The notes beneath the pieces were generated by a model. The model saw only the letters and a list, made by a program, of their open reading frames with translations. It did no database searches and was not told where the DNA came from. Below are positions 1 through 64,000 of a DNA stretch of 64,000 nucleotides, piece by piece. Numbering within the stretch: position 1 is the first letter of the stretch; every line of letters begins with the position of its first letter. The DNA comes from a virus, in the IMG/VR virus record IMGVR_UViG_3300012147_000007, positions 1 through 64,000 of that record, one strand, 5' to 3'. A program made the translations under genes and the position numbers.

Positions 1-360
1 CAAATATCCTCCAACGGTTGGGTTAAATCCCTCTGGAATCGAAGTCAACCTGTTCAAGTACAAACCTTCTCCAACAGTTGGGTTAAATCCCTCTGGAATC
101 GAAGTCAACCTGTTCAAGTACAAACCTTCTCCAACAGTTGGGTTAAATCCCTCTGGAATCGAAGTCAACCTGTTCAAGTACAAATATCCTCCAACGGTTG
201 GGTTAAATCCCTCTGGAATCGAGGTCAACCTGTTCAAGTACAAACTTCCTCCAACGGTTGGGTTAAATCCCTCTGGAATCGAAGTCAAGCTGTCCAAGTA
301 CAAACTTCCTCCAACGGTTGGGTTAAATCCCTCTGGAATCGAAGTCAAGCTGTCCAAGTC
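1..360 (-). repeat. Six tandem 60-bp repeats coding for LRR units
   Basis: Units start at 1, 61, 121, 181, 241 and 301. They are exactly 60 bp and differ at only a few positions, for example tcaacctg versus tcaagctg, and an atc versus ttc change in the codon pair that closes each unit. The period is an exact multiple of three, so unit gain or loss keeps the frame. The array probably continues left of the window. Confidence 0.97.
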
Positions 361-441
361 CAAAGTTCCATTTATTTTAACTTCACCAGTAAACTGCTCT
401 TCAGTTAAATTGTATTCCTTGCAAAATTCTTTTTTATTCAT
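1..441 (-). CDS. Leucine-rich-repeat protein (C-terminus off the window)
   Basis: Reads leftward from an ATG at 441 and runs off the left edge, so it is partial. About 25 unique residues (MNKKEFCKEYNL...) lead into at least six copies of a 20-residue leucine-rich unit with the core LTSIPEGFNPTVGG. Such repeats form solenoid binding surfaces; in phages they occur in fibre-like or host-interaction proteins, but no role can be assigned here. No signal peptide or membrane segment is visible. A phage-type promoter lies 58 bases upstream. The near identity of the repeats at DNA level points to recent expansion or gene conversion. Confidence 0.8.
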   Translation of the reverse strand, partial: MNKKEFCKEYNLTEEQFTGEVKINGTLDLDSLTSIPEGFNPTVGGSLYLDSLTSIPEGFNPTVGGSLYLNRLTSIPEGFNPTVGGYLYLNRLTSIPEGFNPTVGEGLYLNRLTSIPEGFNPTVGEGLYLNRLTSIPEGFNPTVGGYL

Positions 442-498
442 AATGTTTTTTTCTTCAGAAACCCAATCATCACCGCATGTGTGGTTGGGTTATTGACA

Positions 499-525
499 TT
501 ATACGCAGTAAATCAAAAAATGTTC
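499..525 (-). promoter_or_regulatory. Phage promoter, GAACATTT class, for the LRR gene
   Basis: Read on the minus strand: GAACATTTTTTGATTTAC, then TGCGTATAATG. It matches about a dozen other sites in this window that combine GAACATTT (or GAAACATTT) with CGTATAA some 12-15 bases downstream, always just upstream of a leftward gene start. Confidence 0.6.
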
Positions 526-795
526 TTAATCTTCAGAAGCATTTTTCTGCATCTCTTCCACAAAGTTTCCAAAATGCAACACCAAAGCGGGTTCATAACC
601 AAACATTTTAAATGGATGCTCTGAAGCAAGTATCACATCCATCGGAGATTTAGGATACCAACTTTCAGCTTTTTCATCACCCACTATTTTTCTCAAATAC
701 TTATCAAACTCAGGCCACATTTCATCGAGACCATCATTACTCAACTCAACACCTGGGTATTGAATTCTTACAAAATGTCTAAAACAATCTTTCAT
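526..795 (-). CDS. Hypothetical protein, 89 aa
   Basis: Acidic soluble protein, start at 795, TAA stop. It has no recognisable domain. Phrases such as HFGNFVEEMQ near the C-terminus suggest a small folded helical protein. A GAAACATTT-class promoter lies directly upstream (803-829), so it is transcribed alone or with the LRR gene downstream. I do not recognise the family. Confidence 0.6.
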   Translation of the reverse strand: MKDCFRHFVRIQYPGVELSNDGLDEMWPEFDKYLRKIVGDEKAESWYPKSPMDVILASEHPFKMFGYEPALVLHFGNFVEEMQKNASED

Positions 796-802
796 TCTAC
801 TT

Positions 803-829
803 TATACGTAAAATAATTAAAAATGTTTC
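803..829 (-). promoter_or_regulatory. Phage promoter, GAAACATTT class
   Basis: Minus-strand reading GAAACATTTTTAATTATT, then TTACGTATAAAG, eight bases upstream of the gene start at 795. It has the same two elements and spacing as the other members of this class. Confidence 0.6.
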
Positions 830-840
830 AGAGATAGCGG

Positions 841-1647
841 TCAGATTGTATAATTTTCATCCCACTCCCTAATTTTCTCTTTCAATTCTTCTAACGTTAT
901 TGAACTATCGTAGTTCTTGACATTATTATCACTATGTTTCATCAACCCGCAGTTTGCTGGGTGAGCTATTATCTCTGGAGCAACCTTATTAATAAAACCA
1001 TCTCTTACACTATACGAATGGTCTCTACTGACCCCGTTAATATTATTTCCTTTATTTGATGGGCTGTACCAACCATGTTGTTCAATCAATGTGAAATTAA
1101 ATTCTTCTTTAAAATCTCTAACATCAAACTTAAACTCACACGCAGGCCGATAAGCCTCGTAATATTCCATCCTACAATCGTCACAAATCAACTTATGCTT
1201 CTTGGATACTTTAAATTCATCACAATATCTACACTTCTTTTTTCCATTCACTTTTTTGGTTCTTTTTTCTATACTAATTCCACCTTTCCATCTTGAATTA
1301 TTTTCTCCACTATTCTTTTTTATTGTTTCATCACTTACTACATGCCCAAAAAGACTTTCTCCTATCTTTTTTTTAGTTTCATTACTATGAGTACTTCCAA
1401 AATTATTAAATGAAGCAGAACAAGAACTTGAACAGAATTTTCTTTTTGATTTAATTAAATCAAAAAAACTTACACCGCAGTTATTACAACTATATTCTTT
1501 ATGATTAATGATATTCAACCCTAATCTATAACACCTATTTCTAACACTACTTTTAGTGACCCCTATAACTTGAGCAATATCTTCATGTTTTTTACCAATA
1601 AGAATTAATTTCCTTAACTCTTCATCCAAATTTTTACTCCATCTCAT
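841..1647 (-). CDS. HNH-type homing endonuclease, 268 aa
   Basis: Free-standing homing endonuclease. The N-terminus is a helix-turn-helix resembling others in this window (MRWSKNLDEELRKL, HEDIAQVIGVTKSSVRNR). Cysteine-pair zinc motifs follow (CNNCG, CSSSC, CRYC, CDDC), then a C-terminal HNH-like core with GVSRDHSYSVRDGF and HPANCGLMKHSDNN. Such enzymes cut an allele lacking the insert and spread by repair. It sits beside a tRNA-Cys gene, as many endonucleases here sit beside tRNAs. A CATATTTATT motif just upstream resembles the putative late promoters. TGA stop. Confidence 0.85.
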   Translation of the reverse strand: MRWSKNLDEELRKLILIGKKHEDIAQVIGVTKSSVRNRCYRLGLNIINHKEYSCNNCGVSFFDLIKSKRKFCSSSCSASFNNFGSTHSNETKKKIGESLFGHVVSDETIKKNSGENNSRWKGGISIEKRTKKVNGKKKCRYCDEFKVSKKHKLICDDCRMEYYEAYRPACEFKFDVRDFKEEFNFTLIEQHGWYSPSNKGNNINGVSRDHSYSVRDGFINKVAPEIIAHPANCGLMKHSDNNVKNYDSSITLEELKEKIREWDENYTI

Positions 1648-1649
1648 AT

Positions 1650-1659
1650 TAATAAATAT
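1650..1659 (-). promoter_or_regulatory. Putative late-promoter motif (ATATTTATT)
   Basis: Minus-strand ATATTTATTAATATG immediately before the endonuclease start. It belongs to a recurring CTATTTATA-like motif found upstream of most endonuclease and tagged virion-type genes in the window. Confidence 0.4.
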
Positions 1660-1702
1660 GATAAAAAAAGCAAAAACAAGATTTCGAGCCAGTATGATTT
1701 TG

Positions 1703-1774
1703 AGACAGCGAAGGGATTCAAACCCTTATAACCACACTTTGCAGGTGCGTACCTTATCAATCGGCCACGCTGTC
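1703..1774 (-). tRNA. tRNA-Cys(GCA)
   Basis: Seven-pair acceptor stem (GACAGCG with CGCTGTC), T arm with loop TTTGAAT, anticodon loop CTGCAAA giving GCA. The discriminator is U73, the Cys identity base. One mismatch occurs in the anticodon stem. CCA is not encoded. Confidence 0.85.
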
Positions 1775-1787
1775 TTATATTTTATTG

Positions 1788-1872
1788 AGGTCAGGGAGGG
1801 ATTCAAACCCCCGATGGGCTTGCGCCTACAGATTTGCAGTCTGTCGTCTTCAATCACTCGAACCACCCGACC
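1788..1872 (-). tRNA. Class II tRNA with GCA anticodon and U73
   Basis: Acceptor GGTCGGG pairs with CCTGACC; the perfect anticodon stem ACAGA/TCTGT carries loop CTGCAAA, anticodon GCA. Between anticodon and T stems lies a 15-nt variable arm with a GGC-GCAA-GCC hairpin, and the D arm resembles class II tRNAs (CGAGTGATTGAAG). The body looks like tRNA-Tyr or tRNA-Ser, but anticodon and U73 are those of Cys. It directly follows a normal tRNA-Cys. Confidence 0.8.
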
Positions 1873-1891
1873 TTATAAAGGGGAAAGTCAA

Positions 1892-2563
1892 TTAAGACCT
1901 TCCACCTTTACAGATTATATCAGCTGCACAAGTTGCAGCCCAAGAGTTAGGCTTAAACCTTACTCTGTATCCTAATCCCTCAAGATGCGCTTTTGCAGCA
2001 GCATAAACAATGTGGGACCTGTTCTTTGGAATACCTGGAGACTTACCTGCTCTGATAAGTTCTTTTTGCCAAGAAGTCCAACCAGCATCTGGGTTAATGT
2101 CAATATCAATATCAACTAACTTGGTTTGGTTTGACTTGTAACCTTTAGCAACAGCTTCTTCTGGTGTCATCCTCTTGTACTTCCCTTCAAGCTCTCTCTC
2201 AAAGTATTCTCCAAGTTCGAAAAGCCTTTCGGTTTCATGCCAGATTCTTTGGAAAATAGATGAAGTCAAATTCTTTCTGTGAAGCTCTTTGTCTTTAACT
2301 TTGTTTCCAGTCTTGCTGAATTTAACTTGGTTACCAGAAATAAGCTCTCTATTGAAAATGTAGTGTACACCGTCATTTCTGTCGTTATCGTAAAACGCTA
2401 CAACATCTGCATACATAATTTTTCTACCATTTCTTCTTACATCAGAGTCGCATCCAATGTAAACAGTTTCTCCTGGAAATTTCTCAATGTGTCCTCTAAC
2501 GTACTCACCAAGGTCAGCAATTATTTCACCTCCAAATTTCTTAAATACTCTTTCTTCCATCAT
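1892..2563 (-). CDS. DUF458/YkuK-like RNase H-fold protein, 223 aa
   Basis: Resembles the DUF458 (YkuK) family, predicted RNase H-like nucleases. The diagnostic early motif is YIGCDSDVRRNGRK (D on strand 1), followed by acidic segments LVDIDIDINPDAG and a basic C-terminal region with NRSHIVYAAAKAHLEGLGY. The predicted role is metal-dependent nucleic-acid cleavage; the substrate is unknown. Start MM at 2563 or 2560; TAA stop. It is flanked by tRNA-Cys genes on the left and a terminator on the right. Confidence 0.7.
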   Translation of the reverse strand: MMEERVFKKFGGEIIADLGEYVRGHIEKFPGETVYIGCDSDVRRNGRKIMYADVVAFYDNDRNDGVHYIFNRELISGNQVKFSKTGNKVKDKELHRKNLTSSIFQRIWHETERLFELGEYFERELEGKYKRMTPEEAVAKGYKSNQTKLVDIDIDINPDAGWTSWQKELIRAGKSPGIPKNRSHIVYAAAKAHLEGLGYRVRFKPNSWAATCAADIICKGGRS

Positions 2564-2653
2564 TTCTTCTTTTTTTAGTAGTCCTAAAAAGTTGTCAGTT
2601 TTTTCCAGTCTAATTCATCATTATTACTTGTTTTTTGTTTTTAAATTTGCGCA

Positions 2654-2692
2654 TAAAAAAAAGCCCAAACTATTCGAGATAGCTTGAGCTTA
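2654..2692 (-). terminator. Rho-independent terminator
   Basis: Minus-strand hairpin of about 12 pairs, AGCTCAAGCTAT with ATAGTTTGGGCT, followed by eight T. It ends transcription of the two small genes at 2.7-3.1 kb. Confidence 0.85.
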
Positions 2693-2715
2693 AAATTTCT
2701 TTTATTATTATAAAT

Positions 2716-2826
2716 CTACTTCATAACACTCAAACTAACGTTTTTTTTGCAAAACGGACATACCCCTTCCAGGCCGCAATCAATCGCTTGCGAAGTTGGT
2801 CTCCAATATGTCATGTTAGTTTTCAT
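2716..2826 (-). CDS. Small zinc-knuckle-like protein, 36 aa
   Basis: Short ORF (MKTNMTYWRPTSQAIDCG..., ending in CPFCKKNVSLSVMK) with a CPFC pair and a further Cys upstream, ending in TAG just before the terminator. Its ATG follows a TATTTATAAACAG motif, like other late-type starts. Its position between a gene and a terminator supports it; function unknown. Reading through TAG would enter the terminator, so here TAG probably stops. Confidence 0.5.
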   Translation of the reverse strand: MKTNMTYWRPTSQAIDCGLEGVCPFCKKNVSLSVMK

Positions 2827-2848
2827 CTGTTTATAAATATATTATTTT

Positions 2849-3124
2849 TTATCCAAGCAGCAATCCGCTCTTTTTTTCTTGTTTTTTTGCATCTTTCCAT
2901 TTCCATCCGAGGAAGAATCTGGTACACGCTCTATGAAACCAATTTGGCTTCTTTGTATAGTTGAAGACGATTGAACCTTCTACTTGGTTGCTTCCTGTTA
3001 TATCATATCCTCCAACAACTGGTGGTGGAGTGTATATTTTAACATCTGCAACATCAATTGCTTCATCAATTTCTGGCTTTTTTCTTTCACCAGAATATTC
3101 TTGTTCTTCCCAATATATATTCAT
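2849..3124 (-). CDS. Hypothetical protein, 91 aa
   Basis: Starts at 3124, TAA stop. The N-terminal half is acidic; the middle contains TPPPVVGGYDITG; the C-terminus is basic and aromatic (WFHRACTRFFLGWKWKDAKK). No recognised domain. It could be a small virion or membrane-associated protein, but the sequence does not show which. Confidence 0.55.
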   Translation of the reverse strand: MNIYWEEQEYSGERKKPEIDEAIDVADVKIYTPPPVVGGYDITGSNQVEGSIVFNYTKKPNWFHRACTRFFLGWKWKDAKKQEKKSGLLLG

Positions 3125-3201
3125 ATTGTAAATATATAAAAATAATATTTAATATCAAATTAATAACCTTTTATTTACGCAGGGACTTATATTATTAATT
3201 G

Positions 3202-3275
3202 TGGGCCCCATCAGACTCGAACTGATAACCTTTTCATTATGAGTGAAATACACTAACCAATTGTGTTAGAGGCCC
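3202..3275 (-). tRNA. tRNA-Met(CAT)
   Basis: Acceptor GGGCCTC pairs with GGGGCCC; T arm ATCAG/CTGAT; perfect anticodon stem TTTCA/TGAAA with loop CTCATAA, anticodon CAT; A73. Whether it is an elongator Met or a lysidine-modified Ile2 tRNA cannot be decided from sequence alone. Confidence 0.85.
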
Positions 3276-3285
3276 TTAAATTTTG

Positions 3286-3362
3286 TCGGGAAGGTGAGAT
3301 TCGAACTCACATGTAACCAATTACCCTTTCTACAAGATATAAGCTTGAGGGGATACAACCCG
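3286..3362 (-). tRNA. D-armless tRNA-like, candidate Ile(TAT)
   Basis: T arm is perfect (GTGAG TTCGAAT CTCAC). Acceptor CGGGTTG/CTTCCCG has two T-T mismatches. There is no D arm: only TATCCCC joins the acceptor to a hairpin CAAG-CTTATAT-CTTG whose loop would give anticodon TAT (codon ATA). A 21-nt variable region follows, with hairpin GTAA-TTGG-TTAC. It may be a degenerate or non-decoding tRNA. Confidence 0.45.
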
Positions 3363-3404
3363 ATACATATGTCTATTTCACTTTCCATTTTATTTATTTT
3401 TTTG

Positions 3405-3502
3405 TGGACAATACGAGAATCGAACTCGTATCTCCAGTTTGCGCTATCCTGTGTGGTTGCACTTCATAGCCTTCACCGATTTACCAATTAATCTAATTGC
3501 CC
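3405..3502 (-). tRNA. tRNA-like with replaced anticodon arm, 98 nt
   Basis: Acceptor GGGCAAT/ATTGTCC, D arm GATT-AATTGGTA-AATC and T arm ACGAG/CTCGT are all normal. Between D and T arms are 47 nt instead of about 22. They contain a hairpin GCTAT...ATAGC with an inner GTG/CAC stem, and no standard seven-base anticodon loop. The decoding assignment is unclear. Confidence 0.45.
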
Positions 3503-3507
3503 TTTTG

Positions 3508-3577
3508 TTGGTGTAGAGGGACTCAAACCCCCGACCCCCTGAATTACAGGTGCTCTAATCAACTGAGCTATACACCG
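3508..3577 (-). tRNA. tRNA-like with shortened anticodon arm, 70 nt
   Basis: Acceptor, D arm (GCTC AGTTGATTA GAGC), variable loop and T arm match a classic bacterial tRNA body. The anticodon arm is only 13 nt: CCTG-TAATT-CAGG, a four-pair stem with a five-base loop. A standard arm has 17. It is four bases too short to present a normal anticodon. Confidence 0.55.
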
Positions 3578-3621
3578 AACTCTTCAATCGCCTTAAGTCG
3601 ATTTCCGAGCTACTTAAGTAG

Positions 3622-3704
3622 TAGTGACGGTGGGAATTGAACCCACTTTGTACTTACGTACCCACGTTATCAGCGTGGTGCCTAAACCATCCAGCCCCGT
3701 CACT
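3622..3704 (-). tRNA. Class II tRNA with GAT anticodon
   Basis: Perfect acceptor AGTGACG/CGTCACT, perfect anticodon stem CCACG/CGTGG with loop CTGATAA, anticodon GAT (Ile). A 15-nt variable arm forms GTAC-GTAA-GTAC, and the D arm (GCTGGATGGTTTAGGC) is Leu/Ser-like. Class II bodies are normally Leu, Ser or Tyr, so body and anticodon do not match. Confidence 0.7.
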
Positions 3705-3715
3705 ATAAAAACTCT

Positions 3716-3952
3716 TTAGAAGAGTCTTTCTATTTCAATCCAAGTATAGGAATAAACTCCATTTTGAACTGGTATTCTTTTGCTAATATCCGCTCTTAAC
3801 ACTTTGAACATTGGATACTCTACCAAAAATCTTTCAAGCGCCTCGCTTGGCGTTATCATGTCTCCATCAAAATCAACAAGCCCGCCAACTACTTCCCACT
3901 TGTGTGATTGCCTCCATGTAGTGCAAATACTAAATAAAATATACTCTTCCAT
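3716..3952 (-). CDS. Hypothetical protein, 78 aa
   Basis: Start at 3952, TAA stop. The middle holds ALERFLVEYPMFKVLRADISKR. No recognised domain. It lies alone between a tRNA block and an HNH endonuclease, a typical accessory position. The codon use and composition look genuine; function unknown. Confidence 0.55.
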   Translation of the reverse strand: MEEYILFSICTTWRQSHKWEVVGGLVDFDGDMITPSEALERFLVEYPMFKVLRADISKRIPVQNGVYSYTWIEIERLF

Positions 3953-3959
3953 TGCTCTA

Positions 3960-4730
3960 TTAATTCTTTACTTCATCTAAAATATTATATTTTAAACACC
4001 ATTTTCTAACTGTATTATCAGAAACTGCATACTTATTTCCAACCCTTGTAAAATATTTAAATTTTTTAAAATCATCCAATAGAACCATTTTGTTTGGTAT
4101 TCTGCTTTTTCTTTTACAATTATATTCTTTGCACCACTTTTTAATTACACCCAATGAAACCCCTAAGTGTTTAGATAATTCTAAATCACTTTTAAATTTC
4201 GAAAATACCAACACAAATTCTTCTTTATTTATTTTTGGTAAAATATTTATTTCACTAATTACCTTTCCAAGTTTTTCATATTCTCTTTTTATTTTATGAC
4301 ATCTTTTATAATTACCACCTTTAGGGGTTAATCCAGTTTGTATTAATGACTTTCTCATATTCCAGTCATTAATCAACAAATATTCTAATAATTTTTCATT
4401 ACTAATTTTTTCTTTTTTTATTTTATTTCTACCCCTCCAATTACTTGTTAAACCATGGCAGTTTGGACATAGACACTCAAGGTTTGTTTTTTTATTATTT
4501 GTATTATCCCCATCAATGTGATTAATTTCCAAAGGTATATTACACCCTTGCCATTTATTTAATTTACATTTTTTACAAGTTCTTTTATTTTCATATATAA
4601 TATATTCTCTAATCATATCCCAAGATAAATCATCAAAATTTTTACTTAAAATATATTCTTCACGTTTTTTTCTTTCTTCTAAATTATATAACTCCTTTTT
4701 TTCACTAATTCTTAACCACTGACTTGACAT
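3960..4730 (-). CDS. HNH homing endonuclease, 256 aa
   Basis: Contains a zinc pair (CKKCKLNKW) and a clear HNH core: LEINHIDGDNTNN, then LECLCPNCHGLTSNW. Two helix-turn-helix DNA-binding modules follow in the C-terminal half (ELSKHLGVSLGVIKKW and KYAVSDNTVRKW). Family members nick or cut DNA in recipient genomes to copy themselves. It is very AT-rich, lies inside the tRNA array, and its start is preceded by ATATTTATAATA, the presumed late motif. Confidence 0.92.
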   Translation of the reverse strand: MSSQWLRISEKKELYNLEERKKREEYILSKNFDDLSWDMIREYIIYENKRTCKKCKLNKWQGCNIPLEINHIDGDNTNNKKTNLECLCPNCHGLTSNWRGRNKIKKEKISNEKLLEYLLINDWNMRKSLIQTGLTPKGGNYKRCHKIKREYEKLGKVISEINILPKINKEEFVLVFSKFKSDLELSKHLGVSLGVIKKWCKEYNCKRKSRIPNKMVLLDDFKKFKYFTRVGNKYAVSDNTVRKWCLKYNILDEVKN

Positions 4731-4744
4731 AATATTTGTTTTTT

Positions 4745-4755
4745 ATTATAAATAT
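4745..4755 (-). promoter_or_regulatory. Putative late-promoter motif
   Basis: Minus-strand AATATTTATAATAAAA about 15 bases before the HNH start, a member of the CTATTTATA family. Confidence 0.4.
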
Positions 4756-4816
4756 TATGAAAAAAGTAAAAGTTCGATTTTTTGTTAAATTAATTCGAAC
4801 TTTTACTTTAAATTAG

Positions 4817-4889
4817 TCTCCCCGATAGGACTTGAACCTATTCTCTTTCGATTAAAAGTCGAAGGCTTCCCCTGTTAAGCTACGAGGAG
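4817..4889 (-). tRNA. tRNA-Lys(TTT)
   Basis: Acceptor CTCCTCG/CGGGGAG; T arm ATAGG/CCTAT; perfect anticodon stem TTCGA/TCGAA with loop CTTTTAA; A73. Canonical. Confidence 0.92.
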
Positions 4890-4905
4890 GTTTTTAATTC
4901 TTTCG

Positions 4906-4977
4906 TGAACCCACCGAGAGTCGAACTCGGTTCCATAGATTAAGAGTCTATAGCATCACCACTAATGCTTTGGGTCC
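4906..4977 (-). tRNA. tRNA-Lys(CTT)
   Basis: Acceptor GGACCCA/TGGGTTC; T arm CCGAG/CTCGG; anticodon stem ATAGA/TCTAT with loop CTCTTAA, anticodon CTT; A73. Canonical. Confidence 0.92.
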
Positions 4978-5078
4978 AGAATATGTTTATTATCAAGGCC
5001 TGCAACTCTATTGCTTGAGCAAGCCTCTTAACGTTTCTTATATTTCATCTTTTTATATTTCATTTTCTTTCTTTTTTG

Positions 5079-5151
5079 AGCTGTTGACAGGGGTCGAACC
5101 TGCGACATCTTCATTACAAGTGAAGTGCTCTACCAACTGAGCTACAACAGC
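5079..5151 (-). tRNA. tRNA-Thr(TGT)
   Basis: Perfect acceptor GCTGTTG/CAACAGC; T loop TTCGACC; anticodon stem CTTCA/TGAAG with loop CTTGTAA, anticodon TGT. Confidence 0.92.
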
Positions 5152-5169
5152 ATATTATTATTTTTCTTG

Positions 5170-5242
5170 AGCTGGAGATGGGTCTCGAACCCACAGCCTA
5201 CTGCTTACAAAACAGTCGCACAACCAATCGTGCTCCTCCAGC
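5170..5242 (-). tRNA. tRNA-Thr(TGT), second copy
   Basis: Perfect acceptor GCTGGAG/CTCCAGC, D arm GCAC...GTGC, anticodon loop TTTGTAA, anticodon TGT. The body differs from the neighbouring Thr tRNA, so it is not a simple recent duplication. Confidence 0.9.
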
Positions 5243-5248
5243 ATTTTA

Positions 5249-5929
5249 TTACCAAGATTTTCCTTCTTTATAATTTTTTCTTCTTCTCTTTCTTCTTCTA
5301 CTATACCTACCATCCCCTTCTGATATAGCTTTCCAACTTTTAGTTAATGCATGATGATTTGGGCATAAAATCTGCAAATTATCTACTTTATTATTATCTG
5401 GATTACAATCTACATGATGCAACTCCAGCGGTATTTTACCTGAATATTTATTTACCTCTTTCCATCCGCACTCCATGCATTTTTCTCCATGTATAGATAT
5501 AAGATAAGTCTTATAAATTTTGGTATGCTCAGTAGTATATTCTCCTTTTTCTATTTTATCAAAAATCTCTTTTCTTTGAAATTCTTGTTGACACTTATTA
5601 TTACAATATTTCTTATTTCCATCTATCTGCTCTTTACAGTTTGTACAATTATTAAACTTTTTTCTTTTTCTATTGTTATAACTCACCCCACATGATTTGC
5701 AACAAAACTTTTTTGGATTAGACTTATTAACTTCAAACCCACATTTACACTCTAAACAACTCCTATCCTCACTACTTGAATTATGTTCTGAAAATTTAAC
5801 TCCAGATTTATTCATTTTATTCCTAACAGAATCAACACTCCTATTTAATTCTTCAGCTATATGATGAAATCTAAACCCATCTATAACAAGCTTTTTAGCT
5901 TTTTCAAACTCTTCTTTGCTCCATTTCAT
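5249..5929 (-). CDS. HNH homing endonuclease, 226 aa
   Basis: N-terminal helix-turn-helix (FRFHHIAEELNRSVDSVRNK), then a series of Cys-pair zinc motifs (CLECKCG, CCKSCG, CTNCK), then the HNH core with CMECGW, LELHHVDCNPDNN and LQILCPNHHALTKSW. It shares the module order of the enzyme at 0.8-1.6 kb, but its HNH core is the standard type. The C-terminus is arginine-rich. It sits between Thr tRNAs and has a CTATTTATTATA motif upstream. Confidence 0.92.
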   Translation of the reverse strand: MKWSKEEFEKAKKLVIDGFRFHHIAEELNRSVDSVRNKMNKSGVKFSEHNSSSEDRSCLECKCGFEVNKSNPKKFCCKSCGVSYNNRKRKKFNNCTNCKEQIDGNKKYCNNKCQQEFQRKEIFDKIEKGEYTTEHTKIYKTYLISIHGEKCMECGWKEVNKYSGKIPLELHHVDCNPDNNKVDNLQILCPNHHALTKSWKAISEGDGRYSRRRKRRRKNYKEGKSW

Positions 5930-5943
5930 ATCTATCTATTTTA

Positions 5944-5953
5944 TAATAAATAG
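5944..5953 (-). promoter_or_regulatory. Putative late-promoter motif
   Basis: Minus-strand ACTATTTATTATAAAA, about 15-20 bases before the HNH start at 5929. Confidence 0.4.
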
Positions 5954-6009
5954 TTAAAAATAATGAGCTTTCAAAATTATTCGAAAACTATACCACTTTC
6001 ATATACCAG

Positions 6010-6083
6010 AGCCTTGTATGGGACTCGAACCCATCTTTCAGACTTACCGAATCTGTACATCAATCCAACAATGCTTACAAGGC
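6010..6083 (-). tRNA. tRNA-Thr(GGT)
   Basis: Perfect acceptor GCCTTGT/ACAAGGC and T arm. Anticodon stem CAGAT/GTCTG with loop TCGGTAA gives GGT. Position 33 is C instead of the near-universal U, which is unusual for a decoding tRNA. Confidence 0.8.
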
Positions 6084-6109
6084 ATATTTCAAATAACTTT
6101 TACTTTTTG

Positions 6110-6195
6110 GGTGAAAGATGGGTTCTGACCCCACGACCTCCCGATTCACAGTCGGGCGCTCTACGACTTTCGTCTCCAGCTGAGCTACAATCACC
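6110..6195 (-). tRNA. Aberrant tRNA-His(GTG)
   Basis: Anticodon arm CCCGA-CTGTGAA-TCGGG (GTG) and the His-specific G-1:C73 pair are present. The acceptor has two T-T mismatches, the D loop carries an extra GAC-GAAA-GTC hairpin, and the T loop reads GTCAGAA instead of TTCGAAN. It may be a decayed tRNA-His or a specialised one. Confidence 0.65.
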
Positions 6196-6232
6196 ATATT
6201 AAATTAAAAAGAACTTTTTCTTTTTTTTGTTG

Positions 6233-6305
6233 AGGACCCACCGAGACTCGAACTCGAAATCGCAGATTAACAGTCTGAAGTGATAACCAATTTCACCATA
6301 GGTCC
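6233..6305 (-). tRNA. tRNA-Asn(GTT)
   Basis: Acceptor GGACCTA/TGGGTCC; T loop TTCGAGT; anticodon loop CTGTTAA, anticodon GTT; one mismatch at the base of the anticodon stem. The discriminator is U rather than the usual G. Confidence 0.82.
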
Positions 6306-6315
6306 TTAATTTATT

Positions 6316-6774
6316 TTATTTACTCTTTTCTATTTCTTCATGTATTTCAGCATGACAATTAGAACACACTAAAATACATTTATCTAATTCTTTTTTTACT
6401 TTTTCCCAAGACCTCGTATAACCTTTGTGACCTATACCAAATTCTTTTTCATTTGGGTTTAAATGATGAAACTCTAAAGCTCTACTACATTTATTATACC
6501 CACACCTTTCACAACAACCACCTTTATACTCAATTGACAATTGCTTAACCTTTTTCCTTCTATTTTGAACTGCTTCAACATTTTTCTTTCTTTTATCTTC
6601 TTTTTGAAGGGGTGATAAAGTTCTTTTACTTACATATTCTAACACTGTAGTTTTACTCACTCCAAACTCTTTAGCTACAATCCTTGATGATTTTCCAGAA
6701 TTATACTCTTTTTTAATTAATTTAATTAGTTCTTCACTAATTTTTTTTCCTTTTTTACTTTTTAATTCGTCCAT
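6316..6774 (-). CDS. HNH endonuclease, 152 aa
   Basis: N-terminal helix-turn-helix (RIVAKEFGVSKTTVLEYV), then CCERCGYNKCSRALEFHHL and CILVCSNCHAEIH, the zinc-anchored HNH fold of phage homing endonucleases. It shares the CCERCGYDKYCGALEFHHL-type core with the gene at 34.5 kb, so the two are relatives. It lies between two Asn tRNAs. TAA stop. Confidence 0.9.
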   Translation of the reverse strand: MDELKSKKGKKISEELIKLIKKEYNSGKSSRIVAKEFGVSKTTVLEYVSKRTLSPLQKEDKRKKNVEAVQNRRKKVKQLSIEYKGGCCERCGYNKCSRALEFHHLNPNEKEFGIGHKGYTRSWEKVKKELDKCILVCSNCHAEIHEEIEKSK

Positions 6775-6828
6775 AATATTAACTTTGTTTGTTAAAAAAT
6801 AGGACTAAATTTTTCAAAGCATCACTTG

Positions 6829-6900
6829 CGACTCCAACGGGGCTCGAACCCATAACAAATGATTAACAGTCAAACGTGATACCAATTTCACCATAGAGTC
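6829..6900 (-). tRNA. tRNA-Asn(GTT), second copy
   Basis: Acceptor GACTCTA/TGGAGTC, G73, anticodon loop CTGTTAA (GTT). The outer two pairs of the anticodon stem are T-T mismatches. Confidence 0.78.
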
Positions 6901-6949
6901 ATATTTCAAATTTTAAGATTCTGAACGTTTCTCAAAAACCTTTGGACAC

Positions 6950-6978
6950 AAAAAAAGCCCGACCTATTGGCCGAGCTT
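6950..6978 (-). terminator. Rho-independent terminator
   Basis: Minus-strand AAGCTCGGCC-AATA-GGTCGGGCTT followed by a run of T. It ends the micro-ORF transcript started at 7166-7203. Confidence 0.88.
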
Positions 6979-7004
6979 CTGTATATTTTAAATTGTACTT
7001 GTGA

Positions 7005-7115
7005 TTAAATTAGTTCATCACTTCCATTTTTGCTTATACATAGCTCGACCATACCATTTTGCTTTTTATTGCAAATCGTATTATTAATCGTTGTATGTAT
7101 ATTTAATGAGTACAT
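7005..7115 (-). CDS. Micro-ORF, 36 aa
   Basis: Short ORF starting MYSLNIHTTINNTICNKK at 7115 and ending TAA at 7005. It lies between a strong host-type promoter (7166-7203) and a terminator (6950-6978), so the unit is transcribed by itself. The promoter region is nearly duplicated at 21.57-21.60 kb. Function unknown; it may instead be a small RNA. Confidence 0.45.
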   Translation of the reverse strand: MYSLNIHTTINNTICNKKQNGMVELCISKNGSDELI

Positions 7116-7165
7116 TGTGTTTCTTTTTTCTAAATAGTAATTAAAAATTCTTTTTTTGTTTTCTT

Positions 7166-7203
7166 CTACGCAAATATATAACTTTTGTTCTATTAAATCC
7201 AAA
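7166..7203 (-). promoter_or_regulatory. Bacteroidota-type promoter with GAACA element
   Basis: Minus strand: TTTG, 21 nt including GAACAAAAG, then TATATTTG followed by CGTAG. It matches the Bacteroidota consensus TTTG-N19-21-TAnnTTTG exactly and is nearly identical to the promoter at 21567-21604. Confidence 0.85.
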
Positions 7204-7294
7204 TCTTTTTTAAAGAAATATTGAAAATAATTCGTAACTGCTTGATAATCAAATAAAAAGGGAGTAAACTTTTTTTCACTCCCTTTCAATTATT

Positions 7295-7594
7295 TTACCT
7301 GTTTGGCTGTGGTCTACGTGTCCACGTTCCATTTTCAAGTCTGTAAACTCCTTGTTTAACCCATTTCTCCCAGCCGTTAGATTTGATTTTGAAGTGGTCC
7401 TCCAAGTGTGATACAGTAAAATTCCAGGATTCGAATCGACCTAAGCCTGATTCATCTCTCGCTATCCTGATAGCCTCTTGTTCCGATTTCTCTCTTGTCC
7501 AAGCTTCTGGTGTAGAAGTTTCGATGTAGAAAGAGGGGGCACGATGGCCAGCGCTGTGCTGGGTATCCACCCTCCATAATCTTAGTTTATTCAT
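7295..7594 (-). CDS. Hypothetical protein, 99 aa
   Basis: Start at 7594, TAA stop. A Trp-rich soluble protein (FESWNFTV, NGWEKWVKQGVYRLENGTW) with a basic N-terminus. It looks like a real folded protein, but I do not recognise the family. It lies in a stretch of small leftward genes upstream of the first micro-ORF unit. Confidence 0.55.
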   Translation of the reverse strand: MNKLRLWRVDTQHSAGHRAPSFYIETSTPEAWTREKSEQEAIRIARDESGLGRFESWNFTVSHLEDHFKIKSNGWEKWVKQGVYRLENGTWTRRPQPNR

Positions 7595-7671
7595 AATATG
7601 AATTTAATCCATTGACTAAATCCAAGTTATGTGCTATCGAGGTAATATGTTTTTGTGTTCTTCATGCGTTT

Positions 7672-8406
7672 TTAAATAAGTATTTTTTTTGTAATCTCAT
7701 CCCAACGTGCCTCAAGCATTTTGCAATAAGCAATTTTATTTAGTCCATATGCACTAAGACCAAATGCGTCATTCATTTCTATAAGAAGCGTTTTTCCATC
7801 TGCAGTAACTCCGAAATCAATTGAGTAAGCCATTGGCTGAACTGCATAATCTCTTATTGCAGACTCAATAATACTATAATCTGGAGATATAGTAAAGTCC
7901 CCAGTATAATTCTTGCTCCCTATAAGACCTCCATTTAATACAAAACATCTATACTCTGTGACAAAATCAACACATTCTGACACTATCAAAGGAGTGTTCG
8001 GATTGCATCTAAGCTTCGCTTGCAACAAGTCATGCTTTGATTTAACTACATAACCAGTAAACAACTTATGCTGATATAGCGGCTTTATAAAGAAAGGAAA
8101 AGCTCCTTCTGTTTTAGAATATTCTTCAACATCTTTAAATTCCATTTCAAAAACTTTTCTTCCCATATATTCTGGAAGGTGGTGATGCGGATTATCTATC
8201 CTTGGCTGAAGTATGTGAAGCTCATCAAATATTTTTCTGATTGTATTGATTCCTCCTACAACAATTGGGTTTGTACTATGATTAATTTCCTCTGAATTTT
8301 CAAAACCAATCACTCTATATCCCATTTGCCCAAAACCAGCAGCGGCTTCATAACAGTTAACGCTTAAGAATTTATTCCCAGCTCTTTGTATATAGACTTC
8401 TCTCAT
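7672..8406 (-). CDS. ATP-grasp domain protein, R2K type, 244 aa
   Basis: ATP-grasp enzyme resembling the R2K clade found in phages and bacterial conflict loci. Visible features: PFFIKPLYQHKLFTGYVV (ATP-binding strand with Lys), SECVDFVTEYRCFVLNGGLIG (adenine/ribose-binding region), and DFGVTADGKTLLIEMNDAFGL (metal-binding E-x-N). ATP-grasp enzymes join a carboxylate to an amine or thiol through an acyl phosphate; R2K members are predicted to modify proteins or peptides. A second, divergent ATP-grasp lies at 23.6-24.4 kb. Confidence 0.8.
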   Translation of the reverse strand: MREVYIQRAGNKFLSVNCYEAAAGFGQMGYRVIGFENSEEINHSTNPIVVGGINTIRKIFDELHILQPRIDNPHHHLPEYMGRKVFEMEFKDVEEYSKTEGAFPFFIKPLYQHKLFTGYVVKSKHDLLQAKLRCNPNTPLIVSECVDFVTEYRCFVLNGGLIGSKNYTGDFTISPDYSIIESAIRDYAVQPMAYSIDFGVTADGKTLLIEMNDAFGLSAYGLNKIAYCKMLEARWDEITKKILI

Positions 8407-8420
8407 TATTCAAATTTAGT

Positions 8421-8457
8421 AAAAAAAGGGGGAAACTAAAATATTAATTTCCCCTTT
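8421..8457 (-). terminator. Rho-independent terminator
   Basis: Minus-strand GGGGAAATTA...TAGTTTCCCC followed by seven T, just downstream of the DUF3127 gene. Confidence 0.85.
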
Positions 8458-8474
8458 CTCTTATAAGATGGTTT

Positions 8475-8855
8475 TTAGAACGGTAAATCATCCGCAGCTT
8501 GAGCTCCTGGAGCTGCTACTGGCGTTTGGTTTACTGGGGCCTCTGTTGGCGCAGAAGCTGCCGCAGGAACACCTGCTTCAATTCTCCACATGTCAAGAGA
8601 GTTCCAATATCTTACGTTACCTTGAGCATCAGGTTTCCCTTCTCTACCTCTAAGGTTGTAGTGTACTGTTACATCACTTCCTACTGTGAATGTGCTCAAC
8701 GCATCGCACTTATCGTTTGTTGCTTGAACTGTGATATGTTGTGGGTATTGACTATCTGCATCAATAGTTACAACAAATTCTCTTACTTTAAAAGTATCAG
8801 AAATGTTTTTCACTTCGTTTAATACTTTAATTTTTCCTGTTAATTCATTAGACAT
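8475..8855 (-). CDS. DUF3127 OB-fold protein, SSB-like
   Basis: Resembles DUF3127, a small OB-fold family largely restricted to Bacteroidota. N-terminal beta-barrel (GKIKVLNEVKNISDTFKVRE, YPQHITVQATNDKCDAL), then an Ala/Pro-rich linker and the acidic tip DDLPF. The same last five residues end the true SSB at 58.7 kb, so both probably dock the same SSB-tail-binding partners. Predicted role: single-stranded DNA binding during replication. TAA stop. Confidence 0.8.
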   Translation of the reverse strand: MSNELTGKIKVLNEVKNISDTFKVREFVVTIDADSQYPQHITVQATNDKCDALSTFTVGSDVTVHYNLRGREGKPDAQGNVRYWNSLDMWRIEAGVPAAASAPTEAPVNQTPVAAPGAQAADDLPF

Positions 8856-8929
8856 AATCTTTCTTTTTTATTTTCTTTAAATTATTATATTTTAATATAC
8901 AGAATTCCAGTACTAAAATCAAGTATTTT

Positions 8930-9160
8930 TTACTTTTTTTTCACTTTTTTTTCTATTCCAAAATCATAATTATACCACGCCCTCTCGTGAAGGTAATATA
9001 AAACAAATTTTATGATTACATCTGCAGCTCCAATAGACAAACCAGCCTTAATATCTCCCGTAACTCCCCAAGCAAGAAAAAAACTTGTCAAGGATGCAAT
9101 TATTCTCCAAGTTATAGCTTTGAATAAATGTCTTTTCCTATCTATATTTGGTTTAGTCAT
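8930..9160 (-). CDS. DUF2061 membrane protein, 76 aa
   Basis: Two hydrophobic segments (WRIIASLTSFFLAWGVTG and AGLSIGAADVIIKFVLYYL) with the family motif YYLHERAWY and a lysine-rich tail: the DUF2061 pattern. In bacteria this family often accompanies sulfate-activation genes. Here it overlaps the end of a gene with an APS-kinase-like segment by eight bases. Function is not established. Confidence 0.8.
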   Translation of the reverse strand: MTKPNIDRKRHLFKAITWRIIASLTSFFLAWGVTGDIKAGLSIGAADVIIKFVLYYLHERAWYNYDFGIEKKVKKK

Positions 9161-9836
9161 TGATTAAGTATTTTGCCACATCCTCTTGGATTGATTCGTC
9201 TACAAGCTCTTTCCAGTCATCATTTCCATCAATGATTGATTGACGAATCTTTGTTGCCGAAATCCAAGCCAGGTTATCTGGTGGTGTAAACTCGTTTATT
9301 TCGTATCCAACACCACGACCATAATTAACAGACTCAATATCTGGAATTACCACAACTTCAACATCATCACCCTTTGCTTCATGATATTTTTCAATCATTG
9401 AAACCGTTTGTTCTGTTGTAAATGGATTCTTTTCATCTGGCTGAATGTCTCTTACCATTATAAGAGCTGGAATACCTTCGTCCAACTTTTGTTGAACCAA
9501 TGAAATATGCCCTTGATGGTAAGGCTGGTATCTTCCAACGAAAATAGCTCTCTTCTTATCTTTGTTTGGTGTTGGGTTTCCTCCATGGTTTTCTTTAGAC
9601 CACTTACTTGAATCTATTGGTTCCATGTTCATCTGCGTCAAAACTTTATCAACGCATTGCTCAACGCTAAACTTCCCAGCCTCTAAAACAATATCTGGAT
9701 TGTTTGGCTCTTCATACGGTGAGTCAATTCCTGTAAAATTAGGAATAATACCAGACCTTCTCGATATATAAACCAGAGAAAGCTCCTTTAAATCCGAAAG
9801 AGGCTGCTCCAGTTTCTTCACAACCCATCTCAACAA
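9153..9836 (-). CDS. APS-kinase fragment fused to a nucleotidyltransferase
   Basis: The first half carries the C-terminal part of an adenylylsulfate kinase (NFTGIDSPYEEPNNPDIVLE) without its P-loop. The second half is a complete adenylyl/NMN-type nucleotidyltransferase: FVGRYQPYHQGH (the GxxxPxxxGH signature) and ISATKIRQSI. The second domain could transfer AMP to NMN or a similar acceptor. The start is uncertain: the ORF upstream (9739-9921) contains a GLYIEK segment that aligns with APS kinase in another frame, so a frameshift may join the two. TGA stop. Confidence 0.75.
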   Translation of the reverse strand: MLRWVVKKLEQPLSDLKELSLVYISRRSGIIPNFTGIDSPYEEPNNPDIVLEAGKFSVEQCVDKVLTQMNMEPIDSSKWSKENHGGNPTPNKDKKRAIFVGRYQPYHQGHISLVQQKLDEGIPALIMVRDIQPDEKNPFTTEQTVSMIEKYHEAKGDDVEVVVIPDIESVNYGRGVGYEINEFTPPDNLAWISATKIRQSIIDGNDDWKELVDESIQEDVAKYLIND

Positions 9837-9921
9837 GTTGATTAAGCCTCTTTCTGGTTAGTTCATTACTTTCTTTTCCCATATGAGAAAACACAAACTC
9901 TTCAACTTCTATCTTGCTCAT
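9739..9921 (-). CDS. Small ORF overlapping the nucleotidyltransferase; possible N-terminus
   Basis: Starts MSKIEVEEFVFSHMGKES at 9921, just downstream of a promoter, and overlaps the next gene by 98 bases in another frame. Its C-terminal GLYIEKV matches where APS kinases have GLY(K)KAR, immediately before the NFTG segment read in the other frame. It is either a separate short protein or the frameshifted start of the gene at 9153. Confidence 0.5.
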   Translation of the reverse strand: MSKIEVEEFVFSHMGKESNELTRKRLNQLVEMGCEETGAASFGFKGAFSGLYIEKVWYYS

Positions 9922-9942
9922 ACTAAATTACTTTATAAAAAG

Positions 9943-9983
9943 TTATACGCAAAAAAAAGAGGAATGTTCTAAATTCCTCTTAT
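9943..9983 (-). promoter_or_regulatory. Composite terminator-promoter
   Basis: Minus strand reads AGAGGAATTTAGAACATTCC, then TCT, eight T, then GCGTATAAC. The hairpin AGAGGAAT/ATTCCTCT plus T-run is a good terminator for the secreted-protein gene upstream. The same bases supply GAACATT and GCGTATAA, the two elements of the phage promoter class, for the gene starting at 9921. Confidence 0.7.
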
Positions 9984-9989
9984 AATTTT

Positions 9990-10304
9990 TTAGCACCAGT
10001 ACCAATTTCCCCAAGTACATCTCCAGGCGTATCCAGAATAATGCTGAGTGTACCACCCGTTGTTGCCCCAAACGTATACATATCCGCTATATTGTTCTTG
10101 ATACCATGTTGTAGCTCTACACTTTCTTTTAACAATAGCATTTCCCCAATTGTCATATCCAACAATTACATTTTGCCACTGAGTCCAAGATTGACCTTGA
10201 TATTGATAAACTCTACCTGTAGACCAATTACTTTGTGCATCAGCTGCAAATGTCATACCCACAACAAGAGCAAGTGTCAGCATTAATTTTTTTAATAATT
10301 TCAT
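9990..10304 (-). CDS. Small secreted aromatic-rich protein, 104 aa
   Basis: A classical signal peptide (MKLLKKLMLTLALVVGMTFA, then ADAQ) is followed by a mature chain very rich in Trp, Tyr and Gln (WSTGRVYQYQGQSWTQWQNV; the end is WGNWYWC). It is predicted to be exported to the periplasm or surface. Such a protein is unusual in a phage; it may alter the host envelope or derive from a host gene. No family recognised. TAA stop. Confidence 0.7.
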   Translation of the reverse strand: MKLLKKLMLTLALVVGMTFAADAQSNWSTGRVYQYQGQSWTQWQNVIVGYDNWGNAIVKRKCRATTWYQEQYSGYVYVWGNNGWYTQHYSGYAWRCTWGNWYWC

Positions 10305-10359
10305 AATTTTATTTTTATAAATTTATAAAAAATAATAATAAAAATCAAATATTAAAAAA

Positions 10360-10881
10360 TTACTTTTCAGATTTCAATTTTATACCACAAGCTCTTTCAA
10401 ACATTTCATATTGCTTAATAACATTTTTCCACATTTTATTTTTCATACCTTTTCCCCATTTAGTATTGAATTCAGCAGAATCAAGAAACTTTCTTTGAGG
10501 TTTAACAAAATCTAAAAAATCAAGACCAATCTCACTCGATAAACCTGCGATATTTTGATGAATCCAATTATACTCAAAAACTTGCATTAAGTCAGCATCT
10601 CTAATTATACCTTGCCTAATGTTTAAATCTTTACCATCAATTTCATAAGGATATTGTGTAGCATCAATTATTTCATTAACTGAATCCAAGTCAACCTCAA
10701 TATCTTCAGATTCAATAAATAATTTTATTATTTTTTTTGAATTTTTAATATTTACATCATCCGTCTTCTTACCTCCTGAGTGATTTACATCATGAAAAAT
10801 GGCAGCTATTAATAACTCTCTTAATTCTTTTTCGCCAGAAACACCTTCCTCTATAGCTCCAATATAACAGTATTTCAACAC
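10360..10881 (-). CDS. HD-domain phosphohydrolase, probably frameshifted
   Basis: HD-superfamily metal-dependent phosphohydrolase: the HD doublet lies in AAIFHDVNHSGG and a further Asp in IIRDADLMQVF. The first conserved histidine segment, PYHNLNHLLTVL, is encoded upstream of the first ATG in the same frame, to about 10950, but no start codon is found there. The ORF at 10896-11075 ends in this region in another frame, so a one-base shift may have split a longer gene. Likely substrates are nucleotides or cyclic nucleotides. TAA stop. Confidence 0.7.
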   Translation of the reverse strand: MLKYCYIGAIEEGVSGEKELRELLIAAIFHDVNHSGGKKTDDVNIKNSKKIIKLFIESEDIEVDLDSVNEIIDATQYPYEIDGKDLNIRQGIIRDADLMQVFEYNWIHQNIAGLSSEIGLDFLDFVKPQRKFLDSAEFNTKWGKGMKNKMWKNVIKQYEMFERACGIKLKSEK

Positions 10882-10895
10882 TGTTAAAAGATGAT

Positions 10896-11075
10896 TTAAG
10901 TTATGATAAGGTTTATCGTTAGAATTGCTATTGATGATAATATATTTAAAAGCTTTTTAAGATAATCATATTTATCTATAATCTCAATTGCTTCTAATTT
11001 TGTGTCAACCTTTTTTTCTCCTTCATTTATAAAACCTCCTGTACCAGAAAAGTATCTGCATTCTTTGTTTTTCAT
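10896..11075 (-). CDS. Small ORF, possible N-terminus of the HD protein, 59 aa
   Basis: Starts MKNKECRYFSGTGGFINEG and continues EIIDKYDYLKKLLNILSS before ending out of frame (ILTINLIIT). The last in-register part, KKLLNILSS, is what would precede the PYHNLNHL motif of the HD protein. A minus-one shift near 10932 would join them. It could also be an independent small protein. Confidence 0.45.
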   Translation of the reverse strand: MKNKECRYFSGTGGFINEGEKKVDTKLEAIEIIDKYDYLKKLLNILSSIAILTINLIIT

Positions 11076-11123
11076 TCATTTATAATATTATAAAAATAAT
11101 GCATAAAAATCAAATATTTGGAC

Positions 11124-11160
11124 AAAAAAAAGGCTAAACAACTTTGAAGTTATTTAACCT
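11124..11160 (-). terminator. Terminator of the large non-coding RNA
   Basis: Minus strand GGTTAAATAACTT-CAA-AGTTGTTTAGCC followed by eight T: a long stable hairpin plus U-run marking the 3' end of the RNA that starts near 12165. Confidence 0.88.
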
Positions 11161-12165
11161 TTTTGGTTTTAAAAGCCTGAGTTTACAGCATTTATTAGCG
11201 TCCTTTAATGACCTTACCCACATCATCTTGCGGTTAATCAATGTATCCACGCACCCTTTCAGGTGGTATACGCCAGTCTCGATACCTATGGGGTATCATT
11301 CCTATCGTGCAATCTAACTCTGTATTTTCCACCTACACTATCTTGCCAGACATATGCGAGCTTTCGTTACAATCGACACCCACCTTGCGAGGATGAATGA
11401 CTCCCTGATTCTGCCGAAGCATCCAGGGTCTGAGAGACCTTTTAATATACACGCCCATGAGACTTTCACTTTTTTTCTGTTTATAGTAAAAACCAGCCAT
11501 GCCAAGGCTAATATATACTGCATGAGATATACAGTACGAAGAGACGTGCCCACAGGAGTGGTTTCATAACTTTTTGGTTACAAAATGCCACACGCCTCTC
11601 TGTTAGTCTATGCTGACCAACAATTAAACCCGAATTACTTTCTACGAATAGTTAAGTAACCAAATCCAAATGAGATGAAGCCCTTGCGTTTCTTACACGC
11701 TCGAACAACACAACTAAGCTTTTCCTTTTCATCAGCCGAAGCCAACTTTTTTTGCAAAATTTCTAATGCTCAACTACCATTTTTAATCTCATGATAGTTT
11801 ACCTTGTCCAGGTAAGTACTCACTTATTGCATAGGTGTCCAACAGAATAAATTCTGAAGGCGAGGGTGACACCCCCTTTTATAGCTTGTTACCAAACTTT
11901 ATCTTCCCACAAGGGGCTTGCAATGATTTTCATCACCACGAGACTCTACACAGCCTCAAAATGATTGTTATTTGAATTGTAAAAGCTGGTTCATGTTACA
12001 TAACCAATTTAAAAGCGAAGGACTCTGCTATATTTCATACAGTTGAATGTTTGTCCCATTCTCACTTTCCTCACTTACTCTTACTGTCGAATGGACCTAA
12101 ACATTTAGACCAATAACAATTTTTTCAATATTTTTAATTCAAAGAACGTTTCCTTTTGTCTTGCG
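11124..12165 (-). ncRNA. Large structured non-coding RNA, about 1.04 kb (GOLLD/ROOL-like candidate)
   Basis: About a kilobase with no convincing ORF, higher GC than its surroundings, its own Bacteroidota-type promoter and its own terminator. Local hairpins include GATACC...GGTATC, GGTCT...AGACC and GGGTG...CACCC. GOLLD and ROOL are known giant ornate RNAs that sit near tRNA genes in phages. Size and setting fit, but I cannot confirm the class by eye. Confidence 0.7.
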
Positions 12166-12171
12166 ACTCTG

Positions 12172-12202
12172 CAAAGCTAAACTATTTATTAACACAATGC
12201 AA
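12172..12202 (-). promoter_or_regulatory. Bacteroidota-type promoter for the large RNA
   Basis: Minus strand TTG, 20 nt, TAGCTTTG: an exact fit to the Bacteroidota consensus. It lacks the GAACATTT element, so it resembles a plain host promoter. The expected start is near 12165. Confidence 0.8.
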
Positions 12203-12230
12203 GCTTTTTTTAAAAAAAATAAAAACTTTT

Positions 12231-12869
12231 TTATTTTCTACCTTTTTCCCAACCTTGTTGAGTATGGTTTTCCAACTCATGTTTTTTTATTTTCTTGTTT
12301 TCTCCATCTCTGGTAATCCAACAAGTTCCATACTGAGAGTTCTTCCCCCCTTTTCCAAGACCCTTCTTTGATTCGCTCATCAATTTCTTTGTCTCTTCTG
12401 TATGACTCTTTCCACTCCAATCGTATTGCTTTACCTTGCCTAATACATGTAGTTTTTTCATATTTTTAGAAGCTTTTTCACTATGCCACTTAGCATACTC
12501 TTTATCTTCCTTTAATTTAATAGTATGTACTTTTCCTCCACGTTTACCACCTTTTGAAGAGGATTTAATATTTAAAAATCCACCTTGACCTCCAACCATA
12601 AGATTCATACAATCTTTTTTTGCAATCTCATTTAGGTTGACAACCTCCTCCTCTCTCCTCTTCAACTCTTCTCTGGAATCTAAAAACTCCAGTATTTCTC
12701 TCTCATGGTTTTCTTCACCATGCTTGTTTATGGAATATCTCAGTCTTTTTCCTGAACCCAAATAACCATCTTCTAAATTGTCTGTTGAGTGCATTCCAAT
12801 GTAATACTTGCCACTCAGCAAGTTTGTCGTCTTGTAAATGAAGTGAAACTTCTTTTCTTTTCTTGGCAT
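12231..12869 (-). CDS. GIY-YIG homing endonuclease, 212 aa
   Basis: N-terminal GIY-YIG nuclease: FIYKTTNLLSGKYYIGMHST gives the paired Y and YIG strands, followed by LGSGKRLRYSINKHG and the conserved Glu in HEREILEF. The C-terminus has NUMOD-type DNA-binding repeats (SEKASKNMKKL, HTEETKKLMSESKKG). It is a segG/hef-like mobile endonuclease. It sits beside the large non-coding RNA and a tRNA, and its ATG follows a CTATTTATC motif. Confidence 0.9.
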   Translation of the reverse strand: MPRKEKKFHFIYKTTNLLSGKYYIGMHSTDNLEDGYLGSGKRLRYSINKHGEENHEREILEFLDSREELKRREEEVVNLNEIAKKDCMNLMVGGQGGFLNIKSSSKGGKRGGKVHTIKLKEDKEYAKWHSEKASKNMKKLHVLGKVKQYDWSGKSHTEETKKLMSESKKGLGKGGKNSQYGTCWITRDGENKKIKKHELENHTQQGWEKGRK

Positions 12870-12885
12870 AACCTATCTGTTTAAA

Positions 12886-12894
12886 GATAAATAG
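12886..12894 (-). promoter_or_regulatory. Putative late-promoter motif
   Basis: Minus-strand GTACTATTTATCTTTAAA, about 17-25 bases before the GIY-YIG start. Confidence 0.4.
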
Positions 12895-12921
12895 TACAAA
12901 AAAGTACAAAATCGACTAAGG

Positions 12922-12993
12922 GAATCCATACGGGATTCGAACCCGTGCCTCCTGCCGAAAGGCAAGCGCTCTATCCGCTGAGCTAATGGACAC
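12922..12993 (-). tRNA. tRNA-like with shortened anticodon loop
   Basis: D arm (GCTC AGCGGATA GAGC) and T arm (ACGGG/CCCGT) are canonical. The anticodon arm is CTTGC-CTTTCG-GCAGG: a six-base loop, or a six-pair stem closed by TTTC. If decoding, the anticodon would be TTC (Glu). The first acceptor pair is T-T. Confidence 0.55.
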
Positions 12994-13076
12994 ATCACCT
13001 TAATATCGTTCTACTAAAACTATCTTCAGGCTCCATTCACAACATTAGTAGGGTTGCTTCAGGACTTTTTTTAAAG

Positions 13077-13176
13077 TGGCGAAGGGAGGATTCGAAACCT
13101 CCGACCCCCAATGCTGTCCATTCTTTCACAAGAACAACTAACACACTGGTGCTCTGACCAACTGAGCTACCTCGCC
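13077..13176 (-). tRNA. tRNA-like with insertion in anticodon loop, 100 nt
   Basis: Acceptor GGCGAGG/CTTCGCC and D arm are canonical; the T stem GGAGG/CCTCC has an eight-base loop. Between CCAGTG and CATTGG (anticodon stem) lie 30 nt that include hairpin TTCTT-GTGA-AAGAA, where seven are expected. It would need processing to decode. Confidence 0.5.
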
Positions 13177-13218
13177 AAATGATGATGTAGTCACTTACGC
13201 AGCAACACCATCAATTTT

Positions 13219-13605
13219 TTAGACTTTCAAAAAAGGCATAACCCCTTTCAATACATCTAAATGGGTCAAGATGACATTTGCATTAGCATCAGCTTTCAGC
13301 AGAACCTCAAGTGATGGATAATACGTTATATCTCTTTCTTCCATTTCCTCCCACCCATAACATGAACAGTGACCACCTGATACCGCAGCCTATTGCCCTG
13401 AGGCAGTGAACCCGTGTTGAGTAACCCACTCTTCGTAATCATCAAGTTGATAACCATCAGCCATTACAACCCATAGTACATCTCCTAAAGCGAATTGAAT
13501 TCTGTCGATGTTCTCAATACCTGTTTCCAAGTATTTAGGACCACCCCAGTTATTCATTCCTGCTTGAGCCGAAAGTGCTTCTTCAAATGTTTCAAATTTT
13601 TTCAT
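13219..13605 (-). CDS. Hypothetical protein with in-frame TAG at codon 72, 128 codons
   Basis: The ORF starts MKKFETFEEALSAQAGMNNW at 13605 and meets TAG at 13390-13392. The same frame then stays open for 56 more codons (SGGHCSCYGWEEME..., then YYPSLEVLLKAD) to a TAA at 13219. The GHCSCYGWE motif looks like a genuine conserved metal-binding or catalytic segment, so I annotate the read-through product. A tRNA with anticodon CTA at 43.9 kb could decode the TAG. A 370-base structured leader precedes the gene. Confidence 0.75.
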
Positions 13606-13973
13606 GATAATATCTTTTTTAGTTAGTATTAGACTTTTCCTAAAATATTATCGCTTCCTTATTTAAAGTTTGAAGAAATACGCTTCAGCAACAACTTGGT
13701 CTTCTGTTTGAGCGCAACGTTAATTACAAGCAAATCGTAATACACCTTGTTATTGCTGAATATTTTTAATTTTCAATATGTCAATGAACTTTTAGAACCG
13801 TTGTTCTAAAAAAACAAAACGCTTTGAAAGATGTAACCTTAGTCCCTTCTGCCCTATTCTGGCGGGAGCCTGAGAATGTGTTCTTATGGTACAGTCCATC
13901 GGCCTTAGTCACTCTATCGTGAGCTTTTCTTAATCTCGTCACCGAGGTATTTCGTTTTGTTTTCTGTTTCTTT
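13606..13973 (-). ncRNA. Structured leader or non-coding RNA, about 370 nt
   Basis: Transcribed from the promoter at 13981-14012 toward the gene starting at 13605, with no terminator seen between. The distal part is GC-rich with short complementary segments; the proximal part has a long-range pairing, TTCAGCAA(TAA)CAA with TTGTTGCTGAA. It could be a regulatory leader, a riboswitch or an RNA cut from the mRNA. It matches no class I know. Confidence 0.6.
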
Positions 13974-13980
13974 ATACGGG

Positions 13981-14012
13981 CAAAGATATATAATGTTCTA
14001 CTAATTACCAAA
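13981..14012 (-). promoter_or_regulatory. Bacteroidota-type promoter
   Basis: Minus strand TTTG, exactly 20 nt (containing GAACATTA), TATCTTTG: a perfect match to the Bacteroidota consensus. It drives the structured leader. Confidence 0.85.
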
Positions 14013-14044
14013 AGAATTTTAATCTTTTTTTAAACCACTATAAA

Positions 14045-14362
14045 TCAACCGTTTGGATACTTACTTTTTAATTCAGCAAGAACCCTTCTTTCTTCAAGTT
14101 CTTTAATATCCTTAGCTTCTTGGGTTGCTGCAGCATCATCTGCTGCAAATAAACCATCAATATCTAATTCGCCCTTATTTTCACTCACTTCATACAAAGT
14201 AGCTCTTTGAATGTTATCTCTTCCGAAATATTCAATTTTTTCTCTCACTTTATTTCCAAGCTCTTCTTCAGAAAATGCTTCAAATTCAACAATAGTTTCT
14301 CCACACGATATAGTGTAGTCACATCCGTTACCTTGATATAGGTGTAATAATAATTTTGCCAT
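14045..14362 (-). CDS. Hypothetical protein, 105 aa
   Basis: N-terminal beta-rich segment (MAKLLLHLYQGNGCDYTISC), then a helical acidic C-terminus ending in ELEERRVLAELKSKYPNG. TGA stop. Its start lies one base from the cupin protein stop at 14364, so the two are co-transcribed. No recognised family. Confidence 0.6.
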   Translation of the reverse strand: MAKLLLHLYQGNGCDYTISCGETIVEFEAFSEEELGNKVREKIEYFGRDNIQRATLYEVSENKGELDIDGLFAADDAAATQEAKDIKELEERRVLAELKSKYPNG

Positions 14363-14363
14363 C

Positions 14364-15104
14364 TTAATCTAATTTTTCTAATTTCTTTAATATCTTAGGA
14401 TTGAACTCATCGACCCTATCATTTCCAAACCTAATTGAAAGTCCGTCCTCTCTTGTGTTCTTAATGACAAAACCTTTTAGTCCTATAAATGCACCATATT
14501 CTACTCGGTCATCTCTATCCATTTTCTTTTCATCAAGCATAACCCAATCATTCCTCTTTACTTCTTCAAGAATATTGTCAGTCTTTACTGTATGCCTGAA
14601 CTTTCCTTTGAAATACTCCAGCATCACATGAATTCTATCACTATGAAGGTATCCAAGTTCTCCAACCTGCTCAGAATCTGGCATCTCACGACCCCATGGT
14701 TCTCCAGTCAACATAACACTCGAACAAACAGAAGTTGTAGGTCTAACGTAATGCCACCCATCTCTATGAGGCATATCATAATACATGCTACCTTGTGATA
14801 TAATCGTAGAGAATACCTCTGGTTCTTCAAGACCTTCTCCGAATCCTACACCCATTTCATATTCTCCTTCAAGCACATGAATAGCGCTTGGCCAAGGGTG
14901 AGGATGAAACAAAGACTCCCCTGCAGCGCAAGGATGAATAAAGTGTAAAAACAATCTATGATTTCCCAGTTGACACCAAAGCCTTTCAACGTGTGGTGGA
15001 TGGTAATTTACATCTACTGATTTCCATATAGAAGCGTCACACAAAAGGTCATACAATTTAACTCTTTCAATCTGTTGTAGTTTTTCTATAAAAGTCCTTT
15101 CCAT
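14364..15104 (-). CDS. Cupin-domain protein with C-terminal extension
   Basis: Cupin beta-barrel with a metal-type motif: HPHPWPSAIHVLEGEYEMG, then the second-strand HRDGWHYVRPTT. Phage cupins are often iron-dependent oxygenases or isomerases, but the substrate cannot be read. The C-terminal third (IGLKGFVIKNTREDGLSIRF) resembles a small SH3-like barrel. I place the start at 15104 because the promoter -7 element occupies 15114-15121, giving an almost leaderless mRNA. A second cupin-like protein lies at 42.4 kb. Confidence 0.65.
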   Translation of the reverse strand: MERTFIEKLQQIERVKLYDLLCDASIWKSVDVNYHPPHVERLWCQLGNHRLFLHFIHPCAAGESLFHPHPWPSAIHVLEGEYEMGVGFGEGLEEPEVFSTIISQGSMYYDMPHRDGWHYVRPTTSVCSSVMLTGEPWGREMPDSEQVGELGYLHSDRIHVMLEYFKGKFRHTVKTDNILEEVKRNDWVMLDEKKMDRDDRVEYGAFIGLKGFVIKNTREDGLSIRFGNDRVDEFNPKILKKLEKLD

Positions 15105-15113
15105 ATCTAATAG

Positions 15114-15145
15114 CAAAAGTATGGAATGTTTGAATGAATACCAAA
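15114..15145 (-). promoter_or_regulatory. Bacteroidota-type promoter
   Basis: Minus strand TTTG, exactly 20 nt (containing AAACATTCC), TACTTTTG. The expected start of transcription lies next to the ATG at 15104, suggesting a leaderless message. Confidence 0.75.
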
Positions 15146-15154
15146 AATATAAAC

Positions 15155-15163
15155 CTATTTATA
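15155..15163 (+). promoter_or_regulatory. Putative late-promoter motif CTATTTATA
   Basis: Plus-strand CTATTTATA 15 bases before the ATG at 15179. Its position argues that the gene starts at 15179 and not at the in-frame ATG at 15134. Confidence 0.45.
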
Positions 15164-15178
15164 AGAAACTTTTTTATA

Positions 15179-16690
15179 ATGGACAATATTGAACTTGAAA
15201 ATGAAATAGAACTAAGGATGAATCCTCACGACTTTTCCTTATCTACAGGGGGCTTAATAGATATAATGAATGAATACGATTTATCTGAGCATGATGTAGC
15301 CTTTGTTTATAGTAAAATAGTAGAAAGAAAAAGAGAAGAACTTGTAGATACCTCAAAAGATGTTATCAAATATTTTAGAGATAAAGGAAATCACTACCCT
15401 TCATTTAATGAGTTCAAAACAGTTTTTAAACAATACGGTCCTACTTTTGTAGACGACAAAATTCTAAGAGATATGCACAGGAGAGAAACACGAGATTCAA
15501 ACCAAATTTCAATGTTTGAAATCAGAAAAATGATTAGAGAAGGGCTTGGTTCTATGTGGAGCGAGTTTGACCCAGAAGAATTTGAAGGTGATGCAAAAAA
15601 AGCTGCAATGCAAGACATTGGAGACGAATTTGAAGAGCTTGGCACTACTAAGTACGAAAAAGGTATGGACAAAGATGAGTTCATAGGAAACCTTGACAGA
15701 GTTAAGTTAAATTTACCAAGCGATGAAGAAGAGTTCGAAAGAATCTCCAGCATGATGAAAAAGAAAAAAAGCCATGAGGACCTATTTGGAGCAGGTACAT
15801 TGAATGAGGAAGGGATTGGTCAACAAGGTTTATTTAAACCACAAGACTCTCAAGGAAATGACATAAACCTTAAAGCTCTTGTCACAAACTTGGAAGGGAC
15901 AAAGAAAGGTCGTGTGCTTGGATTTGGAGATGATGGACAAGGAAACCAAACTATAAGAGTAAGCTGGGCATGGCCTATGGATATGAAATTCACAGCACCA
16001 GAAGAAATGGGAGACAAAGTAGAAATGGCAGCCGACCTTATTGTTCAAGGAATGAACGAGAACAATGGAGAAGCTGGAAGAAACAACTTAAGAGCCGTTG
16101 AAGTTACTTATGTTGACGGCACAGTTATACCAACATCAATGGCTGCTCATCTATCAGACGAAGACATTAAAGCCTATTTTGAACCAGGTAAACTATTTAA
16201 CATCGGAAGTGTTGAAGATAATATGCAAGCAGTACAATCAATAAATATAATAAGAGAAGATATGGACAACTTAAATGAAAATGAAGAAGTGGTTATGGCC
16301 ACTGGAATGCTAAACAAAGCGCTTATGGACTTTCACAACGCAGGAGGAAGCAAAGAGTCTGCACAACAACAGCTTGATTCTGTTTTTGTTGGCTCAGACA
16401 GCGAATGGTCTACTCATGTAGATGCTATGAAATCAAAATACCCCGACATGTACCAAGATGGTATTGAGGAAGCGAGAGGTCTTGGTCATGGAGTTAAAAA
16501 TTCAGGAGATAGAAATGTTAAAAGAAGTAATGATAATTCTCACGCTCCAGTAACAACTCTTCCAGAAGGTAGAACTCTTGATTCTAAAATCAAAACTTTA
16601 TCAGAAAGCGCTCCTACAAAGAAGGACCTTTTAAACTTCATTAGCGAACAAGCAACAAAGCTTGCTAAAGATATTAGAGAAGGTAAATAA
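15179..16690 (+). CDS. Virion-type protein with internal IRKMIRE tag, about 503 aa
   Basis: First gene of a four-gene plus-strand cluster. Acidic, helix-rich, no enzyme motif. About 110 residues from the start it contains MFEIRKMIREGLGSMWSE, the same amphipathic element that opens many other proteins here, and it ends with LLNFISEQATKLAKDIREGK. Such elements resemble capsid-targeting or protease-processed regions, so a structural or scaffold-related role is possible. The upstream late-type motif supports late expression. TAA stop. Confidence 0.6.
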   Translation: MDNIELENEIELRMNPHDFSLSTGGLIDIMNEYDLSEHDVAFVYSKIVERKREELVDTSKDVIKYFRDKGNHYPSFNEFKTVFKQYGPTFVDDKILRDMHRRETRDSNQISMFEIRKMIREGLGSMWSEFDPEEFEGDAKKAAMQDIGDEFEELGTTKYEKGMDKDEFIGNLDRVKLNLPSDEEEFERISSMMKKKKSHEDLFGAGTLNEEGIGQQGLFKPQDSQGNDINLKALVTNLEGTKKGRVLGFGDDGQGNQTIRVSWAWPMDMKFTAPEEMGDKVEMAADLIVQGMNENNGEAGRNNLRAVEVTYVDGTVIPTSMAAHLSDEDIKAYFEPGKLFNIGSVEDNMQAVQSINIIREDMDNLNENEEVVMATGMLNKALMDFHNAGGSKESAQQQLDSVFVGSDSEWSTHVDAMKSKYPDMYQDGIEEARGLGHGVKNSGDRNVKRSNDNSHAPVTTLPEGRTLDSKIKTLSESAPTKKDLLNFISEQATKLAKDIREGK

Positions 16691-16698
16691 ATTAAATA

Positions 16699-17405
16699 TG
16701 AATTTAGTAGAACAGCTGGCTAAAATATTAAAACCAATACTATCTGAAGAATTGGAACCAGAGGGCGCTTCATACAAATCTACTCTTAATAGAATATCTG
16801 AATTGTCAGATGAGATTAATGATTTGATTGACGAATCGGATGACCTACCTTCTTGGATTCAAGATAAGATTACAATAGCAAATCACAATATGGATGCTAT
16901 TCTTGGTTATTTTAAATCTCAAGAACTTGACGAAGAGTCAAAAGGTCTTTGGGCAAATATTCACGCCAAGAGAAAAAGAGGAGAATCTCCTGCTAAAAAA
17001 GGAGAAAAAGATTATCCAGATAAAAAATCATGGGACAAAGCTTCTAAGTCAGAATCTCTTTCAGAAGAAGAATATAATGAAGCATGTTCAATAATGGAAA
17101 GAGTATCTTTCATGTCTGAAGGAGATAAGTTCGGCTTTAAAGAGATTGATGCTCCAGAATTAAATGAAGCTGAATACCAAGGTAGAAAAGTTGAGCTGGG
17201 AAAACCTACAGCAGGTGATGTCAAAAAATTTAAAGTATACGTTAAGAATGATAAAGGAAACGTAGTTAAAGTAAACTTTGGACAAAAGGGTGTTAGAATT
17301 AAAAAAAATAACCCAGAAAGAAGAAAGTCATTTAGAGCAAGACACAACTGTGAAAACCCAGGACCAAGATGGAAGCCGAGATATTGGTCTTGTAAAAAAT
17401 GGTAA
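16699..17405 (+). CDS. Virion-type protein with N-terminal tag and basic C-terminus
   Basis: Starts eight bases after the previous stop. The N-terminus MNLVEQLAKILKPILSEE fits the tag pattern with an ILSE cleavage-like site. The middle is helical and acidic. The C-terminal SFRARHNCENPGP...YWSCKKW is a Cys/Trp/Arg motif I associate with phage hypothetical proteins of head-linked clusters, though its function is unknown. The next gene begins one base after the stop, so they are translationally coupled. Confidence 0.65.
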
Positions 17406-17406
17406 A

Positions 17407-17739
17407 ATGAAAAAAGTAATCTGCAAAAATTGTGATTGGAAATGGGATATAGAAAAGGATGACAAAAACCCTTACTTATGTCACAAATGTGGGTACGATA
17501 ATAAGAAAGATAAATTTGACTACAAAGCTCTTAATAAATGGAAGAGTGATAATGGAATCAAAGAATATATAATAGACATCAGAAAAATAATACAGGAAGA
17601 ATTTGAAAAAATTTTTAAAATTGATTATCCATACCATAAAATCGAAAAGCTAGTAGATTATTATAAGGAAGAGTTTGATGATTATATGGATAAACAAGGG
17701 TGGAATATATTTCAATCCGATTCACCTTCGCTTTTATGA
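17407..17739 (+). CDS. Zinc-ribbon protein with IRKIIQEE tag, 110 aa
   Basis: Starts ATG at 17407 one base after the previous stop. N-terminal four-cysteine zinc ribbon: CKNCDWKWDIE...CHKCGYDN. It is followed by YIIDIRKIIQEEFEKIF, an internal copy of the amphipathic tag seen at the N-termini of other genes. A zinc ribbon with this tag suggests a virion-associated nucleic-acid or protein-binding role. It overlaps the next ORF by 65 bases, so a frameshift between them cannot be excluded. TGA stop. Confidence 0.65.
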   Translation: MKKVICKNCDWKWDIEKDDKNPYLCHKCGYDNKKDKFDYKALNKWKSDNGIKEYIIDIRKIIQEEFEKIFKIDYPYHKIEKLVDYYKEEFDDYMDKQGWNIFQSDSPSLL

Positions 17740-18106
17740 TAAATATAATACTGATGGTGATTATTTTTGGCAAATTCAAGTTGTAGATGAGCCATATGGA
17801 GAAGCTGGATTCTATGACCAAGATAAAAATGCTGTTATTGGAATTTCTACAGACCAAGAAGCTATAGGGCTTGCTAGAAAAACAGGCCTCATGGTTGATG
17901 ATGATGGAGTTGTGTTTGGATTTCAAGGACATTCACTTTTATCTGAAGAAATTAACTTGCCGATAGAAATTGGTGATGAAATTTTAACTGGACGATTCAA
18001 AAACAAGAAGACTAAAATTAAATCTATTGATAAAAACGATAAGGGCGACTTAACAATTAATGATAAGCCTGCTCTTAAGTTTAGAATACCTAAAAATACA
18101 AAATAG
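17675..18106 (+). CDS. Hypothetical protein, about 143 aa
   Basis: The first convincing segment is LRFYDKYNTDGDYFWQIQVV, followed by YGEAGFYDQDKNAVIGISTD and a C-terminal basic region. The first ATG lies inside the preceding gene in another frame; either the genes overlap or a shift joins them. Last gene of the plus-strand cluster. TAA stop. No recognised domain. Confidence 0.55.
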   Translation: MMIIWINKGGIYFNPIHLRFYDKYNTDGDYFWQIQVVDEPYGEAGFYDQDKNAVIGISTDQEAIGLARKTGLMVDDDGVVFGFQGHSLLSEEINLPIEIGDEILTGRFKNKKTKIKSIDKNDKGDLTINDKPALKFRIPKNTK

Positions 18107-18163
18107 AATTAAACAATCCTACCAAAATCTCTTTTACCAACTTTCATTATTTGACTCCGCATG

Positions 18164-18237
18164 TACCGATGAAGGGTTTCGAACCCTAAGCCTTATCCTT
18201 ATGAGGGATACGTACTAACCTATTATACGACATCGGC
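18164..18237 (-). tRNA. tRNA-Met(CAT), second copy
   Basis: Acceptor GCCGATG/CATCGGT, anticodon stem TATCC/GGATA with loop CTCATAA (CAT), A73. The outer T-stem pair is T-T. One of the two CAT tRNAs in the window may be an Ile2 type. Confidence 0.82.
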
Positions 18238-18272
18238 ATGTGATGGATTGATAGCTCCATCGGGCATTTTCC

Positions 18273-18466
18273 TTATGAGAATCCATTGTTCTTCTTCCAC
18301 TGCTCATGCTTTTGCTCAACACTATACATGAAAGAACCTCCTGGAATTACCTTCGCATCTGGGAATCCGTTTTCTGTTGTCAAAACAGATTCTGATTCTT
18401 TTATTGCACCAGTAAACTTTCCAGCACCTTTCTTATTTTCAATATTACCTGTTGAAGGATTGTATT
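18273..18466 (-). pseudogene. C-terminal gene fragment beside an endonuclease
   Basis: Open frame reading NPSTGNIENKKGAGKF, ...GFPDAKVIPGGSF, ...HEQWKKNNGFS then TAA, with protein-like codon use but no start codon. It is cut off where the endonuclease block at 18.5-19.2 kb begins. The gene on the other side (19202-19360) ends ...GVRTDYLFK, and the fragment begins with a Tyr-Asn codon pair, so the two might once have been one gene. Confidence 0.5.
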
Positions 18467-18490
18467 AAAATTAATTTTTACTTTTTTTAG

Positions 18491-18500
18491 TTTATTTATT
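18491..18500 (+). promoter_or_regulatory. Putative late-promoter motif
   Basis: Plus-strand TTTATTTATTAATAAACC just before the endonuclease ATG at 18513. The same region is an imperfect palindrome. Confidence 0.35.
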
Positions 18501-18512
18501 AATAAACCAAAT

Positions 18513-19190
18513 ATGAAACCTAAATATACAAACGAACAACTTAAACATGCTAAGTCTTTTGATAAATTACCATTAGAATGTTATGAATGTAATAAAGATT
18601 TTTTTATAGCAAAGACGCACATCAAAGATGCTAAAAATCCAAATTGCAAAAGAACTGGTGAATTTTGCTCAAAACAATGTTTGTCTTTATCAAAAAAAAC
18701 AAAAGCTAAATATAATTGTCATAACTGCGGAAAAGAATGTGAAAAAAAGATTTCTCAAATAAAACTATCAAAATCAGGTTATAATTTTTGCTCAAGGAGC
18801 TGCACATCATCTTATCATATGAAAAACAAAAAATACGGCACAAATAGGTCTAAATTAGAACAGTGGATTGAAATTCAATTAACAAAATTATACCCAAATC
18901 TTAAAATATCTTATAATGACAGGCAAATTTTAAATCCTTTGGAATTAGATATATTTATCCCAGAATTGTCAATAGCATTTGAATTAAACGGCATTTTTCA
19001 TTATGAACCCATATTTGGACCTGAAAAGCTAAATAAAACTCAAACTAAAGATTTCAACAAACACAAACTTTGCTTTGATAAAAGGGTGGATTTATGTGTA
19101 ATTGACACATCAAGTCAAAAATATTTTAAAGAACAGACATCTAATAAGTTTTTAAATATAATTATAAAAATTATTCAAGAAAGATTTTAA
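18513..19190 (+). CDS. Vsr/PD-(D/E)XK-type homing endonuclease, 225 aa
   Basis: N-terminal half: Cys-pair zinc motifs (CYECNKDFF, CSKQC, CHNCGKEC, CSRSC). C-terminal half: a Vsr-like nuclease fold, RSKLEQWIEIQL, then LELDIFIPELSIAFELNGIFHYE with catalytic D and E-x-N-x(3)-H, and a late DLCVIDTS strand. It lies on the plus strand, antisense to the gene remnants on either side. It is closely related to the enzyme at 44.0 kb. TAA stop. Confidence 0.88.
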   Translation: MKPKYTNEQLKHAKSFDKLPLECYECNKDFFIAKTHIKDAKNPNCKRTGEFCSKQCLSLSKKTKAKYNCHNCGKECEKKISQIKLSKSGYNFCSRSCTSSYHMKNKKYGTNRSKLEQWIEIQLTKLYPNLKISYNDRQILNPLELDIFIPELSIAFELNGIFHYEPIFGPEKLNKTQTKDFNKHKLCFDKRVDLCVIDTSSQKYFKEQTSNKFLNIIIKIIQERF

Positions 19191-19201
19191 TTCTATGTAA
19201 C

Positions 19202-19360
19202 TTATTTGAACAAATAATCCGTTCTAACACCACCCTTAGGCTCAATAAACTCTACCATATAAGACTGTTCAGTTCCATCATTCATATGAACAATCAAGTT
19301 ACCAGTTTCATCTCGGTTCACTAAAAAATTCTTTCTCACCTCTTCTCTCTTGTCTTTCAT
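19202..19360 (-). CDS. Hypothetical protein, 52 aa, possibly truncated by the endonuclease
   Basis: Starts MKDKREEVRKNFLVNRDE and continues through GNLIVHMNDGTEQSYMVEFI to ...GGVRTDYLFK, TAA. The last three codons lie at the edge of the endonuclease block, so the natural C-terminus may be the fragment at 18.3-18.5 kb. Too short for a confident family. Confidence 0.5.
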   Translation of the reverse strand: MKDKREEVRKNFLVNRDETGNLIVHMNDGTEQSYMVEFIEPKGGVRTDYLFK

Positions 19361-19406
19361 GACTTTTGTTTTTAAAATTATATTTTATTTCATTATCGAA
19401 CAAATG

Positions 19407-19480
19407 AGCAGGTAGACGGGATTGAACCGTCTCTATTCCAGATTGGAAATCTGGCGCACCACCATTTATGCGTTACCTGC
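19407..19480 (-). tRNA. tRNA-Gly(TCC)
   Basis: Perfect acceptor GCAGGTA/TACCTGC, T stem GACGG/CCGTC, anticodon stem CCAGA/TCTGG with loop TTTCCAA, anticodon TCC, U73 as expected for Gly. Confidence 0.93.
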
Positions 19481-19486
19481 GTTTGT

Positions 19487-19580
19487 GGACATGGGAGGAA
19501 TTAAACCCAAGACGTAAATCTCGCTTACTTTGCTCCTGAAATGACTAATGCGCACTTATCAATTCACTCACGTTTCAACC
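19487..19580 (-). other. tRNA-like remnant
   Basis: The stretch contains ATGGGAGGAATTAAACCC in the position and spacing of a minus-strand T arm, but the stem is interrupted and no matching acceptor or anticodon arm can be drawn. It is probably a decayed tRNA. The surrounding bases hold no gene. Confidence 0.3.
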
Positions 19581-19675
19581 CTTAGCTTTCTTAGCACCAA
19601 CACCAAAGTTGGGACGGTTCATCTCACCGCAAGCATATCCATATTTGCCTATTTATAGTCGTAGCAAGGACTTTG

Positions 19676-19748
19676 AGCGAAATGTGGGAATCGAACCCCG
19701 TCTTCTCCTTGGAAGGGAGACGCTTTCAGCCATTAAGCTACATCTCGC
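19676..19748 (-). tRNA. tRNA-Gly(TCC), second copy
   Basis: Acceptor GCGAGAT/ATTTCGC, anticodon stem TCTCC/GGAGA with loop CTTCCAA, anticodon TCC, U73. The two outer pairs of the T stem do not form. Confidence 0.82.
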
Positions 19749-19786
19749 ATATGGAGTCATTTATACACAGCTCCTGAGTGTTTATT

Positions 19787-19915
19787 TTACTTATTAAGAT
19801 TTTTTAATTTATCTTTCTTATTGTCCTCTTGGGTAATTCTTAATCTTGCTGCGAAGTCCATTTGTGAAATTAGTTTTTTAATCCTATCAGGGTCTTCATT
19901 TTCTTTATTTTTCAT
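19787..19915 (-). CDS. Small hypothetical protein, 42 aa
   Basis: Starts MKNKENEDPDRIKKLISQ and continues DFAARLRITQEDNKKDK to TAA. Charged and probably helical. It sits between tRNA-Gly and tRNA-Tyr. The codon pattern looks real, but the function is unknown. Confidence 0.5.
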   Translation of the reverse strand: MKNKENEDPDRIKKLISQMDFAARLRITQEDNKKDKLKNLNK

Positions 19916-19953
19916 AGTTTGGTTTTTAACAATATTATAGCCTTCAACTTTTG

Positions 19954-20037
19954 TGGGGGTGGTTGGATTCGAACCAACTCAGACCTATGCCAATGGTGTT
20001 ACAGACCATCCCAACTCTCCAACTTTGGCGCACCCCC
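19954..20037 (-). tRNA. tRNA-Tyr(GTA)
   Basis: Perfect acceptor GGGGGTG/CACCCCC, perfect T stem, anticodon stem ATGGT/ACCAT with loop CTGTAAC, anticodon GTA. Long class II variable arm and A73, as expected for bacterial tRNA-Tyr. Confidence 0.9.
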
Positions 20038-20163
20038 AGTTTACGAAATTTCTTTTATTTTCAGTTTGCGGATTTCGTAATCCCATTTCTGCTATTCTTA
20101 ATTTGTCAGGGAACAAAGCACTGACAAACGTCTTGTCTGAATTGTAAAATTCATTTCCCTTAG

Positions 20164-20236
20164 TGGAGGTGGTCGAAATCGAATCGACCTCAGGAACATT
20201 GCAAATGTTTCTCGCCAGCCTTGGACATGCACCCCC
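20164..20236 (-). tRNA. tRNA-Ala(TGC)
   Basis: Acceptor GGGGGTG/CACCTCC carries G3-U70, the Ala identity pair, with A73. Anticodon loop TTTGCAA gives TGC on a four-pair stem AACA/TGTT. The T stem GTCGA/TCGAC is perfect. Confidence 0.82.
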
Positions 20237-20296
20237 ATTGCGCTATGGTGGAAAGTACTTTCCTATGGTTACCATAACTTATTTATCCGCTTTTTG

Positions 20297-20375
20297 TGGA
20301 GAAATAGGGAGTTTAACCCAGTTCAGTCGCTCCGCTAAGCTGTTACACAACATTAACTGAATACTTAAATCTCCA
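20297..20375 (-). other. tRNA-shaped element with a different fold
   Basis: Ends pair TGGAGA with TCTCCA and a T-arm-like hairpin GGG-TTAAACT-CCC is present. In place of D and anticodon arms a stem TTCAGT/ACTGAA encloses two small hairpins (GTT-GTGT-AAC and GCT...AGC). No anticodon can be assigned. Confidence 0.35.
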
Positions 20376-20930
20376 TTATTTATTATTTTTCATAATTTCA
20401 AAGTACTTCTGATTCCTCAATCTTTTTTTCTTGTCGATTCTATTTCTAAAATCTTTAAGAAGAGGTTCTGGAATCTGGATGCCCCTCTTTTGGAACTCTC
20501 CTAATATTTCTTCCTCTGTAAATGTCCAGTCGCAAATTCCATCGCTCCACTGGTCCACCCAAAGACCAAAACTTCTTTTTCCACTCATTACAGCTTTGAC
20601 GATATTCGGATGTCTTGTCCTTATCACTGTATTCCTCTTGATGTCTCCGTTTTCAACTTGCCTAAAGCAATATTTACCTTCTTCACCATTTGGGTCAAAC
20701 TCAGTTTCTATTATTGAGCCTGAGAATTCTAATAACCCACTTCTATAGCTCTTAAGAAAAAATATAAACATTTCATTGAAGTTATCAGAATATTTTCTAA
20801 GCTTCCTGTTTTTTCTACTTCCTACTTTCTTTTTTTGCTCATCAAGCCTACTTAACTTCTGGCTCCCAAGCGGTGTTCTCCTTGCTCTTTCATTTTTTCT
20901 AAATTTATAAATTAATTTAACATTACCCAG
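20376..20930 (-). CDS. Hypothetical basic protein, start uncertain
   Basis: The N-terminus is strongly basic (RKNERARRTPLGSQKLSRLD, then KKKVGSRKNRKLRK), followed by NEMFIFFLKSYRSGLLEFSG and a C-terminal half with TRHPNIVKAVMSGKRSFGLW and DWTFTEEEILGEFQKR. The frame is open back into tRNA-Asp, but no ATG lies between the tRNA and the basic region; the first ATG is at MFIFF near 20773, so a rare start codon or an indel is likely. The basic region suggests nucleic-acid binding. TAA stop. Confidence 0.6.
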   Translation of the reverse strand: MGNVKLIYKFRKNERARRTPLGSQKLSRLDEQKKKVGSRKNRKLRKYSDNFNEMFIFFLKSYRSGLLEFSGSIIETEFDPNGEEGKYCFRQVENGDIKRNTVIRTRHPNIVKAVMSGKRSFGLWVDQWSDGICDWTFTEEEILGEFQKRGIQIPEPLLKDFRNRIDKKKRLRNQKYFEIMKNNK

Positions 20931-21003
20931 CGGTCCCGAACGGATTCGAACCGTCAACCATCTCGCAGACAACGAGCTACACTACCAATTGTGCTACGGG
21001 ACC
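20931..21003 (-). tRNA. tRNA-Asp(GTC)
   Basis: Perfect acceptor GGTCCCG/CGGGACC, G73, anticodon stem CTCG/CGAG with loop TTGTCTG, anticodon GTC. Position 37 is U, which is unusual. Confidence 0.82.
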
Positions 21004-21009
21004 TTATTG

Positions 21010-21083
21010 TCTAAGTGACAGGGGTCGAACCTGCGGCCTGAGCGCCCCAAACGCCCCACTCTACCAAACTGAGCTACACCTAG
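21010..21083 (-). tRNA. tRNA-Pro(TGG)
   Basis: Acceptor CTAGGTG/CACTTAG, T loop TTCGACC, anticodon stem GGGCG/CGCTC with loop TTTGGGG, anticodon TGG, A73. Confidence 0.88.
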
Positions 21084-21091
21084 ATATTTTG

Positions 21092-21167
21092 CGGTCTATA
21101 CGGTTTTCGAATCCGTCTGATATTCCTCCGTGACAGGGAGGTGGACACCCAAGCATCCCCATAGACC
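21092..21167 (-). tRNA. tRNA-Asp(GTC), second copy
   Basis: Perfect acceptor GGTCTAT/ATAGACC, G73, perfect anticodon stem CCTCC/GGAGG with loop CTGTCAC. The innermost T-stem pair is A-A. Confidence 0.85.
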
Positions 21168-21178
21168 ATTTTTTTAAG

Positions 21179-21254
21179 TCTGATGAGCTGGATTTGAACC
21201 AACGTGCTGCAATTTCCAAAATTGCCGAGATAAGCCTGACTCCTCTATCACCAG
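21179..21254 (-). tRNA. tRNA-Pro(TGG), second copy
   Basis: Acceptor CTGGTGA/TCATCAG, perfect anticodon stem GCAAT/ATTGC with loop TTTGGAA, anticodon TGG, A73. The D loop is enlarged. Confidence 0.85.
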
Positions 21255-21331
21255 ATATTTTACTTTAATTTCCAAGATGTCAATTTTTTACTTTCGAAAG
21301 ACTCAGTGACGTTTCACAAAAGTCTATAAAC

Positions 21332-21364
21332 AAAAAAAGCTCGGTCCTTTTTGGAACCGAGCTT
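21332..21364 (-). terminator. Rho-independent terminator
   Basis: Minus strand AAAGCTCGGTTCC-AAAAA-GGACCGAGCTTT plus a T-run, ending the micro-ORF unit started at 21567-21604. Confidence 0.9.
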
Positions 21365-21391
21365 TAAACTATTCGTTTAGATATTATATTA

Positions 21392-21511
21392 TCAAACTTT
21401 AAGTTTATGCAAAACGATTCCGTCCCTGCTGCAATCATCTGCCGCTGGCGCCCCCATATAGCCCATCGGGTTAATTGAAGTGTTCTCGTTATATGTATAA
21501 ACTTTTTCCAT
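21392..21511 (-). CDS. Micro-ORF, 39 aa
   Basis: Starts MEKVYTYNENTSINPMGYMG and ends ...DGIVLHKLKV, TGA. It lies between a near-duplicate of the 7.2-kb promoter and a terminator. Its sequence differs from the 7.0-kb micro-ORF although the promoters are almost the same, so the promoter cassette is shared while the cargo is not. Confidence 0.5.
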   Translation of the reverse strand: MEKVYTYNENTSINPMGYMGAPAADDCSRDGIVLHKLKV

Positions 21512-21566
21512 TTGAATTTGTTTCTCTTTTTTCTAAATAGCAGAAAATTTCTTTTTCCGCTTTCTT

Positions 21567-21604
21567 CTACGCAAATATATAACATTTGTTCTATTAAATC
21601 CAAA
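21567..21604 (-). promoter_or_regulatory. Bacteroidota-type promoter with GAACA element
   Basis: Minus strand TTTG, 21 nt containing GAACAAATG, TATATTTG, then CGTAG. Nearly identical to 7166-7203, including flanking bases for about 60 nt. Confidence 0.87.
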
Positions 21605-21646
21605 TCTTTTTTAAAGAAATATTGAAAATAATTTTGAACCTCTTGA

Positions 21647-21817
21647 TTACCAGCAGTTTATCTCACGATAAAATTTTTCGAAATTTTTCATTTCTTGTAT
21701 TGTGTAGCCGTATCTCTTTCTATTATGCTCTAAAGACTTCTTAATATCACCATCTTTATTCCTTAAAGTTGATGCCTTCCAATCAACAAGCATTTCAATT
21801 CTATCAAGTGGTTGCAT
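21647..21817 (-). CDS. Small conserved-type protein, 56 aa
   Basis: Starts ATG at 21817 overlapping the end of the upstream gene. It contains DRIEMLVDWKASTLRNKDGD and KKSLEHNRKRYGYTIQEM, a pattern I recognise from small phage and bacterial hypothetical proteins. TAA stop. Function unknown. Confidence 0.6.
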   Translation of the reverse strand: MQPLDRIEMLVDWKASTLRNKDGDIKKSLEHNRKRYGYTIQEMKNFEKFYREINCW

Positions 21818-22280
21818 TTCCTTTAGCAATAAGTACATCAGCAGGAGTCCATACAGCAACCATGTCAACACCTATTTTCTTACGTTTTCCAGTTTTAATA
21901 GTCTTACCATCAGAAGTAACTTTCACTACGTCTCTTGTTTCAGTGTATCCAGTATTATACTTAATAGAAGCATCTGTATTCTCGCTTGCAGCGATGAAGT
22001 TAATTGCCTCTGGGTTATAAGTTGTTTCATCTGTGTTTACAGGGATTCCATTATCAGCAGCCCATTTTACAACGATATTCCAGTCACCATCTCTAATAAC
22101 GGTAGCACATGTCATACCTCTTGCATTTTGAGGGTCTTGCTTAACAGATGGTGGAGCCATGAATTGGTCCTCACCTAATGAACGTCCACATGAGTATATA
22201 ATCTCAGCTGTGTAGTCATTACCTAATCTTGATAACTGTTCGTTAGCTCCTGCAAGCCATGCTGGACCATAATCACCCAA
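21804..22280 (-). CDS. Fragment of a substrate-binding-protein-like domain
   Basis: Contains YSCGRSLGEDQFMAPPS, VIRDGDWNIVVKWAADNGIP, DETTYNPEAINFIAA and VDMVAVWTPADVLIAKGNA, which recall the middle section of larger bacterial proteins annotated as ABC-transporter-substrate-binding/OmpA. Only about 158 residues are present and the N-terminus lacks an ATG; a TTG at 22280 is the best start. It may be a domain captured by the phage or a decayed remnant. TGA stop. Confidence 0.55.
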   Translation of the reverse strand: MGDYGPAWLAGANEQLSRLGNDYTAEIIYSCGRSLGEDQFMAPPSVKQDPQNARGMTCATVIRDGDWNIVVKWAADNGIPVNTDETTYNPEAINFIAASENTDASIKYNTGYTETRDVVKVTSDGKTIKTGKRKKIGVDMVAVWTPADVLIAKGNATT

Positions 22281-22362
22281 TTGTTTATTTAATTAATTAT
22301 TAGTTTAGCGACTACAAAATAAGCCAAAATTTACAACCTATGCAAATTTTAGCCTATATTTT

Positions 22363-22830
22363 TTAATACTTCATTGGAAAGTCTTCCAAATCTTGGTATA
22401 CAATTATTTTACATGAATCATTTTCGATTACAATATCTAAGTGAGTTCTTACTTCAGTAGCATTAATTTCTGCTATATAAACAAGAGTCTTAATGCCATC
22501 TTCATCATACATTTTCTTAGGCTTACCAAGTTTGTATCCGAACTGCATTTTTTTATAGTGCTCAAGAATAACATCTTCACCGTGTAGGTCAATGCTCATT
22601 TGAGAAGTAAACGCCAGCATAGTTTCATACTCGCCTTGTATATACAAAGTTTGGAAGAAGTTTCCAAAATCGCTTCCATATATCAAAGCAGGATTAGAAA
22701 AAGGTTTATTTTCTAACTCAGAAGAGCTATCTTTAGCTGTAACCAATGGACCTGGGCCTGGCTTTATTTCAAGCTCATCACATGACACAGTGATTAAACA
22801 GACTAATAATATGTAAATATAGTTTCTCAT
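22363..22830 (-). CDS. Lipoprotein, 155 aa
   Basis: N-terminal MRNYIYILLVCLITVSCDEL has a short hydrophobic stretch and the lipobox-like V-S-C, predicting a lipid-anchored protein with mature Cys17. The rest (FFQTLYIQGEYETMLAFTSQ, LVYIAEINATEVRTHLDIVI) resembles a small alpha/beta NTF2-like fold. It is probably exported into the host envelope, where it could affect superinfection or adsorption. A phage-class promoter lies 12 bases upstream. TAA stop. Confidence 0.65.
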   Translation of the reverse strand: MRNYIYILLVCLITVSCDELEIKPGPGPLVTAKDSSSELENKPFSNPALIYGSDFGNFFQTLYIQGEYETMLAFTSQMSIDLHGEDVILEHYKKMQFGYKLGKPKKMYDEDGIKTLVYIAEINATEVRTHLDIVIENDSCKIIVYQDLEDFPMKY

Positions 22831-22841
22831 AATATTATCTT

Positions 22842-22869
22842 GTACGTATAAAAGTTAAAAAATGTTTCA
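22842..22869 (-). promoter_or_regulatory. Phage promoter, GAAACATTT class
   Basis: Minus strand GAAACATTTTTTAACTTT, then TATACGTACAAG, just upstream of the lipoprotein gene. Confidence 0.55.
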
Positions 22870-22941
22870 AATTTTTATAGAAAAATACTAAATGTCTATT
22901 AAACTCAACATATTAGAGTCTAAAAAACTATTAACTATCTA

Positions 22942-23526
22942 ATGTCTGATGTTGATTTTAAGGAAGAGTTTGCTGTAGAGTATAGCTCTATATTTGAGAA
23001 GCACTTAAGAAAACTATTGAATGACGGGCCTATACTTAAGCAAGCTTGCAAGGATAGGTTTGGTAAGTTACTTGAACCAGATGAAGAGAAAGAGCCTGAG
23101 TACCCAGAATCGGGTTCTGGCGAAAACGTTGCTCCAGGACCAATCTTGTCAGACTCTAAAGAAGTAGTTGTGTATACTGGCCCAAAAACAGAAAACAAGG
23201 AACCAGCTTTGCTATTGGTGGGAGACCCTGAAAAAGTAAAACACCTATAAAGAAAAATTGTTCAAAAGACACATCCAGACAAAGTGAATAGCGATGCGCT
23301 AAATGAACTTTACTATAAAGCTACAAAAGCTAATAAGTCGAAAGACCTTCTAGCTCTATACTCTATTTGTAATGAGCTTGGAATTAAGTTCAATATTACT
23401 GATAAAGAAATTGCTATAATTAAGAACAGACTTCTTGCGATAAAACAACAACAAGAAAGGTTTGAGAAAAGCCACTTATGGTTATGGGCAAACATAGAAG
23501 ATGATAAACAAAAAAGGAAATACTAA
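22942..23526 (+). CDS. J-domain-like protein interrupted by an in-frame TAA
   Basis: One plus-strand frame runs MSDVDFKEEFAVEYSSIF... to ...GDPEKVKHL, then TAA (23248-23250), then RKIVQKTHPDKVNSDALNEL... to TAA at 23526. KxHPDK is the J-domain signature, and the residue lost at the TAA is where J-domains have Tyr (AYRKL-type helix II). A functional DnaJ-like product would need readthrough or repair; otherwise two fragments are made. The N-terminal half is Pro/Glu-rich and unique. Confidence 0.6.
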
Positions 23527-23556
23527 AACACTTCCTTCTTAATAACGCTCCTATGG

Positions 23557-24375
23557 TTAAAGGTTTGTTTTAACATACTCTGTCAAAGCCTCAACATACT
23601 TTTCAATATCAGCGTGATAGAACCCTACTGAGTTCATGCATCCACACTCAATGATATAATACCTCATATCACCATCTTCATGTCTTACACTTGCTATATC
23701 AATAGCTATGACCTCATGTGGAGCATACTCACTTAGTCTGTCTTCAACAAACTGAATCATATCTGCTGGAATGTCTTCTCCAGACTTTGAAAGTCTAAAG
23801 TTCTCTCTGTACCTTGAACTGGTTACTACCTTTCCATCTACACAATAATTTCTCCACTCTTTATGTATGTTGTAAGCTGGGCCAACAAGTATTTTAGAAT
23901 CTTCATTCAACGGACCTTCGTACTTAATCATGCGCTCAATCATGTCCATGATTTCATATTCATTAGCTGCTGTGCCATCAAACTCTTTTCCATCACCATC
24001 TGGTCTAACAAACAAAGTTATACATGGATTGCTTCTGTCATTATCAAGAAATTCTGAAACCTTCATTATCTCAGCTCCAGATGAAAGCATGTGTTCACCC
24101 CACTTATTAATATAGTTCTCCATAGAGAAAGTATCTGGATTATAAAACAACCCAACTGGATTCAATTGCTCATGAAGATTATTCATAAAAGTAGTTGAGC
24201 CATAATAAATATTCTCATACTCATCATCAACTGGAAACTCTGGTAATTCATCTGAAAAAGGAACTACTATAACTTCTACGTGCTCAATACCCAGTTTATC
24301 ACAAGCATCTTGAAATTGGTTCCTGTCGTTTTCTGCTATCAGGTTGTCCTGAATAATCCACCTCACTTTCTTCAT
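23557..24375 (-). CDS. ATP-grasp domain protein, R2K type, 272 aa
   Basis: A second ATP-grasp enzyme. Motifs: ILVGPAYNIHKEWRNYCVDG (nucleotide-binding strand pair), then EVIAIDIASVRHEDGDMRYYIIECGCMNS with acidic metal ligands. It resembles the R2K clade of phage ATP-grasps predicted to ligate amino acids or modify proteins. The gene overlaps the stop of the downstream zinc protein by one base, so the 23.6-25.7 kb genes form a tight leftward operon. TAA stop. Confidence 0.78.
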   Translation of the reverse strand: MKKVRWIIQDNLIAENDRNQFQDACDKLGIEHVEVIVVPFSDELPEFPVDDEYENIYYGSTTFMNNLHEQLNPVGLFYNPDTFSMENYINKWGEHMLSSGAEIMKVSEFLDNDRSNPCITLFVRPDGDGKEFDGTAANEYEIMDMIERMIKYEGPLNEDSKILVGPAYNIHKEWRNYCVDGKVVTSSRYRENFRLSKSGEDIPADMIQFVEDRLSEYAPHEVIAIDIASVRHEDGDMRYYIIECGCMNSVGFYHADIEKYVEALTEYVKTNL

Positions 24376-24698
24376 TATGAATCAAAATTTAAAGGCCTAC
24401 CCGTTTTGTCACACTCTATTATAAACGGACCAAGCATTGCGTTTTTATATTGCTCTTTTTTGCAGTGACTACACTCATAACTCCAAACACCATTCTCTAA
24501 TTCATAAGAATAAGATTCTGAATGAGATAATTCATTTCCGCATGAACACCAGTTTAAAGAATGCTTCCACCCTTCTGCTTTCTCAAGCTTTGTTCCTTTT
24601 ACAAAATCAGTATTTATAATCCATTCGCTATTAACGAAGTAATAAAGATTTCCTGTTAGTTTTCTAAACCAACTCAATTGTCTTAAATATCGTTTCAT
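24375..24698 (-). CDS. Zinc-ribbon-like protein, 107 aa
   Basis: Two cysteine pairs, WCSCGNELSHSESYSY and YECSHCKKEQYKN, form a probable treble-clef or ribbon. The N-terminal region is aromatic (LYYFVNSEWIINTDF). It may bind nucleic acid or protein. It is in an operon with ATP-grasp and DUF3228 genes. TAA stop. Confidence 0.6.
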   Translation of the reverse strand: MKRYLRQLSWFRKLTGNLYYFVNSEWIINTDFVKGTKLEKAEGWKHSLNWCSCGNELSHSESYSYELENGVWSYECSHCKKEQYKNAMLGPFIIECDKTGRPLNFDS

Positions 24699-24699
24699 A

Positions 24700-25494
24700 T
24701 TATTTAACTGTCATATGAGTTTCCCAGAACTTGACAGACTTTTCGAAATTGTCTTCAATTTCCTTCATCTCTGTTTGGTACTTCACAACATCACTGTTGT
24801 ATTTCTTCATTAATTCTGATTCCTCTACAAGATTTGGCTTCACTGGAGGAACTGGAAGTTTCATTCCACTACCACCCATTGATAGGTCCATGTAATTTCT
24901 CATCATTGTAATTGGCTTCATTGGCTCCTCTCTCGGAGTCATCTGACCAAGTATTGCAACAACACCCCAATCGGCATCAAAAGGCTCTGACTTCTCAAGA
25001 CCGATTGCGTCAACTCCACCTCTTGCTAAAGTTTTCTCATAATCAATCAAAGCTTCTTTGTCCATCTGCGCCTTGCTGTAAAGAACAGTGATTGTGTATT
25101 TTGCCACTGGCTTGCCAAATGGAAGCTCAAGCCATCTTGATAACACTGGCCATTCACCTTTTCTTCTTGATGAATATCCGCTTCTAACAAAAGGGTAGTG
25201 TGCTAACTCAAAAGGAATTGCTCCAGCTTTAGCATCAGTTATGTTTGCCATAACAAGAAGTTTACAGAACGGAGCATATCCATCAAGAATGTTAACACGA
25301 ACATGCCCATCTGATTTATCAATCATTCTATCTTCTGGTTTGTCAAAGTATAGATTTTTAAAACCATTAAGATGTTGTTCAAAATCTACTGGTTCTAAAT
25401 TTAGAATTTTTGTTCCACCAAAGTCTTGGTCGAAATGTCTTAAGGCGAAATCACTAATCTTGATTGTGCCCAATCTTTCTGTTTGTTCTTTCAT
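24700..25494 (-). CDS. DUF3228-like protein, 264 aa
   Basis: Key stretch ADWGVVAILGQMTPREEPMK, then ITMMRNYMDLSMGGSGM matches my memory of DUF3228 (DWEIVSINA... PMxPxTMxRN). The preceding core includes AKYTITVLYSKAQM and the C-terminus has a helical tail. DUF3228 has no established biochemical role. The one-base overlap with the upstream ORF indicates translational coupling. TAA stop. Confidence 0.6.
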   Translation of the reverse strand: MKEQTERLGTIKISDFALRHFDQDFGGTKILNLEPVDFEQHLNGFKNLYFDKPEDRMIDKSDGHVRVNILDGYAPFCKLLVMANITDAKAGAIPFELAHYPFVRSGYSSRRKGEWPVLSRWLELPFGKPVAKYTITVLYSKAQMDKEALIDYEKTLARGGVDAIGLEKSEPFDADWGVVAILGQMTPREEPMKPITMMRNYMDLSMGGSGMKLPVPPVKPNLVEESELMKKYNSDVVKYQTEMKEIEDNFEKSVKFWETHMTVK

Positions 25495-25682
25495 TATTTT
25501 TTAATGTTTAAAGTAGTTGGCTCTATTCCCTTTTCGGTCTTAATAAATAGGACTGCATCATTTGTTGCTTTATTGTCTTTTACTAAATAAGCAAGAGTCC
25601 CACAACACTCTGTAGAACCTATATGATTTACATATCTGTGATTACACACAAAACACTCAACTGTTATATCATTGTTTTCCAT
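25494..25682 (-). CDS. Small Cys-rich protein, 62 aa
   Basis: VECFVCNHRYVNHIGSTECC gives a Cys-pair arrangement suggesting zinc binding. It is the first gene of the 25.7-23.6 kb leftward operon. TAA stop. No recognised family. Confidence 0.55.
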   Translation of the reverse strand: MENNDITVECFVCNHRYVNHIGSTECCGTLAYLVKDNKATNDAVLFIKTEKGIEPTTLNIKK

Positions 25683-25700
25683 TGCACGAATTTACGAAAT

Positions 25701-25735
25701 AAAAAAAGGGGAACCAAATTAATGATTCCCCTTTT
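25701..25735 (-). terminator. Rho-independent terminator
   Basis: Minus strand AAAAGGGGAATCATTAATTTGGTTCCCC plus seven T, closing the 25.8-kb gene. Confidence 0.88.
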
Positions 25736-25777
25736 ATACGTCATAAAACTTAAATTGTTCCATTTTGGAGCAACTAC

Positions 25778-26095
25778 TTAGTGAATAAAGTAAACTGAGC
25801 CTTTTTCTTCATCACACGTTAAATATTGAGGGCTTCTAAATAAATTTGGACCGCAGTGGTGTGTGTTTGCTGAAATATATAGCTCCACTATCTCATTATG
25901 AGAGTTTCGCACTTTGCATACCCATCCGTCCTGTATTCTTTTAGCATCCTCCAATGCTTTTAATTGATAATTATATCCTTTTTCACATTCATAAAGGGTC
26001 TCGCCCTTCTTGATGTTACTAATTTCTAAGTAGTAATCTACCCAGTTTTCGCCTAAATCGCATTCGCTCGGCTTGATAAAATTTGTGTTTTTCAT
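25778..26095 (-). CDS. Hypothetical protein, about 105 aa
   Basis: The ORF is open to an ATG at 26143, but a CTATTTATAG motif lies directly against that ATG, so I place the start at MKNTNFIKPSEC (26095). Contains ENWVDYYLEISNIKKGETLY and NTHHCGPNLFRSPQYLTCDE. TAA stop followed by a terminator. Family unknown. Confidence 0.5.
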   Translation of the reverse strand: MKNTNFIKPSECDLGENWVDYYLEISNIKKGETLYECEKGYNYQLKALEDAKRIQDGWVCKVRNSHNEIVELYISANTHHCGPNLFRSPQYLTCDEEKGSVYFIH

Positions 26096-26143
26096 AACTT
26101 TAAATGTTAATTTTTCAAAGAACTCGTATAACTTTTTATACAT

Positions 26144-26153
26144 CTATAAATAG
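26144..26153 (-). promoter_or_regulatory. Putative late-promoter motif
   Basis: Minus-strand AACTATTTATAGATG adjoining the first ATG of the 25.8-kb gene. Confidence 0.35.
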
Positions 26154-26194
26154 TTACATAAACGAAAAACGGGGTAAAAAACACTAAATGTTAA

Positions 26195-26226
26195 TAAAAA
26201 AATGGCACTAATTTTAGTGCCATTTT
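26195..26226 (-). terminator. Rho-independent terminator
   Basis: AAAATGGCACTAAAATTAGTGCCATTTT followed by T on the minus strand: a perfect nine-pair stem. Works for the gene at 26257. Confidence 0.88.
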
Positions 26227-26256
26227 GTCAGTATTAGTATGTTAGTTTTCAGCCTT

Positions 26257-26574
26257 TTAAACAGTAGTAATGCTGGCTTGGTTTTTGCTATTAAGCATCT
26301 CATTATATAAAATTGTCTGATTTGTCATTACGAATTTAATGTTTTCGTAAATCGGCTCTTGAGAGACATGTGTTCTACGAGCCTCTTTAAGCGTTGGTAC
26401 AATTTCCTCCATAGTTTCTTTAAGGTATTCTGATTGCTTTTCTGGCTTGAAGCCTCCAACCATTGTCAATAGATTATGAACTCTATCAAAACCTTTTGCA
26501 AGAGAGGCGATTGGACAAGTAGCTAAGTTTGCAAAATAAGTAACTGCTGGAATCTTAACCCCATTTATTACCAT
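26257..26574 (-). CDS. Hypothetical protein, 105 aa
   Basis: Contains VTYFANLATCPIASLAKGF and YLKETMEEIVPTLKEARRTH, mainly helical. Its start overlaps the end of the preceding gene (26555-26809) by 20 bases. TAA stop followed by a terminator. No recognised domain. Confidence 0.55.
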   Translation of the reverse strand: MVINGVKIPAVTYFANLATCPIASLAKGFDRVHNLLTMVGGFKPEKQSEYLKETMEEIVPTLKEARRTHVSQEPIYENIKFVMTNQTILYNEMLNSKNQASITTV

Positions 26575-26809
26575 TTAACCCAGTTTTCTCAGTATAAATT
26601 TCATTCCATTCTTCTAAGTTTAAAATATTATACCCACTTGTTAGTAAAGTAACTTTGTAACAATTATCTCCAAAATGTTTTGCATAATCTAAATTAATCG
26701 AAAAATAATCAATGGGCTTCTTGGTTTTATCATAAATACCATCAACACAAGTATATACAATAGTTTTACCAAAACCCCTCACCTTTTCTATCATTTCCCT
26801 TATTTCCAT
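26555..26809 (-). CDS. Hypothetical protein, 84 aa
   Basis: Begins MEIREMIEKVRGFGKTIVYT and continues with DYFSINLDYAKHFGDNCY and LLTSGYNILNLEEWNEIY. Small alpha/beta protein of unknown function, overlapping the next gene. An ATATTTATATA motif lies just upstream. Confidence 0.55.
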   Translation of the reverse strand: MEIREMIEKVRGFGKTIVYTCVDGIYDKTKKPIDYFSINLDYAKHFGDNCYKVTLLTSGYNILNLEEWNEIYTEKTGLNGNKWG

Positions 26810-26861
26810 ATTCTTTTTATATATAAATATTCTAAAATTAGACCTCCACTAAACAAACCGT

Positions 26862-26962
26862 ACTTGTGCTAACAGCGTATATAAGAAATGACACATAAAC
26901 ATTCGTACTAAATTTAAACTTTCTGCAAGTGCCACTTCTCATATACGCAAAACGTTACCCAC
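26862..26962. repeat. Imperfect inverted repeat (stem-loop region)
   Basis: GCGTATATAAGAAAT near 26876 pairs with ACTTCTCATATACGC near 26932 (12 of 15). It is followed by GTTACCCACC, which recurs inverted as GGTGGGTAAC near 27171, flanking the small gene between. Such units resemble interspersed intergenic repeats of Bacteroidota chromosomes. Confidence 0.5.
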
Positions 26963-26964
26963 CA

Positions 26965-27153
26965 TTAAGGTAGTTCGGTAACAACATAGTTTATAGCCAT
27001 ATTTATTTCAGTTTCAATCTGAAATTTAAAGCCCTTAAATTCATACACTTTTTTATCCTTTACTTTTTCAAGGCTATATTTTTGCAATAGTTCATATATT
27101 TCAGAAAGTGAAATACTGCTTACATTTGCTTTTATATTTAAATTTATTGTCAT
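26965..27153 (-). CDS. Hypothetical protein, about 62 aa
   Basis: Start taken at MTINLNIKANVSSISLSE (27153). It continues KVYEFKGFKFQIETEINMAI. It is enclosed by the inverted repeat GTTACCCACC/GGTGGGTAAC, so the gene looks like a discrete mobile or cassette-like unit. TAA stop. Confidence 0.5.
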   Translation of the reverse strand: MTINLNIKANVSSISLSEIYELLQKYSLEKVKDKKVYEFKGFKFQIETEINMAINYVVTELP

Positions 27154-27239
27154 CATATCTTTCAATTTAACGGTGGGTAACACTACCTAAAAACAAGTTC
27201 GTGCCTCACCAATTTTTAGCCTAAACGTTATGTGCCATA

Positions 27240-27506
27240 CTAAAACAACCATATAGCATCACAAAACCCATACTTTATACGAGCCTCTTTCCAAAATTCT
27301 GCTTCTGCAAATTCAATACATTGGGTTTTAACTTCAAATTTTTCTAACCAACGTACTTTATCAGTAATTTCACCTCTTGCAATTCCATCACGCTTGTCGA
27401 TGTAAACAAATGGTTCTACAATAAATTTACGTTTACATAAAAAAGTACGGCACATAACATTGTATAAACCCAATGCCTTTAGTGCTTTTTTGATATGATA
27501 TTTCAT
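27240..27506 (-). CDS. Hypothetical basic protein, 88 aa
   Basis: Start taken at MKYHIKKALKALGLYNVMCR. Later segments: PFVYIDKRDGIARGEITDK and AEAEFWKEARIKYGFCDAIW. Ends in TAG; readthrough would add only three residues before TAA, so the stop reading cannot be judged. It lies next to the repeat-flanked gene. Confidence 0.5.
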   Translation of the reverse strand: MKYHIKKALKALGLYNVMCRTFLCKRKFIVEPFVYIDKRDGIARGEITDKVRWLEKFEVKTQCIEFAEAEFWKEARIKYGFCDAIWLF

Positions 27507-27566
27507 AATTTTAATTTTAGTGTTGTTAATTAAGTTCATTGATAGGCACTGTGTTTATACCTACCG

Positions 27567-27743
27567 TTACCTGCAAGTTTTAAAAAGAAAAAAGCCCTTC
27601 CCATCAACCGACATGCTATACAAACACCCAGCAATGCTATGACTTTCAATAAACTCAATCTTGTGACCAGCAATTTCATAAACTTTAATTTCATCAAGTT
27701 CAAACTCATCTTTCTTTCCAAAAAGTCTTTTCCAAAAACCCAC
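27567..27743 (-). CDS. Small protein, 58 aa, GTG start
   Basis: GTG at 27743 overlaps the final TAG of the RNA ligase gene (TAGTG). Reads VGFWKRLFGKKDEFELDE, then EIAGHKIEFIESHSIAGCLY. Its codon pattern is convincing while the readthrough frame of the ligase here looks like noise, so the ligase TAG probably acts as a stop. Function unknown. Confidence 0.55.
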   Translation of the reverse strand: MGFWKRLFGKKDEFELDEIKVYEIAGHKIEFIESHSIAGCLYSMSVDGKGFFLFKTCR

Positions 27744-28546
27744 TATTTTCTGTTCATAAATTCATATCCATACCACTTATACTTGCTGTAATCAACAAGT
27801 TCTGCAGGCTTCCAGGTTTTTGTCCAGTGCTCATCAGTTTTAACGTGACCCTGGCGAACCAGTTTGAACAAATTGTTGAATTCGTTATGATGCACGTCAA
27901 GAACTCCAGCGTTTCTACTATCGTATCCTTCAATGTTTCTAATCACAAATCCTTCAGATGAGTCAGCTCCAGTATCAAGGTCGTATCCACCAAGCAACCC
28001 TGGAGTATCAACACTTTCAACCCAAGTCATTCCCAGATTCTCTTTTAACCAATTGTCAAGCAAAACATCTTCATCAACATCATCACGATAAAAATCTTTC
28101 AATGTTGTTTTAATAGGAATCACTGGAACCGTTGGAAAATCAAACATGGCAGCGTAGAACTGGACTTCCTCCCAAGATAACCACTTGCCATTTTCTCTGG
28201 CAGCGAATACATAATAATAAGATTCAAGATTCTTGTAAGCAACAGAGTGAATTCCATACATGTTCTCGCCAAACAATTCAAGCTTACCAAGGTCATTTTT
28301 AATCAACTCCCAGCGTTCACGCATTGGCTTATCCCAAGGATGTGCTGTTGGAGTAACATGACTTCTGGCAAATACTCCTTCTTTTTTGAAGTGGTTATTT
28401 TGTCCATCAAGCTTTTCTGTCATTACAAGCTCTGGCATTTCAGCAAAAGCCTTGACGTAACCCTTAGGCATGAAGCGGTCATCAGATGTCGTTCCGAGCG
28501 AAATCTTTGCATGAAGGCATCTTCCATATTTATCCTAGCTACTCAT
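27743..28546 (-). CDS. RNA ligase with in-frame TAG at codon 4
   Basis: Covalent nucleotidyltransferase with RNA-ligase motifs in order: I, MTEKLDGQNN (KxDG, AMP-accepting Lys); III, ELFGENMYGIHS; IIIa, YYYVFAAR; IV, SSEGFVIRN; V, NLFKLVRQGH. It seals RNA breaks, typically nicked tRNAs. The family-typical N-terminus YGRCLHAKISLGTTSDDR is encoded only downstream of ATG-AGT-AGC-TAG, whose ATG overlaps the upstream stop (TAATG). Making the full protein thus seems to need TAG suppression. It partners the HAD phosphatase at 28.7-29.2 kb. Confidence 0.85.
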
Positions 28547-28734
28547 TATTTTAACTTTTTCTTAATCCTACAAAGTTCGAGATATACCTCTTCAACCTCT
28601 TCTATAAATTCATCACTATAATCTCCGCTTCCCCATGTTTCTGGGTCCAGAAATTCTCTTAAATCCTTAACAGCATCACGAACATTAGCTCTGACACTTT
28701 CTATTTTCTCATCTGCTGTTGTAGTTGCACTCAT
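28546..28734 (-). CDS. Small helical protein, 62 aa
   Basis: ATGA overlap with the upstream HAD gene and TAATG overlap with the RNA ligase place it firmly in the RNA-repair operon. Sequence (TADEKIESVRANVRDAVKDL ... FIEEVEEVYLELCRIKKKLK) predicts two amphipathic helices. It is possibly a partner or regulator of the ligase. Confidence 0.6.
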   Translation of the reverse strand: MSATTTADEKIESVRANVRDAVKDLREFLDPETWGSGDYSDEFIEEVEEVYLELCRIKKKLK

Positions 28735-29201
28735 CTTCTTATTCCTTTTTTGTATAATTTATAACTATTCTCTACATATAGATAATCGTAGTTGTCAAGG
28801 CACCTATAAAGATTCGTTCTCAGAATATTTATATCATACTTGAAGTGTTCTTCGATTCCTCTGGTTATGTCATCAATTATAACAAAATAATCAACATCAT
28901 TATCGTCAATCCAGTGCTGAATTTCATCAGCTCTTCCATTGTCAAGTTCTGGTGTTAACCCGATTACTTCAGCTTCAATTCCTCTTTTTTTGAATAGGTC
29001 TTGAAATACTTCTAAGCTTCTCGTTTTTCTCCAGGTTGATGAAACTACAATCTTACCATCAATGTGATTGGTTATTTTATTTAATGCATCAATTGCTGCA
29101 GGTTCAAAAAGGTGACCATCAACATCTCTATTTTCTGTTGAGTTTCCCATCTTTAACCAAGAAGCCAACACTCCGTCTATATCTAAAAATACTATATTCA
29201 T
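28731..29201 (-). CDS. HAD-superfamily phosphatase (RNA-repair type)
   Basis: HAD motif I MNIVFLDIDGVLASW at the very N-terminus, motif II KIVVSSTWRKTRSL, motif IV YFVIIDDITRG. It resembles the HAD domain of Swiss-Army-knife RNA-repair proteins, which trims phosphates from RNA ends before ligation. First gene of the operon leading to RNA ligase. The promoter TATATTTGCGTATAATG ends in the start codon, so the message is probably leaderless. TGA stop overlaps the next ATG. Confidence 0.78.
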   Translation of the reverse strand: MNIVFLDIDGVLASWLKMGNSTENRDVDGHLFEPAAIDALNKITNHIDGKIVVSSTWRKTRSLEVFQDLFKKRGIEAEVIGLTPELDNGRADEIQHWIDDNDVDYFVIIDDITRGIEEHFKYDINILRTNLYRCLDNYDYLYVENSYKLYKKGIRR

Positions 29202-29226
29202 TATACGCAAATATAATTAAAATGTT
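29201..29226 (-). promoter_or_regulatory. Phage promoter, GAACATTT class, leaderless
   Basis: Minus strand GAACATTTTAATTATATTTG, then CGTATAATG. TATATTTG is the Bacteroidota -7 element and the ATG of the HAD gene lies at the expected transcription start. Confidence 0.7.
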
Positions 29227-29242
29227 CTTTTCGTGAAAGGGT

Positions 29243-30169
29243 TTATTGATTTTTATTATCCAACCTGGATGCTGGCCTTTTAATATCCCAATGCTTTGGC
29301 ATATATTTAGGCTTCATTGTGTCAATGAAATGTTTTCTCCACATTTCTACAAATGCCTGAATTGAATCTGGGCCTTCAAGTATTAATTTCTCAACAACAA
29401 TCTCTCCATGAGATTTCATCTTCTTAGCTTCATCGTAACTAATTTCAATTAAGTTATCAATTACTTTTTGAGTTACATTTTTCCTTCCAGTGTAGATTCT
29501 AATCTTTTCTTTATGGTCATCTAATTTATCTTTAGGGATTTGGTCTCCATGATTTTTAATTGCATGCGCAGATTTTATAGCATAAAATAATTCATGATTT
29601 ATAGTTGAGCTACCTTCAAGAGGAGCATTGTATTTCTTTGCTAATTTTATCTTTAGCTTATCAGCAACTCTCTCGTACTCATAATGCTCATTACTTCTTA
29701 TCGGAACTATGTCATGAGAATTAGCGCTCTTATATTCTTCTGGAAAATACTTTCTGTAGCAATATGGAGAAATGTGATGTGTTGTCAATGACTCAAGAAT
29801 TTTACTTCCAGTTACAACACACCTATTTTTCTTTTTAGATAAAGAATACTTATCTCCCTTATTCCCTTCATCTTTAGGTTCAAAGTTAAATTGTATCTTT
29901 CTACTTTTCATTTTAACTGAAAAAATAGTAAACAAGAAATTTAAAATAGGATTTATATGCTTTATCTCGAAAGCTAAAGGTTTCTTGGTTTTTTCATCAA
30001 CACGACTAAGGTACCAGTCAATTTTTTTATCAACACAGAGAAACATTAAATTACCATCTGGAGAATAAACTCTACAATTTACATAGATTTCATTCTTTCT
30101 CGAATTACCATTATACTTAAGAAAGTTTTGAGCTTTAGAGTCGTAGGATGTTGTTTTGGATTTTCTCAT
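29243..30169 (-). CDS. HNH-fold protein with EXD2-like C-terminal domain
   Basis: The N-terminal half is basic (NSRKNEIYVNCRVYSPDGN). The middle carries CVVTGSKILESLTTHHISPY, then CYRKYFPEEYKSANSHDIVP, the zinc/HNH-like module found at the C-terminus of EXD2-type exonucleases. The C-terminal part is helical. Possible role: RNA or DNA cleavage. It has its own promoter (30176-30203) and a start at 30169. TAA stop. Confidence 0.65.
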   Translation of the reverse strand: MRKSKTTSYDSKAQNFLKYNGNSRKNEIYVNCRVYSPDGNLMFLCVDKKIDWYLSRVDEKTKKPLAFEIKHINPILNFLFTIFSVKMKSRKIQFNFEPKDEGNKGDKYSLSKKKNRCVVTGSKILESLTTHHISPYCYRKYFPEEYKSANSHDIVPIRSNEHYEYERVADKLKIKLAKKYNAPLEGSSTINHELFYAIKSAHAIKNHGDQIPKDKLDDHKEKIRIYTGRKNVTQKVIDNLIEISYDEAKKMKSHGEIVVEKLILEGPDSIQAFVEMWRKHFIDTMKPKYMPKHWDIKRPASRLDNKNQ

Positions 30170-30175
30170 ATGCAA

Positions 30176-30203
30176 TTATACGACAAAAAAAACAATTATG
30201 TTC
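30176..30203 (-). promoter_or_regulatory. Phage promoter, GAACAT class
   Basis: Minus strand GAACATAATTGTTTTTTTTG, then TCGTATAATTG, immediately before the ATG at 30169. Confidence 0.6.
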
Positions 30204-30222
30204 TAAAGTGTTGATAAAAAGT

Positions 30223-30837
30223 TTAAAAATCTTTTTCTTGTGGGAACTCGTGAGGGCCATCGCTAACGCTAATATTCAAGGAGTGTCCTCCAGTTTTTTC
30301 TTTAGGAAACTCTCTTGGTTGACCTGGTTTCAAACCATTGCCTCCAATTGACATATCAATTTCTTCAATATCATCTCTGTTAATACCACCTTCGTTTGCT
30401 GCGAGATAATCAGCAGTTCCTTGAAAGGTTTTAATTCCATATCTATTGTCAATTCCATGCTCTTTTATGAACCAACCTTTTGGAACTCTCATGGATGCTT
30501 CTGCAGCAAATCCTGGTATTGGATACCAATCTCCTTGAGTTTTGGAGCCCGTACCTTTCATAGAACTGTAAAACAATACAACCGTGCCGTCTGGGTATCC
30601 TACTTCAGCAAGAGCTCTTCCACTTCTTTCTCCAGTAGATAAAACTTGCAAACCTGCAATATTGTCTGAATAGTTATTATCAAGCTTTGCGCCTGTTGAT
30701 TTTAACTCAGCCAACTTATCATATATCTTTATAGGTGGAAAGTCGTAATTCTTGTCGTTAGTCGTGTGTCCTTCATTCATGACTACGAATATAGAACTTT
30801 TTTTTAACTCTTCTCTTATTATTTTTCTAATATCCAT
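30223..30837 (-). CDS. Tagged virion-type protein, 204 aa
   Basis: Starts MDIRKIIREELKKSSIFVVM then NEG; the amphipathic tag ends with VMNE, like a prohead-protease site. The remainder has YPDGTVVLFYSSMKGTGSKT and a Gly/Pro-rich tail with HSLNISVSDGPHEFPQEKDF. Fourth and last gene of a tandem block of four tagged genes; its ATG overlaps the upstream TGA. Probably a capsid-internal or ejected protein. TAA stop. Confidence 0.65.
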   Translation of the reverse strand: MDIRKIIREELKKSSIFVVMNEGHTTNDKNYDFPPIKIYDKLAELKSTGAKLDNNYSDNIAGLQVLSTGERSGRALAEVGYPDGTVVLFYSSMKGTGSKTQGDWYPIPGFAAEASMRVPKGWFIKEHGIDNRYGIKTFQGTADYLAANEGGINRDDIEEIDMSIGGNGLKPGQPREFPKEKTGGHSLNISVSDGPHEFPQEKDF

Positions 30838-31841
30838 CATAACAACCAATCTGCATTAGGATTATAACTTATTAAGTCTCCGTTGAAGTACTTCTTAAGC
30901 ATCTCTTCGTGATTAACCTTAGGAATATCTGGCATTGCCATTTGTTGACCTTGCATTCTAATGTATTCTTCTCTTAATTTTTGGTAACTTGCGCTTCCTG
31001 GACCAATCCAAGACTTAGCTTCTTTGCACCAAAAAAGTTTATCATCAGCTATTCCAAAATGCTCAACCATGGTTCTATGACACTTGCTTTTAGTTTCAGA
31101 AAGGTCAACATGCTCCGCTATTCTAAAGTTTGTATTAAACAAAGTATTAAAACTCTTAAGTAAATCATTCACTCTTCTATAGGTGTGATTTTCCATATTA
31201 AAGCTCTCGCCTTCAAGAAGGACTGACTCTTGGTCTATTTGAATTTGGTTTCTATGATTTAACTTTATATCCTTTGGTTTCACTTCACAAAACAAATACA
31301 TCATAAGAGATGTGTGAACTGATTCATAAAACTGCTCCTTACCAGAAGGTTTTCCACTCCTATCAAGAAGTCTGTTTTTTTTGATTGCGTAACCCATTGT
31401 CTTCTTTTCAAGTTGGGTCATATTGTCTTGCATTGGATATGTGGTCCTACTCGCTCTCACTGGAAGTCTGTCAATATTATCAACTCCTATGTCATGAAGG
31501 GTTGCTGCTTTTCCGCCAACTCTAAATGAAGAATCTTCAGCTTGAGAGCTCTCAATCACGCTTTCACTCTTCGGGTCGTATGAATTGTAGGTATTTATAA
31601 TTGACTTAACATTCATTTCTGGAATGCCGAGAAACTTTGATGCACCTTTGATGTTTGACTCAGTAATAGACTTTGGGTCAACCTCACAAAGTTCTTGTAG
31701 GTAATATTTTTGATTTGTGTTAAAATCCCACTTTAAGTGGTTGAAAGTTGTAGGTACAGGAACTGAAGCATAACCCTTATAATAAGATTCGCTCAACACG
31801 GTCTTTTGAACCTCTTCCCTTATTAGCTTTCTTATATCCAT
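30837..31841 (-). CDS. Tagged virion-type protein, 334 aa
   Basis: Starts MDIRKLIREEVQKTVLSES with a VLSE cleavage-like site. The middle contains an HD-like or transferase-like region (LHDIGVDNIDRLPVRASRTT; VHTSLMMYLFCEVKPKD), but no catalytic motif is certain. The C-terminal stretch has HRTMVEHFGIADDKLFWCKE. Third of four tandem tagged genes. It could be a packaged enzyme or internal head protein. TGA stop. Confidence 0.65.
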   Translation of the reverse strand: MDIRKLIREEVQKTVLSESYYKGYASVPVPTTFNHLKWDFNTNQKYYLQELCEVDPKSITESNIKGASKFLGIPEMNVKSIINTYNSYDPKSESVIESSQAEDSSFRVGGKAATLHDIGVDNIDRLPVRASRTTYPMQDNMTQLEKKTMGYAIKKNRLLDRSGKPSGKEQFYESVHTSLMMYLFCEVKPKDIKLNHRNQIQIDQESVLLEGESFNMENHTYRRVNDLLKSFNTLFNTNFRIAEHVDLSETKSKCHRTMVEHFGIADDKLFWCKEAKSWIGPGSASYQKLREEYIRMQGQQMAMPDIPKVNHEEMLKKYFNGDLISYNPNADWLL

Positions 31842-31843
31842 TA

Positions 31844-32455
31844 TTATTCACCAACACTTATTGTAAATAAGGTTCCAGTTGGAGTATCCATTGTTGGAGT
31901 ATCTACAATCTTTTCAGCAACCTCATTGATTCCTCCAAGAATATCTAAAAGAGACTGCTTAGCTCTTATGTCGCTTACATACTTTGCAGTACCCATTAAG
32001 TCCTGCTTAATTTCGTCATCAATTTCAGCAGCTTCGTAATCACCACTTTCAAAATCATCAAGACCTTTTCCTACTCTTATGTATTTTAGATTGTCGTTAA
32101 TGTAGTTTTCTATAACATCACCATCAAGTTCCCAATCGCCTAAATCAACATCAGGCATTCCGTCTTCATCATATCCATTAAAAGCCTCCTCTCTATCTGC
32201 ATATTCTGCATAATCATCATTATCTTCTAACTCAGTGTTGTAGACATAAAGTCTTCCTTTTTTATCTTTTACAATTGCAAAACCAGCATTACCTGCATAC
32301 CAGATTACTTCAAAGCTTATTTCGCTTGCAGTATTTCCCTTTCTTGTGTTGTCAGTTTGGTTCCATGGTGCAGATGAATCGTACTGAGCTCCTGCTGGAT
32401 AGTTCTCATTTAGAGCTTTCCTAATTTCTTGTTGTATAATTTTCTTAATATCCAT
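31844..32455 (-). CDS. Tagged virion-type protein, 203 aa, very acidic
   Basis: Starts MDIKKIIQQEIRKALNENYP with an ALNE site. After the tag comes a beta-rich, strongly acidic domain (EDNDDYAEYADREEAFNGYD; DLGDWELDGDVIENYIND). Acidic cargo is common among packaged phage proteins. Two bases separate it from the next gene. TAA stop. Confidence 0.65.
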   Translation of the reverse strand: MDIKKIIQQEIRKALNENYPAGAQYDSSAPWNQTDNTRKGNTASEISFEVIWYAGNAGFAIVKDKKGRLYVYNTELEDNDDYAEYADREEAFNGYDEDGMPDVDLGDWELDGDVIENYINDNLKYIRVGKGLDDFESGDYEAAEIDDEIKQDLMGTAKYVSDIRAKQSLLDILGGINEVAEKIVDTPTMDTPTGTLFTISVGE

Positions 32456-32457
32456 GT

Positions 32458-32799
32458 TTAATCAATGTTAACTTCCCCAAGTCTTTTAGCCACTTCTGAC
32501 TTAACTTCTGGAGATGATGTTTTAAAATAACTTTGTACTGCTTCGTTTATGTGCTTCAATGCCTCGCTTAGATGTTTGTCAACTTCTGGGTTTGTTCCAG
32601 ACAAACCTAATTGCTCTTTAACTTTTTTCGATGAACCCTGAATATCTTGCATGAATGATAGACCAGCTGAAACTTGGGCCTCAAAAGCCTCATAGTCCTG
32701 ACGGTCATGATACTGCCTTTCTTCTGCAGCATAGTCATAATCCTCACTAATAAATTTAGCTATTTCTTCTGATACTATTTTTCTAAGATTTTTTTCCAT
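32458..32799 (-). CDS. Tagged virion-type protein, 113 aa
   Basis: Starts MEKNLRKIVSEEIAKFISED with an FISE site. The rest is helical: AQVSAGLSFMQDIQGSSKKV and LGLSGTNPEVDKHLSEALKH. First of the four tandem tagged genes; a CTATTTATATT motif 12-21 bases upstream suggests late transcription of the whole block. TAA stop. Confidence 0.65.
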   Translation of the reverse strand: MEKNLRKIVSEEIAKFISEDYDYAAEERQYHDRQDYEAFEAQVSAGLSFMQDIQGSSKKVKEQLGLSGTNPEVDKHLSEALKHINEAVQSYFKTSSPEVKSEVAKRLGEVNID

Positions 32800-32811
32800 A
32801 ATCAAGCTTTA

Positions 32812-32821
32812 ATATAAATAG
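32812..32821 (-). promoter_or_regulatory. Putative late-promoter motif CTATTTATA
   Basis: Minus-strand TCCTATTTATATTAAAGC upstream of the tagged four-gene block. It lies beside the palindrome ATAGGATAAAAAATCCTAT, which may end the preceding transcript. Confidence 0.45.
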
Positions 32822-32832
32822 GATAAAAAATC

Positions 32833-33207
32833 CTATTTAGCATCATAAAGCTTGTTATCTTGCGCCAATACTCTGGCTACATTTTCTACTTTTTCTAAAG
32901 TATCCTTATACACGAAAGAGTCGTGCTTATATGGGTTATAGTATATTTCTCTAAACTTAGAAACATCCATTCTTTCGTCAAGACACCTATAAGAACAAGG
33001 CTCAACATAAGCGTGAACACCTTTTCTCTTGTCTCTAATAACTTTCTGCCTTCCAGCTTCATATATCTTGAAGTTGCAGTTTTCAAGCATCGCAACAGAG
33101 ACTCTATCGGTCACACGGTAGCCACGCCTCTCCTGGAGATACGATTGAATTGAGAAATTTCCCTTGTGTAGATTTCGATATACCCTAAACGGCTTTATCT
33201 TCTTCAT
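32833..33207 (-). CDS. Hypothetical protein, 124 aa
   Basis: Basic N-terminus (MKKIKPFRVYRNLHKGNFSI), then YRVTDRVSVAMLENCNFKIY and FREIYYNPYKHDSFVYKDT. Resembles small phage proteins of unknown function with two Cys (NCNF, PCSYRC). Ends in TAG beside a palindrome; readthrough would add seven residues before TAA. Confidence 0.6.
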   Translation of the reverse strand: MKKIKPFRVYRNLHKGNFSIQSYLQERRGYRVTDRVSVAMLENCNFKIYEAGRQKVIRDKRKGVHAYVEPCSYRCLDERMDVSKFREIYYNPYKHDSFVYKDTLEKVENVARVLAQDNKLYDAK

Positions 33208-33261
33208 AATGCAAATGTATAGTTTTTAATTAAGGAAAATTACCTACTAAACCATGTTTTT

Positions 33262-33531
33262 TTACATATAAGGCTTGCTGATTATACAAGCCTCCTCCAC
33301 ACTCTTCTTTGCTTTTCCAACTTCTTTTGAAGCTTCGTTTAGAGCTTTGGCCAACCTATTTCGTCCACCCTTCGTATCTTCCATTGAGTCGAGGAATAGT
33401 TTTCCAGATAATCTATCTAATAAATGTTCTAAAGATTTATAATGAAGATTACTGATGTCATCAGCAAGCTCATTTATTGTGCCATCGTATTTCTCAACTT
33501 CTTTCTTGTGTTTTTGACATGTGTTTCTCAT
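33262..33531 (-). CDS. Hypothetical helical protein, 89 aa
   Basis: Almost entirely charged helices: YDGTINELADDISNLHYKSL, then AKALNEASKEVGKAKKSVEE. Could be a small coiled-coil structural or regulatory protein. TAA stop. Unknown family. Confidence 0.55.
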   Translation of the reverse strand: MRNTCQKHKKEVEKYDGTINELADDISNLHYKSLEHLLDRLSGKLFLDSMEDTKGGRNRLAKALNEASKEVGKAKKSVEEACIISKPYM

Positions 33532-33588
33532 ATAATAATATAATAAAAAATATATTTATAATCAAGAACTTCTTTGCGCATATGGCGG

Positions 33589-34293
33589 TTAAGATTCTTT
33601 GATTTTATTAATTAAAATAATTAAATCTTCATCAGAATGTCTATTTTTCATATAGTTAACACCCAAAACAACCCATCTAACATTGTTTTTTATATAGCCT
33701 AATTTGTTATCAACCCTATCTAAAGAAGCTGTTTCATAAATCTTAGTATCACTTTCTCTATTAGGCAATTTAATAGATATACCTGTAATTCCACACAACC
33801 CATTCTGCTCATCAAATAGTACTTCTAAATATTTACTATCCAAATCACACTCATAACCTTTTTTCTTAGACCTTTGAATTACTCCTTGTAAATAACAAGA
33901 AAAAGGATTGAAGGCTAGGGCGCCAAAACACTTACTTGAACAGGTGTTTTTATCTTTAATGTCTTTTTTGCTTTTAAAGTATTCTTTACCACAAATATAA
34001 CATGATACAGGATGTATTCTATTAGATTTAATGTGATTAATAGTAATGTTTGGATAAATATTCTTTAAAGATTCGTATTTGTTTAAATGACTTTTATTTA
34101 TAGTATCACTATTTCTATACTCACCAACCTGCTTTAGCACTTTAAGTTTGTTTTCTAAATAATGCTTGTGCCTATATTTTTTATGACAAGACTTGCAAAT
34201 TGACGATAAGCCGCTTTTCTTGCTTTTGTTTTTAGAAAAATCATCTATAGTTCTTTTAACATTACATTTTGGACATTTCTTTATTTTACACAT
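33589..34293 (-). CDS. HNH homing endonuclease, 234 aa
   Basis: N-terminal zinc motif CPKCNVKRTIDDFSKNKSKK with CKSCHKKYR, a second zinc pair (CYICG), and a C-terminal HNH variant, NGLCGITGISIKL ... ASLDRVDNKLGYIKNNVRWV, where D and N of the beta-beta-alpha metal site are visible. It has a CTATTTATTATA motif upstream, as the other HNH genes here do. TAA stop. Confidence 0.85.
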   Translation of the reverse strand: MCKIKKCPKCNVKRTIDDFSKNKSKKSGLSSICKSCHKKYRHKHYLENKLKVLKQVGEYRNSDTINKSHLNKYESLKNIYPNITINHIKSNRIHPVSCYICGKEYFKSKKDIKDKNTCSSKCFGALAFNPFSCYLQGVIQRSKKKGYECDLDSKYLEVLFDEQNGLCGITGISIKLPNRESDTKIYETASLDRVDNKLGYIKNNVRWVVLGVNYMKNRHSDEDLIILINKIKES

Positions 34294-34304
34294 ATCTATA
34301 TTTT

Positions 34305-34314
34305 ATAATAAATA
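34305..34314 (-). promoter_or_regulatory. Putative late-promoter motif
   Basis: Minus-strand ACTATTTATTATAAAATA before the HNH start at 34293. Confidence 0.4.
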
Positions 34315-34328
34315 GTGTTAAAATTTAA

Positions 34329-34376
34329 AAAGCCTCCAAACACGCTATGTGTTGATATAACGTGTTTGGAGGCTTT
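34329..34376. terminator. Long perfect inverted repeat, bidirectional terminator
   Basis: AAGCCTCCAAACACG at one end and CGTGTTTGGAGGCTT at the other form a 15-pair stem with an 18-base loop, with A/T runs on both sides. It separates the tRNA-Trp region from the HNH gene. Confidence 0.85.
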
Positions 34377-34378
34377 TG

Positions 34379-34456
34379 CGCAGATGTCAGGATTCGAACC
34401 CGAACAGAATTAACACGGGGTTGGAATCCGCTTAGCTCACCAATGCATGCACCTGC
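34379..34456 (-). tRNA. tRNA-Trp(CCA)
   Basis: Acceptor GCAGGTG/CATCTGC, G73, T stem TCGGG/CCTGA. Anticodon arm GCGGA-TTCCAAC-CCCGT gives CCA, with one A-C mismatch next to the loop. The D arm is irregular and the variable loop long. Its anticodon arm is nearly the same as that of the CTA tRNA at 43.9 kb. Confidence 0.75.
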
Positions 34457-34466
34457 GTATATTTTG

Positions 34467-34487
34467 TGACCGAGGGAGGACTCAAAC
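34467..34487 (-). pseudogene. Truncated tRNA at an endonuclease boundary
   Basis: A 3' acceptor strand and the T arm up to the loop (GGAGG, loop TTTGAGT) are present, but the other half of the T stem and everything 5' of it are replaced by the HNH gene ending at 34489. The same kind of break occurs at 43.96 kb. Confidence 0.55.
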
Positions 34488-34488
34488 A

Positions 34489-34986
34489 TTAATCAATTAT
34501 CCCTCCATGTATTTCTCTATGACAATTTGAACATACTAAAATGCATTTATCTAATTCTTTTTTTACAGAATCAGTTAATTTTAAAAGTTTAATTCCACCC
34601 AGTTGAAAATCTTTTTCTTTCGGGTCGAGATGATGAAATTCCAATGCTCCACAATATTTATCATATCCGCACTTTTCACAACACCCTCCTTTATATTTAA
34701 CTGCAATAATTTTAAACCCCCTTTGCCTTTCAACTGTTTGCTCGTTAGTACAAGGCTTGCAATATGATGATGCTCCAGCCTTTCCTTTTCTTTGATAAAA
34801 TTCTACCAACTTCTTTTCTTTGCTACATCTCGGACACACTCTTTCTGTTTTTTCTCTGCTCTTACTTTTTAATTCATACTTCTTAAGCCAATACCTAATT
34901 GTAGTCTGACTTAAATTAAATTCATAACCCATTTGTCTTGTGGTCATTTTTTTATCAACCGACTTTTTTAACAACTCTTTTTCCAT
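34489..34986 (-). CDS. HNH endonuclease, 165 aa
   Basis: N-terminal helix-turn-helix (TTRQMGYEFNLSQTTIRYWL), a zinc pair (CPRCSKEKKLVEFYQRKGKA with CKPC), and a C-terminal HNH, CCEKCGYDKYCGALEFHHLD ... CILVCSNCHREIH. It is a close relative of the 6.3-kb enzyme with an added zinc module. Its end interrupts a tRNA. An ATATTTATTAG motif lies upstream. Confidence 0.9.
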   Translation of the reverse strand: MEKELLKKSVDKKMTTRQMGYEFNLSQTTIRYWLKKYELKSKSREKTERVCPRCSKEKKLVEFYQRKGKAGASSYCKPCTNEQTVERQRGFKIIAVKYKGGCCEKCGYDKYCGALEFHHLDPKEKDFQLGGIKLLKLTDSVKKELDKCILVCSNCHREIHGGIID

Positions 34987-34988
34987 AC

Positions 34989-34998
34989 TAATAAATAT
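34989..34998 (-). promoter_or_regulatory. Putative late-promoter motif
   Basis: Minus-strand CATATTTATTAGTATG ending at the HNH start codon. Confidence 0.35.
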
Positions 34999-35036
34999 GA
35001 AAAAAAAATATTATTTCATTTTGAGCTATAACTCTG

Positions 35037-35110
35037 AGGCCTTAGCGAGATTCGAACTCGCAACCTTTTGTTTAGGAAACAAAAACTCTGTCCAGTTGAG
35101 CTACAAGGCC
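35037..35110 (-). tRNA. tRNA-Arg(CCT)
   Basis: Acceptor GGCCTTG/TAAGGCC, perfect T stem GCGAG/CTCGC, anticodon stem TTTGT/ACAAA with loop TTCCTAA, anticodon CCT. Confidence 0.88.
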
Positions 35111-35199
35111 AAGTGATGCAAGCAAGCCAGGTTCTGCTCCTGGTTCCGCCTAAGCGGTATGCTCTGATGAACGTTCTTTTACAACATTACTCACATCTT

Positions 35200-35282
35200 T
35201 GGTACACCAGGCGGGATTCCAACCCACATTTTCAGCTGCAATTACGGATAGCAATTTAGAAAAATGCCTCGGCTACTGGTGC
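35200..35282 (-). tRNA. D-armless tRNA-like, candidate Arg(TCT), CCA encoded
   Basis: Acceptor GCACCAG/CTGGTGT followed by an encoded ACCA end. T stem GTGGG/CCCGC with loop TTGGAAT. Only TAGCCGAG joins the acceptor to the anticodon-like hairpin GCATT-TTTCTAA-ATTGC (TCT). A 23-nt region fills the variable position. Same plan as the element at 3286. Confidence 0.45.
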
Positions 35283-35304
35283 TTATTTTTATAACTTTAT
35301 TTTT

Positions 35305-35880
35305 CTAAATATCTTTTTTTCTTGCAGAATTTTTATTCTTTGATTTATATGTATCTAACTGTGAATCGCAATTAGGACAAATTAATCGTAAATTATTTCT
35401 TAAATTATTACCAGCATCTCCATCTATATGGTCTAAAATAAAAACAATTTCCTTATCATTCCAAGTATTGGAATTATTACATATATCACATCTATTTTCT
35501 TGTTCTTTTAATATGTGAGATTTAATAAAATGCATATTTCTAACATAACAAAAATCACTTTGATTATTTAAGTAATTTTCATAAAATTTATTCTTTTTAT
35601 ATTTTTTTTCACATATTTTACCACAAAACTTTTGATTATAATGAGTTGTTAATTTAAACTCTTCATTACAATTAAGACAGTTTACCTCTTTTTTTATTCC
35701 TTTATTATGTGGCACATGCTCAGAATTAAACTTCTTTCTTTTTCTCTAACACAATACCTAATTTAATAGCATTTCTCCTTATTGTTGTATCAGAAACTTT
35801 ATATTTTTTAGCCACTTCAGTATAAGATAATTTTTCAACTATAATTAACTGATATAATTCTTCTTTATTGTATTTCATAT
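35305..35880 (-). pseudogene. Frameshifted HNH homing endonuclease
   Basis: The N-terminal part (35880 leftward) reads MKYNKEELYQLIIVEKLSYT, EVAKKYKVSDTTIRRNAIKL, then runs out of frame in an A-rich stretch. The C-terminal part in the shifted frame (from about 35740) reads FNSEHVPHNKGIKKEVNCLN and carries zinc pairs and an HNH core, FILDHIDGDAGNNLRNNLRL then ICPNC. Together they match the intact HNH genes here. One base gained or lost in the A-run separates them. Ends in TAG. Confidence 0.75.
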
Positions 35881-35975
35881 TATAATTTTATTATAAATAT
35901 AAATATTTTTAACAAACCGATTACTAATGATAAATTGTTTTACACCTATGCATAATCGACTTGCAAACATATATG

Positions 35976-36049
35976 TGACTCCGATAGGATTCGAACCTAT
36001 AACCGTCAGGGTAGAAACCTGATGCGCTATCCAGTTGCGCCACGGAGCC
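35976..36049 (-). tRNA. tRNA-Arg(TCT)
   Basis: Acceptor GGCTCCG/CGGAGTC, D stem GCGC/GCGC, perfect anticodon stem TCAGG/CCTGA with loop TTTCTAC, anticodon TCT, A73. Canonical. Confidence 0.93.
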
Positions 36050-36055
36050 ATTTTG

Positions 36056-36142
36056 CGGAAGTAATGGGGCTCGAACCCATGCACCCCTTGCGGGGCCTAA
36101 TAACTTTCCAAGCTATCCTCTTTACCATTTGAGTATACTTCC
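36056..36142 (-). tRNA. tRNA-Ser(GGA)
   Basis: Perfect acceptor GGAAGTA/TACTTCC, G73, class II variable arm GCCCC-GCAA-GGGG, anticodon loop TTGGAAA, anticodon GGA. Confidence 0.92.
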
Positions 36143-36152
36143 ATTAATATGG

Positions 36153-36241
36153 CGGAGAGAGAGAGATTCGAACTCTCGATACCAGTTTCCCAGTATAACA
36201 CCTTAGCAGGGTGCCGCCTTCAACCACTCGGCCACCTCTCC
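36153..36241 (-). tRNA. tRNA-Ser(GCT)
   Basis: Acceptor GGAGAGG/TCTCTCC, G73, D arm of Ser type, anticodon stem GCACC/GGTGT with loop CTGCTAA, long variable arm. Confidence 0.92.
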
Positions 36242-36250
36242 GTATTTTTG

Positions 36251-36323
36251 TGGATTCAGCAGGATTTGAACCTGCAACCAACCCCTTTGCAAGAGCCGCT
36301 CTATCCAGTTGAGCTATGAATCC
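36251..36323 (-). tRNA. tRNA with ambiguous anticodon arm (GCA or CAA)
   Basis: Acceptor GGATTCA/TGAATCC, D stem GCTC/GAGC and T stem GCAGG/CCTGC are perfect. The anticodon arm GCTCTTGCAAAGGGGTT pairs poorly: one register gives loop TTGCAAA (GCA) on a weak stem, another gives CAA with G at 33. A73 argues against Cys. Confidence 0.55.
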
Positions 36324-36348
36324 AAGGGAACCATGTCTTCCCTCTTGG

Positions 36349-36433
36349 CGGTAGATATGGGGTTCGAACCCATGTTCCCTTTCGGGGCTACCTGTTTAGC
36401 AAACAGGCCTCTTTACCATTTGAGTAACCTACC
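36349..36433 (-). tRNA. tRNA-Ser(GCT), second copy
   Basis: Acceptor GGTAGGT/ATCTACC, G73, perfect anticodon stem CCTGT/ACAGG with loop TTGCTAA, variable arm CCCC-GAAA-GGG. The D arm is the same as in tRNA-Ser(GGA). Confidence 0.9.
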
Positions 36434-36437
36434 AGTT

Positions 36438-36521
36438 GCACGGGGGTGAGGATTCGAACCTCACTCATCTTAAGGGAGCGACCCCTCAGATTTCCAGTGT
36501 AGCTACACTTCAAACCCCGTG
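36438..36521 (-). tRNA. tRNA-like with tetraloop hairpin in place of anticodon arm
   Basis: Acceptor CACGGGG/CCCCGTG and T arm GTGAGG/CCTCAC are perfect. The inside holds AGTGT-AGCT-ACACT (five pairs, four-base loop) and then a long hairpin ATCT..GGG-GTCGCT-CCC..AGAT. There is no D arm and no seven-base anticodon loop. Confidence 0.5.
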
Positions 36522-36528
36522 TATATTG

Positions 36529-36617
36529 CGGAGGCGGCAGGATTCGAACCTGCGGACCCCTTTCAGGGCCACTGCTTTTCAAGAGCAGCGCAATAAACCA
36601 GACTCTGCCACGCCTCC
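36529..36617 (-). tRNA. tRNA-Ser(TGA)
   Basis: Perfect acceptor GGAGGCG/CGCCTCC, G73, perfect anticodon stem CTGCT/AGCAG with loop CTTGAAA, class II variable arm CCCT-GAAA-GGGG. Confidence 0.92.
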
Positions 36618-36622
36618 GTATT

Positions 36623-36790
36623 TCAATTTTCTTCTTTATAACGTTTTATAAAGAACTCTCTTAATTCTTCCTTCCTTTTAATTGATGCCTTGATTCTCGC
36701 CACCTTTTCTGGAGAAGGGTCTGTATCAACTGTAAATTTGATTCCATTTTTCTCACAATAATCTGTCATTTCTTCAAAACAATTTTCCAT
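36623..36790 (-). CDS. Small hypothetical protein, 55 aa
   Basis: Start at MENCFEEMTDYCEKNGIKFT (36790); the longer ORF would run through tRNA sequence and is rejected. The remainder is helical and basic (EKVARIKASIKRKEELREFF). TAA stop. Unknown function. Confidence 0.5.
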   Translation of the reverse strand: MENCFEEMTDYCEKNGIKFTVDTDPSPEKVARIKASIKRKEELREFFIKRYKEEN

Positions 36791-36804
36791 CTTTCTATTT
36801 TTTG

Positions 36805-36892
36805 CGGAGGGAGAGGGGGTCAAACCCTCAAGGCCGTTAAGCTCGCTGGGGTTCAAAACCAGTGCAGTCGTCTACTTTCTGCTTGCCCCTCC
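36805..36892 (-). tRNA. tRNA-Ser-like (TGA) with unusual D arm
   Basis: Acceptor GGAGGGG/TCCCTCC, G73, T loop TTTGACC. Anticodon loop TTTGAAC on CTGG/CCAG gives TGA. The D loop AAAGTAGACGA lacks the usual GG. The 16-nt variable region fits class II. Confidence 0.7.
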
Positions 36893-36904
36893 GTATTTTT
36901 TGGC

Positions 36905-36945
36905 ACAAAAAAAACCCTAATTCAAAAAGAACCAGGGTTTCAAAT
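36905..36945 (-). terminator. Rho-independent terminator
   Basis: Minus strand AACCCTGGTTC...GAATTAGGGTT with T8 after it, ending the 37.1-kb micro-ORF transcript. Confidence 0.8.
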
Positions 36946-37083
36946 ATTTTTATAACAGTATCGTTACATAACATTTTGACATACCAGTGTTCTTTCCGTA
37001 GCTCTATTCGAACTCGAACTCCATCTGGACCATCTATTTGTTATTACTGTTTTCATCTTATTTCTAAATATAGGAAAAAAAGT

Positions 37084-37200
37084 TTATTTCTTCTTTCCTC
37101 GTGTTTTATTTTTATTATCGTCTTTACCTTTTTCTTTTTTAAGTTGTTTCATCCAACCTTCTAAGGCTTCTAAATTTGCGTGTGTGCTATTTACTGACAT
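37084..37200 (-). CDS. Micro-ORF, 38 aa, lysine-rich
   Basis: Starts MSVNSTHANLEALEGWMKQL and ends in a Lys/Arg-rich tail (KTRGKKK), TAA. Third example of a promoter/short ORF/terminator unit (promoter 37213-37253, terminator 36905-36945). The basic tail suggests nucleic-acid binding. Confidence 0.55.
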   Translation of the reverse strand: MSVNSTHANLEALEGWMKQLKKEKGKDDNKNKTRGKKK

Positions 37201-37212
37201 CTAATTGTTTTC

Positions 37213-37253
37213 TTCTACGCAAATCTATAACAAATGTTTCAATAAATCAAATC
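37213..37253 (-). promoter_or_regulatory. Bacteroidota-type promoter with GAAACATTT element
   Basis: Minus strand TTTG, 20 nt containing GAAACATTTG, TAGATTTG, then CGTAGAAG: same design as the promoters at 7.2 and 21.6 kb. Confidence 0.85.
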
Positions 37254-37258
37254 TTTTT

Positions 37259-37528
37259 TTATTTTTTTTCAATCGACCTCATAGTTCCAAACCACTCAGC
37301 CCTTGATACTACTATAAAAAACGTAGGATTGTCATCATAAAACTTTTTTATAATTTGACAAATTTCAAACTCTTCTTTATCTTGAAAATAGGAAATAGCC
37401 TCATCAACAATAAAAGTTGGAGTTAATTCATTCGCAATTCTTTTACTAATGTCTTTTGCAACACTTGCAACACAATTGTAGAATAATATATCTTCCTTTT
37501 TAATATTTGATTTGCCCCTGATTCTCAT
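37259..37528 (-). CDS. Hypothetical protein, 89 aa
   Basis: MRIRGKSNIKKEDILFYNCV, then VAKDISKRIANELTPTFIVD and PTFFIVVSRAEWFGTMRSI. Mixed alpha/beta protein of unknown family. Three bases separate it from the next gene upstream. TAA stop. Confidence 0.55.
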   Translation of the reverse strand: MRIRGKSNIKKEDILFYNCVASVAKDISKRIANELTPTFIVDEAISYFQDKEEFEICQIIKKFYDDNPTFFIVVSRAEWFGTMRSIEKK

Positions 37529-37531
37529 GAG

Positions 37532-37915
37532 TTAATATTTAACACCAGAATTTCTTCTTGGCTTCGAAGTTCTTTTTAATTTTTTAACTTTAGTATCTTG
37601 ATTTAATGTGGCACAAAATAAAGAAGTTGAACCTGGTTGCTGAAGCGGTATTGTTCCACTGTCTTCACAAAGAGGAACGTTCCATGGAACTGTTTTTGTA
37701 TTATCATAAATAAAAGGCTTAGCATCATCTTGGCTAAACCTGTCTGGAGTCACTTTGTCAAACACTAAGTCAAGATGGTCTTGAATAGTTTTAACCTGCT
37801 CAGGAGTCATTCCTTTCTCAAGCATATCTGGATTCATCTCAAGTGCTCCTTGTAGCCAATATGCAAACTCATTACTTCCCATTCTTTTAATTTTTATATT
37901 TCCAAATAAATCCAC
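37532..37915 (-). CDS. Hypothetical protein, 127 aa
   Basis: N-terminus MDLFGNIKIKRMGSNEFAYW overlaps the GIY-YIG gene end by 29 bases. Contains ALEMNPDMLEKGMTPEQVKT and a C-terminal basic tail (KKLKRTSKPRRNSGVKY). The GIY-YIG gene lies just upstream and may have invaded its promoter region. TAA stop. Confidence 0.55.
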   Translation of the reverse strand: MDLFGNIKIKRMGSNEFAYWLQGALEMNPDMLEKGMTPEQVKTIQDHLDLVFDKVTPDRFSQDDAKPFIYDNTKTVPWNVPLCEDSGTIPLQQPGSTSLFCATLNQDTKVKKLKRTSKPRRNSGVKY

Positions 37916-38699
37916 CAGAAGTTTTACTTCTTCCTTTTAAACAATTTACAATACTTGTTTTTTTAATTCCAGTTGAATTAGATGCATCACTAATGCTTTT
38001 GAAATCATTAATAAATTCACTGCTATTATCAAACTGAATTACTTCTAAAATATTATGTTTAGGAGGCTCAATATATTTATCAATTTTTATTTTAACTTTT
38101 CCATCTTTATATATCCACATAAACTCACTACATCTATAACCATTTCCTTTACAAACTTGAGTTATATTAGAATGACTTAAGTTTAATTTTTCTCCAGCAT
38201 CAACAGCAGATTCCCATTCTTTAATAAAGTTTCCCTCCAAATTATATTGCAAAATTGGTTTTTTAATAGAATCAAAATGTTTTCTAATAGCCTTTTTCCT
38301 ATTTCCATTTTTATCGTTTTGATTTATTTTTAAACCAAATCTTGCTTTTTTATTGTTAATATACTGCTGTTTGCTCCATGGTATTCCAATTCTTCCATAG
38401 GTTGCACCACCTTCTCCACCTTCTAAATGATTAGTTAAATCAAACAAACCACTATAATATTTAATCCAATATCTTTCTCGCTCCTGCCAATTATTTTTGC
38501 CACATTCTTCAATTAACTCTATTTTTGGAACTAATCCTTTTTTTATAACTGAATTAATCCATATAGCTGAATGATACTTGTTATACTTACTCCTATTAAT
38601 ATGAGACCTTAGTCTTTTTTTCATATTAGTAGTTTTTCCAATATATCTAATATCATTAATAATTGGGTCTTTTAAACAATATATAAAAATCTTTCTCAT
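37887..38699 (-). CDS. GIY-YIG homing endonuclease with NUMOD repeats, 270 aa
   Basis: FIYCLKDPIINDIRYIGKTT gives the two GIY-YIG strands, and KKRLRSHINRSKYNKYHSAI plus KIELIEECGKNNWQERERYW follow with the catalytic Arg and Glu. The C-terminal half has NUMOD modules (ILQYNLEGNFIKEWESAVDA, GEKLNLSHSNITQVCKGNGY; SFIWKYK end). Mobile endonuclease with a TATTTATTTATATG start context. TAA stop. Confidence 0.92.
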   Translation of the reverse strand: MRKIFIYCLKDPIINDIRYIGKTTNMKKRLRSHINRSKYNKYHSAIWINSVIKKGLVPKIELIEECGKNNWQERERYWIKYYSGLFDLTNHLEGGEGGATYGRIGIPWSKQQYINNKKARFGLKINQNDKNGNRKKAIRKHFDSIKKPILQYNLEGNFIKEWESAVDAGEKLNLSHSNITQVCKGNGYRCSEFMWIYKDGKVKIKIDKYIEPPKHNILEVIQFDNSSEFINDFKSISDASNSTGIKKTSIVNCLKGRSKTSGGFIWKYKN

Positions 38700-38700
38700 A

Positions 38701-38711
38701 TAAATAAATAT
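38701..38711 (-). promoter_or_regulatory. Putative late-promoter motif
   Basis: Minus-strand GCATATTTATTTATATG running up to the GIY-YIG start. Confidence 0.35.
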
Positions 38712-38797
38712 GCTAAAAAATTAAATAAATTATTTTGCATTCATAATTATTCTTCTGCGTTCATGTTTCTTTATTATAAATAAATTTAAATTTTAAA

Positions 38798-39091
38798 TTA
38801 GAGAGCGTTTTCTTCAAGAAATTTCCATTTATCTTCCTCTTTTACCAACAAAACAAGAGCATGTCTCCATGCTTCAATCTCATCTCCTGACAACCCATGA
38901 ATGTAAACCTTCTCTCCCCAAAGTGCCTTAGCAAAATCTTCTCTGAAAATAATTGCATAAACATTTGTTCCATTTACTATTCTACCCAATTCATACTCAG
39001 CATCAGGACCTTTGTAGCCACCAGCTTTAGCTTTGGCCATTACTTTCTGGAAAATGTCTAATTTATTCACTATCTTTCTTTTTTGATTCAA
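38798..39091 (-). CDS. Hypothetical protein, 97 aa
   Basis: Starts MNQKRKIVNKLDIFQKVMAK, overlapping the AAA+/peptidase gene by 29 bases (a GTG or later start is possible). Contains YELGRIVNGTNVYAIIFRED and EAWRHALVLLVKEEDKWKFL. Probably co-translated with the AAA+ protease. TAA stop. Confidence 0.55.
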   Translation of the reverse strand: MNQKRKIVNKLDIFQKVMAKAKAGGYKGPDAEYELGRIVNGTNVYAIIFREDFAKALWGEKVYIHGLSGDEIEAWRHALVLLVKEEDKWKFLEENAL

Positions 39092-41174
39092 GCATAACTA
39101 TGTTCCCTTGCTTATCTCCATACCTTTGTGTTAGAGTTTTTCTTGGACCTCCATTAGCATCTTCTTCTGAAAGAGCATCTGCAATCCTTTGCTTAAATGT
39201 GTGATAAGTGTCTTTATCTCTAAGAGCTATTGGTTTACCATATTCATCAATGAATTTTTTAACCTTCTTAGCATCCATTCTTGAGTGGGTTGACAAATAT
39301 TCACCAATCTTTAATAGAAGATATTTATTATCACTAAGTATTTTCGTACACTCCTCTTCGCACTCTCTGATAAGTTTTCTTGCCGCTTGCTCGGTAGCTT
39401 TTACGTTTTCTGTATTGAACATTGTGTTAGTGCTTGAACTCTTGTGTCCGTAAAACATTGGAACCTCGTCAAGCATACCAAAAATCTTAGCCATATTTAA
39501 AGCAACTGAAGTTGCACTTTCAAAATCTCCTCCAGTACCAACTCCAAGATTTTCTTCTCCAAAAATCATTTTCTCAGCAACAAACCCGCCAAGAGCTATG
39601 ATTATATACTTTCTTAAAGTATCTCTCGTGTCAATAGCTGGAAGCTCTGCTGCACAGTACCCTTCAGACATATTAGCTGTTCTACTAAGTATTTCTGTAG
39701 GAAGAATTTGAGCTCCATATATTGCTGCAACAGCATGTCCAGCTTCGTGTATTGCTACGTGAGCTTGCATTTCGTCTCCAGTAGATTTTCTTAGACTTTC
39801 AATTTTTAATTTAACTGGGAATTGTGATGTAGACAAAATCTCTCTACTACTATTTAGCATCTCTATTTTATGTTTTCCTCTGGTAAATTTCCACGAAACT
39901 ATTTTGACCGAACCTTTTGTTTCAATTATTTGCTCAATTACTTTTCCAACATGACTTTCTACAAGAGAATTTATAGTTGTAAAAACTGGCCTTGCTCCTT
40001 GCGTTGGCAAAACACCTTCTTTGTAAACAATTGTGTTTACTGATTCGTGAAATTCAATATCAATATCATATTCACTACTTATTTTTTCAACAAGCTTTTC
40101 TAACTCAAGAGATATAAGTTGCCTATAAACCTTAGAACTGAAGGCAGGATATATTATTTGACTATTTCCAAGCCTGGCAATTTGTTCTGCTCTAAACCTC
40201 TTTTGTAAGGCAGCTTTTATTTTTGGCATCGTAATCTTTAGAGAATGCTTATAAAACCTATCAGCATCACTATCTGGGTCAAAGTTGTTTGACATTTGAT
40301 ATGCTTCATCAACATTTCCAATAACAAAAATACAAGACTTAGAATAATCGAACTCCATTGGCTTAAACGCTCTATGCATTGTTTCATCAAGAAAAGTAAG
40401 AGACTCATTGTGGTCCATCGTCTTAAGGAACTCCTTCAACTCTCTCTCTGATAAAAATCTCGTTTCCCAAATTGACTGTATGTACCAATAGAAAACTGAA
40501 GGAACAAATAGGTCTTCCTTTTTTTCTTCTTCTTTTTCTTTCTTGTTTTTTGAATCCGTGCCATCTTCTTTGAAGTACTTTTCGTGATAACTCTTGTTTG
40601 ATGATATAATTCCCATCTTAGACTCAACTTTTCCGCTGTCTACACAGTCTTTTAACTTCAAGTAAAGATGATACACTCTACTTCCATAATAAGAACTCTG
40701 AAGGATTGAAATCTTTCCAGAATCTAATAAATCCCACATAGCTCTAAGTCCTGATTTATCAAGTTCTTCACCATTTTCGTTTATAGTTCTTCCAAGTTGG
40801 AATTCGTCAAACACAATTCCTATCTGGTGGCCTTCTCTGTTTTTTAACTCTTCTGAAAATGAATGAGCTAATTTTGTGTTATCTTGTGAAGCATAATCTC
40901 CAACATCAAACTTATAAAGACTGTCTTCCAAGCCAATGTGAAAGAAAAGTCTTTTTACCAACCTTGTCTTTCCTACTCCAGTCATTCCCCAGAGATTAAT
41001 AATTGTTGGTCTAATCTGCCCATTAGGAAAAAGATACCAAGGCCTCATTAAATCGACCACCTCATCAATGATGTCATCAAGCCCAACGAACTCCTTTTTC
41101 AATTCCACTTTGGCACTTTCTAATACCTCTTTTCTTCTAAGAAACCCCTTTTTATCTTCAGCTGAAATTTTCAT
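39063..41174 (-). CDS. Clp-type AAA+ ATPase fused to an FtsH-type (M41) zinc peptidase, 703 aa
   Basis: AAA+ module: Walker A WGMTGVGKTRLVKRL near residue 65, Walker B GIVFDEFQLG near 130, sensor-like IFVIGNVDEAYQM, and a Clp/Hsp100-like small-domain motif, QGARPVFTTINSLVESHVGK. The peptidase follows: VAIHEAGHAVAAIYG (HExxH), then GGFVAEKMIFGEENLGVGTG, GDFESATSVAL with the third metal ligand. FtsH normally has an FtsH-type AAA domain and membrane anchor; here the ATPase is Clp-like and no membrane segment is seen. Likely a soluble ATP-driven protease. TAA stop. Confidence 0.85.
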   Translation of the reverse strand: MKISAEDKKGFLRRKEVLESAKVELKKEFVGLDDIIDEVVDLMRPWYLFPNGQIRPTIINLWGMTGVGKTRLVKRLFFHIGLEDSLYKFDVGDYASQDNTKLAHSFSEELKNREGHQIGIVFDEFQLGRTINENGEELDKSGLRAMWDLLDSGKISILQSSYYGSRVYHLYLKLKDCVDSGKVESKMGIISSNKSYHEKYFKEDGTDSKNKKEKEEEKKEDLFVPSVFYWYIQSIWETRFLSERELKEFLKTMDHNESLTFLDETMHRAFKPMEFDYSKSCIFVIGNVDEAYQMSNNFDPDSDADRFYKHSLKITMPKIKAALQKRFRAEQIARLGNSQIIYPAFSSKVYRQLISLELEKLVEKISSEYDIDIEFHESVNTIVYKEGVLPTQGARPVFTTINSLVESHVGKVIEQIIETKGSVKIVSWKFTRGKHKIEMLNSSREILSTSQFPVKLKIESLRKSTGDEMQAHVAIHEAGHAVAAIYGAQILPTEILSRTANMSEGYCAAELPAIDTRDTLRKYIIIALGGFVAEKMIFGEENLGVGTGGDFESATSVALNMAKIFGMLDEVPMFYGHKSSSTNTMFNTENVKATEQAARKLIRECEEECTKILSDNKYLLLKIGEYLSTHSRMDAKKVKKFIDEYGKPIALRDKDTYHTFKQRIADALSEEDANGGPRKTLTQRYGDKQGNIVMLESKKKDSE

Positions 41175-41187
41175 TGTCTTTTTTTTA

Positions 41188-41220
41188 TGTAAAGATAGTC
41201 AATTCAATTCTATAAACAAA
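41188..41220 (-). promoter_or_regulatory. Bacteroidota-type promoter
   Basis: Minus strand TTTG, 19 nt, TATCTTTA (one mismatch to the consensus) just upstream of the AAA+/peptidase start at 41174. No GAACATTT element. Confidence 0.6.
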
Positions 41221-41252
41221 AAGAATCCTGAACAATTTGCTCAGGACTCTTT
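41219..41252 (-). terminator. Rho-independent terminator
   Basis: Minus strand GAGTCCTGAGCAAATTGTTC, then AGGATTC and T5; a stem of ten pairs after the 41.3-kb gene. Confidence 0.85.
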
Positions 41253-41253
41253 T

Positions 41254-41883
41254 TTACTTTAAAACCCACTGATAGTATCCAGGTTTTTTGTTGTTATCCA
41301 ATCTTTCAAATAAACCAGACTTATAAACACCATGTGTGTTATGCAGATTTGAGCCTTGCTCTTTTTCGTCTTTATCATACACCTTCCATGTATAATAATG
41401 ATGCATATTTGGTTTTAACTCTTTGTTGTCAACCTCTTTGTTTTGAAACCAGGTCCAACCATCTTTTGCATTGTCTGAATTTCTTTTTATGTTTTCATCA
41501 AAAAATCTCTTTTCCATTTCATACTCTTCATCCCAAGCTTCTTTTGCAATCTTCAAGATTCTATCCTCTCTTTCTTTTCTTTGCTCTGGGAATGAATATG
41601 TAAGTTCAAACTTAAACATCTTCTTAATGTTATCCCAATTATCTGGGTCATGTAAATCAAAGTGATGTTCAACAAAGCCATCAATATCTCTGCAATGCAA
41701 ATCTATCTTAGAACCTTTTGTTGAATATACGTAGTTTCCATCTTCATCAATGTATGAGTATGGGCCATCCCAGTATCCAGCTTTGTGTTCTGCGAAAACT
41801 GGGATTCCACCCTCCATTCTTATATGAGCATTACCTTCTGGGTCTGCCTCTTGAAGCATTTTTATAAATTCTGATGTTGTCAT
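41254..41883 (-). CDS. Hypothetical protein, 209 aa
   Basis: N-terminus MTTSEFIKMLQEADPEGNAH resembles the start of several phage small proteins that open with a helix plus an HIRMEGG strand. The rest is rich in acidic and aromatic residues (YNYVYSTK-like beta strands; WTWFQNKEVDNKELKPNMHH). One-base overlap with the next upstream gene. TAA stop. Function unknown. Confidence 0.6.
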   Translation of the reverse strand: MTTSEFIKMLQEADPEGNAHIRMEGGIPVFAEHKAGYWDGPYSYIDEDGNYVYSTKGSKIDLHCRDIDGFVEHHFDLHDPDNWDNIKKMFKFELTYSFPEQRKEREDRILKIAKEAWDEEYEMEKRFFDENIKRNSDNAKDGWTWFQNKEVDNKELKPNMHHYYTWKVYDKDEKEQGSNLHNTHGVYKSGLFERLDNNKKPGYYQWVLK

Positions 41884-42365
41884 TACTGTAAGATTTTTTT
41901 GATTTCTAACTTCAATGTTTCCGAATCAGAACTTGCGTCAATAAACCTTTTGACAATATCCCACTTAACTTTCATCTCTGCAGATGGTTTAACTGACTTA
42001 TGCTTCATCTCCTGACGGAACACATTGTTCTTAAGCATTCCAAGATGATTCTTTGTTGTAACCCAACTTGTGTCAGCCACCTTGACATTAACCTTTCCAC
42101 CTTCAATCGTAACCGCTACATAGTGTAGTTTACCATCAAATGTTGTTGAGAATACTTTGCAGTAATCTTCTTTAAAATCCTTGTCCCACACGTATTTCGT
42201 TTGGAAATAATGCTTCTCTGAAGCTTTTAGGTAATCCGATACCATCTTGTCTAATTGTTCTTGCGTAGGTATTACCTTCACTGATTTTTCTTTTTTCATA
42301 ACTTTTGTTTTTACTGTTTCTAACGTTTTCATAATTTTTGTTTTTAAATTTTTAATTGATTTCAT
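41883..42365 (-). CDS. Hypothetical protein, about 160 aa
   Basis: Start taken at MKSIKNLKTKIMKTLETVKT; the basic N-terminus repeats a K(I/V)MK...ETVKTKVMK pattern. The folded part contains YFQTKYVWDKDFKEDYCKVF and YVAVTIEGGKVNVKVADTSW. Family unknown. It overlaps the upstream cupin-like ORF only if a longer start is used. Confidence 0.5.
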   Translation of the reverse strand: MKSIKNLKTKIMKTLETVKTKVMKKEKSVKVIPTQEQLDKMVSDYLKASEKHYFQTKYVWDKDFKEDYCKVFSTTFDGKLHYVAVTIEGGKVNVKVADTSWVTTKNHLGMLKNNVFRQEMKHKSVKPSAEMKVKWDIVKRFIDASSDSETLKLEIKKILQ

Positions 42366-42378
42366 TGTTTTTGATTTT

Positions 42379-42804
42379 TTATTGTTCACTGCATGGTGGG
42401 TGACCAAACTTGTGAAAGTACTTCAAGGGTCTTTTAAATTTACCATCAACCCAGAATCCCCACTTCCTTTTACTTCTTCCAGAGAATACGAGTGTCCAAC
42501 ACCCTCCTTCTGGTACATCCACATAATGAGCATGAGTTGCTTTTCTGTATCTGATAGAACCTGCTTTCATCAAGTCTCTTCCATCATTTGATACATCTGT
42601 ATAACTCCCTTTCAATACACATGTTAGGAATGACCATCCGTGGTCGTGCATGTACCTCTTGTCATCGCTTCTAATGAAATGATGAATTCTGATGGCGAAG
42701 AAGTGAAAATTAAATATCCATCTATACGCATAAGGGCACTCTTTTTCTCCAAGAGCCTCATTCCACCTTACTTGAATTGGTCTGTATTTCTTAAACTTTT
42801 TCAT
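42379..42804 (-). CDS. Cupin-like protein, 141 aa
   Basis: Contains RYMHDHGWSFLTCVLKGSYT and AHYVDVPEGGCWTLVFSGRS, a single-domain cupin with HDH metal-type ligands and a later His. It resembles small phage proteins of unknown activity. It overlaps the stop of the methyltransferase gene by four bases. TAA stop. Confidence 0.65.
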   Translation of the reverse strand: MKKFKKYRPIQVRWNEALGEKECPYAYRWIFNFHFFAIRIHHFIRSDDKRYMHDHGWSFLTCVLKGSYTDVSNDGRDLMKAGSIRYRKATHAHYVDVPEGGCWTLVFSGRSKRKWGFWVDGKFKRPLKYFHKFGHPPCSEQ

Positions 42805-43310
42805 TTTTCTAAATTTATAAGAATTGTGGGTACAGTTTTTCCATCCTCCATATAAGAATTATCTGGGAGGACTGTGATTGTGTAACTCTTATCTTCGAGC
42901 CACTTACGAAATTTAATTTGAAGTTCCGAATTTCCAGTCATCCAATAAGGAGACATGATAGAAATGATTTTTCCACCCTCTTTAACGCAATCATACATCT
43001 TCATGACATGTTCGCAGTCGATGTTGTCTTTGAAGTTTGGTGCGCCAATTACTCGGTCATATAAATACTTTGGTTTGAAGTCAAGAAAATTGCTCCAAAT
43101 AACATTGAACCCCTTATCTCTCAATACCTCTTTGCATTGCGAGTTAAGTTCAATACAATCCAAATCAATGTTTGGATTATGTTTAAGAATGCCTTCGGCT
43201 AATAAGCCAACTCCTGCAGATGGTTCAAGGACTTTGTGCCCATCTTGTATATCAGCCACCTACATGAAGTGGTCAATAACTGACTGTGTTGTTTCTCTTT
43301 TTGTTTTCAT
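42801..43310 (-). CDS. DNA methyltransferase-type protein with in-frame TAG at codon 17
   Basis: Class I SAM-dependent methyltransferase: SAM-binding motif VLEPSAGVGLLAEGILKH, then IDLDCIELNSQCKEVL, and GGKIISIMSPYWM. From ATG at 43310 the frame reads MKTKRETTQSVIDHFM, TAG, then VADIQDGHKVLEPSAG. The residues before TAG match the usual N-terminus of this family (TxR..xx.ID). The alternative, a GTG start right after TAG, would lose that helix. With TAG read as sense the protein is 169 aa. TGA stop. Confidence 0.75.
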
Positions 43311-43326
43311 TTTTACTTATATTTAG

Positions 43327-43474
43327 TGGCACAGGGTGGGCTCGAACCAACGACCTCTGGGTTACGGTGAGTGAATCTTTTTCACTTTACACATACTACT
43401 CGCCTTATTACGTAATTCACGCTTTTGCTCGGTAACCTTATCTCCAGCGCTCTAACCAACTGAGCTACTACGCC
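43327..43474 (-). tRNA. tRNA with about 75-nt insertion in the anticodon arm
   Basis: Acceptor GGCGTAG/CTGTGCC, D arm GCTC-AGTTGGTTA-GAGC, variable AGGTC and T arm with loop TTCGAGC are canonical. Between stem halves CTGG and CCAG lie about 85 nt instead of a short loop, and inside these GGTTAC pairs with GTAACC. It could be an intron-bearing or non-decoding tRNA. Confidence 0.5.
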
Positions 43475-43525
43475 TGGTGCCGCAGGGAGGAATGACCCTC
43501 CACTTTATAGCCTGATGGCTGCAGC
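43475..43525 (-). ncRNA. Mini tRNA-like RNA 1, CCA encoded
   Basis: Only acceptor stem GCTGCAG/CTGCGGC (seven pairs), a 17-nt link (CCATCAGGCTATAAAGT), a T-arm-like hairpin GGAGG-GTCATT-CCTCC, and encoded ACCA. No D or anticodon arm. Its CCA directly abuts the first base of the next tRNA (43474). Confidence 0.5.
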
Positions 43526-43531
43526 GTGTTG

Positions 43532-43583
43532 TGGGAGAACCAGGATTCGAACCTGAGATTGATACCTTACATATCTTTCTCCC
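43532..43583 (-). ncRNA. Mini tRNA-like RNA 2, 52 nt
   Basis: Perfect acceptor GGGAGAA/TTCTCCC, perfect consensus T arm (TCAGG TTCGAAT CCTGG), A73, and between them only 20 nt with a small hairpin GATA-TGTAAGG-TATC. A tRNA reduced to a single inner arm. Confidence 0.5.
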
Positions 43584-43588
43584 ATTTG

Positions 43589-43726
43589 TGCCCGTGAGTG
43601 GATTCGAACCAAAGAACTCTTTTCCCACTTTGTTGCAACGTTTCGGAATCGAGTGCAAGAATATACCAACTGTTACTCCTCACAATTAAACGTTATCATT
43701 GCGTCTTGTAATCTTGCATCACGGGC
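43589..43726 (-). tRNA. tRNA-like, 138 nt, expanded interior
   Basis: Perfect seven-pair acceptor GCCCGTG/CACGGGC, consensus T loop TTCGAAT and A73. The interior is about 100 nt and contains TGCAAGA...TCTTGCA and AACGTT...AACGTT pairings. No canonical D or anticodon arm. Confidence 0.4.
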
Positions 43727-43731
43727 GTTTG

Positions 43732-43807
43732 TGGCGAATGAAGGGTTCGAACCTCCGACCTCTGCCATCCGAAGATGATAGCGCTCTACCAACTGAGCTA
43801 ATTCGCC
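43732..43807 (-). tRNA. tRNA-like with TTCG-capped anticodon arm
   Basis: Perfect acceptor GGCGAAT/ATTCGCC, canonical D arm, AGGTC variable loop, T arm with TTCGAAC. The anticodon arm is 20 nt, CTATCATC-TTCG-GATGGCAG: a long stem closed by a C(UUCG)G tetraloop. A 17-nt reading would give CTT with atypical loop bases. Confidence 0.55.
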
Positions 43808-43855
43808 TGGTGCAGTGGGGAAGTTTGACCTCCCGCTTTATAACCGAGTCACTGC
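43808..43855 (-). ncRNA. Mini tRNA-like RNA 3, CCA encoded
   Basis: GCAGTG/CACTGC ends, link containing CGGTTATAAAGC, hairpin GGGAG-GTCAAAC-TTCCC, encoded ACCA, directly abutting the tRNA-like gene at 43807. Clearly related to mini RNA 1, which has GGCTATAAAGT and GGAGGGTCA at the same places. Confidence 0.5.
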
Positions 43856-43865
43856 GTATGTTTTG

Positions 43866-43937
43866 TGGTCCATATCGGGCTCGAACCGACAACCTGCGGG
43901 GTTAGAATCCGCTGCTCTACCATTGAGCTAATAGACC
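43866..43937 (-). tRNA. Amber-decoding tRNA (CTA)
   Basis: Acceptor GGTCTAT/ATGGACC, D arm GCTC-AATGGTA-GAGC, T arm GTCGG/CCGAT with TTCGAGC, A73. Anticodon arm GCGGA-TTCTAAC-CCCGC gives CTA, which reads TAG. The arm differs from the tRNA-Trp(CCA) arm at 34.4 kb by little more than the anticodon base, but the rest of the body differs, so the amino acid is uncertain. Confidence 0.88.
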
Positions 43938-43944
43938 TTGTTGT

Positions 43945-43964
43945 CCTTGGGGCTGGGATTTGAA
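43945..43964 (-). pseudogene. Truncated tRNA at an endonuclease boundary
   Basis: Acceptor 3' strand and T stem CCCAG plus loop TTCAAAT are present; the remainder is replaced by the endonuclease block that begins at 43973. The break is at the same T-arm position as at 34.49 kb. Confidence 0.5.
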
Positions 43965-43972
43965 AATTGTTT

Positions 43973-43981
43973 CTATTTATA
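43973..43981 (+). promoter_or_regulatory. Putative late-promoter motif CTATTTATA
   Basis: CTATTTATATAAAAAC on the plus strand, 13 bases before the endonuclease ATG. Confidence 0.45.
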
Positions 43982-43993
43982 TAAAAACAAAAT

Positions 43994-44695
43994 ATGAAAC
44001 CACTATTCACCGACAAGGAATATAATTCTGCTAAATCAATGGACAAATTATCATGCGAGTGTTATTATTGCGAAGAAGCTTTTTATGAAATCAAGAAAAG
44101 AATCACAGAATTCAAAAAAGGAAACTCTACCAGAACATTGAAGTCTTGTTCTAAAAAAGAATGCAAAGCTAAGCAGCAATCAAAAACACACAATAAACAA
44201 AAGTTAGTAACATGTGAAAACTGCGATAAAGAGTTCTCCAAAACAAGAAGTCAAATTAAAAAATCTAATAATAACTTCTGCTCTCGCTCCTGCAGCGCAA
44301 CCCACAACAATAAAAACAAGACTCATGGTACTCGTAGGTCAAAACTTGAAGTATGGCTGGAGGAGCAACTTGCCTATCTGTATCCAGAGCTTAAAATTCA
44401 TTATAATCAAAAAGATGCAATAAATTCAGAGTTAGATATATACATACCAAGTTTTAACCTTGCAATTGAAATAAATGGTATTTTTCACTACAAACCTATA
44501 TTCGGAGAAGATAAGTTTAATAATATTATAAAAAATGACCAAAATAAATTACAAGCATGTATTGATGAAGGTATCGAAATAATATCAATTGATGTTTCTC
44601 AAATGAATTATTTCAAGCCAAAAAAGGCTCAAAAATACCTTGACATCATTTGTCAATTAATTAGCAATAAGTCAAAGAACATGTTAAAATCTTAG
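43994..44695 (+). CDS. Vsr/PD-(D/E)XK-type homing endonuclease, 233 aa
   Basis: Paralogue of the 18.5-kb enzyme: same N-terminus (MKPLFTDKEYNSAKSMDKLS), zinc Cys pairs (CYYCEEAFYE, CENCDKEFSK, CSRSCSAT) and C-terminal nuclease core RSKLEVWLEEQLAYLYPELK, SELDIYIPSFNLAIEINGIF, HYKP. Plus strand, opposite to the tRNA it truncates. TAG stop, so it probably came in with the standard code. Confidence 0.88.
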   Translation: MKPLFTDKEYNSAKSMDKLSCECYYCEEAFYEIKKRITEFKKGNSTRTLKSCSKKECKAKQQSKTHNKQKLVTCENCDKEFSKTRSQIKKSNNNFCSRSCSATHNNKNKTHGTRRSKLEVWLEEQLAYLYPELKIHYNQKDAINSELDIYIPSFNLAIEINGIFHYKPIFGEDKFNNIIKNDQNKLQACIDEGIEIISIDVSQMNYFKPKKAQKYLDIICQLISNKSKNMLKS

Positions 44696-44751
44696 TCACT
44701 CCATTGAGTGTGCAGCAACCACTACGTGCAAGTGTTTTAACTTTGGTTACC

Positions 44752-44828
44752 TCCTGGCGGCTGAGATTCGAACTCACGACCTCTATCAAATATCAGGATA
44801 GCGCTCTAACCAACTGAGCTACGCCAGG
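44752..44828 (-). tRNA. tRNA-Ile-like (GAT) with nine-base anticodon loop
   Basis: Acceptor CCTGGCG/CGCCAGG, D arm and AGGTC variable loop canonical. Anticodon stem CTATC/GATAG closes a nine-base loop CTGATATTT instead of CTGATAA. The T stem has one extra base. It would present GAT if the loop were trimmed. Confidence 0.6.
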
Positions 44829-44852
44829 TTGTTTTTATATTTCATCACATCA

Positions 44853-45281
44853 TTATGATGCTGTTTTTTTAATGTTATTAATATGAAAATTACTAACAGG
44901 GTCTTCTTTTATTCCTTGAGAATCAACCCACTGTTCGTAGTATTCTTTTTGAGCAAGACGTAAGCTACCTGTTAACCTACGAGCTTGGTCGCATGCTTCA
45001 ATAGCCATAGATGTTGCTTTATGATTTAAGTCTGGTTCACGAAATACAGAAACACACACTCCTCTTTGTCGAAGTTTTTCAACAAGAGACAATAAAGACT
45101 CTTCGTCTTCAATTGATAAACATGCTACGTATTGTGAATTTTCGTACCATTCCTTAAATTGGTCTGGATACTCGACTGCAAATTGAGACATTGCATGAGC
45201 CGATTGCGCAATTTGAGCTCCAGGATGCAAATCTCTTGTAACAACTATTCTAAGTTTTTCATTATTTTTTACCTATTTCAT
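44853..45281 (-). CDS. Peptidyl-tRNA hydrolase, Pth2-type, with in-frame TAG at codon 3
   Basis: Pth2-family fold: LRIVVTRDLHPGAQIAQSAH is the active-site N-terminal strand and helix (His and Gln conserved), and LVEKLRQRGVCVSVFREPDL is the second motif. Pth2 frees stalled peptidyl-tRNAs. The only in-frame ATG (45281) is followed by AAA and then TAG before the conserved region, so full-length synthesis appears to need amber decoding. The promoter is at 45317-45344. A second copy of the 5' end lies at 46564. Confidence 0.8.
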
Positions 45282-45316
45282 ATCTAAGTTATTTTTAATT
45301 ATTTTGGTGTTTATTT

Positions 45317-45344
45317 TTATACGTAAAAATTTATAAAATGTTTC
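45317..45344 (-). promoter_or_regulatory. Phage promoter, GAAACATTT class
   Basis: Minus strand GAAACATTTTATAAATTTTT, then ACGTATAAAAA, 36 bases upstream of the Pth2-type ATG. Confidence 0.6.
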
Positions 45345-45349
45345 TATAA

Positions 45350-46564
45350 TTATAAACTTTCTATTAATTGACTCATTTTCTTTAACAAATCTTCATTATA
45401 TGCAATTCTTAATAATTTAATTTCACTTTTACTACAGTAATCAGTTTTAATGCTATCGTTTATTTGCGTTAATTCCAATGCTTTTTCTCCCCCAAAATAA
45501 TCAATAGACTTAAAATGTTGCCTACCATCAAATTCAATACAAATATTGTAATCAGGCAAGTAAAAATCAAATGGTAACTCCATTATATTCCTACATTCTT
45601 TAAATTTCTTCTGCCTTTCAAATTTTATTAAATTTTCTTTTAATAATTTTGAAATCCTTTTTTCTCCCTTTGACTCATTGCAATGTGGACAACCAATACC
45701 TCTAATGTGATGTGTTGGCACCTGCTCAAATTCATCGTGAACTGGGCAAATTATTTTTATTTTTGTTTTAGAGTTAATATATTTAACAAAAGAATAATCA
45801 TATTTATTCTCATGAATCAAATGTGACTCCATTATAAAATATTCTTGTGATTTTTTAAGCTTATCAGCACGCTCTATTATAGCGCATTTATTACAACCAC
45901 GCCCAGATAAATGGTCATGAGGAGTTTGTTGAAATTGTCCATGATTTGGACAAATTATTACAATTGGTTTTTTTGAATTGTTATATTCCGTAAAAGAGTA
46001 ATCATATTTATTTGAATGGACACTTTGAGCTCTTACTTTGAAATCTTCGAGAGTTAACTTCATTCTATCATTCCCACACGATGGACAACCCCTATTAGAT
46101 AGGTGATTCAAAGGCATTTGATTAAATTCTCCATGATTTTGACAAATTATTGTAACTGGAGTTTTATAATTCTTATAATTTACTTTGCTATAATTGTAGC
46201 AATCACCATGAATTGATATTGCTTTTTTTACAAATTCTTCTTTTGATAAGGATTGTTTGTATGATTTTTTTAAGTTTCCACAACCTGGACAACCAACCCC
46301 ATTAGCGTGATGAAAAGGCAATTGATTAAACACTCCATGAACTGGACATTTTATATCTATTTTAGTTCTTGCATTTTTATATTCTACAAGACTATAATCG
46401 TAAAAATTATTATGAATTTTTTGCGCCTTTTTAATGAAGATGTTTTTGTTTTTTTCTTTCATACTAATAAGTAGTAAAAAATTTTCAACAAGTTGTGCGC
46501 CAGGATGAATATCACGTATTGTGACTATTCTTAATTTTGAATTATTAATCTATAAGTTTTTCAT
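45350..46564 (-). CDS. Zinc-repeat Vsr-type endonuclease fused to a Pth2 N-terminal stub
   Basis: The endonuclease proper starts at ATG 46462: four repeats of a Cys motif (IKCPVHGVFNQLPFHHANGV, then GCPGCG), then a Vsr-like nuclease (LPFDFYLPDYNICIEFDGRQ, HF). The frame is open upstream to ATG 46564 and encodes MKNL, TAG, then INNSKLRIVTIRDIHPGAQL, the first residues of a Pth2 gene, in frame with the endonuclease. So the element inserted after codon 24 of a Pth2 gene, and an intact Pth2 5' end follows downstream. Confidence 0.8.
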
Positions 46565-46599
46565 AACTTGTTTTTATAATTTGTTTCTTTCAATTATAT

Positions 46600-46637
46600 A
46601 TACGCAAATATAAGACAAAATGTTCTATAAATGCAAA
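46600..46637 (-). promoter_or_regulatory. Bacteroidota-type promoter with GAACATTT element
   Basis: Minus strand TTTG, 21 nt containing GAACATTTTG, TATATTTG, then CGTATATA. It drives the Pth2 stub/endonuclease message. Confidence 0.85.
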
Positions 46638-46697
46638 TCTTTTTTAATCTTTTTTTACAAATCCCTTATTTTACTGGGACTGTAGAGTAAAATTTTT

Positions 46698-46970
46698 TTA
46701 GTCTTCACTGCTCCCGTTTGCAATCATTTTGATGATGAACGCAATTATATGAGCAATCAACCATCCAATTCCAAGGTCTGCATAAACAATATAATACATT
46801 ATAAGCAGCCTTGGAAACACTAACGAACCCAATACATCAAAAAACAAAGGGACATTGTTATGCGGAATTCCTCCAGCAAGATAAGCTATAAATAAACTTA
46901 TCCTTGGAAAGAACAAACTGAATAATAGTAATAACGTCATTAAAGCAATCTTTTTAGTACCGCATCCCAA
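46698..46970 (-). CDS. Small membrane protein, 90 aa
   Basis: MGCGTKKIALMTLLLLFSLF gives a hydrophobic N-terminus; two more hydrophobic stretches follow (NNVPLFFDVLGSLVFPRLLI; GIGWLIAHIIAFIIKMIANG). Three predicted membrane segments, short acidic tail. It overlaps the upstream nucleotidase gene by 31 bases. Could be a holin-like or superinfection protein, but nothing proves it. TAA stop. Confidence 0.6.
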   Translation of the reverse strand: MGCGTKKIALMTLLLLFSLFFPRISLFIAYLAGGIPHNNVPLFFDVLGSLVFPRLLIMYYIVYADLGIGWLIAHIIAFIIKMIANGSSED

Positions 46971-47467
46971 TCTGGATACTCCTCATTTCCAAACATTATG
47001 TGCTCACCAATGAACTCTCCAGCTCCATACTTAACTCTGTCATCAATTAAATAATGCCCCATGTAGTGACCTTTATGGAAGGATAGGTCCATTTTCTTAT
47101 AGAAGGTAGGGAAATGTTCTTCAACCCACTTTCTCTTATCAGAGAAACAACTTATATTCCCCCAAGATGGTGCAGACACAAAACATAACTCATATTTACC
47201 TGAGTTTTCAAGTATCTCAATCGCCTCTTTTGCTCCTGGATATAGAGGCAGGTCTTTATAAAAACCTTTAATATGCCTGTATTCACTCCTGTCAGCAAAC
47301 TCTCTAAATGTAAGTCCCATTTTTTTAGCCTCTTCTGTTGCTTTAGGAACAAAATCTGCAACAACACCATCCATATCAATCCATACCATCTCTTTTCCAC
47401 CATGCACTTTTGTTAGTGCATCCATGATTTCTTCAACAGTCTCTTTACTTAAATAACTTTTAATCAT
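46940..47467 (-). CDS. HAD-type 5'(3')-deoxyribonucleotidase, 175 aa
   Basis: HAD motif I MVWIDMDGVVADF about 27 residues in (nucleophile and acid/base Asp), motif II ELCFVSAPSWG, and HYLIDDRVKYGAGEF as motif IV. The fold matches phage NT5C-like deoxynucleotidases, which dephosphorylate dNMPs to shape nucleotide pools. A related gene lies immediately upstream (47471). TAA stop. Confidence 0.82.
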   Translation of the reverse strand: MIKSYLSKETVEEIMDALTKVHGGKEMVWIDMDGVVADFVPKATEEAKKMGLTFREFADRSEYRHIKGFYKDLPLYPGAKEAIEILENSGKYELCFVSAPSWGNISCFSDKRKWVEEHFPTFYKKMDLSFHKGHYMGHYLIDDRVKYGAGEFIGEHIMFGNEEYPDWDAVLKRLL

Positions 47468-47470
47468 ATC

Positions 47471-48040
47471 TTATATATTACAATCTTCACACATCTCTGA
47501 AATAAACTCCGTTCTGTGCAATAAATCAGTTCCGCATGATTTGCAATAACCAAGCCCGTTCTTACCATTACTTTTAACTCCAGCTTTTTCAAGCAAATAC
47601 TCTGTTACTTGCTTCCAGGTTTTAAATTTCCCTTGATGTCCGAACCTCATGAATTCTCCTCTAAACTTTGTTTGTCCATGAATGTCCCAGTCATCAATAA
47701 GGTAATCACCTTCTTCTCCAATTCTCTCTTTCTTTGGAACCAAGTTTAAATTCTCAAGAGCCTCAAAGCCAACGTTATCCCTAACCCAGACCGCTTTTTC
47801 TGTATAAGAACCAAGATTGTAAACAGAAGGCCTTGTGCAGAACGCCATATCATAATGCTCTCCAAGAACTTTCCAAGCTTCTAAAAAACCTGGCATTGGC
47901 TCCATACTTGAGAAGAAGCCTATAATTGATTGAGGGTATTGATAATCTGGATACTTAGCTTTATATTTATTCAACTGCTTACTGAATTGGACCGCTGTAT
48001 CATCCATGTCTATGTATACTGTTGGTTTTCCGTCTACCAT
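47471..48040 (-). CDS. HAD-type 5'(3')-deoxyribonucleotidase with C-terminal zinc motif
   Basis: HAD motif I TVYIDMDDTAVQF, motif II MAFCTRPSVYNLG, motif IV GDYLIDDWDIHGQTKF. The last 30 residues add a zinc-ribbon-like CKSCGTDLLHRTEF...CEDC, absent from the neighbour. Two adjacent nucleotidases suggest different nucleotide preferences. TAA stop, three bases from the next gene. Confidence 0.82.
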   Translation of the reverse strand: MVDGKPTVYIDMDDTAVQFSKQLNKYKAKYPDYQYPQSIIGFFSSMEPMPGFLEAWKVLGEHYDMAFCTRPSVYNLGSYTEKAVWVRDNVGFEALENLNLVPKKERIGEEGDYLIDDWDIHGQTKFRGEFMRFGHQGKFKTWKQVTEYLLEKAGVKSNGKNGLGYCKSCGTDLLHRTEFISEMCEDCNI

Positions 48041-48107
48041 ATCTATTCTCTTTTTTATAAATTATCACATTCCAATCTCCACCAGCAAATATAATAAAAA
48101 ATTTTAA

Positions 48108-48116
48108 CTATTTATA
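48108..48116 (+). promoter_or_regulatory. Putative late-promoter motif CTATTTATA
   Basis: Plus-strand ACTATTTATAATAAAAAAC about 20 bases before the GIY-YIG start. Confidence 0.45.
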
Positions 48117-48135
48117 ATAAAAAACAAATTAAATT

Positions 48136-48849
48136 ATGGGAAATATAGGGATTTACAAAATTACAAACAAATTAAATAAAAAAATATACATAGGAAGTTC
48201 TATGAATATAAAAGCAAGAATATCTAAACACAAATCGCAATTAAGAAATAACAAACACAAAAACAGTCATCTACAAAACTCATGGAATAAATACGGAGAA
48301 GATAATTTTAAATTTGAAGTCGTAGAAACTGTTGATAGTTTTGAGTTACTATTAGAAAGAGAGCAATTCTATTTAGATAACACAAAAAACAAATATAACA
48401 TACTTAGCAAAGCATACGCAAGTTATGGCTACAAGCACTCTGAAAAAACAAAAAAACTTTTAAGCGAGCTTGGAAAGATGAAAACTGGAGATAAAAACCC
48501 ATTTTATGGCAAAACTCCTTCAAAAGAATCAATAGAAATAATTAGAAATATAGGAAAATCTCAAACTGGAGATAAAAACCCATTTTATGGCAAGCACCAC
48601 ACCAAGGAGTCTAAAGAAAAAATGTCAAATTCTCTTAAAGGAAGAAAAATGCCTGAATCATTTTTAGATAAACAAAAAGGAAACACAAGGGGAGCTAAAG
48701 AATTTTCAGTCACAACACCAAGCGGTACTATGTTTACTATTGTAAATTTAACAAAATTTTGCAAAGAAAACGACCTTAACCCAAGAAACGCAATTGCAGC
48801 TGTAGCTGCTGATAGAAAATACAAGGGATATTATTTTAAGAGAATTTAG
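48136..48849 (+). CDS. GIY-YIG homing endonuclease with NUMOD3 repeats, 237 aa
   Basis: MGNIGIYKITNKLNKKIYIG opens with GIY and YIG, then SSMNIKARISKHKSQLRNNK and the Glu in REQFYLDNTKNKYN. The C-terminus has two perfect NUMOD3-type copies (TGDKNPFYGKTPSKESIEII and TGDKNPFYGKHHTKESKEKM) plus a helix-turn-helix. I-TevI-like architecture. TAG stop; only seven codons would follow by readthrough. Convergent with the macro gene. Confidence 0.93.
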   Translation: MGNIGIYKITNKLNKKIYIGSSMNIKARISKHKSQLRNNKHKNSHLQNSWNKYGEDNFKFEVVETVDSFELLLEREQFYLDNTKNKYNILSKAYASYGYKHSEKTKKLLSELGKMKTGDKNPFYGKTPSKESIEIIRNIGKSQTGDKNPFYGKHHTKESKEKMSNSLKGRKMPESFLDKQKGNTRGAKEFSVTTPSGTMFTIVNLTKFCKENDLNPRNAIAAVAADRKYKGYYFKRI

Positions 48850-49327
48850 ATTTATATTTTTCTATATTTTTAAAGTCATTTTCCCACACCACAATAGTCA
48901 CATCTTCATTAAGTAGTTCTTCTGATATTATTTTTTCTATAACATAAAAATCACCACCCGCAAGCCCAGAGCCTATAAGAGGTAAGCCAATTTTCTTTCC
49001 AGAAAATTCAGACTTCATCGCTTTCATACACCCTCTAATTGCATCATAATCAGCATTTATGTTTCTACCTTTGTAGTCCCACTGAGTGTACATGTTTAGA
49101 ATTGTGATATTATCATTAGACCATTGAGTATAAGTTCCAAGCTTACCTTTATCTGCAAAAGCAGAAGCTTTATCTGCAGAATAAGCCTGTGGATACTTTC
49201 GCTTGACTGTAAGGGCGATACCCGCTCCAAAAACACAATAACAATTACAGCCATGTGCTATTACGTCAAAATCTCTTTCCGCATCTCTTACAAGGTCTCC
49301 TTTTGTATATTTAATTTCATGCTCCAT
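48836..49327 (-). CDS. Macro-domain protein, 163 aa
   Basis: MEHEIKYTKGDLVRDAERDF, then DVIAHGCNCYCVFGAGIALT is the macro-domain ADP-ribose-binding signature (HGCNC...G.G.A), followed by KIGLPLIGSGLAGGDFYVIE. Macro domains bind or remove ADP-ribose; in phage they may counter host ADP-ribosylation defences. The start at 49327 is chosen over the hydrophobic upstream extension, which overlaps a terminator. TAA stop. Confidence 0.85.
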   Translation of the reverse strand: MEHEIKYTKGDLVRDAERDFDVIAHGCNCYCVFGAGIALTVKRKYPQAYSADKASAFADKGKLGTYTQWSNDNITILNMYTQWDYKGRNINADYDAIRGCMKAMKSEFSGKKIGLPLIGSGLAGGDFYVIEKIISEELLNEDVTIVVWENDFKNIEKYKSKFS

Positions 49328-49342
49328 AAGCACAAATGTAAA

Positions 49343-49375
49343 CAAAAAAAAGCGAATCATCTAATAATTCGCTTT
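49343..49375 (-). terminator. Rho-independent terminator
   Basis: Minus strand AAAGCGAATTATTAGATGAT, then TCGCTT and T8. It ends the 49.4-kb gene. Confidence 0.85.
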
Positions 49376-49381
49376 CTAATT

Positions 49382-50032
49382 TTAAAACAACCTACGCTGC
49401 TTGTGTTTAATTGTTATCTCTCCATAAAGTAGAGCATCACTCTTATCTCCGCAATCTCCATAATCAAAATCTCTAAAGGCTTTAATTTCAGTCACCTCAC
49501 ACTCTGGTATTAATATAGTCTTAACTGTAACTCCAGTTGGGTCAAGAATATGAATTTTAACTTCTCCAACTTTAGGAGACCCTTCGAGTTCTTTAAGTTT
49601 TTCACAAATATCAATTTCAGCATTAGGAAACAGCATCAAAACTCTAAAAGAAGAATAATCATCTTTTATAATCTTTTTTGAATGGGCTAATTTTTTTTCA
49701 GAGTGAACATCTGTTCCAACATATTTATACGACTGAAAGAAATAAGGTGGTATGCCTGGAAATTCTACTTTAAATCTATTTTTTCTATAAGGCTCATACT
49801 CAGGCACTGGCTCAAATAATCTTGTTCCCTTTTTTTTATCATCTTCAAACTTAAAGTATTTTACTTCTGGCTCTTCATCTGGACCTTCTGTGAAAGGTTT
49901 TTTCCCTTTAGTCCAATTTATTTTACCAGTATCTGAACTTTGATGTATTCTTCTAAATTCCCCTTCTTTTCCTTCTTCTGGTTTCATAAATGTTTTATTA
50001 AACCACTCTTTTACTTTATCTACTCTTTTCAT
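49382..50032 (-). CDS. Tail-tube-like structural protein (tentative), 216 aa
   Basis: The first third is basic and flexible (MKRVDKVKEWFNKTFMKPEE). The folded part has RFKVEFPGIPPYFFQSYKYV and, near the end, KIHILDPTGVTVKTILIPEC, EVTEIKAFRDFDYGD and GEITIKHK, the strand order seen in T4 gp19-like tail tubes. Composition and size fit, but this is a resemblance by eye. An ATG further upstream is possible. TAA stop. Confidence 0.45.
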   Translation of the reverse strand: MKRVDKVKEWFNKTFMKPEEGKEGEFRRIHQSSDTGKINWTKGKKPFTEGPDEEPEVKYFKFEDDKKKGTRLFEPVPEYEPYRKNRFKVEFPGIPPYFFQSYKYVGTDVHSEKKLAHSKKIIKDDYSSFRVLMLFPNAEIDICEKLKELEGSPKVGEVKIHILDPTGVTVKTILIPECEVTEIKAFRDFDYGDCGDKSDALLYGEITIKHKQRRLF

Positions 50033-50080
50033 AATATGATGTTTTTTAATTATAAGCATGTTGTACCGCTTTTTTAATAA

Positions 50081-50089
50081 CTATTTATT
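50081..50089 (+). promoter_or_regulatory. Putative late-promoter motif
   Basis: Plus-strand AACTATTTATTAAAAAAAAT upstream of the small membrane gene at 50108. Confidence 0.4.
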
Positions 50090-50107
50090 AAAAAAAATAG
50101 TAGACTT

Positions 50108-50374
50108 ATGAAAAACAAAAAAGACTTTTTAGACGGAGACCATTCTTTCAAGAAATGGTTTTCAATAATGTGGAAAAACGGTTACATATTCTTGTTTTTT
50201 TGCTTTTTAGCAATAACAATAGTGGGAGCATTTTTCTCTGAACGATTTGAATTTGACCCAGAAGAAAATTGGAACTGGTTTATGGCTGGATTTGGCGTTC
50301 TTGGCATGAGCCTTATTGCTTATAAGGGATTTTGGCAATTCTGGAACGACCTTAAAAACGGAAGAAGCAGATAA
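50108..50374 (+). CDS. Small membrane protein, 88 aa
   Basis: Two hydrophobic segments: NGYIFLFFCFLAITIVGAFF and WFMAGFGVLGMSLIAYKGFW, with charged ends. Just upstream of another membrane protein. A holin/spanin-region role is possible given the late-type motif, but no signature proves it. TAA stop. Confidence 0.6.
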   Translation: MKNKKDFLDGDHSFKKWFSIMWKNGYIFLFFCFLAITIVGAFFSERFEFDPEENWNWFMAGFGVLGMSLIAYKGFWQFWNDLKNGRSR

Positions 50375-50397
50375 CAAAACAAATAACAAAACATAAT

Positions 50398-50811
50398 ATG
50401 AAAAGACAACAAAACATCATATATAGAATGCTTGCTTACATAGGCGAATCTGTATATGACAAGAAAGGTGGAAAGGTTTCATCTACAAGAATGGCATCTT
50501 ATTTTATACTTGGAGGTATATTGACATCAATGCTTCTCCTTGTTGGAATAGAGCTCATTAATGCTATTATTATGTGGAAGCAAGGGCTTGGGTATGTTAT
50601 ACCAGGAGAACACATAACAATATTTGGTATGGTCCTGGCTCATCACCTTACTCTTCTTGGTATTAACAAATATGCAGAAAGAAAAGTGGATGTTGCTACA
50701 CAAGACAAACTTAGGTCTCATAACCAAATTAACCCAAGAGACATACCCACAGAAGTTCCTGACTCTCCAAAAGATATAGAGGAAGGTCCAAGCGACTCTA
50801 ATATGGAATAA
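50398..50811 (+). CDS. Holin-like membrane protein, 137 aa
   Basis: Basic N-terminus, then two membrane segments (ASYFILGGILTSMLLLVGIE and ITIFGMVLAHHLTLLGINKY) and a charged C-terminal tail. The topology resembles phage holins of the type with a STxxASYxLxxG segment. It ends at a bidirectional terminator. Confidence 0.55.
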   Translation: MKRQQNIIYRMLAYIGESVYDKKGGKVSSTRMASYFILGGILTSMLLLVGIELINAIIMWKQGLGYVIPGEHITIFGMVLAHHLTLLGINKYAERKVDVATQDKLRSHNQINPRDIPTEVPDSPKDIEEGPSDSNME

Positions 50812-50813
50812 AT

Positions 50814-50843
50814 TAAAAAGACTCGAATTATCGAGTCTTTTTT
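50814..50843. terminator. Bidirectional terminator
   Basis: AAAAAGACTCGA-ATTA-TCGAGTCTTTTT: an eight-pair perfect stem with A and T runs, between convergent genes. Confidence 0.92.
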
Positions 50844-51019
50844 TTGTCTTGTAGGTAAGTGTTGTTTTCTAAAATTAGAAACATGTTTTCGGTATTCTGA
50901 CAATGCTCTAAAAACATCTTCCTGTCATCAAAAGATAGTGAAAAAAACTCTCCCTGAAGCTCTCTTCCATCTTCGTCCTCTTGTGATATTGTAAATATGA
51001 AACAAAAATACAAAATCAT
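50828..51019 (-). CDS. Hypothetical protein, 63 aa
   Basis: MILYFCFIFTISQEDEDGRE, then GEFFSLSFDDRKMFLEHCQN and MFLILENNTYLQDKKKTR. Convergent with the holin-like gene, its end lies within the shared terminator. Plausible but unproven small gene. TAA stop. Confidence 0.4.
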   Translation of the reverse strand: MILYFCFIFTISQEDEDGRELQGEFFSLSFDDRKMFLEHCQNTENMFLILENNTYLQDKKKTR

Positions 51020-51150
51020 AATTGATAAATCAAATTTATTTTAAAGTTTTTTATTTTTTTTTAAAAACCCAGACAGCCAGGGCGTTTGCGGCAATATAGG
51101 ATTTGTTAAAAAAATTTTAACCAAATTGGAAAGCTCCAGAAAAATGCTTA

Positions 51151-51159
51151 CTATTTATA
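51151..51159 (+). promoter_or_regulatory. Putative late-promoter motif CTATTTATA
   Basis: Plus-strand TTACTATTTATAATAAG, 24 bases before the ATG at 51183; this argues against the longer ORF from 51126. Confidence 0.45.
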
Positions 51160-51182
51160 ATAAGAATCTAAAAAAACAATAT

Positions 51183-51458
51183 ATGTCAGAAGAAGAAAAA
51201 AACTCAGAAAACTCAGAAAACGAAGAGTTAATGCAAGAGCGAGAGTCAGATGGTGGAAGCGCTATGGAATTAGGTTATTTAACAACCGCAATTCTTGACT
51301 ATTATGAAACAACAGCAACTGAAGGATTTGATGAAGGAGAAGGTTGGAAGGCTGGAAGCGAGCATGACAAAAGAAAAAAAGGAGTAGAAATTCCTGCTGA
51401 TTTAAACGCAGAAATAAAAAAAGCCTTTATAGTTCAAATTAAAAAATTTCAAAAGTAA
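51183..51458 (+). CDS. Hypothetical acidic protein, 91 aa
   Basis: MSEEEKNSENSENEELMQER: a strongly acidic N-terminus, then MELGYLTTAILDYYETTATE and a basic end (ADLNAEIKKAFIVQIKKFQK). Four bases upstream of the PrsW gene and probably co-transcribed. TAA stop. Confidence 0.6.
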   Translation: MSEEEKNSENSENEELMQERESDGGSAMELGYLTTAILDYYETTATEGFDEGEGWKAGSEHDKRKKGVEIPADLNAEIKKAFIVQIKKFQK

Positions 51459-51461
51459 AAT

Positions 51462-52289
51462 ATGTTTGAGGACAATAACCTATGGTTTTTCTTATTCGCT
51501 GTAGTACCAGCAATATTATACTCTCTGTTCATTTATCACAGAGCGCCAAAGGGTGTTGTTAAAAAAAGACCAATGTGGAGTTACATAATTATTGGACTCT
51601 TGTCTATTCAAATACTCAAAACTATTCATTTCTTATTCCCTCACATTCACAAACACATTGAATACCACGCAGTCGCACACGACCTTGGTGGGGGTAGACT
51701 TATATTATCAGAAGAACCTACTATATGGGCAATATTTGTATTTGCATTCTTCCAGGTTGCATTCTTTGAAGAAATATCTAAGTGGTTTGCATTCAGAGTA
51801 GGTAATGCAGTAAGAGGAGATACCAGAGATGGTAGAGATTCAGCATTTGCTGTAATGTTCTATTCTGTTATGATTGCAGTAGGATTCGCAGTATTCGAAA
51901 ACATTCACTACGTTAGCAGAGTTCTTTGGGGTGACCTTCAAGGAGTTGACCCGAACGAGATGTTAATGATTAGGTCAATCAACTCAGTTGTGGTACACAT
52001 GCTTAGCGGTCTATTTATGGGATACTTCATCGCTCTTGGTAGAAGATGTAAGAATATATTCAAACATGCAGGATATACGATGCTGGGACTATTAGCGGCC
52101 ACTCTATTTCATGGACTCTATGACTTCAATCTTATGAAAGGGGTTACTGATGCAGATTTTGTAAGCATCTTAGGTCTTGACTTCCATATTGTTAACAACA
52201 TTATGATTATAGGAGCTCTTATTGTTTCTTGGTTCATGGGAAAACATCTTCTAAAAGTTGACTACAACAACAAAGGTTTATTGAGGTAA
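51462..52289 (+). CDS. PrsW-family intramembrane protease, 275 aa
   Basis: Multi-pass membrane protein with about seven to eight hydrophobic segments. The family motifs are visible: EEISKWFAF (Glu-Glu pair), then VGFAVFENIHYV, VVVHMLSGLFMGYF and LAATLFHGLYDF (His). PrsW/RsiW-type enzymes cut within the membrane, usually to release a regulator. In a phage it could cleave a host envelope factor. Convergent, overlapping the next gene end by 12 bases. TAA stop. Confidence 0.85.
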   Translation: MFEDNNLWFFLFAVVPAILYSLFIYHRAPKGVVKKRPMWSYIIIGLLSIQILKTIHFLFPHIHKHIEYHAVAHDLGGGRLILSEEPTIWAIFVFAFFQVAFFEEISKWFAFRVGNAVRGDTRDGRDSAFAVMFYSVMIAVGFAVFENIHYVSRVLWGDLQGVDPNEMLMIRSINSVVVHMLSGLFMGYFIALGRRCKNIFKHAGYTMLGLLAATLFHGLYDFNLMKGVTDADFVSILGLDFHIVNNIMIIGALIVSWFMGKHLLKVDYNNKGLLR

Positions 52290-52811
52290 CAATAGAGCGC
52301 CACTCTTAATCAAAGCTGGCAATTCATCAAACAAACAATTTAGCAAATCAAACAAGCTTAATTTAGCGTTTGATTTTATTGATGCGCCTTCGCTAATAAA
52401 TTCTATGCTTTCATCAATATAAACAGGAAGTCCTGAAATGTTTTTGATGCCATCTCCAGCTGCAGTTTTAACAAACTCAATCTCTGGAGTCATATACACA
52501 AACTCTTTATCGTCTTCTAACTCAATTCTAAATTTCTTATAGACTCTAATTGCTTTATACTCTATTGGTAACTGTGTTGCTGATACAAGCGCTCTAACAA
52601 CTTCGTATTCTTCAGAAAAAACGCTCCTAACCAAACCTTTGGCATCATAGAAAAAGTGAATTAAATCAGCGCAAGTTATACTCTCTCCAAGCTCTACATC
52701 CAACATAAGTATGCTTGAAAGAAATTCTGACTTGTCTTCTAATTTAGACAAGTCAGCAAGTTCTCCTCCAATAGATACTCTGCCTCCAGAATCTATTTTT
52801 AACATTCTCAT
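52278..52811 (-). CDS. Hypothetical protein, 177 aa
   Basis: Beta-rich protein (MLKIDSGGRVSIGGELADLS; YEVVRALVSATQLPIEYKAI) with a helical end (KLSLFDLLNCLFDELPALIK). Its ATG overlaps the ClpC-like gene stop (ATGA), implying coupled translation and perhaps a functional link, such as an adaptor of the unfoldase. TAA stop. Confidence 0.6.
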   Translation of the reverse strand: MRMLKIDSGGRVSIGGELADLSKLEDKSEFLSSILMLDVELGESITCADLIHFFYDAKGLVRSVFSEEYEVVRALVSATQLPIEYKAIRVYKKFRIELEDDKEFVYMTPEIEFVKTAAGDGIKNISGLPVYIDESIEFISEGASIKSNAKLSLFDLLNCLFDELPALIKSGALLLPQ

Positions 52812-54823
52812 GATTTAGCTACTATTTTATTATTCTTCTTATCGAATGATAACTTAATTTTAGTTCCCTCAGGAAGATTGTCGTTAAGAATAGCTTTTGC
52901 AATCACATTCTCCACGTTTTGAGTAATAGCTCTCTTAAGAGGTCTTGCTCCATATTCTCTATCGTAACCTATCTCTACCAAATAATCCTTAGCAGCTTTA
53001 GCGATAGTGATTTCGTAACCTTTTTCTGAGATTCTATCAATTGTTTTCTTGATTTCAAGCTCTACGATTTTAGCAATATCTTCTTCGCTAAGAGGGTTGA
53101 ATACAATTTTTTCATCAATTCTATTTATCAACTCTGGTCTAAGGTGTTTTTTAAGTTCAATACCAACTATTTCAGCAATATTTGCATGCTCATCATTGTT
53201 AACTCCAAAACCAAGAGTTTTCTTGCCCATTATCTTATCAGTACCAATATTTGATGTCATGATGATAATAGTGTTCTTAAAATTAATTTCTCTTCCTGTA
53301 GCATCAGTTAAAATACCATCATCAAGAATTTGAAGGAAGATGTTAAAAATATCTGGATGCGCCTTTTCAATCTCATCAAAAAGCAAAATAGAGTATGGCT
53401 TGTTTTTAACAGCCTCAGTAAGTATACCTCTATCTTCGTGACCTACATATCCTGGAGGTGAACCAATAAGTTTAGTTACATTGAATTTCTCCATGTACTC
53501 ACTCATATCAAATCTAATAAACGCATCTTCGCTGTCAAACATAAAATTAGACAATTGCTTCGCTAAGTGTGTTTTACCAACACCTGTTGAACCTAATAAT
53601 AAAAATGATGCAATTGGCTTATTAGGGTCTTGAATACCCAACCTCGAACGTTGTATTGCTTCGCAAACTTTTTCAACTGCTTCATTTTGACCAATAACTG
53701 TTTTTTCAAGATAGCTCTTCATGTTGATTAATCTCTCGTTTTCATTATCTGTCATCTTTGTAATAGGAACTCCAACGTGATTAGCGATTACTTCTGCGAC
53801 ATCCTGAACGGTTACAACCACTCTTGTTTCTCTAAGCTTTTCTTCCCACTTAATAGTTTCTTCTTCTATCTTCACGAGCATTGCTCTCTCTTTGTCTCTA
53901 AACTTTGCTGCATCTTCGTATTTTTGACTCTTTGCAGCATCGCTCTTCTTTTCCTGGATTCCTTCAAGCTCTTTTTCAAGTTTCTTGATTCCTTCTGGAA
54001 CTGGCGTGTTATTCAACTTAACTCTTGAACCTACTTCGTCCAATGCGTCAATAGCTTTATCTGGAAAGTTTCTGTAATTAACATACCTATCAGTAAATTC
54101 AACACACTTCTCAAGAACTTCATCAGAATAAATCACATTGTGATAATTCTCATACCTTTCTCTAAGCTGCTTTAGAATCTGTAAAGTCTCTTCTGGCGAA
54201 GGGATGTCTACATAAATTTTTTGAAATCTTCTTTCAAGAGCGGAATCGCTCTCAATAATCTTCTTGTACTCATCAACCGTTGTAGCACCGATTACCTTAA
54301 TCTCACCTCTGGCAAGCGCTGGCTTGATGATGTTTGATGCATCCATAGAGCCAGATGCTCCACCTGCTCCAACTACATTATGAAGCTCATCAATGAATAT
54401 AATTACATCTGGACTTCCTTTTACTTCTTTTAAAAGGTCTTCCATGCGTTGCTCAAATTCGCCTCTATATTTAGTTCCAGATACAAGTGAGGTAAAATTA
54501 ATCTCAACTATTCTTTTGTTAAAAAGCCATCTATCAACTTGCTTGTTAGCGATTCTTAAAGCAAGACCTTCTGCGATAGCAGTTTTACCAACTCCAGCCT
54601 CTCCTACAAGTACAGGGTTATTTTTCTTTCTCTTATTGAGGATTTGAACTAACTTGTCAACCTCTGCATCTCTACCAACAACAGGGTCAAGTCCACCTTT
54701 AGTGGCCAACGCTGTTAAATCCTTTCCATAATGGTCAAGGATTGGAGTTTTGCTCTTACTATTCTTTTTGATTCTATCTGTATTAGAATCATCGTCTTCT
54801 GGTCCAAAAGCTCTTCTGTCCAT
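52808..54823 (-). CDS. ClpC-type AAA+ unfoldase without N-domain, 671 aa
   Basis: Two AAA+ modules. D1: Walker A LVGEAGVGKTAIAEGL near residue 78 and Walker B VIIFIDELHNVVGAG. Middle: UVR-like coiled region KSQKYEDAAKFRDKERAML. D2: LLLGSTGVGKTHLAKQL near 410, LLFDEIEKAHPDIFN, and YGARPLKRAI at the end. The loop KKTLGFGV near 540 contains LGF, the ClpP-docking tripeptide, although no ClpP is in this window. The usual N-terminal repeat domain is missing. It may redirect host ClpP. TGA stop. Confidence 0.9.
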   Translation of the reverse strand: MDRRAFGPEDDDSNTDRIKKNSKSKTPILDHYGKDLTALATKGGLDPVVGRDAEVDKLVQILNKRKKNNPVLVGEAGVGKTAIAEGLALRIANKQVDRWLFNKRIVEINFTSLVSGTKYRGEFEQRMEDLLKEVKGSPDVIIFIDELHNVVGAGGASGSMDASNIIKPALARGEIKVIGATTVDEYKKIIESDSALERRFQKIYVDIPSPEETLQILKQLRERYENYHNVIYSDEVLEKCVEFTDRYVNYRNFPDKAIDALDEVGSRVKLNNTPVPEGIKKLEKELEGIQEKKSDAAKSQKYEDAAKFRDKERAMLVKIEEETIKWEEKLRETRVVVTVQDVAEVIANHVGVPITKMTDNENERLINMKSYLEKTVIGQNEAVEKVCEAIQRSRLGIQDPNKPIASFLLLGSTGVGKTHLAKQLSNFMFDSEDAFIRFDMSEYMEKFNVTKLIGSPPGYVGHEDRGILTEAVKNKPYSILLFDEIEKAHPDIFNIFLQILDDGILTDATGREINFKNTIIIMTSNIGTDKIMGKKTLGFGVNNDEHANIAEIVGIELKKHLRPELINRIDEKIVFNPLSEEDIAKIVELEIKKTIDRISEKGYEITIAKAAKDYLVEIGYDREYGARPLKRAITQNVENVIAKAILNDNLPEGTKIKLSFDKKNNKIVAKS

Positions 54824-54908
54824 AATTATCTCTTTAAATGTTTGTAAAATTTAAGAATTTTAATCCAAAAAACCAAGAGAAAACAAAAGGTTCTGTATAT
54901 TTTTTAAA

Positions 54909-55112
54909 TTACTCCTTTAACCTTTTATATACCAGCTCTATAAAGATTATCTTTTCATTATCTTTTAGAGCACCTATAGATTGTACATCGTATTTTTCTG
55001 TTGGATATGTTCTTCTGATTTTGTCCCAAAAGAATTCGAAACCTTTTTTCTCTATCTCATTTGTAGTAATTGAGATTACCACCTTTTCCATCGTTTTTAA
55101 TACTAAATCCAT
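54909..55112 (-). CDS. Small hypothetical protein, 67 aa
   Basis: MDLVLKTMEKVVISITTNEI, then EFFWDKIRRTYPTEKYDVQS. Compact alpha/beta size; the start may be the second Met. It lies alone between two gene blocks. TAA stop. Confidence 0.5.
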   Translation of the reverse strand: MDLVLKTMEKVVISITTNEIEKKGFEFFWDKIRRTYPTEKYDVQSIGALKDNEKIIFIELVYKRLKE

Positions 55113-55181
55113 AATTTCTAAGTTTCCTATAAATAATCAGAAGAAACCAATAAATCACTGTATAAGCAAACTAAAAAATGG

Positions 55182-55529
55182 CTAAACTCCTAAATTTGAA
55201 TAAAATTGATGATTTTCTTTCAAATTGTTGATAACTATTTCTGCTATGTCGAGAATATTAAAGAGACTTCTCTTTGCTTTTTCCACATAAATACCTTTAA
55301 CAAATTCCTCCATTGGAAATCCGTATAGGTCATTGTTTTCAGAAACTTCATCCCAATTCATCAAATAATCTTCTTTAGTGTCTATTTCCTCTGGAAGCCT
55401 TACGATGTCATCTTTCTTGTGATAAGGAAAACTATTGTGACCACCAACTACCGAATGAGATGGGTGTTCCTGCTGCATCGCCTCATGCAACGCTCGCCTT
55501 ATTTCTTCTCTTATTTCTTTTTCTTCCAT
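55182..55529 (-). CDS. Tagged protein, 115 aa
   Basis: N-terminus MEEKEIREEIRRALHEAMQQ fits the amphipathic tag with an ALHE cleavage-like site. Then SHSVVGGHNSFPYHKKDDIV, DEVSENNDLYGFPMEEFVKG and IAEIVINNLKENHQFYSNLG. Upstream motif CATATTTATATAGG fits late expression. Ends TAG; readthrough would add eight residues. Possible capsid cargo. Confidence 0.55.
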   Translation of the reverse strand: MEEKEIREEIRRALHEAMQQEHPSHSVVGGHNSFPYHKKDDIVRLPEEIDTKEDYLMNWDEVSENNDLYGFPMEEFVKGIYVEKAKRSLFNILDIAEIVINNLKENHQFYSNLGV

Positions 55530-55534
55530 TACCT

Positions 55535-55544
55535 ATATAAATAT
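55535..55544 (-). promoter_or_regulatory. Putative late-promoter motif
   Basis: Minus-strand CATATTTATATAGGTAATG immediately before the tagged gene at 55529. Confidence 0.4.
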
Positions 55545-55549
55545 GGCAA

Positions 55550-55582
55550 AAAAAAAAGGTAGACACATTGCCTACCTTTAAT
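55550..55582 (-). terminator. Rho-independent terminator
   Basis: Minus strand AAAGGTAGGCAATGTGTCTA, then CCTTT and more T; ends the 55.6-kb gene. Confidence 0.85.
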
Positions 55583-55604
55583 ATTTTTAAACTAAAACTA
55601 TTTC

Positions 55605-57002
55605 TTATTTTGACACCAAGGAAACAACGTTCTTAGCTTGCTCATAGCTCATTGTAATTTTTACATTATCCTTGTCATTCATGTCAGTAATTGATAATAG
55701 ATTACAAACGGTAAGGAAATTATCTACAACCCTCTTATCATATACGATATTTCTTGACTCAATATCTTTAATCAAACCTTTTATTGGAGGTATAGTATCT
55801 CCAATAACTCTTTTACCATCTAAGAACAAAGTATCCAATAAGCTCATGTAAATAGGATTTGACTCTATACCCTGAAGTATTGCTGCAAAACTTTTCTTTG
55901 GTTCATCTTTTTTTTCGAATTCACCATTTTCACCTTCAACATACTCAGCTACTTCTTCGCTTTTTTCTTCTGGGAAATCATGACCAAAATCAAGAATTTC
56001 AGAGTCAGCATCCACGCTATTAATTGCATCAACAATTTTTTTCTGCCTTTCATCAGAGTTTTCTATTGCCTCATCTAAATCGGTTTCTTCAACCAATTCT
56101 TCTATCACCTCTTCTGGTTCATGTTTTTTGAATCTGTCTCTTAGACGGCCTAAAAACCTTTTTTTATCATCTTCTGGCAGCCTGTTTCCTTCATTGTTAG
56201 CATCATATATGTTGCTGGCAAATATAACCAACAACACAGCCAATGGGTCAAATACAAATATAAGCATTAATATGAACCAGTTTATAATATCATCCATAGG
56301 CCTATCAAGAACTGTTGACATATATTTAAGTGGCCCTATTTCTGTAGCTATGTCTGAATTTTGAAGGTCGAGTATTTCGATGTCTAAATCTCCAATCTCT
56401 TGATTTATCACATTTACTTTTAAAGCAATAGTATCCAGTTCAGCTTGAAGCTTTTGAATCTCCTCTGTTGACTGCTCTATAAGAATTTGTGTTTTTTTAG
56501 CACTACTGCTCCAGCCTTTATTATAAAGCGAATCAAGACGAGCCTCCTGCTGAACCCTTGTGTCATTAAGTAAAGTAACTCTATCAGATTTTGATGTCTT
56601 GATTTCGTCAATACCAGCGATTTGAGTTTGCTTCTGCTCTTGTTGCTTCTCTATCAACTCTATTTTACCTTGAATTTTGTCTAATTGAATTGACGTTTCA
56701 GAGTAAGCTCCTGCCAGGAACCCATAAATACCTGAACTGGTAATAAGCATTACAGCCAACACCATAGCTGTTAGCGTGTATTTCATCCACCACTTTGTCT
56801 TGGTCCAATATCTGTGAAGCGCTGCTGTAGTAGCAAGCTTACCAAACTCTATAAAGGATGCCATAATGATAACCTCAAGAGCGGCACCACCAAATAATTT
56901 AGACAATCCTGAAATAGAAAAGTACGCTGCAGAACCAGCGAGACCAAGAGCCGCCAACACTATAAGTAGCGTCCAAAAGTACTTATTAAAGAATTTTTTC
57001 AT
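55605..57002 (-). CDS. Membrane protein with long coiled coil, about 465 aa
   Basis: N-terminal half: three hydrophobic segments (FWTLLIVLAALGLAGSAAYF; LFGGAALEVIIMASFIEFGK; YTLTAMVLAVMLITSSGIYG), then a coiled coil of about 110 residues (KIELIEKQQEQKQTQIAGID...EIQKLQAELDTIALKVNVIN) and a further membrane segment (DIINWFILMLIFVFDPLAVL). The C-terminal 180 residues are acidic and cytosolic. Looks like an envelope or tape-associated scaffold; family unknown. TAA stop. Confidence 0.65.
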   Translation of the reverse strand: MKKFFNKYFWTLLIVLAALGLAGSAAYFSISGLSKLFGGAALEVIIMASFIEFGKLATTAALHRYWTKTKWWMKYTLTAMVLAVMLITSSGIYGFLAGAYSETSIQLDKIQGKIELIEKQQEQKQTQIAGIDEIKTSKSDRVTLLNDTRVQQEARLDSLYNKGWSSSAKKTQILIEQSTEEIQKLQAELDTIALKVNVINQEIGDLDIEILDLQNSDIATEIGPLKYMSTVLDRPMDDIINWFILMLIFVFDPLAVLLVIFASNIYDANNEGNRLPEDDKKRFLGRLRDRFKKHEPEEVIEELVEETDLDEAIENSDERQKKIVDAINSVDADSEILDFGHDFPEEKSEEVAEYVEGENGEFEKKDEPKKSFAAILQGIESNPIYMSLLDTLFLDGKRVIGDTIPPIKGLIKDIESRNIVYDKRVVDNFLTVCNLLSITDMNDKDNVKITMSYEQAKNVVSLVSK

Positions 57003-57047
57003 ATGCAAATTTAAGATTTTTAAACATAAAAATCAAATAAAAATAAC

Positions 57048-57476
57048 TTATTTTTCCCCTGGAGCAAGGTCAGTGTGAGAGTTGTCTCCTATCCCGTGCT
57101 TGCGCTTGAAGTTGCTAAGTATTTTTATAAGAAATGATGTTGGCCTACCTTGAGTTTCGCCATTAGGCCTAAGGTTATCTAAGTGTTTCATTGTCCACTT
57201 ATTCGGTCTTCCATCTGGAAGTATGTATTGTTCATTATTATGATACCATCTTTGACCATCCCATACATACAAAGGATGTTGTTCTCCATAAGAATACGCT
57301 GCATACATTTGACCAAGGTCTCCCAAATCTTCACCATAAGTGTGTGAGCCAACGAAGTTTTGTCTATTCGCAACTTCCTCTGCAGCATCTTTATTGGAAA
57401 TTCTTTCTTCCTTATAAAGTTCTTCTTTGAAAACTTTCGAAAACTCTTCGTTTACTATGTCTGTAAGCTTTTTCAT
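57048..57476 (-). CDS. Tagged protein, 142 aa
   Basis: N-terminus MKKLTDIVNEEFSKVFKEEL fits the amphipathic tag. The mature part has SHTYGEDLGDLGQMYAAYSY and DGQRWYHNNEQYILPDGRPN, a Tyr/Gly-rich beta domain. CTATTTATATT lies upstream. Probably a virion-associated protein. TAA stop. Confidence 0.6.
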   Translation of the reverse strand: MKKLTDIVNEEFSKVFKEELYKEERISNKDAAEEVANRQNFVGSHTYGEDLGDLGQMYAAYSYGEQHPLYVWDGQRWYHNNEQYILPDGRPNKWTMKHLDNLRPNGETQGRPTSFLIKILSNFKRKHGIGDNSHTDLAPGEK

Positions 57477-57490
57477 ACAAAAATCATTTA

Positions 57491-57500
57491 ATATAAATAG
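57491..57500 (-). promoter_or_regulatory. Putative late-promoter motif CTATTTATA
   Basis: Minus-strand GACTATTTATATTAAATG, about 20 bases before the tagged gene start at 57476. Confidence 0.45.
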
Positions 57501-57541
57501 TCTAAAAAAAAGGTGTCATAAGCCGTTATTCTATAAAAAAG

Positions 57542-57570
57542 GCAACATTATTTTTAAATTTACGTATATA
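57542..57570 (+). promoter_or_regulatory. Phage promoter, CAACATTA class
   Basis: Plus strand CAACATTATTTTTAAATTTA, then CGTATATAATATA, about 20 bases before the ATG at 57591. Confidence 0.5.
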
Positions 57571-57590
57571 ATATATACCTTTAAAGTAAT

Positions 57591-57986
57591 ATGGGACTAA
57601 AATACAAACTTAGAAAACTACGAGTAAGGCTCAAAAAATCTAAAGATAAAGACTTAGCTTTGGATGACGTTCAAGAAAAAGCTATTGCAGTTGTTATTCA
57701 AATGATTAACAGTAGCAGTAGCGAATTAATCATGGACCCCAAAAATTCAAGAAAAGGCGTTAAAAATAAAGACTCATTCATCTGCATTAGAAGACATAAA
57801 TTAACTATTATTAATGGAGGATACCCTTATGATGTACCTATTGATGACAGGATTCATGACCATATTACAGAAAAATTCTACGAAAAACTAACAAGAAGAT
57901 TTAATGCAATTGATTGCCAAATTGATTCTATGGTAAAAGAGAATTTAGACACCATAAAAGATAATCTAAAAAATAAAGAATCTTAA
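57591..57986 (+). CDS. Hypothetical protein, 131 aa
   Basis: MGLKYKLRKLRVRLKKSKDK: basic N-terminus, then VQEKAIAVVIQMINSSSSEL, SFICIRRHKLTIINGGYPYD and a helical tail (EKLTRRFNAIDCQIDSMVKE). Preceded by a phage promoter. Unknown family; could bind nucleic acid. TAA stop. Confidence 0.6.
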   Translation: MGLKYKLRKLRVRLKKSKDKDLALDDVQEKAIAVVIQMINSSSSELIMDPKNSRKGVKNKDSFICIRRHKLTIINGGYPYDVPIDDRIHDHITEKFYEKLTRRFNAIDCQIDSMVKENLDTIKDNLKNKES

Positions 57987-57990
57987 ATTT

Positions 57991-58020
57991 TCCAAACATT
58001 TTCTTTTTGTTTACGTATAA
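57991..58020 (+). promoter_or_regulatory. Phage promoter, AAACATTTT class
   Basis: Plus strand AAACATTTTCTTTTTGTTTA, then CGTATAAC, upstream of the glucosaminidase gene. It confirms that the motif is strand-oriented with its gene. Confidence 0.6.
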
Positions 58021-58048
58021 CTTAATTGAACCAATAGAACATTAAGTT

Positions 58049-58690
58049 ATGCTATACTATTTTGATAAAGAAAAACTTGAATATAGATTTGCTAAAAAAT
58101 CATTAGCAATAATTGTCACATCAACTCTATTGCTAATTGCAGTTGCTGTACTCTTTATAAGCTCGCTAATGGCTAATAAAAGAGTTGAGAAGAAAATTAA
58201 TGAAAATCCGAACATTATCAACCTATCCTCAATGGAGCCAGAGGAAATTATAGTCGTTGTCAATAACGCTGATGAATTCTCTGAAGAAAAACTTAAAAAC
58301 TATATTCTTGAGTTAAATATTAAATTTCCAGACATTGCGTTTGCACAAGCGAGATATGAAAGCGGAAACTGGGGGACCAATCCTGGCGCTAATATGTTTG
58401 AGAAAAACAATAACCTTTTTGGAATGAAGTGTGCGACCTCAAGAACAACAACTCACAAGGGAGAGCAAAATGGTCACGCTTATTATAGTCACTGGAGAGA
58501 AAGTGTTATTGACTATGCTATGTGGCAGGATGCCTACGCAAGAGATTTGAAGACCAGAGAAGATTATGTCGCTTACCTCAAGAGGGTGTATGCCGAGGGA
58601 ACATATGTTTCTATCATGCAAATCGTCAAAGAGGTTAGAAAAAAATACCCAGAACTTTACGTCAAGTCTTATCCAAAATTAGATAAATAA
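58049..58690 (+). CDS. Membrane-anchored glucosaminidase-type lysozyme, 213 aa
   Basis: N-terminal membrane anchor (SLAIIVTSTLLLIAVAVLFI) then a glucosaminidase domain (Bax/FlgJ-like): FAQARYESGNWGTNPGANMF with the catalytic Glu, NNLFGMKCATSRTTTHKGEQ and HYW-type YYSHWRESVIDYAMWQDAY. It cleaves peptidoglycan; in a phage it would act in lysis or wall penetration. It has its own promoter. TAA stop. Confidence 0.85.
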   Translation: MLYYFDKEKLEYRFAKKSLAIIVTSTLLLIAVAVLFISSLMANKRVEKKINENPNIINLSSMEPEEIIVVVNNADEFSEEKLKNYILELNIKFPDIAFAQARYESGNWGTNPGANMFEKNNNLFGMKCATSRTTTHKGEQNGHAYYSHWRESVIDYAMWQDAYARDLKTREDYVAYLKRVYAEGTYVSIMQIVKEVRKKYPELYVKSYPKLDK

Positions 58691-58725
58691 AAAAACCCTC
58701 CAGCATTGCTGAAAGGTTCTTTTAA
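58688..58725. terminator. Bidirectional terminator
   Basis: AAAACCCTCCAGCATTGCTG then AAAGGTTCTTTT: stem CCAGCA/TGCTG with closing AACC/GGTT and T runs on both sides, between convergent genes. Confidence 0.75.
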
Positions 58726-58745
58726 TTTAATAAACAAAACTTAAT

Positions 58746-59255
58746 TTAGAATGGTAAATCATCCTGTGCTTTTGCGTTAGCAAAATCATTTGTTGCAACA
58801 TACTCCTTAGTTTGCGCTTGAGCCTCTGCAACTGGTGCATTAGCTTTTTGTGCTGGAGCAGAGTTTTGTGCTGGAGCAGAGTTTTGTGCTGGAGCAGCGT
58901 CAGTACCGTTAGCTTTTGTTCCAGTGAACAAAATTTTGTCAGCAACTACTTTAGTAGAATAAAAAGTAACCTCTTGACCATTAACTTCTTTTACGTAGCT
59001 ATCAGTCTTTAATTTACCTTTTACGATAAACCCAGTTCCTTTTTTTCCATAACTTCCTAAGAAATTAGCAAGACCATTCCAAGCCTCAACCTTAACCCAT
59101 TCAGTAGTTTGAACTCTATCTCCACCAGCTTTAGGCGCATAAGAGTCGTTAATTGCGATAGACATGTTTGCAACAGCCTTATCACCATCTAATTGTTTTA
59201 CTTCTGCATCAGCACCTAAAGTACCCATGATAGTAACATCGTTTAATCCATTCAT
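58746..59255 (-). CDS. ssb: Single-stranded DNA-binding protein, 169 aa
   Basis: Classic SSB OB-fold: MNGLNDVTIMGTLGADAEVK, NMSIAINDSYAP, TEWVKVEAWNGLANFLGSYG, KGTGFIVKGKLKTDSYVKEV, FYSTKVVADKILF. The linker has three QNSAPA repeats (18-bp DNA repeats at about 58852-58905) and the acidic tip DDLPF recruits partner proteins. It coats single-stranded DNA in phage replication. A DUF3127 protein at 8.5 kb shares the tip. TAA stop. Confidence 0.93.
   Translation of the reverse strand: MNGLNDVTIMGTLGADAEVKQLDGDKAVANMSIAINDSYAPKAGGDRVQTTEWVKVEAWNGLANFLGSYGKKGTGFIVKGKLKTDSYVKEVNGQEVTFYSTKVVADKILFTGTKANGTDAAPAQNSAPAQNSAPAQKANAPVAEAQAQTKEYVATNDFANAKAQDDLPF
58852..58905 (-). repeat. Three 18-bp repeats in the SSB linker
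   Basis: CTGGAGCAGAGTTTTGTG occurs almost three times in tandem, coding for QNSAPA/AQNSAP units of the disordered linker. The period is in frame. Confidence 0.85.
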
Positions 59256-59350
59256 GATTTTTAATTTTAAATTATTATTTGTTTCACTTAATTAGACTAC
59301 AAATCTATGTCACTTTTAGTTAACATCCAAATTTATTTTGACTTTTTTGA

Positions 59351-59359
59351 TGTATTTAT
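59351..59359 (+). promoter_or_regulatory. Putative late-promoter motif
   Basis: Plus-strand TGTATTTATTAGAAAC, about 30 bases before the sigma-like gene start at 59389. Confidence 0.4.
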
Positions 59360-59388
59360 TAGAAACAACTCATTAACATTACCAAACA

Positions 59389-60789
59389 ATGAACAAAGAC
59401 GTTAAAAAAATAATTTCAGAAGCATTCAATGAACTATATAAAGATTTGATTTCTGAAGCAGAAGCTGGTATGAATCCTGCAGACAAAGCAGCAGCAGATA
59501 AAATGATTGCAAGAGTTAAAACTTATGGAGATGCAAGTGGGTTCTCAAACAATGGAGCAAACACAAAGCAGAATGATGTTTTTAACTACATATTAGATGC
59601 GCTTATTTCTGAATACAAAAGTACAGAAGACCAAAATACTAAGCAAAAAATTAAAAATGGTATCCAGGGAGCTTTTTTCCCAGCAATGAATGCAGATGGA
59701 AGACCCAACAAGACATTAAATGTACTTATGGGAAAATGGCCAGGAAAAGATAGAGATGCAGTTCAAGATGCTGCAGCTTCAGCGTATGAATCATTCATGA
59801 AAAACTTTGATGGGTTTATAGACAAATACACACCTGGAGCTGGAAGTAGTTTTGGTGGAATTGTTTTAAACAACTTGAATTCTAAAATGTATGATGTAAT
59901 TCAAAAAGGATTTAGAGGAAAAGGCCTTGGTGGAACTCAGGATACTTATTCAAGAGCTGGAAACAGCATGGGCTCTATGGATGACCCTTATGGAGACGAT
60001 AGCACACTTGGAGCGACAATGGCTGACCCAAACTCATTAGGAGCAGACAATGACACTGAAGCATCAATATCGGAAGACCAAGATTTATTGGCAATCGTTA
60101 ATGGATGGCTTAAGAATAATGTTTCAGAAAAACAATACATCGCCTTTAGAGAACTTACAAAAGGATTTACTCCAAATGAAGTTGCTGAAGATTTCCCAGA
60201 GCATTTTGGAATTGGTAAAGATGTTTCAAGAAATTTCGCACAATTACTTTCGAGAAAAGAAAAAGATGAAGATGGAAACACTGCCCTTACGCTTGACAGA
60301 CTTAGCGACATGCTTTCTTATGCAAAGAAAAGAGATATTGACTTGAAAAACATAGTTCTTAAAAATCTTAGACAAACTATCTCTCAAGACCCAAGCTTCT
60401 CTGGGGATGGAAAACGTTCTTACGTATCTTCTCCTGAAACAAAAGCGGCTCTTAAAGATTTGAGCGATTCAATGTATGAACTTGGTCCAGATGTTTTAAG
60501 CAAACTTGGAGTTAAAGATAAAATTGATTTCCAAAATGGAGCTCAAATTTCAAAAATTATAAACAAACTTACTGTCCTTGGATTGGAAAGTGAGGTTCGT
60601 GATATTGAAGATGCTTGGGCTGATGTTAAAAGAACAAGAGATGCCTCAGCTGATTATGGTAAAGTAACTAACTATGCCGACAAAGTAGATGAAAGCGGTA
60701 TCGCAGGAATGTTTGAAGGACTTGATGTCTATGATGGTTTCGATATAGAAATTCTTATGAACAGAGTTATGCAAAGATTATCAAAATAA
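59389..60789 (+). CDS. Sigma-70-like protein with N-terminal capsid-type tag, 466 aa
   Basis: Residues 1-22 are the amphipathic tag ending in LISE (MNKDVKKIISEAFNELYKDL, ISEAEAG). A region-2-like segment follows around 125-160: DAVQDAAASAYESFMKNFDG, FIDKYTPGAGSSFGG. A region-4-like helix-turn-helix is near 245-290: SEKQYIAFRELTKGFTPNEV, GKDVSRNFAQLL. The C-terminal part is helical. The order fits an ECF-type sigma factor. With the tag it may be packaged and injected, or direct late transcription. TAA stop, then terminator. Confidence 0.6.
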   Translation: MNKDVKKIISEAFNELYKDLISEAEAGMNPADKAAADKMIARVKTYGDASGFSNNGANTKQNDVFNYILDALISEYKSTEDQNTKQKIKNGIQGAFFPAMNADGRPNKTLNVLMGKWPGKDRDAVQDAAASAYESFMKNFDGFIDKYTPGAGSSFGGIVLNNLNSKMYDVIQKGFRGKGLGGTQDTYSRAGNSMGSMDDPYGDDSTLGATMADPNSLGADNDTEASISEDQDLLAIVNGWLKNNVSEKQYIAFRELTKGFTPNEVAEDFPEHFGIGKDVSRNFAQLLSRKEKDEDGNTALTLDRLSDMLSYAKKRDIDLKNIVLKNLRQTISQDPSFSGDGKRSYVSSPETKAALKDLSDSMYELGPDVLSKLGVKDKIDFQNGAQISKIINKLTVLGLESEVRDIEDAWADVKRTRDASADYGKVTNYADKVDESGIAGMFEGLDVYDGFDIEILMNRVMQRLSK

Positions 60790-60807
60790 ACTTAATTTTA
60801 TAAAATT

Positions 60808-60838
60808 AGAAAAGACACCTCATTGGGTGTCTTTTTTT
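60808..60838 (+). terminator. Rho-independent terminator
   Basis: AAAAGACACC-TCATT-GGGTGTCTTTTTTT after the sigma-like gene; also usable in the other direction. Confidence 0.92.
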
Positions 60839-60839
60839 G

Positions 60840-61058
60840 TTATAACAACAATGCTTTAAAGTTTTGATTGTCTATCTGCTGAGGAACCCCATCGACAAGT
60901 TTATAAATATTAAGGTCTGAATCAAATAGAACTAAATCATAATTCATATCTTCTTCTGTAAGAATTTTGTCATTCTCCATATCCTTAATTCTCACGATGT
61001 GCCTCTTGAGTCTTGACGCAAACATTTTATCAACTTTATCGTGAAATTCTTTATTCAT
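60840..61058 (-). CDS. Small hypothetical protein, 72 aa
   Basis: MNKEFHDKVDKMFASRLKRH, then DLVLFDSDLNIYKLVDGVPQ. Helix followed by a beta part. Unknown function; transcribed with the 61.1-kb gene. TAA stop. Confidence 0.55.
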   Translation of the reverse strand: MNKEFHDKVDKMFASRLKRHIVRIKDMENDKILTEEDMNYDLVLFDSDLNIYKLVDGVPQQIDNQNFKALLL

Positions 61059-61075
61059 AAGTTAATGTACTAAAT

Positions 61076-61624
61076 TTATTTATTATCGTATTTTGATTTT
61101 TTAGCTTTTGCGTAAATACCAATCGGTAAAATTATAATACCAATAATCAATGGTAAAGTACAGATGCCTAAAATTAACCACGCATTAGCGACATATCTTT
61201 GTGCATACCAAGGTTTTGATGCATCCATCTCATCTTCTTTAATTTTTTGCATATTCTGTGCATATTTAACCTCAAATTCAACATCGGATAATTTAACAAT
61301 TTCAGATAAGTATTTTGTTAAATCTTGGAGATGATAATTCGCATTTTGGACCTCAATTGAGTTATCAAAAGAGCCAAGCTTACGTCTAATCTCAATTGTA
61401 ATTTTCGTGCTTATATCTGAAATTTTAGTCATATTAAAGTCAATATAGACACCTAATGATAAACCCTCAAAGCATTCAAGAATAACTTGGTTAAGAATGT
61501 CATTCTCATCATGAATTCTATATTTACCATCGGATGTGATATAAATTTTAGAAATAGATGATTTTACTTTTTCTATTGGGAAATCAATTGTGATTTCTTT
61601 CTTTGGATTTAGAATGCTAATCAT
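61076..61624 (-). CDS. Membrane-anchored protein, 182 aa
   Basis: N-terminal soluble domain of about 135 residues (MISILNPKKEITIDFPIEKV; SLGVYIDFNMTKISDISTKI) with a polyketide-cyclase/START-like strand pattern, then a basic linker and a C-terminal membrane segment (AWLILGICTLPLIIGIIILP). It has its own GAAACATTT-class promoter. TAA stop. Confidence 0.6.
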   Translation of the reverse strand: MISILNPKKEITIDFPIEKVKSSISKIYITSDGKYRIHDENDILNQVILECFEGLSLGVYIDFNMTKISDISTKITIEIRRKLGSFDNSIEVQNANYHLQDLTKYLSEIVKLSDVEFEVKYAQNMQKIKEDEMDASKPWYAQRYVANAWLILGICTLPLIIGIIILPIGIYAKAKKSKYDNK

Positions 61625-61660
61625 TTTTACTTTTTTGTTTTTAAATTATTATTACTTATT

Positions 61661-61688
61661 TATACGTTAAATTTAAAGAAATGTTTCA
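61661..61688 (-). promoter_or_regulatory. Phage promoter, GAAACATTT class
   Basis: Minus strand GAAACATTTCTTTAAATTTA, then ACGTATAAATAAG, about 37 bases before the gene start at 61624. Confidence 0.6.
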
Positions 61689-61743
61689 TGATTTCTAAAA
61701 AATCAGTTTACAAAGATAATAAATTTTTAATTAAACGAATAAT

Positions 61744-61890
61744 TCAAAATTTATTATCTTTAGTTTTAGTATTGACATGCACAACATTAGAATAATCATA
61801 CCCATCATTCCTATCATTCCTATCATTCCTATTATTCCAGTTACCAGAGTCTTTCAGTTTCTGTAAAAATTCTTTAGTCTTGTCTGTCAT
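61744..61890 (-). CDS. Small protein with NDR repeats, 48 aa
   Basis: Starts MTDKTKEFLQKLKDSGNWNN, then three RND units from 9-bp repeats (ATTCCTATC on the plus strand, 61804-61840) and a C-terminal VVHVNTKTKDNKF. TGA stop. Located just downstream of the helicase. Plausible small gene; the repeats may vary in copy number. Confidence 0.45.
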   Translation of the reverse strand: MTDKTKEFLQKLKDSGNWNNRNDRNDRNDGYDYSNVVHVNTKTKDNKF

Positions 61891-61907
61891 ATATTAAGTC
61901 AATTAAA

Positions 61908-63422
61908 TTATTCATAAATCATAAAATATAGTTTATGCTTTGAGCGACTAACAGCTACGTAATGAATATTCTTAGACTCTTCATCTTTTTCAGTAAAAGA
62001 AACTCTCTCCAGGCGTTTTTTTCCAAGCTTGTCGTAAATTCCGCACTCCTGAAGAACTTCTGGAGAAACAGAATTAACAACAACACACTCATCAAACTCA
62101 CGCCCTTTACTCTTGTGTATTGTAGTAATAAATTTCTTAGACTTTTTGAACTGCTCTATGAACGTCATTAATTGGGCATCATTTTCGAAGTGACCCTTGA
62201 AGTTATTCATTTTACCTCTAAGGTGAGAATCTACATCTCCTCCTTTGTATTTCTTAATATCAGCATCGTTGATGAAATTGAAGTACTTCATTGGAACCTT
62301 CCTCTTTAGCAGTTCTTTCTCAAGTTTTCTAATTGTAGCATTTGTCCTAACCAGCACAACAACTTCTCCTGGTTGTTTCAACAATTCAACAAGCTCATCT
62401 AACCTAAGCATCACTTTCCTGTCAACATCACCTTTGTCTGCGCTATTTGCAGTCGCTGTAAGAGACGAATACTTATTTGAGTTCTCTACAATCAACTCAT
62501 CACTTCTAAAGTTGACAGAGAGGCTCATTTCGGTAACATCACGCCTTTTCTTTAGCATTGACTCAAGTTTGCTACAGTTTGCTCCAGAGTATCCATAAAT
62601 ACTTTGATTACGGTCACCAATTAAATAGTAATACTTAGCATTTAACGAAAGAAGTGTTTGAAGCTGTATAGTACTCGTATCTTGATACTCATCTACAAAT
62701 ATGTAATCATACTTATCTCTAAACATCTTAAGCCACTTATTCTCTCTTAATAAATCACGAACCTCAATAAGCATGTCAGAAAAATCTCTTTTCTTTGTTA
62801 CTCTTAAGAATTTTCTGTAATCATTATAAAACTGAGGAACTGGAGCCTTTACATTATCAGCAGACTGCAACTTAAATGAACCTATAGCTGAAGACAGCTG
62901 TTCAGCATCTTCATACATGTTTGCAATAAGTTCAAAGTGAGCCTCTTTTTGTTCTTTAGTAGCGTGACTACTTGGTTTATGCTCTTGTCTGAACCAGTTT
63001 AAAAACTCATAAAATGACGCTATCGCTTTATACTTTTTCATACTGGCAAGCAAACTATTAGAGAATGCATGTATAGTAGTAATCGTACAACCCTGTCCAT
63101 GAGAACTTACTTTCTCACGAACTTGAATCCCTGCAGACGCAACCCTTTCTCTAAGCTCATCAGTGGCAGCTTTTGTGAAACTGAAAAATATAATCTTGTT
63201 TGGGTCAACACCTCTATCAACAAGAGACTTTAACCTTTGAACACAACTGAATGACTTTCCTGAACCAGCTGTTGCCGCAAGTATTAAAGAATCTTTTTCT
63301 GAATAATTTATAAATGCACTCTGCTCATCTGTATATTGAATCTCTGATTTTTTTGCGTGCGATGTACCTTCGAATAAATCAACTTGACCTCTGTCTATTG
63401 TAATTTCTTTCTTTTTTCCCAT
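61908..63422 (-). CDS. UvrD/Rep-type superfamily 1 helicase, 504 aa
   Basis: SF1A motifs in order: Q/I, SLILAATAGSGKSFSCVQRL (Walker A); Ia, FFSFTKAATDEL; Ic, TIHAFSNSLL; II, YIFVDEYQDTS; III, YYLIGDRNQSIYGYSGA; IV, LSVNFRS; V, TIHKSKGREFDECVVVN; VI, HYVAVSRSKHKLYFMI. A 3'-5' DNA helicase for phage replication or recombination, at the short end of the family. The ATG at 63422 lies inside the end of an endonuclease gene that has moved in upstream. TAA stop. Confidence 0.92.
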   Translation of the reverse strand: MGKKKEITIDRGQVDLFEGTSHAKKSEIQYTDEQSAFINYSEKDSLILAATAGSGKSFSCVQRLKSLVDRGVDPNKIIFFSFTKAATDELRERVASAGIQVREKVSSHGQGCTITTIHAFSNSLLASMKKYKAIASFYEFLNWFRQEHKPSSHATKEQKEAHFELIANMYEDAEQLSSAIGSFKLQSADNVKAPVPQFYNDYRKFLRVTKKRDFSDMLIEVRDLLRENKWLKMFRDKYDYIFVDEYQDTSTIQLQTLLSLNAKYYYLIGDRNQSIYGYSGANCSKLESMLKKRRDVTEMSLSVNFRSDELIVENSNKYSSLTATANSADKGDVDRKVMLRLDELVELLKQPGEVVVLVRTNATIRKLEKELLKRKVPMKYFNFINDADIKKYKGGDVDSHLRGKMNNFKGHFENDAQLMTFIEQFKKSKKFITTIHKSKGREFDECVVVNSVSPEVLQECGIYDKLGKKRLERVSFTEKDEESKNIHYVAVSRSKHKLYFMIYE

Positions 63423-64000
63423 TTTAAAATTTCTTTTTCTAAAATCGCTTCAATATTTTTCTTATCATAATATGGTATTCTTAAAAGCTTTTTATTTGTT
63501 TTTTTGCAAAATTCATTTTTTATAGAATCATTTTCTTTAATCTTTTTAAAGTTCGAATCACTCTTTTTTGAAATTGTGAATCTGGGCTCAAAATGCTGCT
63601 CTCCATCATATTCAATGCACATATCATAATTTGGAAGGTAAAAGTCAAATGGAAGGTAGTTAATATTCTTACATTCATCAAATTTCTTTTGAGATTCATA
63701 TAAAACCCTTTTGTTATCCAAGAATCTTTTGACCTCCCTTTCTCCGTGAGACAATCTACACCTTGGACACCCTTGTCCAGCTTTATGTTTCCCTGGAGAC
63801 TGTTCAAAAACGCCATGATTTTCACAAATTATTTTAACTTTAGTTTTATCACCAACATATTCAACTAATGAATAATTATAATTATCTCCATGTACTTCTG
63901 CAAACCTTTTTATAGCATCAGATTTATCGTCTGTTTTCTCTTCTTTTGCACAACAAGGACATCCTATACCTTTTAAATGATTCCATATACATTGCTCAAA
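63395..64000 (-). CDS. Zinc-repeat Vsr-type endonuclease, N-terminus off the window
   Basis: Same family as the enzyme at 45.4-46.5 kb: repeats of the type IICENHGVFEQSPGKHKAGQ, then GCPRC, followed by the nuclease core LPFDFYLPNYDMCIEYDGEQ, HFEPRF. The frame is open to the right edge, so it is partial. Its TAG stop lies 27 bases inside the helicase gene; readthrough would give about 25 unlikely residues, so TAG is probably a stop here. Confidence 0.85.
   Translation of the reverse strand, partial: FEQCIWNHLKGIGCPCCAKEEKTDDKSDAIKRFAEVHGDNYNYSLVEYVGDKTKVKIICENHGVFEQSPGKHKAGQGCPRCRLSHGEREVKRFLDNKRVLYESQKKFDECKNINYLPFDFYLPNYDMCIEYDGEQHFEPRFTISKKSDSNFKKIKENDSIKNEFCKKTNKKLLRIPYYDKKNIEAILEKEILKWEKRKKLQ

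Follow-up and report, generated by a model that had tools for sequence, protein, structure and literature searches.

Shared N-terminal tags on about nineteen mostly unrelated proteins of an aquatic phage: probably a variant of the T4 capsid-targeting system

Why should adjacent phage genes that encode unlike proteins open with nearly the same peptide? We examined this question in a window of 64,000 nucleotides, positions 1-64000 of a virus record that is 117,229 bases long, in which four adjacent minus-strand genes (30223-32799) have MDIRKIIREE-like openings that end in VMNE, VLSE, ALNE and FISE. The initial annotation of this stretch described the four tandem genes, placed related tags at 16699, 55529, 57476 and 59389 and further copies inside the proteins at 15179 and 17407, and proposed that all represent one loading signal cut by a prohead protease. 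All four array genes are present, the other four positions are right (strands +, -, - and +, respectively), and both internal copies could be located (Table 1). For the longer of the two proteins with an internal copy, the start at 15179 is favoured because of the upstream box listed with it. In the shorter one, a cysteine-rich, zinc-finger-like segment, recognized by eye, precedes the tag-like stretch.

Table 1. Tagged genes, internal tag-like stretches and candidate upstream boxes in the window. A slash marks the predicted cut.
Feature	Position	Strand	Tag or tag-like stretch	Predicted cut	Candidate box
Array gene 1 (leader)	32458-32799	-	32743-32799, MEKNLRKIVSEEIAKFISE/D	after E19 (FISE/D)	
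Array gene 2	31844-32455	-	32405-32455, MDIKKIIQQEIRKALNE/N	after E17 (ALNE/N)	
Array gene 3	30837-31841	-	31788-31841, MDIRKLIREEVQKTVLSE/S	after E18 (VLSE/S)	
Array gene 4	30223-30837	-	30772-30837, MDIRKIIREELKKSSIFVVMNE/G	after E22 (VMNE/G)	
Candidate late-promoter box of array	32814-32821	-			TATTTATA, 14 nt before ATG
Tagged gene	16699-17405	+	16699-16749, MNLVEQLAKILKPILSE	ILSE/E	
Tagged gene	55182-55529	-	55482-55529, MEEKEIREEIRRALHE	ALHE/A	55537-55544
Tagged gene	57048-57476	-	57423-57476, MKKLTDIVNEEFSKVFKE	VFKE/E	57493-57500
Tagged gene	59389-60789	+	59389-59457, MNKDVKKIISEAFNELYKDLISE	LISE/A	59353-59360
Gene with internal tag-like stretch	15179-16690	+	15512-15565, MFEIRKMIREGLGSMWSE		15156-15163
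Gene with internal tag-like stretch	17407-17739	+	17569-17616, IIDIRKIIQEEFEKIF		

A search for the tag elsewhere in the genome, which the initial annotation had suggested, raised the count considerably. The remainder of the 117-kb record carries further tagged genes at 66961, 67617, 97281 and 98112. A second, near-identical record of 195,333 bases (G001) matches the window exactly at 8/8 60-base probes, in reversed orientation, and adds a second array of five tandem tagged genes (120330-124272) as well as single tagged genes at 174694 and 134738, the latter weaker. The total is about 19 tagged genes across both records of the phage. G001 and G000 show an identical break a few genes away from the terminase gene.

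In order to compare the tags with chance, we built a 9-column profile from 17 cores, all from other phages, of tag-like genes that neighbour the gp21-type protease among the head genes. The sequences used for training thus do not derive from this phage, but the cores were chosen by eye for their tag-like look and the choice was not blind. At a score of at least 12, a cut chosen after the table was seen, the profile matches 9/269 ORF N-termini of G001 vs 2/1060 internal 40-residue segments (p=2e-5), and shuffled N-termini give 0.35 matches on average. At a score of at least 10 the counts are 11/269 and 9/1060 (p=0.0006). A profile trained on head-neighbourhood genes of other phages thus picks out tags of this phage. 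One of the two internal matches at the higher cut is the copy inside the 15179 protein; the other, the strongest, lies in the protein encoded at 48836-49360, and tag-like stretches thus arise elsewhere too. When two bare tags were compared with phage records by tblastn, one found 4 records (best E 0.08) and the second found no match.

The bodies behind the tags were said to be unrelated, and an all-against-all blastp of 18 of them bears this out with a single marginal match (E=0.045). Recent copying of one DNA segment, that is, duplication of the 5' end of a gene with no common function, would fit the adjacency of the array members and their similar opening codons. However, the tags differ in synonymous codons (by eye), which indicates that their likeness is kept at the protein level, and the upstream DNA of the tagged genes is unlike except for a common box (by eye). 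The tag also persists in orthologues and stands at the start of many dissimilar proteins. We regard the duplication account as refuted in the main and leave it next to no probability.

Cleavage by the T4 prohead protease gp21 after L/I-X-E is established, as stated in the available part of PMC9026906. The claim that the tags end in sites of this form held up: among 18 tagged N-termini, which were selected by eye, the strict form [LI]xE occurs in 15 vs 52/251 other ORFs (shuffle mean 7.35; 1/2000 reaches 15), and the relaxed form [LIVMF]xE, ending at residues 10-27, occurs in all 18 (shuffle mean 11.8; 0/2000 reach 18). When N-termini were taken on a core profile score of at least 9 alone, [LIVMF]xE followed within the next 20 residues in 12/14, vs 76/241 background windows. 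In 16 relatives, out of 19 loci tried, the capsid protein contains MLNE/V, MLQE/V, LLDE/A, LVKE/A or similar. Aligned with T4 gp23 (11 relatives), the glutamate of this site falls at residue 65, the end of GSFLTE/A, which we take to be the position where gp23 is cut. The tag ends VMNE, ALNE, VLSE, VLNE and VFNE match the capsid site of the relatives in form. Orthologues of the 97281 and 98112 proteins (10 and 13 distinct N-termini, respectively) all keep the P1 glutamate, with a variable P2 and a hydrophobic P3, a pattern in both families that a protease site predicts.

The tags can also be set beside the T4 targeting sequence itself, since T4 IPII and IPIII start MKTYQEFIAE/A. Many of the tags are hydrophobic, by eye, at the T4 targeting positions (T4 residues 4 and 7, equivalent to P7 and P4). 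The spacing motif hxxh[LIMFV]xE, which fits these positions, is found in 34/269 N-termini vs 111/1571 internal segments (shuffled mean 20.7), and this weak, 1.9-fold enrichment (odds ratio over internal segments) leaves any likeness of the targeting half to that of T4 conjectural. The T4 tag motif [FYL]xxF[LIMF]xE is absent from the tagged genes and matches two other ORFs of G001; judged by this motif, the tag here differs from the T4 tag itself.

The head genes of the phage are of the T4 type as far as they are present: its portal protein matches PHROG 213 (E 6.5e-73), and its terminase matches large-subunit families. A portal search gave 62 loci. Neither record of the phage yielded the gp21-like protease that the initial annotation called for. 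We searched 12 records, three of them from this phage, for Peptidase_S77, the gp21 family, and it is present in 4/12 (G003, G005, G010 and G011), all from relatives. It was not found in G000, G001 and G006, whose portal is identical to that of this phage, or in the records of five other relatives, and all of these records are possibly fragments. First-look protease candidates, one each in G000 and G001, were scored and failed. The capsid gene of the phage was likewise not found in its incomplete records. The capsid protein of G010 matches T4-type capsid proteins; it matches 2502 phage records and the G010 protease 2513, all at <60% identity, with Microcystis phage Mel-JY01 and Flavobacterium phage immuto as the best matches.

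Immediately upstream of the protease, G010 (MSEKELRDFIRESLSE), G011 (MSEEELRNLISESLKE) and G005 (MKITKEQLKNFINEN) have a gene with a tag-like opening, and more tag-like genes lie further upstream of the protease and near the portal in these three. In T4, genes 67 and 68 lie just before gene 21. Of 80 protease loci, 33 were examined, one of them G010 itself; among those listed, many have tag-like openings beside the protease, and some, for example L211, L212 and L217, have no tag-like gene directly upstream of it.

The cargo was examined by domain and homology searches. None of the tagged bodies in the window reaches the Pfam cut-off, and the 16699 body matches PHROGs of unknown function. The second array encodes an ADP-ribosyltransferase (ART-PolyVal, 8.7e-13), which is the same class as T4 Alt, and a GP88 domain (1.3e-21); by eye we also recognized a HELAH metalloprotease-like motif and a ParB-like DGHHR stretch there. 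A search for relatives of the 30837 protein found the G001 copy only, and the 31844 protein was found in G001 and one other contig; a relative of the 31844 body with 42% identity (L068) has no N-terminal tag. The 59389 protein has an identical copy in three records. A suspicion, by eye, that it is sigma-factor-like was not supported by Pfam, PHROGs, NCBIfam or PDB sequences. Structure predictions made without an alignment reached a mean pLDDT of 40.8 for 59389-60789 and 33.0 for 30223-30837.

The tagged proteins could mainly be components of the prohead core like T4 gp67 and gp68, which would join the core, be cut up and leave, and would not be delivered effectors. The tag-like gene directly before the protease in three relatives, in the place of T4 genes 67 and 68, speaks for such a role, and a structural function would suit the 98112 family, in whose orthologues the tag persists together with a stretch rich in Ala, Pro and Gln. 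A scaffold would nevertheless have no need of the ADP-ribosyltransferase, the GP88 domain and the HELAH motif of the second array, and the two window-array genes searched, one with no match outside this phage and one shared with a single other contig, are unlike core proteins. We consider this explanation unlikely, and prefer to view the tags as head-loading signals for cargo.

A box, TATTTAT(A/T), was noticed in the DNA upstream of several tagged genes and then tested at leaders (genes after a gap of at least 25 nt), where it was scored within 55 nt of the start. Every tagged leader of a transcription unit (8/8) and every structural one (8/8) has it, compared with 28/141 of the other leaders (p=6e-6 for tagged vs other, where the tagged group was tested post hoc; the structural set, n=13, was hand-picked by position and homology matches). 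The 11 tagged and 5 structural genes that remain are internal to units or follow short gaps, and they have no box. By eye, the 28 other boxed leaders are mostly homing-endonuclease-like, and one of them heads the unit of the tagged gene at 174694. Among the relatives, the box precedes 18/53 genes of G010, 19/64 of G011 and 22/61 of G005; each of the three has it before scaffold-like, capsid and tagged genes, and two each have it before terminase, portal and protease genes. In T4, TATAAATA stands before genes 18, 19, 20 and 22 (4/8 checked). Since the box here differs from the T4 sequence, we treat it as a candidate late promoter.

A DNA pattern for I-R-K-I-I-R-E-E-like peptides matched 110 IMG/VR stretches vs 12 with a reversed control. 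The match was N-terminal in 76/112 cases, with redundancy left in, when we required an ATG, or else another start codon, at most 15 codons upstream and the first possible start within 40. Rough removal of duplicates reduced the matches to 30 complete proteins, including one from this phage; the other 29 have little in common besides the tag, although a few pairs are still alike. Two of these 29 are lysozymes and one is nucleoside-deoxyribosyltransferase-like, and the other 26 have no match at 0.001. A T4-type capsid gene is present on 15/20 tag contigs vs 1/8 controls (p=0.004), and Peptidase_S77 on 10/20 vs 1/8 (p=0.077, short of significance). The tag contigs, of at least 60 kb and with the match at most 15 codons after a start codon, were taken from among the 80 matches listed; some are near-duplicates of each other, and three would not satisfy the N-terminal rule. 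The controls, of at least 54 kb, comprise five contigs with other matches and three with the reversed pattern. By these matches, the tag is not peculiar to this phage and occurs in many viral contigs, often of the T4 type. In the parts of the immuto and Mel-JY01 genomes examined, the IRKIIREE core was not found; there are some L-x-E openings, and one Mel-JY01 gene (21704-22168) has a similar helix, IVQEVVREVIAE. We found no paper on an IRKIIREE-type tag in the open-access literature.

The partner of an amphipathic N-terminal helix cannot be told from the helix alone, and the tag might be a sorting or docking signal for a target other than the head, such as a replication compartment, a membrane or a partner protein; the two lysozymes among the tagged proteins elsewhere would agree with this. 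The head-module context, the match to the capsid cut site, the box held in common with structural genes and the excess of T4-type capsid genes on tag contigs all speak against a non-head target, which we judge very improbable.

We compared the tags with three phage systems. According to the available text of the sources, T4 Alt is packaged and ejected (PMC9026906), and Ip1-3, which have their leader alone in common, are injected and block restriction, and at least 10 such internal proteins occur across T4 relatives (PMC12373910). The gp21-processed IPI, IPII and IPIII resemble the tagged proteins in that a short N-terminal segment ending hydrophobic-x-Glu stands on unrelated proteins. Further likenesses are the T4-type portal and terminase here, together with the gp21-type protease, scaffold-like gene and capsid protein of the relatives, and the N-terminal propeptide of Alt, an ADP-ribosyltransferase like one of the tagged cargo proteins. 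The two systems differ in the core, which is of the IRKIIREE type with a predicted cut at residues 13-25 vs MKTYQEFIAE in T4, and in number, since about 19 genes are tagged here, some of them in tandem arrays, vs three internal proteins and Alt. In contrast to T4, some tag-like stretches here are internal, and most of the cargo is without a known family.

Cyanophage S-CREM2 offers a closer view of virion contents, since 52 of its proteins were detected in the virion by mass spectrometry; its authors concede that co-purification may account for some (PMC10665884, available text). The T4-type motif [FYL]xxF[LIMF]xE occurs in the first 30 residues of 6/52 virion proteins vs 1/167 other proteins (p=0.0008, for a motif derived from T4 but set after the N-termini were seen). 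The six include a SAM hydrolase, a kinase, a Cas9-like nuclease and a cytidylyltransferase, and thus, as here, an N-terminal tag with L-x-E stands on diverse enzymes. The looser hxxh[LIMFV]xE is found in 9/52 virion vs 14/167 other proteins (p=0.062, not significant). A search of the available text of that paper for targeting, N-terminal and internal protein found no mention of such a tag. The S-CREM2 tag has the T4 form (MKxFxxFLxE); what the result supports is the principle for aquatic phages of the T4 type, and this support does not extend to the IRKIIREE-type tag. Agrobacterium phage Atu_ph07, a jumbo phage with T4-like head genes, has adjacent genes with a common MRWEQLTE opening that mostly ends L-T-E or L-N-E. 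Its array bodies differ from ours in having a common YRGM stretch (by eye), and this array may therefore be a plain duplication.

The proposal of one loading signal with a prohead-protease cut thus has good indirect support from the portal and terminase, the protease, capsid protein and cut site of relatives, the invariant P1 glutamate in two tagged families, the head-module genes, the box and S-CREM2. It is most likely, on these comparisons, that the tags serve to bring proteins into the head and are cleaved by the prohead protease. The short N-terminal segment, an amphipathic helix by its pattern, would bind the prohead core, and each tagged protein would be built into the head in this way. 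A gp21-type protease would then cut after the glutamate of the final hydrophobic-x-E and free the body inside the head, and at least some bodies would leave with the DNA into the next cell, where they may act as effectors. We hold this whole account, from capsid-targeting propeptide to ejection, to be quite probable. Exchange of bodies behind one loading signal would permit quick change of cargo.

A broader reading, which we offer tentatively and with somewhat more doubt than belief, is that the IRKIIREE-type helix is a widespread head-loading code of uncultured T4-type phages, readable as an injection list, that the arrays form an exchangeable injected arsenal larger than that of T4, and that internal tags would give composite cargo. 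The fast-changing cargo of large arrays named in this reading comprises ADP-ribosyltransferases, protease-like and other enzymes. The proteins that environmental phages carry into cells are mostly unknown because few such phages have been grown. If the tag does mark head cargo, a genome sequence would yield a list of candidate injected proteins. Since those internal proteins of T4 that have been studied to date act by blocking host restriction systems (PMC12373910, available text), such lists would be a likely source of new anti-defence proteins, and the tag could also act as a loading handle for these phages.

The candidate late-promoter box TATTTAT(A/T), similar but not identical to the T4 late promoter, precedes structural, tagged and homing-endonuclease-like genes in the near-identical 195,333-base record of the same phage (G001) and in relatives. 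Its distance to the ATG is mostly 5-35 nt.

T4-type N-terminal tags are carried by enzymes detected in virions of cyanophage S-CREM2 (L299-L302), including a Cas9-like nuclease; in the text of the S-CREM2 paper (PMC10665884) these tags are apparently unmentioned. In L068, the protein related to the 31844 body opens without the tag but carries a tag-like stretch, VRMIVRDVISE|S, in the C-terminal half; tagged genes are close by. Tandem genes of Agrobacterium phage Atu_ph07 show by eye MRWEQLTE-like openings with a YRGM stretch behind, and one encodes a Zeta-toxin-like kinase domain (1.5e-14). By eye, two proteins of L004 adjoining the terminase are patatin-like, with GGGxKGAxxGG and GGASKGAFTGG stretches.

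Coordinates of the features discussed
Feature	Sequence	Positions	Type
31844-body relative	L068	7980-8648	
Tandem genes	L303 (Atu_ph07)	39484-49507	
Patatin-like protein	L004	13341-14279	
Patatin-like protein	L004	15026-16066	
tRNA gene	window	43865-43937	Pyl, anticodon cta

The Pyl type of the tabulated tRNA gene, one of 29 tRNA genes identified in the window, is ARAGORN's reading; this tRNA could be an amber suppressor.
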